Assembly: GCA_025357755.1 (NCBI GenBank) | Contig: JANXOP010000107.1 | Location: forward strand, 1 to 36,278 | Direction of reading: 5' to 3' | Length of the DNA: 36,278 bases | Origin: Kofleriaceae bacterium | GTDB lineage: Bacteria; Myxococcota_A; Polyangia; Haliangiales; Haliangiaceae | Part shown: positions 1 to 36,278 of the stretch, piece after piece | How the letters are laid out: each line of letters begins with the position of its first letter | How positions within the stretch are numbered: the stretch's first letter is position 1 | The notes under the pieces: generated by a model | What the model was told of the DNA's origin: nothing | Database searches by the model: none | The model's input: only the letters and a program-made list of their open reading frames with translations | Made by a program: the position numbers and the translations under genes

Positions 1-489
1 GATCTCCATCACGTCGTACATCGCGAACACGGCGGCGGCCACGAGGCAGAGAATGTGACCCTCACCTGTTCGGCACACCATCGCTCCCTTCATGAAGGCA
101 AGCTTCAGATCTCGGGCTCGGCGCCGAACCTCACGATCACCTACGCGAATCCACCTGCCTCGCCGTCGTCCTCGTCATCGTCGTCGTCGTCCTCGTCGTC
201 GTCCTCGTCGCTCGCGATCGCGCCGGCGATCGATCCGATGGATGTAAGCGAGGCGCTCCGTGCAGCGCGACTTCAACCGCGCGTCGCAGGATCGACGCCC
301 CCCGTGGGGCGTTCGAAGTTCGAGAGCGTCGTCGCCGTGACCCAGGCGAAGCAAGCGCTGAGGACCCTCGGCTTCAGGAAAGCCGAGGCTGCGCGCTATG
401 TCGAGCAGGCGCTCGCGAAGGTCGATAGGCCTGACCTCGAGCTGCTGATCCGTACAGCGCTCGCGTGTTCGCGGCAGGGAATGACCTAG
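1..489 (+). CDS. HNH endonuclease, C-terminal part (5' end outside the window)
   Basis: The frame is open from base 1, so the gene begins upstream. The first 35 visible residues form the HNH nuclease core: the first His pair is in DLHHVVHREHGG, an Asn follows in HEAENV, and the last His pair is in CSAHHRSLHEG. This is the beta-beta-alpha metal fold that nicks or cuts DNA. A run of about 15 serines coded by TCN codons (166-210) then links to a C-terminal helical segment (about 302-480) that resembles RuvA domain III (QAKQALRTLGF, then an acidic or basic helix). HNH proteins with a RuvA-C-like tail occur in myxobacterial genomes and often sit near mobile DNA. A GTG at 55 lies inside the HNH core and is not a plausible start. 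The HNH call is firm, the RuvA-C-like call is moderate, and the biological target is unknown. Confidence 0.8.
   Translation, partial: DLHHVVHREHGGGHEAENVTLTCSAHHRSLHEGKLQISGSAPNLTITYANPPASPSSSSSSSSSSSSSSSLAIAPAIDPMDVSEALRAARLQPRVAGSTPPVGRSKFESVVAVTQAKQALRTLGFRKAEAARYVEQALAKVDRPDLELLIRTALACSRQGMT
166..210 (+). repeat. TCN codon repeat encoding poly-serine linker
   Basis: This is an uninterrupted run of TCG/TCC/TCA codons giving 15 serines between the HNH core and the C-terminal helical domain. It is a low-complexity tract prone to slippage and is probably a flexible linker. Confidence 0.85.
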
Positions 490-726
490 CTTGCTCGCCA
501 GCAGCGGACGATGACCAGGTGTCTCCGGCGCGGCAGACCGCGGGAGCGCGCGAAGCGCCTTCGACCGGGGCGACGCTGCTGAGAAACGCCCGAGGATCGA
601 GATGGAATCGATCCTGCTGGAGGCCACCTGACTGCTTGGATGGCGGAGTGGCTTCGTGCCTCCACCTCACGCAGTCGTCGCACAGAGCTTCGTGCCATCG
701 GATGGAAGGGTGCACTCGTAGTGATC
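490..726. other. No gene recognised; degraded intergenic DNA
   Basis: All frames are open for stretches, as expected at this GC content, but none has a recognisable protein. A short direct repeat of TGGCTTCGTGCC-like sequence occurs near 650 and 688. This is where the rest of the adjacent IS110 transposase gene would be expected, and it is missing. Confidence 0.4.
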
Positions 727-872
727 GCTTGAAGCTCGCGAGTGACGGTTCGAAACGTTCGAACCTCCTTCTTTGGCTCCGCACCGGCTGCGCCGGTCAC
801 CAGACACGCGACGACGTTCGCCTGATGCACGTCGAGGCCACAACACTTCTCGATGATCGCTTCCGTGGTCAC
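727..872 (-). pseudogene. IS110-family transposase, 5' remnant
   Basis: From a GTG at 872, preceded by a GGAAAG ribosome-binding site, about 48 residues read as the N-terminus of an IS110-type transposase: VTTEAIIEKCCGLDVHQ, then VVACLV, then KKEVRTFRTVTRELQ. Asp14 in CGLDVHQ is the first acid of the RuvC-like DEDD nuclease domain of this family. After ELQ the similarity stops: the expected GMESTGVYW block and everything after it are absent, although the frame stays open for another 240 bases with unrelated sequence. An intact IS110 transposase has roughly 300-450 residues, so this is a truncated relic and cannot transpose. It lies beside the HNH gene, which fits a site of past mobile-element insertion. 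The frame is also open upstream of 872, but that part is not family-like. Confidence 0.75.
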
Positions 873-1083
873 CTTTCCAAGAGAGAAGGCGATCGCTGCG
901 CCGCAGGTATCGTTGGAAACTGCTACACGTGCTTCCCGTTTCCAGGTGCCACGAAGGGTGGTATGTGCGGCGCGGGTCAGTCTATTTATCGGGGTTGGAG
1001 CCACCGCAGATCGTCGACCTCGAGCGATCGTCGCCGACACGGATTGGCCCGCGCGACGCCCCGCACAATTTTCACCCCTGGTG

Positions 1084-1113
1084 GCGCCGCCTCCGAAGTA
1101 GACCCCGCGGCGC
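1084..1113 (-). terminator. Possible 3' hairpin after the MshEN gene
   Basis: A perfect 7-bp inverted repeat (GCGCCGC at 1084-1090, GCGGCGC at 1107-1113) with a 16-nt loop starts 17 bases after the stop codon at 1130. It has no T-tract, so it could be a Rho-type end or an mRNA-stabilising hairpin, or chance in GC-rich DNA. Confidence 0.25.
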
Positions 1114-1129
1114 TCTTGGTCTGTTTAGC

Positions 1130-1951
1130 TCAGAAATCGCCGCGGTCGGCCATGCCATGGTCGACGAGCACCGTGACGAGCTTTGCGATCATCTTGTCGT
1201 TGCGCTCCACGAGCCTCTCGAGCTGAGCGATCCGACGTTGTAGGGTCGCGAGCTCGGGGGACGAGCCGCTCGCAAGGGCTGAGGGTGCCGACTTCGGCAT
1301 CGGCGGAGGCGCCTTCGAGGTCGGCAGCGGAGGAGCCTTGGGCGTCGCCGGATAGATCGAGATCGCCGCGGGTGGCGTGAACGGCTCGACCGCGAGCTTC
1401 ACGCCCACATCACCATCCTCGACGAGGAGATCGTCGAGCATCGGCTCGTTGAGCGACTTCTCGACCTCGAGCGGCGGCTCATCCGTGTCGAGCGCGAGCG
1501 GGATGTCGCCGTAGAACCGCGAGAACCCGCGCCCGTAGTACTTGCCGATCGCGCGCTCGAGCATCTTGGGGCCGACGAGCGCGGGCCGGATGTTGAGCTT
1601 GGTGCGCATGCGGAGCTCGTCGAGTACCGTGACGTTCGTCGGATCGGTCATCGCGAGATCGAGGAACTTGCTCGGTTGCGCGTACGGAATCACCGCGTAG
1701 AGATCCGCGAAGTCGGGTGGCACGTGCGCGAGCACGCTCTGCGGAATCTCGATCGCATCGAGATCGATCGGCTCGACTTTGAGCTGGTCGGCGAGCACGC
1801 GCACGAGCTCTGCCTCGGAGACCAGCTTGAGCTCGACGACCGTACGGCCGAGCGAGCCGCCGAAACGCGCTTGCTCGTTGAGCGCGACCCGCAGTGCTTG
1901 CTCCGAGAGCAACCCCGCCTCGATCAACATCGTCCCCAGCCGCTTGCGCAT
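1130..1951 (-). CDS. Stand-alone MshEN (GspE/PilB N-terminal) domain protein
   Basis: This 273-residue protein begins with the two-helix-pair MshEN domain found at the N-terminus of type II secretion and type IV pilus ATPases. [10 protein letters not shown] (residues 4-13) is followed by L20, L24 and Q27, and a second half-motif SLGRTVVE is followed by LVRVLADQ. In established MshEN proteins this motif binds cyclic di-GMP. The domain runs to about residue 145. No Walker motifs follow, so there is no ATPase. Residues about 190-228 are rich in proline and alanine, and residues about 230-265 form a predicted coiled coil ([19 protein letters not shown]), suggesting oligomerisation or docking on a partner. 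The gene starts 5 bases after the lipase-like lipoprotein gene stops, so the two are probably cotranscribed. It is likely a cytoplasmic c-di-GMP-responsive adaptor. The second half-motif has Lys in place of the usual Gly, which may weaken binding. Confidence 0.8.
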
Positions 1952-1956
1952 GATGC

Positions 1957-3843
1957 TCAGGGCGAGACTACCGTGGCATGGCCGGTCGCGGCCAGCGTGC
2001 CGAGGAACTGCGCCGATTGCTTCTCGGCGCTCGGTACCTCGAACACCACGAAGTGACCGTCCGAGCCCGGCTGCTTCTTGTACTGCGCGAGCACGGCGGT
2101 CACGCCGTTCTCGTTGTCAGCGATCGGGGTCGGCAGCACCGCGCGACCGCGCAGCGTGAGGCCATCGACGGCCTTCTCGTCGGGCAAGCTCACGAGGTCA
2201 CCGCCGAGCGCGGTCGCGAACGCTTCGATCGCGGGATTCGGAGCGTAGGTATCGATGAAGCCTTCGCTCTGGAAGATGTTGCGCGGCGCCATCCGGGTGC
2301 CATCCGGGCCGAGCTGCGGCTCGCGCACCATGTAACGCGCGTAGTTCGCACCATCGGCGCGGTCGATCCACATCTGCGCGAGCGCGAGCGACGGGTTGTC
2401 CTCGTCCATCGGTGAATCGCGCGCGAACGTCGCGATCAGCGAAGGAAAATCGAGCGGCGCGGTCTTGTACAGGAGCGACAGGTATAAGAGGCCTCCGGTG
2501 CCCGAGAGCACGGCACCGGAGAGCGACGGCTCGAATGCGACGAACGCGGGGCCGGTCAGCCCACCCTGCGAGTGACCGAAGAAGTAGACCTTCGTCGGAT
2601 CGATCGTGACGAGACCTCCCGCGCCGTCGTCGAGCGATAGGCCTGTCGCGAGCCGCAGTTGCTCCCACGCATCGGCCGCGCCTTGTAGCGCGTTGTCGCG
2701 ACCCGCGTACGGGTTCGCGAAGTTGAAGAACGCGACCCCCGGATCGAGCTGCGCGGGATCGCGCGGCCCGTGCAGCACCTGATCGGTCGAGATCGTGGCG
2801 ATGCCTTGCGCGGCGAGGCGGAGCCCGGTGCCGTCGTCGACGAACGATTCGTAGTCACCACCGGTGCCGTGCGCGTAGATCGCGAGCGGCCAGCCGGCGG
2901 TCGGCTTCGCACCGAGCGGCAGCGTGAGGGCGAACCGCATCGGTTCGGTGCGCTGGACGATCGCCGCCCCATCGACGCCGATCTTGATCTCGCCACCCGT
3001 CGACGTGTACGGCGGCTCGCCGGTCTGAAAGTTCGGTTGCGTGTACGCGCCCGTGATCAGCACGTACGACGCGGTCGTCTTCGTCACGATCGTCGTCGCG
3101 ACCGGCGCATCGGCGCCGTACACGCCCTTGCGCAGCGCGGGGCCGACCTGCGTGACGTGCTGGGTCGTGAACACGCTCGCCGAGACCACGTCGCTCGTGC
3201 CGCCGTGCGCGGCGAGCCACGTGACGAGCGGCTTGTACGCCGCGCGTGCTGCGGTCATCGCCACACTGCCGCCGCCGCTGCCGAGCAGCGTCGAGAAATC
3301 ATTCGCGCGCACGATCGGCGCGCCCGCGAGATCGAGGATCCGATCCGTGAGCACGAGCGCGTAGGTCGTGCCTTCATCGAGCGTGAAGCCCGGATACGGC
3401 CGGACGACGAGCCGGAACGCGCCGATCGTGTTCGTCGCTTCGTCGCGATAGCTCGCGATGATCGGCGTACGGATGCCGAGGTTCGGCGATGCCGGATCCA
3501 CGTTCACGAGATAGACCGACGCGGTCGGGGTGAGCGAACCCGCCGGATCCGGCAAGCTCCTGGGATCGAGCGGCGCGGTGAACCGCGACGACATCGCACC
3601 ATTGAGCCCGAACCCGTCGAGCGCCTGCGCCGCGACGCGATACTGATCGAGGATGATGCTGTTCGCCGGAAAGTTCGTCAGGTCAAGCGTGCCGTCGGCG
3701 TTGCGATGGATGTCGTTCGGAAACGGCAGCGCGTAGTAGTCATCGCCCGGCGCCTCGACCGCGAACAGCGCGGTGGTGCCCATGACGTTGTCTCCGCATG
3801 CCGCAAATCCGACCAAAAAGGCGATCGTCTGTAAGCCCCTCAT
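1957..3843 (-). CDS. Lipase-like lipoprotein, alpha/beta hydrolase fold
   Basis: This 628-residue protein was started at the ATG at 3843 because it gives a proper lipoprotein signal peptide (MRGLQTIAFLVGFAACGDN, lipobox cysteine C16). The frame stays open upstream, but that part is Arg-rich and not protein-like. The C-terminal half carries the alpha/beta-hydrolase oxyanion segment IYAHGTGGDY and the nucleophile elbow GHSQGG with Ser425. A His near the C-terminus (SDGHFVVFE) could complete the triad. The N-terminal 200 residues (ALPFPNDIHR, then DGFGLNGAMSSRF) resemble the N-terminal domain of large extracellular or outer-membrane lipases of the Pla-1/cef and virulence-factor-lipase type. It is probably anchored in the outer membrane, where it cleaves an ester lipid; the substrate is unknown. 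The MshEN gene follows 5 bases after its stop. Confidence 0.8.
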   Translation of the reverse strand: MRGLQTIAFLVGFAACGDNVMGTTALFAVEAPGDDYYALPFPNDIHRNADGTLDLTNFPANSIILDQYRVAAQALDGFGLNGAMSSRFTAPLDPRSLPDPAGSLTPTASVYLVNVDPASPNLGIRTPIIASYRDEATNTIGAFRLVVRPYPGFTLDEGTTYALVLTDRILDLAGAPIVRANDFSTLLGSGGGSVAMTAARAAYKPLVTWLAAHGGTSDVVSASVFTTQHVTQVGPALRKGVYGADAPVATTIVTKTTASYVLITGAYTQPNFQTGEPPYTSTGGEIKIGVDGAAIVQRTEPMRFALTLPLGAKPTAGWPLAIYAHGTGGDYESFVDDGTGLRLAAQGIATISTDQVLHGPRDPAQLDPGVAFFNFANPYAGRDNALQGAADAWEQLRLATGLSLDDGAGGLVTIDPTKVYFFGHSQGGLTGPAFVAFEPSLSGAVLSGTGGLLYLSLLYKTAPLDFPSLIATFARDSPMDEDNPSLALAQMWIDRADGANYARYMVREPQLGPDGTRMAPRNIFQSEGFIDTYAPNPAIEAFATALGGDLVSLPDEKAVDGLTLRGRAVLPTPIADNENGVTAVLAQYKKQPGSDGHFVVFEVPSAEKQSAQFLGTLAATGHATVVSP

Positions 3844-3936
3844 CGCCGCGCAACCTATCACTATCCCGAGGATCGACTGGGAAATCTGAGTCCGCACGGA
3901 CCGAAGTAGCCGAGATGTCGTGCGCGCGCGTGGCAT

Positions 3937-4215
3937 GTGCGCTGCAACGTCGGGTGGCGACCGTGCTCGCGCGCGTCGACCTCGACAACAGCGAGGCCAC
4001 GCCGGTGGTCTACCCGACGACGTACACGTCGTTCGCGATTCGCCCCGATCAGCGCGACGGGCGTCGGCAAGGGCGCGGCCTTCATCGAGCCGTTCGTCAC
4101 CGGCGCGAGCGATGGTTCCACCGTCGTGATCGTCCGCGCGGGCTCGGTCGCGATCTCGCACGATGGGGGCGCCACGTTCGGCGCAAACGTCGCGCTGCCG
4201 ATCGTCGCGAACTGA
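3937..4215 (+). pseudogene. Frameshifted remnant ending in a BNR-like motif
   Basis: Two protein-like stretches lie in different plus-strand frames. About 3957-4047 reads VATVLARVDLDNSEATPVVY and then TSFAIRPD. From about 4048 a second frame reads ISATGVGKGAAFIEPF, then SVAISHDGGATF, and stops at 4213-4215. SxDGGxTF is the Asp-box (BNR) signature of sialidase-like beta-propellers. One frame change near 4045 would join the halves. No plausible start, ribosome-binding site or signal peptide precedes them. This looks like the 3' end of a decayed gene for a surface repeat protein, but a spurious GC-rich frame cannot be excluded. The rest of 3844-4218 holds nothing I recognise. Confidence 0.35.
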
Positions 4216-4218
4216 GCT

Positions 4219-4704
4219 TCAGCGGCGGTCCCGAATCGCGAGCAACAGAGGAACGAGTTGCATGTCGCGGACACGACCGGTCGAGCGCTTGATCTCGATC
4301 AGCGTGTCGAGATCGATGATCCGCACGCGAAGCTCCGCGTCGATGATCTCGTTTGTGTGGGGTAGCAGGTCCTCGTAGCCACGGGCGTCATGTAGCCGGA
4401 GCAGCACGTCGAGCGGCCCGTGGTTCGTGATCAAGTTCAGCTGGCCCTGCCCTGACAGATGCTGCGCCGTGGGCACGATGTCTCTGTCAGGACCAACCGG
4501 ACGGAATCGCGTGTCGAGCTTGGTCAGCACGGATAGCAAACGACCGATCCCGGCAGCGTCCTGGCGAGGAACGATATCGAGGTCCTGCGTCGTGATCGGG
4601 GCGCCGTGGATCACCGCGGCAGCACCGCCGACGATGATAAATTCGATCCCCGCGCCAGATAGCTCGCGCAGCAGTGCCTCGAGGTCAGCGGTCGGCGGCC
4701 GCAC
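4219..4704 (-). CDS. Nucleotidyltransferase-fold protein (AbiEii/DUF6036-like)
   Basis: This 161-residue protein starts at GTG 4704, overlapping the end of the upstream 57-codon gene by 20 bases. The core has the minimal nucleotidyltransferase pattern: FIIVGGAAAVIHG (Gly26-Gly27) and then TTQDLDIV (Asp41, Asp43), the metal-binding pair. A third acid may lie in LDVLLRLHDARGYEDLL, and the C-terminal IIDLDTLIEIKRSTGRVRD resembles the helix that closes AbiEii- and DUF6036-type proteins. Such proteins transfer NMP to tRNA or protein and often act as the toxin of toxin-antitoxin or abortive-infection pairs. The small partner gene directly upstream fits that arrangement. It is the last gene of a probable operon beginning at 8535. 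The fold is quite sure; the toxin role is inferred only from arrangement. Confidence 0.7.
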   Translation of the reverse strand: MRPPTADLEALLRELSGAGIEFIIVGGAAAVIHGAPITTQDLDIVPRQDAAGIGRLLSVLTKLDTRFRPVGPDRDIVPTAQHLSGQGQLNLITNHGPLDVLLRLHDARGYEDLLPHTNEIIDAELRVRIIDLDTLIEIKRSTGRVRDMQLVPLLLAIRDRR

Positions 4705-4858
4705 GCGCCAACCGTTCGAGCACCGCCGCCGAGCGGCTCGCGGCCCGAAGCCGCTCGATCATCGACATCCCACGGTACCAATCGATCAGCGAGTGATCGA
4801 CTTCGTCGACCGCCTTCTGCTCTGCTGGATCGGCCTGCATCGCCGTAGTCTGCCACAT
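4685..4858 (-). CDS. Small 57-aa protein paired with the nucleotidyltransferase
   Basis: The ATG at 4858 lies one base after the prs stop codon, so translation is probably coupled to prs. The last 20 bases overlap the start of the nucleotidyltransferase gene. The product is an all-helical acidic/basic peptide (VDEVDHSLIDWYRGMS, then MIERLRAASRSAAVLERLA). The pattern LIDWYRGMSMIERL resembles the small proteins that often precede nucleotidyltransferase-fold genes in delta-proteobacteria and cyanobacteria, which are candidate antitoxins or partner subunits. I do not recognise a named family. The frame is open upstream, but that part overlaps prs antiparallel to no recognised domain, so the short start is preferred. 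Confidence 0.55.
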   Translation of the reverse strand: MWQTTAMQADPAEQKAVDEVDHSLIDWYRGMSMIERLRAASRSAAVLERLARAAADR

Positions 4859-4859
4859 C

Positions 4860-5753
4860 TCAGAGGTAGAGCTTCGCGGCTTCGGCGATCGAGTCCGCGA
4901 CGCAGATCCGGTTCGACGCGTGCGTGATCGTGTTGCACGTGACGATGCCCGAGGCGCCGGCGGCGACGAGGTCGGTCTCGACGGCATCGGCGAACACCGC
5001 GTGGATCGCGACGCACACCGGCGGTGCGCTTCCGGCCGCGCGCAACGACCGCGTCGCCTCGAGCAGGGTCTTGCCGGTCGAGACGATGTCGTCGATCAAC
5101 ACCGGCGTGTGACCGTTCCACTCGCGCTGGCTCGCGGACACCGAGACATCGCGGTCACCGCGGCGAGTCTTCAACAGGATCTCGAAGGGCGCGCCACACG
5201 CGGCCGCCACCGCGGCGACCCACTGCTCGCTCTCGGCATCGGGACCGACGAGTACCGGCTTGGTGATCTCGGCGCGGACCCACGCGGCGATCGCGGTCGC
5301 CGCATGCGCGACCGTGGTCGGGATCGTGTAGACGCCGCCCGCATTTTGATCGAGCGCGTCGATCCGGTGGAGGTGCGGATCGACCGTGACCAACCAATCG
5401 ACACTCGCCGAGACCATGCGCGCGAAGTACTTTGCGGTGACCCCTTCGCCCGGTCGGAACGCGACGTCCTGGCGCAAGAACGCGAGGTACGGTGCGACCA
5501 GCCCGACCTTGTTTGCACCGAGGTCACGCGCGGTCGCGGCGAGGAACGCCATCTCGAGGAAGCGGTCGGCCGGCGCCGGGTACAGGCTGCCGCACAAGAT
5601 CACGTGCTCGCCGTCGAGCGGACGCGGGATCCGCACGTAGATCTCGCCATCGGGAAACCGGCGCACCTCGGGCGTGATCAGCTCGACGTCGAGCCGATTC
5701 GCGAGCTTGGTAGCGTGCTCTTCGCTGGCGGCAAGAGCGATGACGACGGTCAC
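4860..5753 (-). CDS. prs: Ribose-phosphate pyrophosphokinase (PRPP synthetase)
   Basis: This 297-residue enzyme makes 5-phosphoribosyl 1-pyrophosphate from ribose 5-phosphate and ATP for nucleotide, histidine and tryptophan synthesis. The family features appear in order: RRFPDGEIYVRI near residue 31, the flexible-loop motif RQDVAFRPGEGVTAK, the metal-binding VTVDPHLHRID, and the PRPP-binding loop VLIDDIVSTGKTL. It is slightly shorter than the usual 310-320 residues of class I enzymes, and the loop and spacing look more like the archaeal-type (class III) or Prs-like forms. If so, it might be less sensitive to ADP or phosphate regulation. It sits in the middle of a minus-strand operon, 12 bases after the secreted hydrolase gene. 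That is an unusual place for a housekeeping prs, so a second copy elsewhere in the genome is possible. Confidence 0.88.
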   Translation of the reverse strand: MTVVIALAASEEHATKLANRLDVELITPEVRRFPDGEIYVRIPRPLDGEHVILCGSLYPAPADRFLEMAFLAATARDLGANKVGLVAPYLAFLRQDVAFRPGEGVTAKYFARMVSASVDWLVTVDPHLHRIDALDQNAGGVYTIPTTVAHAATAIAAWVRAEITKPVLVGPDAESEQWVAAVAAACGAPFEILLKTRRGDRDVSVSASQREWNGHTPVLIDDIVSTGKTLLEATRSLRAAGSAPPVCVAIHAVFADAVETDLVAAGASGIVTCNTITHASNRICVADSIAEAAKLYL

Positions 5754-5765
5754 CGCCCTACTTTA

Positions 5766-6689
5766 TCAAAGCGCTTTGAGTGGCGTGAGGTGCAACAGCG
5801 CCGGAATGACCTTGCCGCTCGTCACGATCGCCATGTGTTCGTATTGCGAACGAATGTAAAGGAGCTTCGCGCCCTTCTCCCGCTTGGAGAACCCGCTCGC
5901 CGAGTCCGGCATCTTCTCGCGGGCGACCGCGAACTTGTACTTCTTGACGAACGCGGCAGATTCCTGCGCCGTCGACGCACCGACGACGATCAGCTTGTGC
6001 TCGTCGGCGCGCTTGCCGTTGCCGATGTACTCGTCGAACGCTGCTTCACCGGCGTACATCGCATCGAGCAAGATGATCTGCTCGACCAGGCGGTGATCGA
6101 CCCACTGCATGATCGTGCGGAACGCGCCGCTGTGGCCCATCACGATCACCGGCCCATCCGGGAGGTGCAGGTTCGCGCGGGTGACCGCGCGGCGAAGGTC
6201 CTTGAGCGCTGGCCAGTTGACCGCATCGTCGTTCGACGCCGGCGCATCGGGGACGATGAACATCGCGTTCTGATGGCTCGCCTTGAACTGGCGTGCGAGC
6301 TCGTGATCGCGCCAGGCACCGTCGGCGTTGGTCCAGTAACCGTGCACGTAGATCACCGTGCCCGCGGTCTCGCGGTTGTAATCGGCGGGCACCCAGACGT
6401 GGACCGAACCGGCCGACGTGTTGATCCGCCAGTGCTTGCCACCGGCGACGGTGTCTTCTTTTTTGTCGAGCCGGCTCTCGCCATCGTCTTTCGTCCGCTG
6501 CGGACGCGCGAGGTGCGGGCTCGGCGAGGTCATCCGCGCAGCTTTTTTCGGCGCCGGTGCAGGCGCTTCGTCTGGTGGCGTGTTTTCCCCGGGTGAGCCC
6601 GGCTCGTCGGTCGCTGCGGGTTCGACGACCGGCTGGGCGAACACGGGCGACGCGGCAACCAACAGCGCTGCGAGGACGATCAGCTTCAT
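5766..6689 (-). CDS. Secreted alpha/beta hydrolase
   Basis: This 307-residue protein has a clear signal peptide (MKLIVLAALLVAASPVFA, cut before QPVV). A Pro/Ala/Lys-rich stretch of about 50 residues follows, then an alpha/beta-hydrolase domain. The oxyanion strand is TVIYVHGYW, the nucleophile elbow is VIVMGHSGAF (Ser in GHSGAF), and the catalytic His is probably in RSQYEHMAI near the C-terminus. The acid is unclear; ILLDAMYAG and IVVGAST are the candidate strands. It is probably periplasmic or secreted, hydrolysing an ester or amide; the substrate cannot be read from sequence. Its ATG overlaps the last four bases of the upstream secreted protein gene (6686-6689), indicating coupled translation, and prs follows 12 bases downstream. 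Confidence 0.78.
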   Translation of the reverse strand: MKLIVLAALLVAASPVFAQPVVEPAATDEPGSPGENTPPDEAPAPAPKKAARMTSPSPHLARPQRTKDDGESRLDKKEDTVAGGKHWRINTSAGSVHVWVPADYNRETAGTVIYVHGYWTNADGAWRDHELARQFKASHQNAMFIVPDAPASNDDAVNWPALKDLRRAVTRANLHLPDGPVIVMGHSGAFRTIMQWVDHRLVEQIILLDAMYAGEAAFDEYIGNGKRADEHKLIVVGASTAQESAAFVKKYKFAVAREKMPDSASGFSKREKGAKLLYIRSQYEHMAIVTSGKVIPALLHLTPLKAL

Positions 6690-7948
6690 TTCTTCGAGTC
6701 CTTGACCGGTGGATTGGCCGCACCATTCGGTTTCGGCGCCGTGATCATCAGGTGAACGTGCTTGGCGCTATCGGGATAGCCATAGCGAAACGGCAGCCGA
6801 CGCTTCGGTTGCGCCTTCCACATCTCGACCATCGCATCGCTGACGTTCTTGTCGGCATCGTCGAGGAAGGCGCCCTCGAACGTGCCGTACGTGGTCTGCG
6901 TGAAGCCGCCCTTCTTGGCCCAGCGCGGTGCGATGCCGGTGGAGTCCGAGACCATCCACTGCATGTGCGCGAGCAAGAAGTCGCGGATGCCCGAGAACCC
7001 GTCGTTCCAGACGAGGTAGCTCGCCGCCTTCGTCATCGCGACGACCTGGCCCTTCGCCTCGAGATACTTCTGCAGCCCCGAGCCCTTGAACGCCTTGTCC
7101 CCGAGGTTGAACGCGATGTGGCGATGCGTGACGAGCACGGCCTTGGGATCACCGGCCTTGCGAAACTGGAGCTCCATGTTCGTAAACGCGGGCGAGAAAT
7201 CGGTGTCGACCCACCCGCCTTTGATCTTCTTCGCGGTCTTCTTCGACAGCGCCGCGATCTCGGACTGGCTGAGGTAGTGCAGCGTGCCGTCGTCGTTGAT
7301 CGAGAAGTACGACAGCTTCACCGGCTCGTAGCCCATCGCGGTCATCCCGGTGATGTGGAACGAGAGCTGGCCAGGAATGCCGCCGACCTCGAGCTTGCGC
7401 ATGTTCTCGCTCGTCGAGTCGTGCAGCGAGAGCAGGCCATCGATCGCATCGCGATAGTTGCCGAGCGCCTCGCGCAGCTTCGCCTTGTTGAGCTTGGCGA
7501 GCCGCGTCGGATCACCAGCGTGCTCGAGCGAGATCGTCGTGATGTCGGTCGCGTTCGGATACGTGACGAGCGCCGAGGCGAGGTCGCCACCGCCGAACGG
7601 ATAGACCACCGTCTTCGGAAGATCGGTCGGCCGCAGCGGCGCGAAGAACGCCTCGGCAGGGACCGCATAGGTCTTCTGGAACTCGGCGTAGCGCTTCGCC
7701 ATCACGTCGCAGTGCTTGTCGATGGTCGCCTTGTCGGCGTCGGCCGGCAGCGCTTCGAGTTGATCGTTCGCCTTGCCGGCCGGGCCACACGCGACTTCTC
7801 GGTAATAGAGCTTCGCGTCGGAGGTGAAATCGGCCGCGACGTCGTCCCCTGCGGCAGCGACGCCGGACAACGCGACGAACGCGACGAACGCGACGACCAC
7901 CAAGAGAGCAGCTCGCAACATGGTGCTTCGGGACCCTGGATTTTTCAT
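6686..7948 (-). CDS. Secreted protein of unknown function
   Basis: This is a 420-residue protein with a hydrophobic N-terminus (MLRAALLVVVAFVAFVALSGVAAA) typical of an export signal. The ATG at 7948 is used, but ATG 7918, which begins that hydrophobic stretch, is an equally good start. The body has no motif I recognise. Conspicuous stretches are VVYPFGGGDLASALVTYPNA, SLEHAGDP, VTHRHIAFNLGD and the C-terminal HVHLMITAPKPNG. It lacks Walker, hydrolase-elbow and metal-protease signatures. The YPFGGGD and LxxxAGDP pattern might mark a substrate-binding pocket, which is speculation. It lies between the thioesterase-like gene (32 bases upstream) and the alpha/beta hydrolase (4-base overlap), so it probably acts with that hydrolase in the periplasm. 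Confidence 0.65.
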   Translation of the reverse strand: MKNPGSRSTMLRAALLVVVAFVAFVALSGVAAAGDDVAADFTSDAKLYYREVACGPAGKANDQLEALPADADKATIDKHCDVMAKRYAEFQKTYAVPAEAFFAPLRPTDLPKTVVYPFGGGDLASALVTYPNATDITTISLEHAGDPTRLAKLNKAKLREALGNYRDAIDGLLSLHDSTSENMRKLEVGGIPGQLSFHITGMTAMGYEPVKLSYFSINDDGTLHYLSQSEIAALSKKTAKKIKGGWVDTDFSPAFTNMELQFRKAGDPKAVLVTHRHIAFNLGDKAFKGSGLQKYLEAKGQVVAMTKAASYLVWNDGFSGIRDFLLAHMQWMVSDSTGIAPRWAKKGGFTQTTYGTFEGAFLDDADKNVSDAMVEMWKAQPKRRLPFRYGYPDSAKHVHLMITAPKPNGAANPPVKDSKK

Positions 7949-7980
7949 ACGCTGTTCGGATCGACGGCGCGATTAATTGG

Positions 7981-8535
7981 CTAATTCACTTCACCCGAGG
8001 CGCTTTTGGCGCCAGACGAGCTCGGCTTGGGGCCCACGAGACTGTGCAAGACCGCACGGGCGACGTCGGTGCCCGCCGCATCGCGCAGCGTCACGGAAAC
8101 ATCGTACGGGAACCGCGCGTTCGACCTCGGGACGGGCGACTCGCCGATCGCGGTGATCGTGCCGCGCGCCTTCTTCAGATACTCGATGTCGATGCCGCTG
8201 ACGATGAACCGCGCGTCGTCGGGCATCGAGTAGAACAGCGCCACGTTGCCGGCGATCTCGGCGAGGTTGACGAGCGCGACCGCGTGGATGCAGTCGAGGT
8301 GATTTCGGACGCCCTTTTTGTCGGCCATCGTGACCTCGGAGTAGCCCGACCGGAGGACCTGGATGCGGGCGTCGATGGTCCCGGAGTACGGTGCCATCCG
8401 GCCGATCAGACGCGAGAACACGACCTTGCCTCCGGGCAGGGTCGACAGTGTGTCCCAGCCCTGGCGGACCAGATTGCGGGAGCCATCGAGCGTGGGCAGC
8501 GGCAGACCGAACAGCGCCATAAGGGCGCGGACCAT
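7981..8535 (-). CDS. Hotdog-fold thioesterase-like protein (DUF4442/PaaI type)
   Basis: This protein of about 184 residues resembles the DUF4442/YiiD C-terminal group of hotdog-fold acyl thioesterases. Supporting stretches are a central segment [20 protein letters not shown], where the N-H-x-x-x-x-H-A-x-A pattern lies on the long hotdog helix, the strand [21 protein letters not shown], and the closing strand [18 protein letters not shown]. Such enzymes hydrolyse acyl-CoA or acyl-ACP thioesters, or simply bind acyl groups. ATG 8535 gives [15 protein letters not shown] 8520 is an alternative, and it would leave the whole inverted repeat at 8535-8574 upstream of the gene. It is the first gene of the minus-strand operon that runs to 4219 and is divergent from the lipoprotein gene at 8593. 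Confidence 0.75.
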
Positions 8536-8574
8536 ACCCGAAGACGTTGCCAAACTCCTGACAATCTTCGGGTA
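8535..8574. promoter_or_regulatory. Perfect 10-bp inverted repeat between divergent genes
   Basis: TACCCGAAGA (8535-8544) and TCTTCGGGTA (8565-8574) form a perfect 10-bp dyad with a 20-base spacer, so equivalent positions are 30 bases apart, about three helical turns. It fills the gap between the thioesterase-like gene and the lipoprotein gene and touches the upstream start of the former. Its position suggests an operator for a dimeric regulator controlling both genes. A long-loop mRNA hairpin is the alternative. Confidence 0.5.
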
Positions 8575-8592
8575 CTCACATAGGATGACCTC

Positions 8593-9216
8593 GTGAAGGT
8601 GACTACGTCTTTTGCGGCTGCAGTACTCGCGCTGGGAGCGTGTAGTAGTCCGGCGAAACAGCCGATGACGCTCGAGCAGATGATCGCGGCCGATCCGCTG
8701 CCCTTGGCGAAGGGCGCGAAGTGGACCTACAACGTGACCGTCAAGCGCTACGATCCCGACTCCGATAAAGAGTCGACGAAGACGCTGACCTGGACGACCG
8801 AAGTCCTCGACGCGCACGAAGCGAATGGGGTCACCGCGTTTCGCGTGAAGGGCTGGCCCACCGATCTCGCCTCGGATCTCGAGAGCGCTGCTCCCGTCGC
8901 GACCGAGCGCACATTGCTGCGCAGCGGCAATAACTTCCTGTTCGGCGCGACCACCGAGCCCACCCTCGACGGCGCCGAGGGCTGGTTCACGTGGCCCGTG
9001 ATCGATGGCCAGAAGATCTGCCCCAAGACCGAGACCGTCTATTGCTGGCAGGTCACGGCCGTGGACACCGGCTACGCCCTGTCGTTCTACACCGGTCCCG
9101 ACGAGCAAACCTTCGATATCGAGCCTGGCACGGGTGTGTCGCGCTTCCACTACGCGCACCACGGCACGACCAACGAGGTCGAGGCCAAGCTGACGTCGTA
9201 CACCAAGGGCCACTAA
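8593..9216 (+). CDS. Lipoprotein of unknown function
   Basis: This is a 207-residue protein. The GTG at 8593 starts a short lipoprotein signal with lipobox ALGAC (mature N-terminus CSSPAKQP). The nearby ATG at 8585 is followed at once by a stop in its own frame. The mature part begins with [22 protein letters not shown], and the rest is predicted beta-rich with repeated Trp/Tyr/Thr positions ([28 protein letters not shown]), like the beta-sandwich lipoproteins common in myxobacteria. Two cysteines (KICPK, YCWQV) may form a disulfide. No catalytic motif is visible. It is divergent from the thioesterase operon and lies 93 bases before clpP, with a weak hairpin between. Confidence 0.7.
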
Positions 9217-9226
9217 ATCTGCCTCC

Positions 9227-9247
9227 GGCCGCATTCGGCCCGGTTTT
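9227..9247 (+). terminator. Weak terminator after the lipoprotein gene
   Basis: GGCCG (9227-9231), loop CATT and CGGCC (9236-9240) form a short GC stem, followed by TTTT at 9244-9247. The stem is short, but the placement 10 bases after the stop codon fits an intrinsic terminator separating this gene from clpP. Confidence 0.4.
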
Positions 9248-9309
9248 CGGCTCACCTGCCTGTTCTGGCAGCGTTGCACCGAGGAGCCGAGCCTCGTAGA
9301 GTCGATCCA

Positions 9310-9939
9310 ATGAAGCCGCAGATGAGCTATCTGATTCCGACGGTGATCGAACAGACCCACCGCGGCGAGCGTGGGTGGGACATCTTCTCGCGTTTGCTGA
9401 AGGACCGCATCGTGTTCCTCGGCACCGCGATCGATGACCAGGTCGCAAACGTGATCATCGCCCAACTCCTGTTCCTCGATTCCGAGGAGCCGGAGAAGGA
9501 CATCATGCTGTACATCAACTCGCCGGGCGGTCACGTCTCGGCGGGTCTCGCGATCTACGACACGATGCAGTACCTGCACTGCGATGTCGCCACGATCTGC
9601 ATGGGCCAGGCAGCTTCGATGGGCAGCTTCCTGCTCGCCGCCGGCACCAAGGGCAAGCGCTACGCGCTCCCCCACTCGCAGGTGATGATCCACCAGCCGC
9701 TCGCGGGCTTCCAGGGCCAGGCGACGGACATCGAGATTCACACCAGGAACATCTTGAAGACGCGCGATGTGCTCAACGAGCTCTACTCGAAGCACACCGG
9801 TCAAGGGGTCGAGAAGATCAAGAACGACACCGATCGCGACAACTTCATGACCGCGCCACAGGCCAAGGAATACGGCTTGATCGACGAGGTCTTGATCACC
9901 GCGAAGAAGAAGGCCGACGAGAAAAGCGACAAGAAGTAG
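9310..9939 (+). CDS. clpP: ATP-dependent Clp protease proteolytic subunit ClpP
   Basis: This 209-residue protein is the serine peptidase subunit that forms the double-heptamer chamber of ClpXP. The catalytic triad is visible: Ser103 in GQAASMGSF, His128 in VMIHQPLAG and Asp177 in TDRDNFM. The oxyanion Gly pair is in INSPGG (residues 69-74), and the N-terminal region [10 protein letters not shown] is typical for the family. ATG 9310 was chosen; ATG 9322 ([11 protein letters not shown]) is possible, and the frame is open for 12 codons upstream without family similarity. The C-terminal Lys-rich tail ([11 protein letters not shown]) is an extension of about 10 residues. clpX follows 18 bases downstream, so the two are cotranscribed. 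Confidence 0.97.
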
Positions 9940-9957
9940 GCTACGCTGAGCGGTGTA

Positions 9958-11237
<1,280 letters not shown>

Positions 11238-11241
<4 letters not shown>

Positions 11242-14200
11242 GCGTCGGGCCAGCAACGCCGGCGTTCGAACGGGTACGACGGGAGCGCGACCCGCACGCG
11301 ATCCTGGCCGTGATAGAAGCCGTTCCAGTTCGGAGCGACGCCGCGCTCGTACAAGGTGCCGAGCGACGCGAGCATCTGATCCCGGTCAGCACGCGCGTCG
11401 GGATCGAGGGAGCTCAACCACACGCCGGGCCCGCCCTCGTTCGATCGACCGAGCACCGGGCGCGGTCCGATCTCGAGAAACACGTCGGTGCCTTCGCGCA
11501 CGAGCTCCTTGAGCGCGCGATCGAAGCGGGCGGTCTCGCGGGTCCAGTACTCCGCATCCAGCGAGCTCGTGTAGCGCTTGCCTGTGACCGTCGAGATCAA
11601 CGGGATCGCAGGTGCACGCCCCGTGACGCGACTCCCGGTCGCCAGCTGCATCGCATCCTCGATCGTGATCGCACCCGCGATCGCCGCGGCCGCATATTCG
11701 CCGATATCGTGACCCACCACGAGATCGGGGTAGACGCCCCAGCTCTGCCATAGCTCGGCGAGCGCGCACTCCACCGCGATCGTCGCCGCATCGCCATCCC
11801 ACGTCTCGGAGGATCGGCCGACCGCCTTCTCGCAGCGCTCGATCACGGCGCGAAACCGCGGCTCGAGGGCGATCAGCTGGTGCGCCATCTTCGCGGTCGC
11901 GGCGCCGCGGCCCGTGAACACGAACGCGATCCGCGCGGCACCACGACCGAGCGCGCGCTTGCTCGCGACCTCGCCGCGCGCGATCGCCGCGAGCTGGTCG
12001 CACATGGCTGCCGGCGTCGCTGCGACGATCGCGGCCCGTTGTGCGAAGTCGGCGCGGCCGAGGTTCGCGGTGAAGCAGACATCGGCGAGGTCGGCGGCTG
12101 GCGTCGTCGCGAGCTGGGTTGCATACCGATCGGCGAGCGTGCGCAGCGCCTCCTCGGAGCGCGCGGAGATCGTCAGGAACTGGCTCGGTAGCTCGCCCGT
12201 GGCCGCACGCGCGGGTGCGTGAACGCGCGCGAGCACCACGACCGCGTTGGAGCCCAGCAAGCCGAAACTGTTGACCACGGCGACCCGGCGGTCGGTCGCG
12301 GGCCAGGGCCGCGGTGCGGTCGGCGCGACGAGCGAGCCCCTGACCTCGGGGTCGGGGTCTTGAAGGTGAAGGAGCGCGGGAAGCTCGTCATGCGCGAGCA
12401 CGAGCGCGGCCTTGATCACGCCGAGCAGGCCGGAGGCCGAGCGCGTATCGCCGAGGTTCGCCTTGAGCGAACCGAGGATGCACGGCGCATCGGCCGCGCG
12501 ATCCTGACCGAGCACGCTCGCGAGCGCGCGTGCCTCGATCGCGTCGTACGCCGGCACGCCGCGCGCGTTGAGCTCGGCGTAGTGGATGTCCGCCGGGCGG
12601 ACGTTCGCCGCACGGACCGCCTCGCGCAGGACCTGCTCCTGCGAGGCTTCGTTCGGTGCGGTGAGGCCATGGCCCCGCCCGTTTTGCTTGATCGATGTCG
12701 CGAGGACCTCGGCGTGGATCCGGTTACGGCCGGTCTGCGCATCGGCGAGAGTCTTGAGCACGACCACGCCGCAGCCATCGGAGAGCACGCTGCCATCGGC
12801 GCTGGTATCGAGCGGTCGACAGCGGCCGGTCGCCGAGAGCAGCCGCGCCTTCGCGTACGCGATCGGTAGATCGGGCGTGAGCACCAGGTTGACGCCACAC
12901 GCGATCGCGACCTTGCACTCGCCACGCTGCAGGCTCTGCATCGCGAGGTGGAGTGCGACCAGCGACGAGTTGTCGCCCGAATCGATCGCGAATGACGGGC
13001 CCTTGAAGTTGAAGAAGTACGACAGCCGCTCCGCCGCGGCCGAGGCGCGATCGGTGAGCAGCAGCTCGGGCCGGGCGCGGATGAAGTCACTGCCCGAGAT
13101 CCCGACGAACACGCCGGTATCGCTACTCGCGAGCTCCTTCGGATCGATGCCCGCATCCTCGAGCGCTTGCCACGTGGTCTCGAGCAGCAGGCGGTGTTGT
13201 GGATCGATGTGCGCGGCGTCGCGAGGGGCGATACCGAAGAACGCGGCATCGAAATCGGTGATGCCTTCGATCATCCCACCCCACCGCACCGCACCGGTCG
13301 CAGCCACGCGATCCTCGGGGACCAGGGTGATCGCGTCGGTGTTCGCCTGGACGAGTTGCCACAGCTCGTTCGCATCGCGCGCGCCTGGCACCGAGCAGCC
13401 GATGCCGACGATCGCGATGCCAGCATCGATCGGAATCTGCTGGGTCGTGCGCGCGCGGCTATCCGCGCTCGTGAGCCGGCGCGCGATGCTGCGGATCGAA
13501 GATCGACCGCGCATCAGCGTGTCGGGGACGTCGTACTGGATCCACTCCGAGAGCGCGGTCTGGACCTCGATCATCGTCAGCGAGTCGAGGCCGTAGCCGC
13601 TGACCGGCGCATCGAGCTCGATCGCCTTCGCATTGATCCCGAGCCGCTTCGCGAGCAGCGACGCGAACCAGTTCTCGATCATGCTCGTGGCGAGATCGGT
13701 ATGGTTCGACACCCACGCCTCGACCGCCTCGGTGACGGCGGCGACGAGCTGTTGCGTGCCTGCCTTCGCAGGCAACACGCCACTGATCACGCCCCTCGCG
13801 AGCGCGTCGCGCACGGCCTCGGGATCTTCGAACGCGGTGATGTAGAGCCGCGCCGAGCGAGTCTCGGCGAGGGATGCGAGGAGCGCGAGATCGTCGCTGA
13901 CGATCGCGGCGTAGACGCCGGTCTTCGCGGCCGCGGCATCACCCGCGATCGCTGAGAGGTGTTGCTCGGCGAGAGCGCGCACGAACGTGTCCGCGCTCGC
14001 GGCACACACGAGCACGGCGGCCCTGCGCAGCGCCGCGAGATCCACGGCGAGCTTCGGCGGCGGCGCGAACTTCGCCGGCGAGGCGACCTCCGCCTGCGTC
14101 GCAGACGTCTCGAGCTTCGCCGCTGGTGGTGCCGGCGCGGCACCGACCGGCACCGCGGTGGGCTTGGACTTGTCCGCGCTCGCGACATCCGAGTGGCGCT

Positions 14201-16016
14201 TCGTGCCGTCGGAGCGCCAGTCTGCGAGCAGCTCGAGCTCGTTCGCATTGAATGCGGCCTTGCACGCACGGCGCTGCAGCTTGCCGCTCGAGGTCTTGTG
14301 GATGCTCCCGGCGCGGACGAGCACGATCGCGTGAGGCTCGAGCTCGTGGTGCGCGGCGATCGCATCGCGGAGATCCCAGAACAAGCGATCGACGTCGAGC
14401 GGCTCGTCCCCCGCGCGCTGCGGCGCGGCCGGATCCGGATCGCGACGCGACGGTTCGCCGCTGCGCCGATCGGTATTACGATCGCTGCGCCGGCGATCGC
14501 GATCGTGATAGCGCCGATCGACCTCGGCGACGACGACGACCCGCTCCTCTCCTGCCGTCTCGACCGCGAATGCGGCCACGCAGCCCGGTCGGATCGCCGC
14601 ATGCGTGCGCTCGACGGTGAGCTCGATGTCCTGCGGGTAGTGATTCGCGCCGCGCACGATGATGAGATCCTTGGCGCGACCACACACGTAGAGCTGATCG
14701 CCGAACATGAAGCCGAGGTCGCCGGTCCGCACGAAGGTGTGCACCGGATCGTCGGCGAGCTGGTTCACGAACGTCGCGACGGTCTCCTCGGTGCGCATCC
14801 AGTAGCCGTGGCCAACGCTGGCACCGGCGACCCAGATCTCGCCCACTCGATCGGGTGGACAACGCACGCCGGTGTCTGGATCGACGATCGCGATCGTCTG
14901 TCCCGGCGAGGGCTTGCCCGAGGCGACGAGCACCTGACCCTCACCGAGCTTCGCGATGCCAGCTTCGAGCGCGCTCTTGTCGAACGCGTGCGCGACCGGC
15001 GCCGCCGCGCGATCCGTGCCCGAGACGATCAGCGTCGCCTCGGCGAGGCCGTAACACGGGAACATCGCATTGCGCGAAAACTTCGAGACCGCGAAGGCCT
15101 CGGCGAACCGATCGATCGTCTCGAGCCGGATCGCTTCGGCGCCGTTGTACGCGAGCTTCCAGCACGACAGATCGAGCGCGGCGCGCTGCTCGGGCGTCGT
15201 CTTGCGCACGACGAGGTCGTACGCGAAGTTCGGGCCGCCACACACGCTGATCCGATAGTTGTGGACCGCCGCGACCCAGCGATACGGCTTCTCGAGGAAC
15301 GCGATCGGCGAGAGCCCGACCACCGAGCAGCCGCTGTATAGCGGTTGGAGCACGCCCGACATGAAGCCCATGTCGTGGAACATAGGCAGCCACGACAGGA
15401 TCCGATCATCGGGCCGGAACTCGAACGAGGCGAACACGCACTCGGCATTCGCGAGCAAGTTCGCGTGCGAGAGCATCACGCCCTTCGGCGTGCCCGTCGA
15501 GCCCGAGGTGTACTGCAGCATCGCGTACGTGTCGTCGTCGATCGCGGGGCGCGCCCAGTGATCACCGGCGCTAGACTCGACGCCATCGGTCGCGAGCCAT
15601 TCGAGCGTGCGCAGGTCCGGGGCTTGTGCGAACACGAAATCGGCGAGCGCGAGCAGGGGCCGCGTCGTCATCGCGAAGCGCGGCTTGGCATCGGCGACGA
15701 TCGCCTGGACGCGGGGCAACGTCCGCGCGAGGCGCTGTGGTTCGGGTGGATAGGCGGGGACCGGCGTCGCGCCGGCGTAGAGACAACCGAAGTAGCCCTC
15801 GATGAAGTCGATGCCCGGTGGGTAGAGCATCAGCACGTTCGTGCCAGTCGCACCCATCCCGCGCAGCGTGGTGCCGATCGCGCGCGCTCGGCGATCCATC
15901 TCGACCCACGTGCGAACATCTTCGGCCGACTCGCCGTCGCGGAGGTAGCGATACGCGACGACATCGCCGCGTTCTTCGGCGCGCGCCCGGAGCAGGTCGA
16001 CGATGGTGGGAGCCAT
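11238..16016 (-). CDS. FAAL / receiver-like / ACP / degenerate KS / degenerate AT multidomain protein
   Basis: This is a 1592-residue megasynthase-like protein. Residues 1-600 are a fatty acyl-AMP ligase: core [11 protein letters not shown] (169-179), TGDLG (431-435) and catalytic Lys579 in TSSGK, so adenylation looks intact. An Arg/Asp-rich insert lies at 501-540. Residues about 660-768 resemble a response-regulator receiver without its phospho-Asp. Residues 775-850 are an ACP with Ser812 in GLDSL. Residues 863-1265 are a ketosynthase in which the catalytic Cys-His-His are Asp1015, Asn1150 and Asp1190. Residues 1361-1530 are an acyltransferase with Asp1437 replacing the GHSxG serine and about 90-100 core residues missing. 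I infer that it loads a fatty acid onto its own ACP and does not extend it, with KS/AT acting as scaffold. Its ATG abuts the stop of the oxoamine synthase gene. Confidence 0.9.
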
Positions 16017-17234
16017 CTAGATCGCGCGGCGCCCGCGCTGGTTCCCCATCACCGCCATGCTTTGTTCGGCCGCCTCGGCCACCTTCATCACCTGCGCTGG
16101 CGTCAGCTCCGCGTGACACGAGAGCCGAGCCACGCCCGTCCCCTCGTCCACACCCGGCGCGACGAAGATCGAGGTCAGTACACCACGATCGCGCATGCCG
16201 CCGAAGAACGTGCAGGCATCGGTCTCGAGCGCGAACGCGATCGGCACGATCTGCGACTGGCTCGGCCTGGTCTCGATACCGTGGGCCGCGAGCTCGGTGC
16301 GCAGCAGCGCCGCCATCGCGAGGCAGTGCTTCGCGCGATGCTGTTCGGCTACCGCGATCCGCAGCGCCGCGAGGTGGCCTGCCGAGACATCGGGGAGCAC
16401 CGCGGAGCTGAACACGCTCGACCGCGAGCGATGCGTGAGGAACCACGCGACCTGCTTCTCGGCCGCGACCCAACCGCCGTGACCACCGAGCGCCTTCGAG
16501 AAGCTGCCGGTCCGGAAGTGCACGCGATCGGCGACACCCTCCTGGACGGCAAGGCCACCACCGCGCTCGCCGATCATGCCGAATGCGTGCGCCTCATCGG
16601 CGAGCAAGACGCTGTCATTGCTCTCGACGATCTCGACGATCTCGCGCAGGGGCGAGAAATCTCCGTGTACGGAGTAGCAGGTATCGATGCAGACGAGGCC
16701 AGGGCCGTAGCTCGCCATCTCTTCGGCGAGCGAGCTCGGATCGTTGTGACGAAATGCGATCGGTCGCCCGCTCGAGAACTTCGCGCCGTCCCACATCGAC
16801 GCGTGCGCACGCTCGTCGAGGTAGATCGGCATGCCCGCCTCGACGACCGATTCGATCAAGCCGAGGTTCGCGGTGTAGCCCGACACGGTCAGGAACACGT
16901 CGCCGGCACCCATCACGTCGGACATCAGCGCGCGGAGGTCATTGTTCTCCTGGCAGGCACCGCCGTAGATCACCGACGCCATGTTGCCGTTGCCGGAGAC
17001 CCGCAACGATTCGTACTTCGCCGCGATCACCTCGGGCCGTGCGGACAGGCGCAGGTAGTCGTTGAGGTGCAGCCCGATGTACGCTTCGTGGTGCTCGGGC
17101 AGATCGAACGGATACGGCTTGAACGAATCGACGCGACTCATGTAGTCGCGCATCCGCCGCTCGAACCACACCGGATGTAGCGCCCGAGACATCTCCTGCA
17201 ATAGTGAGCGTAGGCACGGTCCCGGGTCAATCAC
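16017..17234 (-). CDS. CqsA-like alpha-oxoamine synthase (PLP enzyme)
   Basis: This is a 405-residue fold-type I PLP enzyme of the alpha-oxoamine synthase family (KBL, AONS, SPT, CqsA), which joins an acyl thioester to an amino-acid-derived carbanion. The Schiff-base Lys247 is in TGSFSKALGG, Asp213 and His216 are in LLADEAHAFG, and His144 (DERAHASMW) is the ring-stacking position. Several blocks match CqsA as I remember it: PIYLDERAHASMWDG, PIAFRHND, DRVHF before the lysine, SQSQIV, and a late SIFVAP. CqsA of Vibrio makes the autoinducer CAI-1 precursor from decanoyl-CoA and SAM; LqsA of Legionella is related. GTG 17234 overlaps the kinase stop (GTGA); ATG 17192 is a possible internal start. 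The stop abuts the next ATG, so an acyl-ACP donor is likely. Serine palmitoyltransferase-like activity is the main alternative. Confidence 0.88.
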   Translation of the reverse strand: MIDPGPCLRSLLQEMSRALHPVWFERRMRDYMSRVDSFKPYPFDLPEHHEAYIGLHLNDYLRLSARPEVIAAKYESLRVSGNGNMASVIYGGACQENNDLRALMSDVMGAGDVFLTVSGYTANLGLIESVVEAGMPIYLDERAHASMWDGAKFSSGRPIAFRHNDPSSLAEEMASYGPGLVCIDTCYSVHGDFSPLREIVEIVESNDSVLLADEAHAFGMIGERGGGLAVQEGVADRVHFRTGSFSKALGGHGGWVAAEKQVAWFLTHRSRSSVFSSAVLPDVSAGHLAALRIAVAEQHRAKHCLAMAALLRTELAAHGIETRPSQSQIVPIAFALETDACTFFGGMRDRGVLTSIFVAPGVDEGTGVARLSCHAELTPAQVMKVAEAAEQSMAVMGNQRGRRAI

Positions 17235-20200
17235 GCGGGCAAGGCGAGTCTGTCAGGTGCGAACACCGGCGCGAGCAGTCGCGTCAAACCCGTGAGGTTT
17301 GCCACGCGCGCGGTGTGGGCCCAGGTCTGTGCGACTGCGACCTGCTCCGCGCCCGCGCTGCCTCCGATCAAGGTGCCGATCCGCAACCGTGCGACCATCT
17401 CGTAACCCGCGAGCTCGCCGATCTCGAACCCCGCACGTGCATGCGTGAGCAGCTCGAGCTCGCGCTGGTGATTCCCCTCGAGCGCAGCGACCTGCGCCCG
17501 CAGCAGGTTCGCCATCGCGCCACACCACGGGATCATCGAACGCTTGTCGAGGTGACGAGCGACCTTCTCGACGACGCTCAGATAAGAGCCGCGCTTGGTC
17601 GTCCGCATCGCGAGCGCGAGCGCGAGCCGCGCTTTGACCTCGCTCATGTAGATCTTCACCTCCTCGACGCGGAGCAGCAGGGCCTTCTCGAGCAGCGGCC
17701 AGGTCTTCTTGATTCGCGCCCACCCGAGCTCGGGTTGGTTCGCATACAGGTCGATGTTGAGCAGCGAGTAATCGGCCCAGTAGTGCTGGACCTGGTACCA
17801 GTCGCCCGGCCAGCTCGCGATCGATTCTTCGGCGATGGCACGCTGCGCGAGCGGATCGTCGGTCACGAGCGTCATCGCGATCCGCGGACAGCCGAGGGTC
17901 ATCGCGAGCCGACCGTACAGATCGCCACGCTCCGCCGCCTCGCGCTCGAGCGCGGGCACGCGATCGACCAGCGAGGCGATATCGCCGAGCCGATACCTCG
18001 ACCACGAACCGAACAACCGCGCGCTCGCGAGCTCCCACGGCACGCCACTGCACTGCGTGCGCAGCAGGTCCTCGGCCAGATCGCAGTAGTCCGAGCTCGC
18101 TCGGATATGACCCATCTCGTACGCCGAGATGCCCGAGGCGAGCAGATGGATGCCGGCGGCGTGCGGGTTATCGGTCTGCTGCGAGAGCTGCTTGGCGACC
18201 CCGAGCAGGTTCGCGACGCGCGGAGCCTGAGCCGCCCCGATCGTCGCGATGAAGCCGGCATCGAGCGACAGCGAGCGCGAGATTCGATACGGCTCGCCGG
18301 CATCGAGCGACAGGCGCAGGTTCAGGGTCTGGAACGCGTTCGCGCGGATCACGTCGACGATCGCGAGGCTCGTGCCGATGCCGTAGCAGGTGTCGATCAG
18401 CTGGAGCTGTTCGCGCGGAATCTCGGCGACCGCTCGCGGCGTGTAGTTCAGGCCGCGGATCTTGAGCCGGAACCGCCGCCACAGGAGCGACAGCAAGGCG
18501 CGCGTCGGGGTCTTGGCGAGCGACAGGTTCACCGTGCGCAGCACGTCGTCGATGATCCGCAGCCCGTCGTCTAGGTGGCCGGTATAGAGCAGCTGCTCGG
18601 CCGCGAGCCGCTGGTTGACCAGACGGCGTTCGACCGGCGCACCCTCGGCGGCAGCGAGGTACGCGGCCGCCGCCTCGGCGCCCCGCCCCGCGTTACGCAG
18701 CGCATCGCCGAGCCGCTCGTGGAGCGAGCGCCGGGTCTCGGGCTCGGGCCGCATCTCGAGCGCCTGGCGATACAAGCTCGCCGCGCGATCGAAGGCGAGC
18801 GCGGCCGCGGCGCGATCGCCGGCCTTGGTCGCGTACGTGAACGCGCGCTGGAGATCGCCCGCACCCTGGAAGTGGGTGACGAGCGCTTCCGGATCGGGCT
18901 GCTCGGGACCGTTCAACATCACGTGCGCGAGCACGCCGTGATCGTGCGCGAGCTGCTGCGGGGACAGCAGGCTCACGAGGAGCTCGCGGATCCGATCGTG
19001 ATACGGCTCGGCGAGATCGAGATCACCAACCCCCGAGGTCCGGATCAGCTGCGCGACCCGCAGCTGGTTCATCAGGGTGATCCGCTCCAGCGCGTCGATG
19101 CCCGCGGCGTGGCCGATCAAGATCTGGCTGATCGGCTGCCCCGCGACCGCGACGATCTCCATCAGCCGACGCGCGGACTCCGAGAGCCGCCCCACGCGCT
19201 TGCCGATCACCATGTCGAGCGACAGCGCGATGCCTTCGGTGAGCCCCTCGGCCTTCACGTAGCGCGCGAGCTCGTGGATGAAGTACGGATGGCCGCGCGA
19301 CTCGCGCGCGATCGTCCAGGCCGCATCGGTATCGGCGCCCTCGCTGGCCAGCAGCTGATACGCGAGCGAGCGTGATTCGTCCTCGGTGAGTGGGCCGACC
19401 TCGACCTCGCGCGCGGCGGCCCCGGGCGCGAGCAGACTGTCCTTGGAGAGCAGCGAGCTGAGCAGCGGGCTACGCGCCGCGTCCTCGCTGCGATAGCCGA
19501 GCAGCAACAGCAGCGGCGGCACGTTCGGCGGCCGCATCAGCTGCTCGAGCAACGGCGCACTGTCGCGATCGCCCCACTGCGCGTCGTCGATGAACAGCAC
19601 CAAGGGGCCGGTCGATGCGATCTTCGTGAGCAGCGCGCGCAACGCCGCGAACGCGCGGCGACGCAGCTCTTGAGGCTCGGGAGCCGCCTGCTTGTTGCGA
19701 TCGAGCCGCGCGAACATCGGTACGCTCTCGAGCACCGGAAACACGCGCGCGAGCGGTAACAGATCGCGCGGAGCGATCGCGGCGGCCGAGTCCTCGTCGA
19801 GCGAGAGCAGGTAGCGCGAGAGCGCATCGATCGCGGCATCGACGCCCTTGTACGGCACCTGCTCGCGCTCGTAGCAGCGCCCGGTGAGGATGACCCCCTT
19901 CGCGGTGCCGACCTCCTCGAGGAACTGATCGATCAGCGCCGACTTGCCCATGCCGGAGCTGCCATGGACGAGCACGGTCTGGCCGATGCCGCGCTTGACC
20001 TTCGCGAACGCGTCGCGCAGCTCCATGAGGTGGCGATCGCGACCCGAGAGGCCGCGCTGCGCTTCCATCTGCGCCGAGTTGCGATGGCGCGCGGTGACGT
20101 TGAGCTCGAGCAGCCGCGAGTCACGGGTCGCGCCGAGCCGGCTCAGCACTTCCTCGCCACGCGGTCGCTTTTCGGGATCGCGATGCAGGAGCTCGACGCA

Positions 20201-22030
20201 CAGCTCGACGAGATCGACCGGCAGATCGTCGCGGATCTCGTCCGGTCGGATCGGATCTTCGTCTTGCTTCGCGAACAGCACCTGCTCCATCGAGCCGACG
20301 TACGGCAGCGCGCCGGTCAGCACGCGATACAGGACGACTCCGACCGCGTACCAATCGCTCGCCTTGGTGACCTTGCCCCGCGCCTGCTCGGGAGCCATGT
20401 ACATCGGCGTACCCACGAGCTCTTGCGTGCCGTGCCGCGAAGCACCGAGCTCGGCGATCACACCGAAGTCGAGCAGCACGACGCGGCCATCGGGCTGGAC
20501 CAGCACGTTCGATGGCTTGATATCGCGATGCATGTGGCCGCTCGCGTGGAGCGCATAGACACCGTGCGCGAGCTGGAGCAGCGCATCGCGCAAGCGCACC
20601 CAGTTGATCGGCGTCGCATCGGCCTCGGCCTCCGCCTCGTCAGGTAACACCAGCGGTTCTTGCGCGATGGTGCGCTCGTCTTCGGCGGCGGCGTCGGCGC
20701 CGTGGCTGCTCAACACCGCGGTCGCTTCTTCGTGCACGAAGGCACTCTGGGGCGGGCGCGAGCTCCACGACTTCTGCGAGCTCAAGCTGCGCGTGCCGGC
20801 ATCGGCGGAGCGACCGCTCGCGTGCTCGCTCCCGCTGCGGCCACGCACGAACGAGACGAAGTCGGTGCCGTCGAGCAGCTCCATCGTGAAGAAGTAGTTG
20901 CCCTCGGTCGAGACCAGCTCGTAGAGCGCGATCAGGTTCGGGTGCGCGACATCGACGAGCGCACGGAACTCTTGCTTGAAGCGATAGATCGCACCCGGGT
21001 CGACGCGAAGCAAGGTCTTCAACGCGACCCTCATGCCGCGCTCGCGATCGATGGCTTCGTAGACCACGCCCATGCCGCCACGACCGAGCTGACGCGTGAC
21101 CTCGAACCGATCGGTGCCGGCGAACGCGAGCTTCTCGAGCTCCTTCGGCTTTGCCTTCTCGGCCTGGGTCGCTTCCTCGAACACGTCGAGCACGTCTTGC
21201 GCCGATGCGCGGGTCTCCGGGTCGCGGCTGAGCAGGTGCATCGCGAGCGCGTCGACCTCGGGCGGAATGCCGTCGACGAGCGCCGAGGGCGGCGCCGGAT
21301 CGTGCGAGACGAGCGCCGACATGTTCGCGGCGAACGGCAGCCGGCCCGTGAGCGCCTCGTACAGCATCACGCCGAGCGCGTACCAATCACTCGCCGGCGT
21401 GAGCGTGCCCGCGCCGGCCTGCTCGGGCGAGATGTACGTGCCATTGCTCGAGAGTGGATTGTCGAGCGTGGCAAACAGCGCCGCCTGATCCGTCATCCCG
21501 AAATCGGTGAGCACGACGCGCCCCTGCGCCGTGACGAGCACGTTGCTCGGCTTGAGGTTGTCGTGGCGCAGGCCGGCCTCGTGGAGCGCGGTGATACCGT
21601 CGGCGAGCTGGCGCATCACCGGGCGAAGCCGATCGAGATCGGCGCGCAACCGACGCGGGGTCGACGGCACGGTGTCGCCGTCGCTCGGTTGTTCGCGCGA
21701 GACCCACGCCATCACGTTGACGCCGTCGACGAGCTCCATCGCGTAGAACCACGAATCGGTGGTGAGCGCGAAATCGTAGAGCGCGACGAGGTTCGGATGA
21801 CGCGCGCGCGCCGCGACTTCGAAGCGCTGCTTGATCCGAGGTGCATCCTTCGGATCGAGATGCTGCAGGGATTTGAGCGCGACAACGTGCTGCGAGTCCG
21901 TGACTCGCGCCCGATAGACCGCACCTCCCAGCCAGTCGCGAACTTCGTAGCGCGCCGTACTCCGGGGTGCGCGGAAGCCGTGTTTCCCGAGCACTAAGGT
22001 ATATTTGCCCGACTTTGCGGGGGCCAGCAA
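17231..22030 (-). CDS. Pseudokinase-kinase-AAA ATPase-TPR signalling protein
   Basis: This is a protein of about 1599 residues. Kinase-like domain 1 (28-285) keeps Lys53 (VALK) and DFG (176-178), but its HRD loop is His156-Asp157-Asn158, so the catalytic Asp is Asn and the glycine loop is degenerate. Kinase domain 2 (309-632) looks active: GRGGMGVVY, Lys338, HRD 501-503, DFG 521-523 and APE at 546-548. It has an acidic/Ser-rich insert of about 75 residues (397-475). An AAA_16/STAND-type ATPase follows, with Walker A GSSGMGKS (690-697) and Walker B VLFIDD (811-816). About 600 residues of TPR-like helices end the protein. It presumably phosphorylates Ser/Thr in response to a ligand sensed by the ATPase-TPR part. 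TTG 22030 is used; GTG 21994 is equally likely. It overlaps the oxoamine synthase start, so it leads that operon. Confidence 0.9.
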   Translation of the reverse strand: MLAPAKSGKYTLVLGKHGFRAPRSTARYEVRDWLGGAVYRARVTDSQHVVALKSLQHLDPKDAPRIKQRFEVAARARHPNLVALYDFALTTDSWFYAMELVDGVNVMAWVSREQPSDGDTVPSTPRRLRADLDRLRPVMRQLADGITALHEAGLRHDNLKPSNVLVTAQGRVVLTDFGMTDQAALFATLDNPLSSNGTYISPEQAGAGTLTPASDWYALGVMLYEALTGRLPFAANMSALVSHDPAPPSALVDGIPPEVDALAMHLLSRDPETRASAQDVLDVFEEATQAEKAKPKELEKLAFAGTDRFEVTRQLGRGGMGVVYEAIDRERGMRVALKTLLRVDPGAIYRFKQEFRALVDVAHPNLIALYELVSTEGNYFFTMELLDGTDFVSFVRGRSGSEHASGRSADAGTRSLSSQKSWSSRPPQSAFVHEEATAVLSSHGADAAAEDERTIAQEPLVLPDEAEAEADATPINWVRLRDALLQLAHGVYALHASGHMHRDIKPSNVLVQPDGRVVLLDFGVIAELGASRHGTQELVGTPMYMAPEQARGKVTKASDWYAVGVVLYRVLTGALPYVGSMEQVLFAKQDEDPIRPDEIRDDLPVDLVELCVELLHRDPEKRPRGEEVLSRLGATRDSRLLELNVTARHRNSAQMEAQRGLSGRDRHLMELRDAFAKVKRGIGQTVLVHGSSGMGKSALIDQFLEEVGTAKGVILTGRCYEREQVPYKGVDAAIDALSRYLLSLDEDSAAAIAPRDLLPLARVFPVLESVPMFARLDRNKQAAPEPQELRRRAFAALRALLTKIASTGPLVLFIDDAQWGDRDSAPLLEQLMRPPNVPPLLLLLGYRSEDAARSPLLSSLLSKDSLLAPGAAAREVEVGPLTEDESRSLAYQLLASEGADTDAAWTIARESRGHPYFIHELARYVKAEGLTEGIALSLDMVIGKRVGRLSESARRLMEIVAVAGQPISQILIGHAAGIDALERITLMNQLRVAQLIRTSGVGDLDLAEPYHDRIRELLVSLLSPQQLAHDHGVLAHVMLNGPEQPDPEALVTHFQGAGDLQRAFTYATKAGDRAAAALAFDRAASLYRQALEMRPEPETRRSLHERLGDALRNAGRGAEAAAAYLAAAEGAPVERRLVNQRLAAEQLLYTGHLDDGLRIIDDVLRTVNLSLAKTPTRALLSLLWRRFRLKIRGLNYTPRAVAEIPREQLQLIDTCYGIGTSLAIVDVIRANAFQTLNLRLSLDAGEPYRISRSLSLDAGFIATIGAAQAPRVANLLGVAKQLSQQTDNPHAAGIHLLASGISAYEMGHIRASSDYCDLAEDLLRTQCSGVPWELASARLFGSWSRYRLGDIASLVDRVPALEREAAERGDLYGRLAMTLGCPRIAMTLVTDDPLAQRAIAEESIASWPGDWYQVQHYWADYSLLNIDLYANQPELGWARIKKTWPLLEKALLLRVEEVKIYMSEVKARLALALAMRTTKRGSYLSVVEKVARHLDKRSMIPWCGAMANLLRAQVAALEGNHQRELELLTHARAGFEIGELAGYEMVARLRIGTLIGGSAGAEQVAVAQTWAHTARVANLTGLTRLLAPVFAPDRLALPA

Positions 22031-22050
22031 GCGCGCGGTTCGTCCGCCTC
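21995..22050. promoter_or_regulatory. Short divergent promoter region of the kinase and MMPL operons
   Basis: If the kinase starts at GTG 21994 and the transporter at GTG 22051, only 56 bases separate two divergent operons. The region holds the one AT-rich patch nearby (AAGGTATATTTGCC, 21996-22009), whose TATATT could be a -10 element. No clear -35 or ribosome-binding site is visible. Leaderless or overlapping starts are possible. The call rests on position only. Confidence 0.35.
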
Positions 22051-24315
22051 GTGATCCGTCGTCGATGGCTCGTCCTCGCCACGATCGCGGTGATCTCGGT
22101 GATCGCGGCGTACTCGGCCCGGAACATCGAGATCCGGTTCGCGTTTCGCAACTTCTTCGACTACCCCGCGAACCCCGACGTCGCGACCATCGACCGCTAC
22201 CACGACTACTTCGAGGACCCCGCCGGGTTCGTGGCAGTTGTCTTGGAGAGCGATGATGTATTCGATCGGCGTACGCTGGCTTACGTCACCGAGCTCACGA
22301 GAGAGCTCGAACCGAATCCCCTCTTCTCCCACGTGCGCAGCCTCGCGAATGCGCGCGCGATCCGGTGGGTCAACGACAGCGTCGATGTGGGCCAGCTGCT
22401 CCCGCACCTACCCGCGACCCGGGCCGATTCGGATCGGCTGCGGACGATCGCGCGGGACAGCCGGCTGATCCATCGCCTGCTCGTCTCCGAGGACTCCCGC
22501 GCGACCCTGATCGCCGCACAGCTCGCCGTCCCGCCGTCATCGAGCACCCTCCCCGATCTGCGCCGCGCGATCGACGTCGTGAATCGCACGCTGGCGGCCC
22601 ACCCGCCGCCGCCGGGGATCACGTTCCGCGTCACCGGCGCGCCGACGCTCGAGGTCGAGGCGAGCGATGCCTTGGTCTACGACCAGATGGTGTTCACGCC
22701 GATCGCGATCCTGTTGATCGTGATCGAGCTGTGGCTCGGCTTACGCTGCATGCACGGCGTGGTCTTGCCCATGGTCGCGATCTCGATCGCGGCGATCTGG
22801 ACCGCTGGAATTTATCCGTGGTTCGGCCGTCCCATCGATATGGTCGCCTCGACGATTCCGGCGACGCTGCTCGTGTACGGCGCGGTCGATCCGATCTTCG
22901 TGTTGCGCCGCTACCTCGACAAGCTGCGCGCGGGGCTGACCAAGGAAGATGCGATCATCGCCACGTATCGCGAGCTCACGATGCCGTGCCTGCTCAGCTC
23001 GCTGACCACGGCGGTCGGGTTCGCCGCCTTCGCGACGCTGGATCTACCGATCATCGTGAACTTCGGCGCGATCATGGCGATCGGCGTGATGCTCGCGTTC
23101 CTCACGACGATGGTCGTGTTGCCCGTGTTGCTCGCGATCCTGCCGGTGCCCTCCCAGCTCGCGATCTCGACGCGGCTCGCGACCCGGATCGATCGCGCGC
23201 TCGCGGCGCTCTGGCGTTGGTTGAGCGCGCACCGGCGCAGCGTGTTGATCGTGGCGATCGCGCTGATCGCGGCGGGCGCGCTTTACACGAGCACGCGCCA
23301 GACCATCTCGGTCTATTACACGCGGATCCTGCCGCCCGGTTCGACCGAGAAAGACATCCGCTTCCTCGAGAGCAAGTTCGTCGGCGTGATCCGGAGCGCG
23401 GTGTTCATGGAAGGTCCCAAGGACATCATGAAGCAGCCGAGGACGCTGCGCGCGATCGAGAAGATCAGCGACACCGCCATCGCGTTCCCGATCGTGACCG
23501 CCGCGATCTCGGTCAGCGACATGGTGCGCGAGATGAACCGCGCGTTCATGGAGGGCGATCCGAAAGAGCTTCGCATCCCCGACTCCCTCACGCTCTCGGC
23601 GCAGTACCTCCAGATGCTCGATCCCGAAGATCGACAGCGCCTCCTCACCGAGGACGATGCGCGTTCGCACATCATGATCTTCTCGATGGACCACGGCACC
23701 GCCGAGTGGCGGCCGATGCGCGACAAGGTCATGGCGGTCGCCAAGCAGGAGCTCGAGCCGCTGAACATCGCTGTCCACATGACCGAGCAGAGCCCCGCGG
23801 GCTTCGACGCGCTCGACCGGCTCGTCCACGACGTGCTGTGGGGCTTCGTGGTCGCCTTCGGCCTCGTGCTCGTCCTGATCGCGGTGATCATGCGCTCGCT
23901 GCGCATCGCGTTATTGAGCGCGATCCCGAACCTCGTCCCCGTCGTCGCGTGCTTCGTCCTGCTCAGCGTATTCGGCATCACCCTGCGCGTGGGCACGGTG
24001 TTGTTCCTCAGCGTCTCGGTAGGCGGCTTGTTCAACACGACGATCCAGCTCGTCGCCCGGCTGCGTCAGCGAATCGCCGAGGATCCGACGCTCACACCCG
24101 ATGCCGCGATCGACGACGCGATCCGCGATGTAGGTCCACCAGCGCTGTTCACCGCTGTGATCCTGGCGCTCGGGTTCGCGATCTTTGGGCTATCGCGGTT
24201 TCCCGACCTGCGCGTCTTCGGACTGCTAGCCTCGAACACTCTGATCGTCGCGTTCGTTTCCGATATGATGCTGAGTACGACGCTGCTCCGGGTCTTTTTC
24301 CGATGGAGACGCTGA
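22051..24315 (+). CDS. MMPL/RND-family transporter
   Basis: This inner-membrane protein of about 754 residues has the duplicated RND layout. TM1 (WLVLATIAVISVIAAYS) leads into a large periplasmic domain starting NIEIRFAFRNFFDYP, followed by five TM segments ending VVLPVLLAIL. A second copy starts with TM WLSAHRRSVLIVAIALIAAG and ends SDMMLSTTLLRVFF. The repeat signature DAIIATYRELTMPCLLSSL in the first half is mirrored by DAIRDVGPPALFTAVIL in the second. The size (about 750 against over 1000 for drug-efflux RND pumps) fits the MMPL/hopanoid-type lipid exporters. It is driven by the proton motive force, and the substrate is probably a lipid. GTG 22051 is chosen because it puts basic residues just before TM1; TTG 22015 or GTG 21967 are alternatives. 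The stop overlaps the start of the LolA-like gene (TGATG). Confidence 0.9.
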   Translation: MIRRRWLVLATIAVISVIAAYSARNIEIRFAFRNFFDYPANPDVATIDRYHDYFEDPAGFVAVVLESDDVFDRRTLAYVTELTRELEPNPLFSHVRSLANARAIRWVNDSVDVGQLLPHLPATRADSDRLRTIARDSRLIHRLLVSEDSRATLIAAQLAVPPSSSTLPDLRRAIDVVNRTLAAHPPPPGITFRVTGAPTLEVEASDALVYDQMVFTPIAILLIVIELWLGLRCMHGVVLPMVAISIAAIWTAGIYPWFGRPIDMVASTIPATLLVYGAVDPIFVLRRYLDKLRAGLTKEDAIIATYRELTMPCLLSSLTTAVGFAAFATLDLPIIVNFGAIMAIGVMLAFLTTMVVLPVLLAILPVPSQLAISTRLATRIDRALAALWRWLSAHRRSVLIVAIALIAAGALYTSTRQTISVYYTRILPPGSTEKDIRFLESKFVGVIRSAVFMEGPKDIMKQPRTLRAIEKISDTAIAFPIVTAAISVSDMVREMNRAFMEGDPKELRIPDSLTLSAQYLQMLDPEDRQRLLTEDDARSHIMIFSMDHGTAEWRPMRDKVMAVAKQELEPLNIAVHMTEQSPAGFDALDRLVHDVLWGFVVAFGLVLVLIAVIMRSLRIALLSAIPNLVPVVACFVLLSVFGITLRVGTVLFLSVSVGGLFNTTIQLVARLRQRIAEDPTLTPDAAIDDAIRDVGPPALFTAVILALGFAIFGLSRFPDLRVFGLLASNTLIVAFVSDMMLSTTLLRVFFRWRR

Positions 24316-25100
24316 TGAAACTGCACTGGGTTGTCTTGACGGTGGCGGTGGCGGCGGGGTCGGCAGGGGCCGACGATAAGAAGGACGATAAGAAGCTGGA
24401 TGCGCGAACGATCGTCGACAAGGTCGTCGATGCGGATCCGTTCGGCATGATGGATTCGACGCTCACCGGGCGAGCGGTCCTGCACGACAAGAACAAGGAC
24501 GAGCGGATCCTGGAGTTCCACATGGATGCGCTGCGCTACAAGCCCGGCCTGTCGAAGACGATCACGCGCTTCTCGGCACCTGCCGATATCGCGGGTGTCG
24601 GCTTTCTCCAGATCATGCGCGACGACTCCGACGACGATCGGTTCTTGTATCTCCCCGATCTCAAGAAGTCGCGGCGCATCTCCGGTGCGCTCCGTAACAA
24701 CTCGTTCATGGGTACCGACTTCTCGTTCGCGGATCTCGACATGCGCGATCTCCGCGAGAGCAAGGCGACCCAGACCGGGACCGAGAAGATCGGCAAGTTC
24801 GAGTACTACAAGCTCGACGTTATCCCGACGCGCGAGGACACCAACTACTCGAAGTTCGAGTTGTGGGTCCGGACCGATAACTTCCTCGTGCTCAAGTGGT
24901 TGATGTACGACAAGTCCAAGACGCTGCTCAAGACCTGGCAAGCGTCGGAGATGAAGCGCGTGGATGGCCACTGGTACGCCAGCAAGGGCCGGATCGAGAA
25001 CCATCGCGAGAAGCACACCACCGACATGTTCCTCGACAACATGAAGGCGACGAAGGTCGCCGAGACCGAGTTCTCGGTGAACAAGCTCGAAAAGCTCTAG
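24315..25100 (+). CDS. LolA-like outer-membrane lipoprotein-sorting family protein
   Basis: This 261-residue periplasmic protein has signal peptide MKLHWVVLTVAVAAGSAGA, then a Lys/Asp-rich start DDKKDDKK. The mature part matches the LolA_like family that accompanies RND/MMPL transporters: LDARTIVDKVVDADPF, RFSAPADIAGVGFL, DDRFLYLPDLKKSRRI, GTDFSFADLDMRD, YYKLDVIPT and LKWLMYDKS. These proteins form a half-barrel that carries a hydrophobic molecule through the periplasm. It probably receives lipid from the transporter and passes it to the outer-membrane barrel encoded two genes downstream. ATG 24315 overlaps the transporter stop; ATG 24303 (METLMK) is an alternative. The FHA gene starts 3 bases after its stop. 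Confidence 0.88.
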   Translation: MKLHWVVLTVAVAAGSAGADDKKDDKKLDARTIVDKVVDADPFGMMDSTLTGRAVLHDKNKDERILEFHMDALRYKPGLSKTITRFSAPADIAGVGFLQIMRDDSDDDRFLYLPDLKKSRRISGALRNNSFMGTDFSFADLDMRDLRESKATQTGTEKIGKFEYYKLDVIPTREDTNYSKFELWVRTDNFLVLKWLMYDKSKTLLKTWQASEMKRVDGHWYASKGRIENHREKHTTDMFLDNMKATKVAETEFSVNKLEKL

Positions 25101-25103
25101 CTG

Positions 25104-26552
25104 ATGTCGAACCGGATCGTGCCGTTCCCCGGGACCTTCGACCAGCGCGAGGAGCGCACGGTCATGGTGCCCGTGGCGCGGCTCGTCCTGCGCGCGACCG
25201 CTGGACCCCTGCGCGGTCAGGTGTTCACGTTCGATGGCGGGCCGTTCGTGATCGGGCGCGGCGCGACCTGCACGGTCTCGATCCCGAGCCAAGCGGTCTC
25301 GCGCGCGCACGCGCGGATCGAGTTCGGTAACGGCAGCTACTGGATCATTCCGGAGAAGACCGTCAACGGCACGCGCGTCAACGGCAACCTCGTACAGGAG
25401 CCGACGCAGCTCACCGATCGAGACAAGGTCGCGATCGACGACTCCGCGTTCGTGGTGTCGTGCCGCGAGCCGGGCCAGGACCTCGACTTCGAGGATCTCG
25501 CCGCACCTCCACCGCCCGCGCACTCTCCCCTGACCCGCGAGTCGGTGACCGCGATGTCGAGCGCCGCGCCGCGCTACTCCGCGCAGATCGCAGGACAGAT
25601 CGATCCGCGCGTCTCGCAACCGCACGTGCCGGCCGTGCAGATCGATCCGCGCTACTCGCAGCCGCACCTGGAGGCGCAGCCGTATCCGTACTATCCGCCG
25701 CCGTATGCCTACGCGGCACCGCCCGCGAAGCGCAACCTCGGTCTGTGGGCACTCGCGGGGGTCGGCCTGCTCGCGCTGGTTGGAGGTGTCGTCGTCGCGA
25801 CCGTGAAGCTGATGGGCCCGACGACCGTCGTTGCCCCTGCTCCTGCGCCCATCGTCGTCCAACCGGTCCAACCGGTCCAGCCGGTCCAGCCGGTCCAGCC
25901 GCTCGTCACGCAACCCGCACCGGTCGTGGTCGAGACGCCACCGCCGCCGGTCGTGACCAAGCCCGAGGTCAAACCGGAGATCAAACCCGTGCCCGCTGTG
26001 GGCGGCAAGGGCGTGCTCGTGATCGCGAGCGCGCCGGTGACCGCCTCGTCGCGCGGCACGGTCGTCGATGTCGTCAAGGTCGGCGCCGCGGTCAAGCGCG
26101 AGACGGGCGTCGGTCACGTGCGGCTGTACTCCGCGAACTTCGATGCCGCGCAAGCCAAGCTCGCCTCGCTGCAGAAGAAGTACGGCACGTCCGAGGACTA
26201 CGCCGACTTCATCGCACAAGCCAAGCAAGACTATCTCGCCGCCGCGCGCCGTCGCGAGGTCAAGCCGCTCGAGTCGACCGTCGAAGGGACCGTGACGAAG
26301 GTCAAGGTTCGGCCGGGTGACGAGCTTCGTGCCAAGCAGATCGTGGCCGAGGTCGCGACCGCGAAGGTCACCGCGCCGGCCGAGGCGATCGAAGGCAGCG
26401 GGATCACGTGCGTGGTGACGCTCGGCTCGGGCGCGAAGCTCGAGGGCACGCTGCTCGCGGCCGGCTCGACCGAACGTACGATCGAGCTCGACCGCGTTCC
26501 GAAGGACGTGGCGGCGGGCAATCTCGGCGACGTCGTGATTCACTGCGAATAG
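25104..26552 (+). CDS. FHA domain - TM - periplasmic adaptor-like fusion protein
   Basis: This is a 482-residue protein. Residues 26-118 are an FHA phosphothreonine-binding domain: FVIGRG (49-53), AVSRAHARI with Ser66, Arg67 and His69, and NGTRVNG (88-94). A Pro/Gln-rich cytoplasmic linker follows, then one TM helix at about 213-236 (LWALAGVGLLALVGGVVVAT) and a PVQ repeat linker (252-266). The C-terminal part looks like a split lipoyl/barrel-sandwich domain: half one SSRGTVVDVVKVGAAV (315-330), a helical stretch (345-383), and half two VEGTVTKVKVRPGDELRAKQ (393-412). This is the order seen in HlyD-type membrane fusion proteins. An N-in topology puts FHA in the cytoplasm and the adaptor in the periplasm. 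The gene sits between the LolA-like and outer-membrane barrel genes and abuts the latter. The FHA call is firm; the adaptor call is from pattern only. Confidence 0.85.
   Translation: MSNRIVPFPGTFDQREERTVMVPVARLVLRATAGPLRGQVFTFDGGPFVIGRGATCTVSIPSQAVSRAHARIEFGNGSYWIIPEKTVNGTRVNGNLVQEPTQLTDRDKVAIDDSAFVVSCREPGQDLDFEDLAAPPPPAHSPLTRESVTAMSSAAPRYSAQIAGQIDPRVSQPHVPAVQIDPRYSQPHLEAQPYPYYPPPYAYAAPPAKRNLGLWALAGVGLLALVGGVVVATVKLMGPTTVVAPAPAPIVVQPVQPVQPVQPVQPLVTQPAPVVVETPPPPVVTKPEVKPEIKPVPAVGGKGVLVIASAPVTASSRGTVVDVVKVGAAVKRETGVGHVRLYSANFDAAQAKLASLQKKYGTSEDYADFIAQAKQDYLAAARRREVKPLESTVEGTVTKVKVRPGDELRAKQIVAEVATAKVTAPAEAIEGSGITCVVTLGSGAKLEGTLLAAGSTERTIELDRVPKDVAAGNLGDVVIHCE
25858..25902 (+). repeat. 9-bp tandem repeat encoding PVQ linker
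   Basis: A CCGGTCCAR unit is repeated about four times plus partial copies and encodes (PVQ)n just after the transmembrane helix of the FHA protein. The first copies carry CCA and the later ones CAG endings, so the array has begun to diverge. It is probably a stiff periplasmic spacer. Confidence 0.75.
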
Positions 26553-28502
26553 ATGCCGCGTCTACCCGCGTTCGCACTGTTCGCGCTCGGCTTCGTGCTG
26601 TGCGGTCGCGCGTTCGCGGACGGGGACGAGGCCAGGCCAGCCGACAAGCAGCCCGCGGTCGCGGTGTTCGATCTTCGCCCCGTCCGCGGCACCCAGACCG
26701 AACTATCGCTGTTGAAGGAAGCGGCCAAGCTGTCGAGCGAGCTGCGCGACGTGCTCGGCGAACAGACCGACGCGCGGATCGTCCCGATCGCCGAGGTCAA
26801 GCAACTCGTGGGGCCCGTGTTTCGCGTCACCGTGTTCGATTGCCACGAGAACCCGACGTGTCTGCAACCGCTGATGCGCAAGCTCGCGAAGGCGGGGATC
26901 CAGCGCGTCGTCGTCGGGACCTACGAGCTCTCGAACAATCGGATCCAGCTAACGCTCGACGGCGTCGAGACGCGGACCGGTGCCTTCACGAAGGTCGAGC
27001 TCTTCGAGACCGCGCGCGGTGGTGATCTCGATCGTGCCGAGGCCGGTAAGAAGATGCTCTCCGCCGCGGCGGTACCAGCCAAAGGAGGCGAGCCCGCGGC
27101 GCCCGAACCGGTCGACACCGGCGGAGATACCACCGACGTGCTGGCGCCGATGCCACCACCACCACCGCCGCCGATCCCCGATCGCATCCAGGTGCTCGGC
27201 TGGGCGCGCAGCGAGACCGCGTTCGGCTTCGACGAGCAAGGCACCGACGTGCTCGCGGCGCCGTACAACAAGGTCGAATCGCGCAACCAGCTCTATCTCG
27301 CCGCGCGCTACCAGCGCGGCAAGCAATACGAAGCCACCGCCTCGGGGCTGCTCGAGTTCGACGTGTTCGATCACCGCACCGCGTATCAAGCGACGGTGCG
27401 CGAGATGTACGTCGGTGGCAGCTGGGACGGCTTCGCGCTGCGGATCGGCAACCAGCGGATCGCGTGGGGCAAGGGCGATGCGATCAGCCCGAACGATGTC
27501 GTCAACCCGCGCGACCTGCGCGATCCGCTGCTCACCGATACCGAGCTCCGTCGCCTCCCCACGTTCATCGTGCGCGCCGACCTCGAGAGCGGCCCGCATG
27601 CGCTCCAGCTCTTGTTCCAGCCGTTCTTCATTCCCGACGGCTACGACATCAACGGCTCGAACTGGTCGATCATCCAACCGACGACGCCCGAATCGATCCG
27701 CGGCTTGTTCCGCGTGATCAACGGGTTCTTCGATCCGACGCTCCACGATCCCGCGCAGAAGCTGTTCGCGCAGACCACGCTACCGACGAACCCGAGCGGA
27801 GGCGCGCGCTACACGTACACGGGCCACAACTTCGACGCGAGCCTCTACTATCACTTCGGCTACAACACGACGCCGACGGTCGTGATCAACCCGCAGTTCG
27901 CCGGAGCGATCGCGGCGATCGATTGGCGAACCGCGACCCCGACGACGCTCGCGCCGGTCCTCGGCCTGCTCGACATGGGCATCTCGCCCTACTCGGCCGC
28001 GTTCACGCGCCGTCATCACGTCGGCTTCGACGGCGTCACCACGTTCGGTCCGATCGCGGTCAAGCTCGACGCGGCCTACGAGAACAAGGCCGTCTACTAC
28101 CAGCCCGATATCGAATCGTTCGTGACCGGGCAAGCGCAAGGCGTACTCAGCCTGGAGTACCAGACCGGTGAGATCGGCAAGCTGCTCCTGCTCGAGGGGG
28201 TCTACACCCACTTGATGCACACGCCACCGGAGCTCGGCTTGATCGGCTACAAGCGCGACACCTACGGCTCGGCGATGACCGCGCGCTGGACCTTCTTCGA
28301 CGTGATCGAGGCCGAGCTCCGCGCGGTGTTCGAGCTCGAACCCAAAACGATCGTGCTCCAGCCGCAGATCGCATATCGCCGGCGCTCGAACGGCTTCACC
28401 GTCGCGGCCGGTGCGCTGTATCTGCACGGCGATCCGATCAGCCTCGGCGACTACTACCGCCGCAACAACAGTGCGTACGTGACGATCAAGTACCCGTTTT
28501 GA
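26553..28502 (+). CDS. Outer-membrane beta-barrel with N-terminal TolB/CsgG-like domain
   Basis: This 649-residue protein starts at the base after the FHA stop. Signal peptide MPRLPAFALFALGFVLCGRAFA is followed by a periplasmic domain (about 30-160) of TolB-N/CsgG type: AVAVFDLRPVRG, then DARIVPIAEVKQLVG, then a CHENPTC pair of cysteines, and RVVVGTYELSNNRIQLTL. After a Pro-rich linker (MPPPPPPPIP) comes a barrel of about 440 residues resembling DUF1302 proteins, with RIGNQRIAWGKGDAISPNDVVNPRDL as the tell-tale block. It ends with a beta-signal (YVTIKYPF, terminal Phe) for BAM assembly. DUF1302-type barrels often lie with MMPL and LolA-like genes and are thought to serve the outer-membrane step of lipid transport. 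The stop region overlaps the convergent monooxygenase gene by 17 bases. Confidence 0.85.
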   Translation: MPRLPAFALFALGFVLCGRAFADGDEARPADKQPAVAVFDLRPVRGTQTELSLLKEAAKLSSELRDVLGEQTDARIVPIAEVKQLVGPVFRVTVFDCHENPTCLQPLMRKLAKAGIQRVVVGTYELSNNRIQLTLDGVETRTGAFTKVELFETARGGDLDRAEAGKKMLSAAAVPAKGGEPAAPEPVDTGGDTTDVLAPMPPPPPPPIPDRIQVLGWARSETAFGFDEQGTDVLAAPYNKVESRNQLYLAARYQRGKQYEATASGLLEFDVFDHRTAYQATVREMYVGGSWDGFALRIGNQRIAWGKGDAISPNDVVNPRDLRDPLLTDTELRRLPTFIVRADLESGPHALQLLFQPFFIPDGYDINGSNWSIIQPTTPESIRGLFRVINGFFDPTLHDPAQKLFAQTTLPTNPSGGARYTYTGHNFDASLYYHFGYNTTPTVVINPQFAGAIAAIDWRTATPTTLAPVLGLLDMGISPYSAAFTRRHHVGFDGVTTFGPIAVKLDAAYENKAVYYQPDIESFVTGQAQGVLSLEYQTGEIGKLLLLEGVYTHLMHTPPELGLIGYKRDTYGSAMTARWTFFDVIEAELRAVFELEPKTIVLQPQIAYRRRSNGFTVAAGALYLHGDPISLGDYYRRNNSAYVTIKYPF

Positions 28503-29628
28503 GCTGCTTGGTCCGGCCGATCGCGTCGGCGAGCTGGCGTGCGTGCGCGGCGATCTCGCGCAGGTTTCCGCTCAGCGCGTTGGTGTAGCCGAGGAAGTAC
28601 ATGTTCGGCGCGCCCTCGTGCTGGCTCGTGCCCGACACCGTCGGGATGCCATCCTTGTCGAGCACGCCGAGGTGGCCGAGGATGCCCTCGAGCGCGGTGC
28701 GATAGCCGGTACACGCGATCACCACATCGGGCTCGAGCCGCTGACCATCGGCGAGCACCACGGCCGCACCTTCGAACGAGCTGATCGTAGCGACCGGCTT
28801 GATCTGACCGCGCTTGATCGCGCCGACGAGCCCGACATCGAGGATCGGCAGCACGTGGTCCTCGAGCACGCCGGTGTAGCCGCCACGCGTCGCGCGCGGC
28901 AGCCCGTACTTCTGCAAGTTGCCGATGAACAGCCGACCGACGCCCGCCATGATCGGATCGACGATCTTGGGCGACAGCGGCCGCAACATGATGCCGAACG
29001 CCTGGGTCGCGATGCCAGCGAGCGCGCGCGGCAAGATCACCGGCGGCGTGCGGAACGACCACCACACCTCGGCCGCGCCTTGCTCGACGAGGTCCGTCGC
29101 GATCTCGGCGCCGGTGTTGCCGGTGCCGACGACCATCACCTTCTTGCCCTTGTACGTCGCGCCGGTGCGGTACTCGCGCGAGTGGACGAGTGTACCGGTG
29201 AAGGTCTCGCGAGCCGGCCACGCTGGCAGGTGCGGCAGGTTGTTGTAGCCCGTCGCGACGATGACGTATGTCGCATCGACGGTGCCCTTGTTCGTGGTGA
29301 GCCGCCACCCGGCGCCCCTGCGCTCCACGCGCTCGACGTCGGTGCCGGTCTCGAGCTCGATGGCGTGGTGCTTCGCGTACGCCTCCTGGTACGTGACGAA
29401 GTCGTCGCGCTTGACCCAGCGGCCATACGCCGACGGGATGTCGAGGCCCGGCAACCCCGAGCCCGTACGCGTGGTGTGGAGGTGCAACCGATCGTAGTGG
29501 TTGCGCCAGCGCGCACCGACACCCTCGGCCTTCTCGAGCACGCGCACGGTCAAGCCGAGTGGTTTGAGGGTGGCCGCGGCCGCGAGTCCTGCAGGGCCAC
29601 CGCCGATGATGGCAACGACATCACTCAT
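28486..29628 (-). CDS. Flavin-containing monooxygenase
   Basis: This 380-residue NAD(P)H- and FAD-dependent monooxygenase starts at ATG 29628, directly before the FAD-binding Rossmann motif VVAIIGGGPAG (residues 4-14). The family fingerprint FxGxxxHxxxY is present as FTGTLVHSREY. The second nucleotide motif VMVVGTGNTGAEIA binds NADPH. VIVATGYNNLP and the C-terminal ACTGYRT and FLGYTN are typical of the FMO, YUCCA and CzcO-like group. Such enzymes oxygenate amines, thiols or ketones (including Baeyer-Villiger reactions). It is the last gene of an apparent operon, 19 bases after the carboxylesterase gene. The adjacent aminoketone-type cluster offers a possible substrate, but the gene faces that cluster convergently, so the link is speculative. 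Confidence 0.9.
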   Translation of the reverse strand: MSDVVAIIGGGPAGLAAAATLKPLGLTVRVLEKAEGVGARWRNHYDRLHLHTTRTGSGLPGLDIPSAYGRWVKRDDFVTYQEAYAKHHAIELETGTDVERVERRGAGWRLTTNKGTVDATYVIVATGYNNLPHLPAWPARETFTGTLVHSREYRTGATYKGKKVMVVGTGNTGAEIATDLVEQGAAEVWWSFRTPPVILPRALAGIATQAFGIMLRPLSPKIVDPIMAGVGRLFIGNLQKYGLPRATRGGYTGVLEDHVLPILDVGLVGAIKRGQIKPVATISSFEGAAVVLADGQRLEPDVVIACTGYRTALEGILGHLGVLDKDGIPTVSGTSQHEGAPNMYFLGYTNALSGNLREIAAHARQLADAIGRTKQLKTGT

Positions 29629-29647
29629 CCCGCGAGTATAGGCCCAG

Positions 29648-31243
29648 CTACTGGAGGGAATCCCACAGACCGCAGGCATCGTCGTCGAGATTTGTCGCGG
29701 TCGTCAGGGTCGAGGCGAGCACCAGCTGCGGCTCGTTGGTCAACGAGTACATCGGCCACGTGACCGCACCCTGGTAGTTCGGGGTCGCGAACGTCGCGAA
29801 CTGCGTCCAGTAGTGCTGCATCGCCGTTGCGAGCGCGGTCGCATCGCCGATCTTGCCGAGTGGAAAGTTGTCATTCCCGAACACGAACGGCAGCTCCGAG
29901 CTGTGGAACACGCCGAGGTCCGCCGCGATCGGGGTGGTCAGGACTTGCTCGAACGAGTAGCGATACTCGACCGCCCCGCGCGTGACGACGGCCTTGCTAA
30001 ACCGCGCCGACGGGCAATGGAAAAAGCCGTCGCTGATCACCTGCGAGAGCGCCGCGTTCGCCGAGGCAAAGGCGGTCACCGGATAGTGCGCGACGATCGC
30101 GTCGACCACCCCGTCGGCGAATCGCGTCGCGAGCGCCGCGCGATACTCGGCCTCGTCGGCGACCGGCGTCGCGAACAGGGCCGAGGTGAACAGCGTGCCC
30201 TCGTCTTTGACGTTGCCGAGCAGCAACGGCCGCGGCTCGAACTGCGCGGCGGCCGCGAGCGTGGCCGAGGCTTGCGAGACGACGAAGCCGTCGACGTTCG
30301 GCAACGAGCCGGGCAACGTGATCGCTTGGAAGAACGAGCCACCCGGCGTGACCGCGCCGGCGACCATCGCGGGTGCCGCGAGCAGCTCGTCGGCGGACTT
30401 GCCGCGCATGCACGCGATCGCGGCGCCATCGCTACCGGGACAGCCGAGCGCCTCGGCGAGCAGCGTGCCCTGTGCTTGCGCGACGGGCGCCGGCAGCTCG
30501 AGGACCGGCGAGGTGCACAGCCCGCTCTCCGAGATCGCGGCCTGGAATAGCCCGCTCGTGCGGCTCGACAGATAGTGGATGCAGGTCGACAAGCCGCCCG
30601 CCGATTCACCGAACAGCGTGACCTTCGCCGGGTCACCACCGAACGCGGCGATGTTGCGCTGGACCCACTGAAGTGCGGCGCGCTGATCTTCGAGACCGTA
30701 ATTGCCGGCGGTCGGAAAGCTCGGATCGTCGTCGAGCAAGGCGGGATGCGCGAGGAAGCCGAACAGGCCGAGGCGATAGTTCAACGTCACCACGATCACG
30801 CCGTTCGCCGCGAGGGTAGCGCCGTCGTAGTACGGATCGCCGCCGCTACCGAACACGAAGCCGCCGCCATGCAGCCACACCATCACCGGCAGGTGGGCGG
30901 CGCCAGTGGGTGCCCACACGTTCGCGAACAAGCAGTCCTCGTCGTCGGAGTTCCCGGCGAGGCTCGCCTGTGGGCACGCACTCCCGACGAGGACTGCCTC
31001 GCGCACGTTCGTCCACGGCGCGACCACCTGGGGTGCGCGAAACCGATTCGCGCCGACCGGCGGCGCCGCGTATGGAATGCCGAGGAAGTGCCGGATCTCG
31101 GCGACCGCGGCGCCATGGATGGGTCCGGAATCGAGCGTGACCGTCAACCCGTCACCCCCGCCGGCATCGCCACATCCCGCGCATGCCGCGCACGCCGCCC
31201 ATGCCGCCAGGGCGATGCACGTCACGAACAGGCGCGGGCGCAT
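29648..31243 (-). CDS. Type-B carboxylesterase lipoprotein
   Basis: This 531-residue esterase of the carboxylesterase/cholinesterase family starts at ATG 31243, giving a signal peptide with overlapping lipobox cysteines (LAAWAACAACAGC; C18, C21 or C24). GTG 31258 is an alternative. Family marks are EDCLFANVW (102-110), oxyanion HGGGF (125-129) and nucleophile Ser214 in FGESAGG. The acid is probably Glu in NVKDEGTLF and the His is in GVFHSSELPF. Several cysteines probably form the family's disulfides. It hydrolyses esters at the cell surface or in the periplasm; the substrate is unknown. It begins 21 bases after the histidine kinase gene ends, so its expression is likely tied to that two-component system. 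Confidence 0.9.
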   Translation of the reverse strand: MRPRLFVTCIALAAWAACAACAGCGDAGGGDGLTVTLDSGPIHGAAVAEIRHFLGIPYAAPPVGANRFRAPQVVAPWTNVREAVLVGSACPQASLAGNSDDEDCLFANVWAPTGAAHLPVMVWLHGGGFVFGSGGDPYYDGATLAANGVIVVTLNYRLGLFGFLAHPALLDDDPSFPTAGNYGLEDQRAALQWVQRNIAAFGGDPAKVTLFGESAGGLSTCIHYLSSRTSGLFQAAISESGLCTSPVLELPAPVAQAQGTLLAEALGCPGSDGAAIACMRGKSADELLAAPAMVAGAVTPGGSFFQAITLPGSLPNVDGFVVSQASATLAAAAQFEPRPLLLGNVKDEGTLFTSALFATPVADEAEYRAALATRFADGVVDAIVAHYPVTAFASANAALSQVISDGFFHCPSARFSKAVVTRGAVEYRYSFEQVLTTPIAADLGVFHSSELPFVFGNDNFPLGKIGDATALATAMQHYWTQFATFATPNYQGAVTWPMYSLTNEPQLVLASTLTTATNLDDDACGLWDSLQ

Positions 31244-31264
31244 GATCGTTGATACCACGTCGCG

Positions 31265-32347
31265 CTACGTCGGTAGCTCGACCGTGAACACGGCGCCGCC
31301 CCCGGGAGCTTCGGTGCACACGATCGTGCCGCGATGGCCGATCACGATCCGACGACAGATCGCGAGCCCGAGCCCGAGGCCTGGACCGGTCGCGCGATCG
31401 ATCCGCGTGGCCGCGCGCGCGAATGGCTCGAAGACCCGCTCGCGTAGCTCGGGCAGCACGCCGGGCCCCTGATCCGCGACGATGATCTGCGGATGCTCCG
31501 CGAGGCTCTGCACGGTGATCGTGACGGTCGAATCCTTGGGCGAGTGATCGATCGCGTTGCGCAGCAAGTTATCGAGCACGATGCCGAGGGCATCGACATC
31601 GACGACGGCCGTGAGCGGCGCACCCGTCGCGAGCGCGACGTTGACGCCGCGTTCGATCGCGAGCGGCGAGGCCCGTCCGAGCGCGGCGGTCGAGAGCTTG
31701 CGCAGGTCGATCGGCGTGTGCCTCAGGCCGGCCGCACCGGCACGCGACAGCTCGAGCAGCTTGTCGACGATCACTCCCATGCGCTTGACCTCGGCGAGCG
31801 CGTCGTCGGCGACGTGCTCCCAGTGGGCCGGCTCGCGCGCTTTTCTGCGCGCGACCTCGAGGTTCGTCGTGATCACCGTGAGTGGCGTGCGCAGCTCGTG
31901 CGAGGCATCGGCGGCGAACTGCGCCTGCGCCTCGACGCCGCGCTCGATCCGCTCGAGCACGCCGTTGATCGCATCCGAGAGCTTGTCGAGAGCATCGTAC
32001 GCGGTGCTCACCGGCAGGCGTTCGTCGAGGCGCTCGCCGGTCATCGACGACGCGCTCGAGATCACGGTGTCGAGCCGCTCGGTCGTGCGATGCGTGAGCC
32101 CACGGGCGATCAGGATCGCGAGCGAGAGGCCGAACGGCACCGCGAACGCGAACGCGAGCGAGGTCTGCTTGATGATCTCGAGCGGCGGATCCTCGATCTC
32201 GCCAGCGACGTCGCAGGTCTCGCCGTCCTCGGTGAAGTAGATCATCAGGCCCATCGCGACCCCGAAGATCAGCATGCCCATGATCGTGGCGAGCGCGAGC
32301 GAGCGCCCGAGGCCACGGCCCAGCGTGGCGGGGGTAGCCGGGCTCAC
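31265..32347 (-). CDS. Sensor histidine kinase
   Basis: This is a 360-residue inner-membrane kinase. TM1 is residues 17-38 (LALATIMGMLIFGVAMGLMIYF) and TM2 about 63-84 (SLAFAFAVPFGLSLAILIARGL), with only about 24 residues between them. This very small periplasmic loop holds one cysteine and many acids (TEDGETCDVAGEIEDPP), so sensing may be in the membrane or by metal or redox. A HAMP-like linker precedes the HisKA H-box DASHELRTPLTVI with His150. HATPase_c has N-box DNLLRNAIDHS, G1 DQGPGV and G2 GLGLGLAI. The ATG overlaps the response-regulator stop by 4 bases (ATGA). It phosphorylates the cognate OmpR-type regulator encoded just upstream. Confidence 0.95.
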   Translation of the reverse strand: MSPATPATLGRGLGRSLALATIMGMLIFGVAMGLMIYFTEDGETCDVAGEIEDPPLEIIKQTSLAFAFAVPFGLSLAILIARGLTHRTTERLDTVISSASSMTGERLDERLPVSTAYDALDKLSDAINGVLERIERGVEAQAQFAADASHELRTPLTVITTNLEVARRKAREPAHWEHVADDALAEVKRMGVIVDKLLELSRAGAAGLRHTPIDLRKLSTAALGRASPLAIERGVNVALATGAPLTAVVDVDALGIVLDNLLRNAIDHSPKDSTVTITVQSLAEHPQIIVADQGPGVLPELRERVFEPFARAATRIDRATGPGLGLGLAICRRIVIGHRGTIVCTEAPGGGAVFTVELPT

Positions 32348-33021
32348 TCCGCCACCGTGAGCCGGATCCCCGCACCGCGTACCGTCTCGATCGCGACCGG
32401 AAAGCCGCTGAGCTTCTTGCGCAGGTGCGTGAGGTGAACGTCGATGACGTTGGTGCCCGGATCGAAATCGTAGCCGAAGGCTTCGCGCAGGATCTCCGCA
32501 CGCGTCACGACCTCGCCGGGCCGCCGCAGCAAGCAGCCGAGCAACGCGTACTCGCGCGGCGACAACGACACCGTGATCGCGCCGCCGGTGCCAGTCGCTT
32601 CGATCACCAGATCATCGCGCATCACGATCGGGAGCTCGTGCGCCGGTGCCCATCGCGGACCACCCGCACGCCGGACGAGCGCGGCGATGCGCGCGACGAG
32701 CTCGGCGAAGGCGAACGGCTTGACCAGGTAGTCATCGGCGCCGGCCTCGAGCGCGGCGACCCGCGAATCGATCGCATCGCGCGCGGTCAGCACGAGCACC
32801 GGCACGTGGATGTGTGCGCCGCGCAGCTCCTTCAAGACCTCGATGCCATCGCGGTCTGGCAAGCCGAGATCGAGGATCATCAGATCGAGATCTCGGCGCA
32901 GGCCGCGCGCGATCGCCTTGGCGGCGGTATCGACGACCTCGACGGCGTAGCCATCTTCGCCGAGGCCTTCGGCTACCGAGTTCGCGAGCTGGAGGTTGTC
33001 TTCGACCAGGACGATGCGCAC
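32344..33021 (-). CDS. OmpR/PhoB-family response regulator
   Basis: This is a 225-residue regulator. GTG 33021 was chosen because it begins the receiver strand RIVLVEDN directly; the upstream open frame contains the neighbouring terminator and is not coding. In the receiver domain, acids are at Glu7-Asp8, the phospho-acceptor is Asp51 (MILDLGLPD), Thr is in VLTARD, and Lys is in YLVKPF. The C-terminal winged helix has LSPREYALLGCLLRRPGEVVTRAEI, the recognition helix region TNVIDVHLTHLRKKL and the wing IETVRGAGIRL. It probably controls its own operon (histidine kinase, esterase, monooxygenase) and possibly others. No clear direct-repeat operator is visible just upstream. Confidence 0.95.
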   Translation of the reverse strand: MRIVLVEDNLQLANSVAEGLGEDGYAVEVVDTAAKAIARGLRRDLDLMILDLGLPDRDGIEVLKELRGAHIHVPVLVLTARDAIDSRVAALEAGADDYLVKPFAFAELVARIAALVRRAGGPRWAPAHELPIVMRDDLVIEATGTGGAITVSLSPREYALLGCLLRRPGEVVTRAEILREAFGYDFDPGTNVIDVHLTHLRKKLSGFPVAIETVRGAGIRLTVAE

Positions 33022-33040
33022 GCCGACCAGGTTACTCCGA

Positions 33041-33067
33041 AAATGCAAACGCCCCTTTGGAAGGGGC
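33041..33067 (-). terminator. Intrinsic terminator of the outer-membrane barrel gene
   Basis: GCCCCTT (33051-33057) and AAGGGGC (33061-33067) form a perfect 7-bp stem with a 3-base loop. Read on the minus strand it is followed by GTTTGCATTTT. It begins 23 bases after the stop codon at 33091, in the right place to end that transcript before the two-component operon. Confidence 0.8.
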
Positions 33068-33090
33068 ATTAGCCTTGGCTTACGGCTCGA

Positions 33091-33726
33091 TCAGTACCAG
33101 TTGAAGCCGATACCGACGTTCGCCGCCGTGACGCTGCCGATGTCGCCACCGTAGTTCGCTTCGATGATGCGGCCCTGGAGATCGACCGCGAAGAACCGCA
33201 AAGATGCGACCTCGAAGCCGACCGCGCCCATGATCGCGCCGCCGGTACCAGAGGTGTACGAGGCGTAGCCCTGGTCATTGACCTGGAGGTTCGCGAGGCC
33301 GACGCCGCCCTTGATCCAGAGCTGCGGGGTCAACCAGAACTGACCTGCGATCATGCCCGCGTTGTTGCTGAGCACGGTGTCACCGTTGTACGCGTCCGAG
33401 TGGATCGTCCGCAGGTTCGATTGCGCTTCGAACAGCAGGGCGAAGCGCGGGCTGAGCATGCCGCCGATGTGGCCATCGACTTCGAGTGCGGCCGACGTCG
33501 CGCAGTTGTCACACTGGATCGTGGAGCCGTTATCGTGCATGCCGCCGAGGCCGATACCGAGGCCCCACGCGAGCCGACCGGTGCGGTTGTGGAAGCCGCC
33601 GGGGACCCCACCGCCGCCGTTCTGCTGGTAATAGCCGCCGCCGCCACCGCCGCCGTAGTACTGCGCGCCCGCAATACTGGGGATGAACAGGACAGCGAGT
33701 ACGAACAGCAACTTGATAGGCTTCAT
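33091..33726 (-). CDS. Small outer-membrane beta-barrel protein
   Basis: This 211-residue protein has signal peptide MKPIKLLFVLAVLFIPSIAGA, cut before QYYGG. A Gly/Tyr/Gln-rich N-terminal segment is followed by about eight alternating beta strands (RLAWGLGIGLGG, ALEVDGHIGGML, FALLFEAQSNL, AGMIAGQFWL, LWIKGGVGLANL, GAIMGAVGFEV, FAVDLQGRII, AANVGIGFNWY). It ends in an aromatic residue, as BAM substrates do. The size fits an eight-stranded OmpA/OmpW-like barrel. Two cysteines in TIQCDNCATS may form a disulfide or bind a metal in an extracellular loop. The function is unknown. It is followed by a strong terminator and is thus probably monocistronic. Confidence 0.82.
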   Translation of the reverse strand: MKPIKLLFVLAVLFIPSIAGAQYYGGGGGGGYYQQNGGGGVPGGFHNRTGRLAWGLGIGLGGMHDNGSTIQCDNCATSAALEVDGHIGGMLSPRFALLFEAQSNLRTIHSDAYNGDTVLSNNAGMIAGQFWLTPQLWIKGGVGLANLQVNDQGYASYTSGTGGAIMGAVGFEVASLRFFAVDLQGRIIEANYGGDIGSVTAANVGIGFNWY

Positions 33727-33814
33727 GGCTCGCCTATCATCGCAAGTCTGAGGCCAAGCTACAAATTGCTTGTACGTGCCTTATCGAGGCGACTGAGCGG
33801 TCGGACCTGCTCGA

Positions 33815-33831
33815 TCGGATGTGGCATCCGA
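33815..33831 (-). terminator. Hairpin downstream of the PilZ gene
   Basis: TCGGATG (33815-33821) and CATCCGA (33825-33831) form a perfect 7-bp stem with a 3-base loop, 31 bases after the stop codon at 33862. There is no T-tract on the minus strand. It could be an mRNA 3' end hairpin; true terminator activity is uncertain. Confidence 0.35.
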
Positions 33832-33861
33832 GCACGTAGGGTACGGCTGTTCACGATCAGC

Positions 33862-35541
33862 TCACGAGCGCGCGACAGTGTGGTTTTTTGGGCCTGCGAC
33901 AGCGAGGAGCTTGTCGACCTGTCCTCGGGCACGGCGGCTGTCCCCTTGCACGGTGATGCAAGGCACATTGCGCGCAGAAAACAGGCTCTCGATCGACGCC
34001 GCGGCCGTACCGGTATCGAGCCAACTCGCATCGATCAGCGCGGCATCGACCGGGCGTGCATCGCTGCTCGCGAGCTGCACGAGCGCCCCCGGATCGGTGC
34101 CACCCAGCACCGCGTAGCCCGCAGCGGCGAGGACGCCTTGCAGTTCACCGAGGCGCTCCGGTGACGCGCCGACCAGCACGCGCTTCGCGGCGCGACGTTC
34201 GATTCGTGCGATGAACGCATGCCAGCGCAGCTCGTCCGCGGCACTCATCTCGACGATCGAGAGCCCGAAGCCCGGCGCGAGCCCGACCGAGGCCGCTTCG
34301 ACCTCGGTCAACTGCCGCACGATCTTCGCGCGCCCCGCGACCGGACCACCTCCATCATCGAGCACCGAGGAGAAGTTGAGGACGGTGTCGAGCGCGAGCG
34401 CGACGACCGGGCGCACGAACATGCCGGACGTCGAGATATCGAGCGCGTCGGCCTTGATCGCGCCGCGCATCGTGCCGAGGCAGATCGGCCACTCGACGAC
34501 GAAGCGCCGCGTCGCGCGCGCTGGAGGCGGCTTGATCGTGACCTTCTGCTCGCGCGCCGCGGTCAACAGCGCGGTCAGCTGGCGGCGCGCCGCGGTGTCG
34601 AGCTCGAACGCGACGCTGAACGTCGACGCGCCGGTTGCCGCCGCTTCCGACATGCTGGAGACCTTTCCGACAGCGCCGCGCACGAGCGCGCGATGGCCGG
34701 AGAAGCTGAGCGAGACATCGACGTGATCGTGCAAGCGCGGCAACGCGCCGGTCATCAGCGCGGCGCCCTTGAGCGACAGCGCACCGATCCGGATCGGTAC
34801 CCACTTGCCGCTGCGCAGGTAGCGCGCGTAGATCGTCTTGGTTTCGCTATCGGGACCCGCGGCCTGGGCATACGGGGCCGGCGAGGTCCGTTGCGGATCG
34901 TCGTACTCGTTGAGGTACTCGTCCATGTACTCGTCGAGATCCGGCGCGGCGACGGTCTCGGCGCGCGAGACCCGCGAGACCACGTGGCGATGCGGGCTCG
35001 TCGGCCTCGGGAACTTCTCGAGCTGCTGGATGTTATTGCGCGTCCCCTTCGCGGTCACGAGCAGCACGGGATCCGAGGTATCGCCGCGTGGCGGCGCCGG
35101 CTGCGGCTGCGGCTCGAACGCTGGCTTCGCGACGTTGCGTTGATCGCGCAAGCGCCGCACGAGCTCCACGAGTCCACCGACCGCGTTGCGACTCGATGGG
35201 ACCTGTATCGTGCAGCGGGCGAGGCGCTCGGTCAGGAACCGACGGCGCTCGCCTTCCGAGAGCTCGGCGGGCTGGATCATCCCGATCTCCGCGAGCAGCG
35301 CGACCTCGATCACGAACGCGAGGCGATCGCTCCCCAATGCGAGCGCGTCGTAGCGAAGATTGATCAGCGCTTGATCGGTCGTCGGGTCGTAGAGCACGAG
35401 GACCGATGCGAGCGGCGGTGCTTCGGGCGAGTCGAGGGCAGCGAGCGCCGCACTCCAGTGGCCGAGTCGCTGGCGCGGCTGATCGATCAGCAGGTACGCC
35501 TCGACCAGTGGGGTCATGTCGGTAGCTGAACTTCTTGCCAT
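33862..35541 (-). CDS. Double-PilZ protein with receiver-like C-terminus
   Basis: This is a 559-residue cytoplasmic protein counted from ATG 35541; ATG 35517 (MTPLVEAYL) is an alternative. Residues 1-135 form an N-terminal helical domain I do not recognise. Residues 136-236 are a Pro-rich then acidic linker with DLDEYMDEYLNEYDD. PilZ-like domain 1 (238-315) lacks the Asp/Asn of the binding motif (ALSLKG). PilZ domain 2 (342-450) has the full c-di-GMP motif: RxxxR at Arg342-Arg346 and DxSxxG at Asp368-Gly373. Residues 452-550 resemble a receiver domain: strand KRVLVGAS lacks the acidic pair, but AALIDASW keeps an Asp at the acceptor position. It is probably a c-di-GMP effector for motility or surface behaviour. 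It is divergent from lon. Confidence 0.8.
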   Translation of the reverse strand: MARSSATDMTPLVEAYLLIDQPRQRLGHWSAALAALDSPEAPPLASVLVLYDPTTDQALINLRYDALALGSDRLAFVIEVALLAEIGMIQPAELSEGERRRFLTERLARCTIQVPSSRNAVGGLVELVRRLRDQRNVAKPAFEPQPQPAPPRGDTSDPVLLVTAKGTRNNIQQLEKFPRPTSPHRHVVSRVSRAETVAAPDLDEYMDEYLNEYDDPQRTSPAPYAQAAGPDSETKTIYARYLRSGKWVPIRIGALSLKGAALMTGALPRLHDHVDVSLSFSGHRALVRGAVGKVSSMSEAAATGASTFSVAFELDTAARRQLTALLTAAREQKVTIKPPPARATRRFVVEWPICLGTMRGAIKADALDISTSGMFVRPVVALALDTVLNFSSVLDDGGGPVAGRAKIVRQLTEVEAASVGLAPGFGLSIVEMSAADELRWHAFIARIERRAAKRVLVGASPERLGELQGVLAAAGYAVLGGTDPGALVQLASSDARPVDAALIDASWLDTGTAAASIESLFSARNVPCITVQGDSRRARGQVDKLLAVAGPKNHTVARS

Positions 35542-35671
35542 CAACGCGAACGGACAAGGAGCAGCCGAGATGCCATCGGCTCTCCGTGCGATCCGCCTTA
35601 CGTTCGGACCAGCATGATGAGGTGATTGCTTGGGGCCCCAACCATCGGGCGCTTCGCGAATCGTGGTTATT

Positions 35672-35691
35672 TTGCCATACATGCATGGTAA
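35672..35691. promoter_or_regulatory. Imperfect palindrome upstream of lon
   Basis: TTGCCATACATGCATGGTAA is an inverted repeat with 16 of 20 positions paired and an uninterrupted CATG centre. It lies in the 212-base gap between the divergent PilZ gene and lon, about 63 bases before the lon start. It could be an operator. Confidence 0.4.
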
Positions 35692-35704
35692 GTTTGCCGC
35701 AAAC
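35692..35704. promoter_or_regulatory. Perfect GTTTGC-C-GCAAAC dyad upstream of lon
   Basis: GTTTGC (35692-35697), one C, and GCAAAC (35699-35704) form a perfect 6+1+6 palindrome directly beside the previous element. A looser copy, GTTTACTTGCGCAAC, follows at about 35711-35725. Together these suggest a cluster of operator half-sites in the lon promoter. Confidence 0.45.
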
Positions 35705-35716
35705 GCCGACGTTTAC

Positions 35717-35744
35717 TTGCGCAACTACCTGTCAGTCCTAAACT
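35717..35744 (+). promoter_or_regulatory. Possible lon promoter
   Basis: TTGCGC followed after a 16-base spacer by TAAACT (3/6 and 4/6 matches to the sigma-70 consensus) lies just upstream of the lon start, in a locally AT-rich patch. No heat-shock (sigma-32 type) or CIRCE motif is seen. The leader would be very short. Confidence 0.3.
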
Positions 35745-35753
35745 ATCGTACCT

Positions 35754-36278
35754 ATGAAAACCGACGACGATTCGGCAGGCGGCGGCTATCGGCTACCGCT
35801 CCTGCCGCTGCGCGACATCATCGTGTTCCCGCACATGGTCGTGCCGCTGTTCGTCGGACGCCCCAAGTCGATGCAGGCGCTCGAAGAGGCGATGGCGGGA
35901 GACAAGCAGTTGCTGCTCGCCGCGCAACGCCGCGCGAAGACCGACGATCCGGTCGCCGACGACATCTTCTCGATCGGCACGGTCGGTCACATCATCCAGC
36001 TCCTGCGGTTTCCGAAAGGGCCCGTCAAGGTCCTCGTCGAGGGTCGCGCGCGCGCGAACATTCGTGGGTTCTCGCAGATCGATCCGTTCTTCGTGTGCGA
36101 GGTCGAGGATGTCGAGGAGCCCGAAGAAGATCCGACGCTCGTCAAGGCGTTGATCACGAGCACGCAAGACGTGTTCGAGGAGTACGTCAAGCTCAACACC
36201 CGGATCCCGCCGGAGATGCTCGTCTCGATCCGCACGATCGAAGAAGCGGGTCGGCTCTCCGACACGATCGTCGCGCAC
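35754..36278 (+). CDS. lon: ATP-dependent protease Lon, N-terminal part (continues beyond the window)
   Basis: ATG 35754 opens a frame that runs without a stop for 175 codons to the end of the window. The start [26 protein letters not shown] and the stretches [54 protein letters not shown] and [11 protein letters not shown] are diagnostic of the Lon substrate-binding (LON/PUA-like) domain of LonA. The ATPase and Ser-Lys peptidase domains are outside the window. Lon degrades damaged and regulatory proteins in the cytoplasm; myxobacteria may carry two lon genes (lonV, and lonD/bsgA needed for development), and I cannot tell which this is. It is divergent from the PilZ gene. Confidence 0.95.

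What the first reader, a model, noticed from the sequence alone, without database searches (positions are those of the whole stretch)
11238..22030. CqsA-like autoinducer-type synthase fused by operon to an acyl-AMP ligase/ACP and a signalling kinase
Three minus-strand genes overlap or abut: kinase-ATPase-TPR (GTGA overlap), alpha-oxoamine synthase (stop directly abuts next ATG), FAAL-ACP protein. The synthase shares with remembered CqsA the blocks PIYLDERAHASMWDG, FRHND, DRVHF before the PLP lysine and SQSQI. Known CqsA/LqsA use acyl-CoA; here a FAAL and an ACP are encoded alongside, so the donor could be acyl-ACP. This would be a self-contained maker of an aminoketone or hydroxyketone lipid, possibly a signal, in a lineage not known to me for CAI-1 signalling.
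Basis: partly seen in the sequence, partly recalled or inferred. Interest (0 to 1): 0.88.

Follow-up and report, generated by a model that had tools for sequence, protein, structure and literature searches.

The report
CqsA-like aminoketone synthase with acyl loader
A bacterium carries a relative of the enzyme that makes the cholera-type quorum signal, in one operon with a protein that probably loads fatty acids for it and that includes a polyketide module whose catalytic residues are gone; it probably makes a fatty aminoketone, but whether that is a signal is unknown.

Summary
Three minus-strand genes (17231-22030 kinase-ATPase, 16017-17234 oxoamine synthase, 11238-16016 FAAL-ACP) overlap by GTGA and abut as TAG|ATG. 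The synthase is sister to the CqsA clade (joint clade 100/100), outside SPT, KBL and BioF. Its one close relative found in 317 genomes of the class (46%, G269) also sits beside a FAAL and an ACP; no FAAL was seen around six CqsA-side loci. Best reading: FAAL loads a fatty acid on the ACP, and the CqsA-type enzyme, not a ketosynthase, condenses it with an amino acid or SAM to an alpha-aminoketone. Acyl-ACP feeding of an oxoamine synthase is known (AasR/AcpR/SPT); a CqsA-side enzyme beside a dead KS-AT is the new part. A head-to-head MMPL/LolA-like/DUF1302 operon may export the product. A signalling role is unproven: no CqsS-type sensor was found, and the kinase gene is not seen beside the G269 synthase.

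The parts
16017..17234 (-). CqsA-side alpha-oxoamine synthase (405 aa), PLP lysine K247 at 16494-16496; a later ATG start near 17192 is also possible
   Evidence: best NCBIfam model PRK07179, 269 bits, cut-off 428 not reached; sister of CqsA clade; K247, D213, H216, H144 among the invariant columns of nine family members
11238..16016 (-). FAAL-ACP-KS(dead)-AT(dead, truncated) protein, 1592 aa
14202..16016 (-). FAAL domain (residues 1-605), motifs [11 protein letters not shown] and KTSSGKLQR present
   Evidence: (50% to Leptolyngbya PKS FAAL, 24% to E. coli FadD)
13692..14201 (-). unassigned ~170-aa stretch between FAAL and ACP
   Evidence: No Pfam family above its cut-off, one PDB match at E 0.73 only, model of residues 645-860 unusable (mean pLDDT 44.9)
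13473..13670 (-). ACP, phosphopantetheine serine 812 (codon 13581-13583) present
12177..13436 (-). pseudo-ketosynthase: Cys position 1015 is Asp (12972-12974), His position 1150 is Asn (12567-12569), His position 1190 is Asp (12447-12449)
11241..12176 (-). KS-AT linker, pseudo-acyltransferase (Ser position 1437 is Asp, 11706-11708; roughly 80-95 residues absent against CurL) and post-AT linker
17231..22030 (-). Ser/Thr kinase x2 - AAA_16 protein, first gene of the operon; first kinase domain has HDN for HRD and no glycine loop (probable pseudokinase, by eye), second has HRD, DFG and glycine loop
   Evidence: paralogous family
22051..24315 (+). MMPL/RND-type permease, head-to-head with the operon (start inferred)
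   Evidence: weak PDB matches to MmpL4, HpnN
24552..25094 (+). LolA_like periplasmic carrier domain
25104..26552 (+). FHA-domain protein
26553..28502 (+). DUF1302-type protein, probable outer-membrane barrel
   Evidence: no PDB relative

Best explanation
The operon makes a long-chain alpha-aminoketone from an ACP-bound acyl group. The FAAL adenylates a free fatty acid and loads it on the ACP of the same polypeptide (inferred from the FAAL and ACP motifs). The KS-AT that follows cannot elongate or load an extender because its catalytic residues are gone (loss shown in sequence, inactivity inferred), so the acyl group is handed to the CqsA-type PLP enzyme encoded directly upstream, which condenses it with an amino acid or SAM by the decarboxylative or CqsA-type chemistry of this family (inferred). 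The dead KS-AT is kept as structural or docking scaffold (inferred, the weakest step). The product may be reduced to a hydroxyketone elsewhere and may leave the cell by the divergent MMPL/LolA-like/DUF1302 proteins (inferred from gene position only). The kinase gene in front probably regulates the operon (inferred). Whether the product is a signal or a lipid is left open here and treated under the rivals.
For: Tree of 45 oxoamine synthases: window + G269 protein 100/98, joined with 5 CqsA or CqsA-like references and 3 unnamed relatives at 100/100, separate from SPT and KBL/BioF. Of 14 columns that mark the CqsA side, the window has the CqsA-side residue in 5 and G269 in 8, e.g. S244 (10 of 10 CqsA-side, T in 34 of 35 others) and Q328. 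FAAL and ACP beside both members of the sub-clade, in different arrangements; no FAAL match around 6 of 6 other CqsA-side loci examined (L092; L033, L094, L096, L104, L105). KS: 3 of 3 catalytic residues replaced, each intact in 21 of 21 homologues; conserved columns lost in 13 of 24 near the active site against 15 of 91 elsewhere. Acyl-ACP feeding of an oxoamine synthase is shown by experiment for AasR/AcpR/SPT (PMC9386255, abstract). Synthase and FAAL genes abut.
Against: Only one other genome has a sub-clade member, and its contig (12,405 bases) ends inside the synthase gene, so the rest of that locus is unseen. The two FAALs are not each other's nearest kin among six compared: the window FAAL is 36% identical to that of G269, 42% to that of G064 and 50% to a cyanobacterial one, so the pairing may have arisen twice. 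In 9 of 14 CqsA-marking columns the window does not have the CqsA-side residue. The KS-AT might be a decaying remnant: it keeps 87 of 115 conserved KS columns (76%) where homologues keep 82-99%. No amino substrate or chain length can be read from sequence.
Confidence: 0.6

Rival explanations
1. Membrane-lipid route: the synthase is the organism's serine-palmitoyltransferase equivalent and makes a sphingoid-type base for structural lipids, with FAAL/ACP in the roles of AasR/AcpR. (Shares the acyl-ACP step with the best explanation; differs in substrate and purpose.)
For: Acyl synthetase, ACP and synthase stand together in Rhodobacteria sphingolipid operons (PMC9386255; E. coli plasmid example L098), and that paper lists distant AcpR and AasR homologues in three myxobacteria, in other genomic contexts (passages). 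The own genome shows two other oxoamine synthases at E 0.001, one with E. coli KBL, one in the unresolved BioF/KBL area, none of SPT type (assembly 89.9% complete). The G269 locus has a fatty acid desaturase between ACP and synthase.
Against: The synthase lies on the CqsA side, not with either SPT group. It was not found in 15 of 15 same-genus genomes at E 1e-40, odd for a structural membrane lipid. The three-gene operon holds no further sphingolipid gene; I did not search the rest of the genome for them.
Confidence: 0.2
2. Quorum signal: a CAI-1/LAI-1 type hydroxyketone autoinducer sensed by the producer. (Compatible with the chemistry of the best explanation.)
For: Sister position to CqsA; a kinase gene in the operon; a divergent exporter-like operon.
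Against: CqsA/LqsA/JqsA genes are reported to be adjacent to a cognate sensor histidine kinase (PMC3566124, passage); here the neighbour is a Ser/Thr kinase, and a CqsS sensor-domain query found nothing in the own genome (the tool warns that an empty answer without a positive control shows nothing). But my crude motif scan found a neighbouring histidine kinase in only 2 of 7 CqsA-side loci (L094, L096), so its absence weighs little. The nearest histidine kinase (31265-32347) looks by eye like an ordinary short sensor, not a CqsS.
Confidence: 0.2
3. Remnant of a lipopeptide/polyketide cluster: a truncated PKS starter beside an unrelated synthase, no longer functional as a pathway.
For: KS and AT have lost their catalytic residues and the AT is truncated; the best relatives of the whole protein are ordinary FAAL-ACP-KS-AT starters and of the KS-AT ordinary PKS modules.
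Against: Open frame of 1592 codons with like third-position GC in FAAL, ACP, KS and AT; FAAL, ACP and synthase motifs present; losses concentrated at the KS active site; 33 of 36 conserved columns kept in the linker/AT part that could be aligned.
Confidence: 0.15

Closest known systems
CqsA / LqsA / JqsA alpha-hydroxyketone autoinducer synthases
   Same: PLP oxoamine synthase, joint clade 100/100, part of the clade's marking residues (5 of 14)
   Different: Sister group, not inside the clade; below the NCBIfam cut-off (269 of 428 bits); FAAL-ACP neighbour; CqsA is reported with acyl-CoA (PMC3376566 and PMC3285556, passages)
AasR-AcpR-SPT sphingolipid system of Rhodobacteria
   Same: Dedicated acyl activating enzyme and dedicated ACP feed an oxoamine synthase (PMC9386255)
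   Different: There three separate proteins and an SPT; here FAAL and ACP are one chain with a dead KS-AT, and the synthase is CqsA-side
FAAL-ACP-KS-AT polyketide starter proteins (Leptolyngbya, Nostoc)
   Same: Domain order and sequence of P0001 (42.1% over 87% of the query for Leptolyngbya)
   Different: KS Cys/His/His and AT Ser replaced, AT truncated, protein ends after the post-AT linker, no elongation partner in the operon
BioWF acyl-activating/AONS fusion
   Same: Acyl activation coupled to an oxoamine synthase (PMC9544090, listing only)
   Different: Via acyl-CoA, in biotin synthesis
AmeABCD-type RND/LolA-superfamily/DUF1302 proteins (Castellaniella)
   Same: Inner-membrane RND, LolA-superfamily and DUF1302 proteins together (PMC6394551, passage)
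   Different: Here divergent from a synthase operon and with an FHA protein; substrate unknown

Membership tests
CqsA/LqsA autoinducer synthase | Falls inside the CqsA/LqsA clade | tested here: not met
   Sister to it; the clade without window and G269 has 100/97. No verified LqsA in the tree; Cupriavidus stands for that side by inference
CqsA/LqsA autoinducer synthase | Passes the curated family model | tested here: not met
   Best model is PRK07179 but 269 bits against a cut-off of 428; over the cut-off in 0 of 20 relatives and 0 of 14 control genomes, so no positive control was seen
CqsA/LqsA autoinducer synthase | Adjacent cognate sensor histidine kinase | tested here: not met
   Neighbour is a Ser/Thr kinase. 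Vibrio L094 and Cupriavidus L096 have a histidine kinase next door, but the crude scan saw none in 5 of 7 CqsA-side loci, two of them cut short
CqsA/LqsA autoinducer synthase | Makes alpha-amino/hydroxyketone from acyl thioester and SAM or aminobutyrate | not testable with these tools
   needs an assay
Alpha-oxoamine synthase family | Catalytic residues (PLP Lys, Asp, His pair) | tested here: met
   K247, D213, H216, H144 invariant in a 9-sequence alignment with KBL, BioF, SPT and CqsA
Serine palmitoyltransferase | Groups with SPT | tested here: not met
Fatty acyl-AMP ligase | Closest to FAALs rather than acyl-CoA ligases, active-site motifs present | tested here: met
   Best PDB chains are named polyketide synthase (AMP-ligase part, my inference), then FadD32/23/28 AMP ligases; 24% to FadD against 32-50% to four FAALs
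Fatty acyl-AMP ligase | Loads ACP, not CoA | not testable with these tools
   needs an assay
Type I PKS extension module | KS Cys-His-His and AT Ser | tested here: not met
   Asp, Asn, Asp and Asp at 1015, 1150, 1190 and 1437
AasR/AcpR/SPT-type system | Acyl synthetase and ACP genes next to the oxoamine synthase | tested here: met
   Window, and G269 locus
AasR/AcpR/SPT-type system | The synthase is an SPT | tested here: not met

The most novel reading that the evidence does not exclude
A polyketide starter module in which the ketosynthase has been disarmed and functionally replaced in trans by a CqsA-type PLP enzyme: the pseudo-KS-AT presents the acyl-ACP and docks the oxoamine synthase, giving an assembly line that ends in an aminoketone signal or lipid exported by a dedicated MMPL system.
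Probability: 0.3. Interest if true: 0.78.

Novelty: new variant of a known kind. Interest (0 to 1): 0.57.

Why it matters
It places a deep sister branch beside the CqsA autoinducer synthases and ties it, in both members seen, to acyl-ACP supply. If the dead KS-AT is a scaffold, it shows how a PKS module can be turned into a delivery platform for a PLP enzyme, a useful design rule for making amino-ketone lipids. It makes the question whether CqsA-type enzymes can use acyl-ACP directly testable with two proteins expressed in E. coli.

Tried and rejected
Synthase as KBL/BioF/SPT: rejected by the tree. Foreign or misbinned contig: the own assembly is 5.7% contaminated, and synthase, MMPL and DUF1302 genes had no match in 15 of 15 same-genus genomes at the thresholds used (1e-40, 1e-60, 1e-10). 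Tetranucleotide usage of the window correlates 0.80-0.92 with 7 stretches from 5 other contigs of its genome, 0.80-0.86 with 7 same-genus stretches and 0.21-0.74 with 11 class/phylum stretches; 11238-28502 alone 0.74-0.87 with the own stretches. So misbinning is unlikely and recent transfer from a distant donor is not favoured. Receiver-like domain between FAAL and ACP: my visual impression only; Pfam and PDB give nothing and the structure model failed; no fold search was run. Kinase as part of the pathway: weak. Promoter- or terminator-like sites between the divergent operons: none found in 21700-22600 by a sigma-70 consensus scan. The single genome-contig scan found only a 26% Desulfobacteraceae fragment, left out of the tree. 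Plasmids: best 32.6%, Tistrella, no FAAL match within 12 kb. Print searches that returned no paper: alpha-oxoamine synthase + fatty acyl-AMP ligase, CqsA + fatty acyl-AMP ligase, oxoamine synthase + polyketide synthase + myxobacteria, sphingolipid + Myxococcus + SPT + deltaproteobacteria, pseudo-ketosynthase terms; one search returned two papers not on this arrangement by their listing. The library lacks most subscription journals.

Full report
OBSERVATION. The window (36,278 bases, 66.5% GC) has three minus-strand genes in the order kinase (17231-22030), oxoamine synthase (16017-17234), FAAL protein (11238-16016). The kinase stop and synthase start share GTGA and the synthase TAG is followed directly by ATG. 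The operon ends tail to tail with a ClpX-like gene (9958-11241). Upstream, head-to-head, stands a second gene row: MMPL/RND permease (from about 22051, start inferred), LolA_like carrier, FHA protein, DUF1302 protein.

SYNTHASE. Best PDB relative is V. cholerae CqsA (E about 4e-44) and best NCBIfam model is PRK07179, the hydroxyketone autoinducer synthase, at 269 bits where 428 are required. In a 45-row tree (references: 5 CqsA or CqsA-like, 4 SPT, 4 KBL/BioF; one 228-aa fragment, L004, dropped; other rows are hits that passed E 1e-40 or 1e-45) the window protein pairs with the G269 protein (100/98), the pair is sister to the CqsA references plus L013, L016 and L017 (100/97), and the ten together have 100/100. 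The label CqsA-like for Tistrella and Cupriavidus is mine, from identity to CqsA (41.7 and 44.6%). Of 14 columns chosen to mark the CqsA side (residue in at least 8 of the 10, rare in the 35 others), the window has the marking residue in 5 and G269 in 8; S244 is in 10 of 10 against T in 34 of 35. That is what a deep branch would show, and it also means that the likeness to CqsA is partial. PLP lysine and the other invariant residues are there.

DISTRIBUTION. At E 1e-40 no hit in 15 of 15 same-genus and 14 of 14 same-family genomes (completeness 59-99%). In 317 genomes of the class 5 pass 1e-45, the own one included; only G269 reaches 46%. In 377 sampled genomes of the phylum 18 pass, the own one included. 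In these two searches only the best few candidates per genome were scored. The own genome shows two further oxoamine synthases at E 0.001, KBL- and BioF/KBL-like. The cassette has the composition of its genome.

FAAL/ACP LINKAGE. In G269 (L032; the contig ends inside the synthase gene) the order is FAAL, ACP overlapping by ATGA, fatty acid desaturase, synthase, on one strand. Of the 11 class loci whose surroundings I fetched, 4 have a FAAL match near the synthase (L032, L035, L036, L037); three of these four synthases lie outside the CqsA clade. L036 is one 1080-aa frame FAAL-ACP-synthase and L035 one 1496-aa frame with a further luciferase-like monooxygenase part; the domain names other than FAAL and synthase are read by eye. 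Around 6 of 6 CqsA-side loci examined no FAAL match was found, but the stretches are unequal (4-12 kb each side; L033 is a 6.8-kb contig with the synthase at its end; L095 was not examined). L104 has ACP and KS-AT matches 5-9 kb from its synthase.

KINASE. No kinase match in the visible part of the G269 contig. Kinase-domain matches do occur near other oxoamine synthases, in L002, L034 and L035, 3 of the 14 loci given, none of them CqsA-side; kinases are common in these genomes. The ATPase/C-terminal part of the window protein matches at 1e-60 in 14 of 16 genus genomes, own included, at 30-47%.

THE DEAD KS-AT. P0001 continues past the ACP into KS and AT. Against CurL KS-AT (4mz0) and 21 homologues (16 best class hits plus L093 and L101-L104, my choice) the KS cysteine is Asp (residue 1015) and both histidines are Asn and Asp (1150, 1190), each intact in 21 of 21. 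The AT serine is Asp (1437); of 20 homologues with a letter there, 17 have Ser and 3 Gly, so AT loss alone is not rare. Roughly 80-95 residues of the AT are absent relative to CurL. P0001 keeps 87 of 115 KS columns conserved in at least 95% of homologues; leave-one-out values for the homologues are 82-99%. Losses are denser near the active site (13 of 24) than elsewhere (15 of 91), Fisher p 3.5e-4; I set the loop borders after seeing the alignment, so this p value is optimistic. In the alignable linker/AT part 33 of 36 conserved columns are kept. The nearest relatives are ordinary PKS modules (44-48% in this class) and FAAL-ACP-KS-AT starters of cyanobacteria.

MECHANISM. FAAL (best PDB chains: a 572-aa chain named polyketide synthase, then FadD-type AMP ligases) and ACP Ser812 look functional. 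With no working KS downstream, the abutting synthase is the obvious acceptor of the acyl group. This is the logic shown by experiment for AasR/AcpR/SPT (PMC9386255, abstract and passages). Shown here: gene order, kept and lost residues, tree position. Inferred: loading, transfer, amino substrate, scaffold role, export, regulation.

SIGNAL OR LIPID. CqsA-type genes are reported to be always adjacent to a cognate sensor kinase (PMC3566124, passage). Histidine kinases are next door in Vibrio L094 and Cupriavidus L096, but my crude scan saw none in the other 5 of 7 CqsA-side loci, two of them cut short, so the lack of one here is weak evidence. A CqsS sensor query found nothing in the own genome (no positive control). 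The divergent MMPL/LolA-like/DUF1302 set resembles AmeABCD genes (PMC6394551, passage) and, like the synthase, was not found in 15 of 15 same-genus genomes (MMPL at 1e-60; DUF1302 at 1e-10), which fits one accessory unit. I rate export of an aminoketone or hydroxyketone plausible and signal function open. The odds given for best explanation and rivals are not exclusive: signal and lipid are both compatible with the acyl-ACP step.

NOVELTY. Acyl-ACP feeding of an oxoamine synthase: known. CqsA homologues in Myxococcaceae: reported from BLAST (PMC7694542, passages). That the phylum here is Myxococcota is my inference from genome sizes and gene content; no call names it. New as far as my searches go: a sister branch of CqsA tied to FAAL-ACP, and beside it a KS-AT with every catalytic residue replaced. 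The print searches are listed under Tried and rejected.

Noticed in passing
L036:9631-12873 (G064), L035:9398-13888 (G278), L037:8542-13304 (G091): FAAL-ACP-oxoamine synthase in one frame (1080 aa), FAAL-ACP-luciferase-like monooxygenase-synthase in one frame (1496 aa), and a FAAL next to a GNAT-like/synthase fusion (886 aa); their synthases lie outside the CqsA clade. Domain names other than FAAL and synthase are by eye.
   Followed up: partly
genomes; own L002, L003: The CqsA family model rings in 19 of 20 relatives, 0 over its cut-off, and in 8 of 14 controls such as E. coli; the own genome's two other hits lie with KBL or in the BioF/KBL area. The printed statement that myxobacteria generally appear able to make CAI-1 (PMC7694542, passages) may rest on such superfamily matches; I did not examine those genomes.
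   Followed up: partly
window 21188-21925: First kinase domain of the kinase-ATPase protein has HDN in place of HRD and no glycine-rich loop: probable pseudokinase in front of an intact-looking kinase.
   Followed up: partly
window 9958-11241 and 7981-10269: ClpX-like gene with zinc finger, overlapping the end of the operon by 4 bases tail to tail; the 762-aa ORF on the other strand has a DUF4442 domain only at its C-terminal end, the rest is probably not coding.
   Followed up: no
window 28486-33069: Flavin monooxygenase-like, carboxylesterase, histidine kinase and response regulator genes in a row on the minus strand.
   Followed up: no
L104:16332-19592 (G338): A PKS a few kb from a CqsA-like synthase whose AT motif reads GAG instead of GHS; L077 and L089 read GHG.
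   Followed up: no
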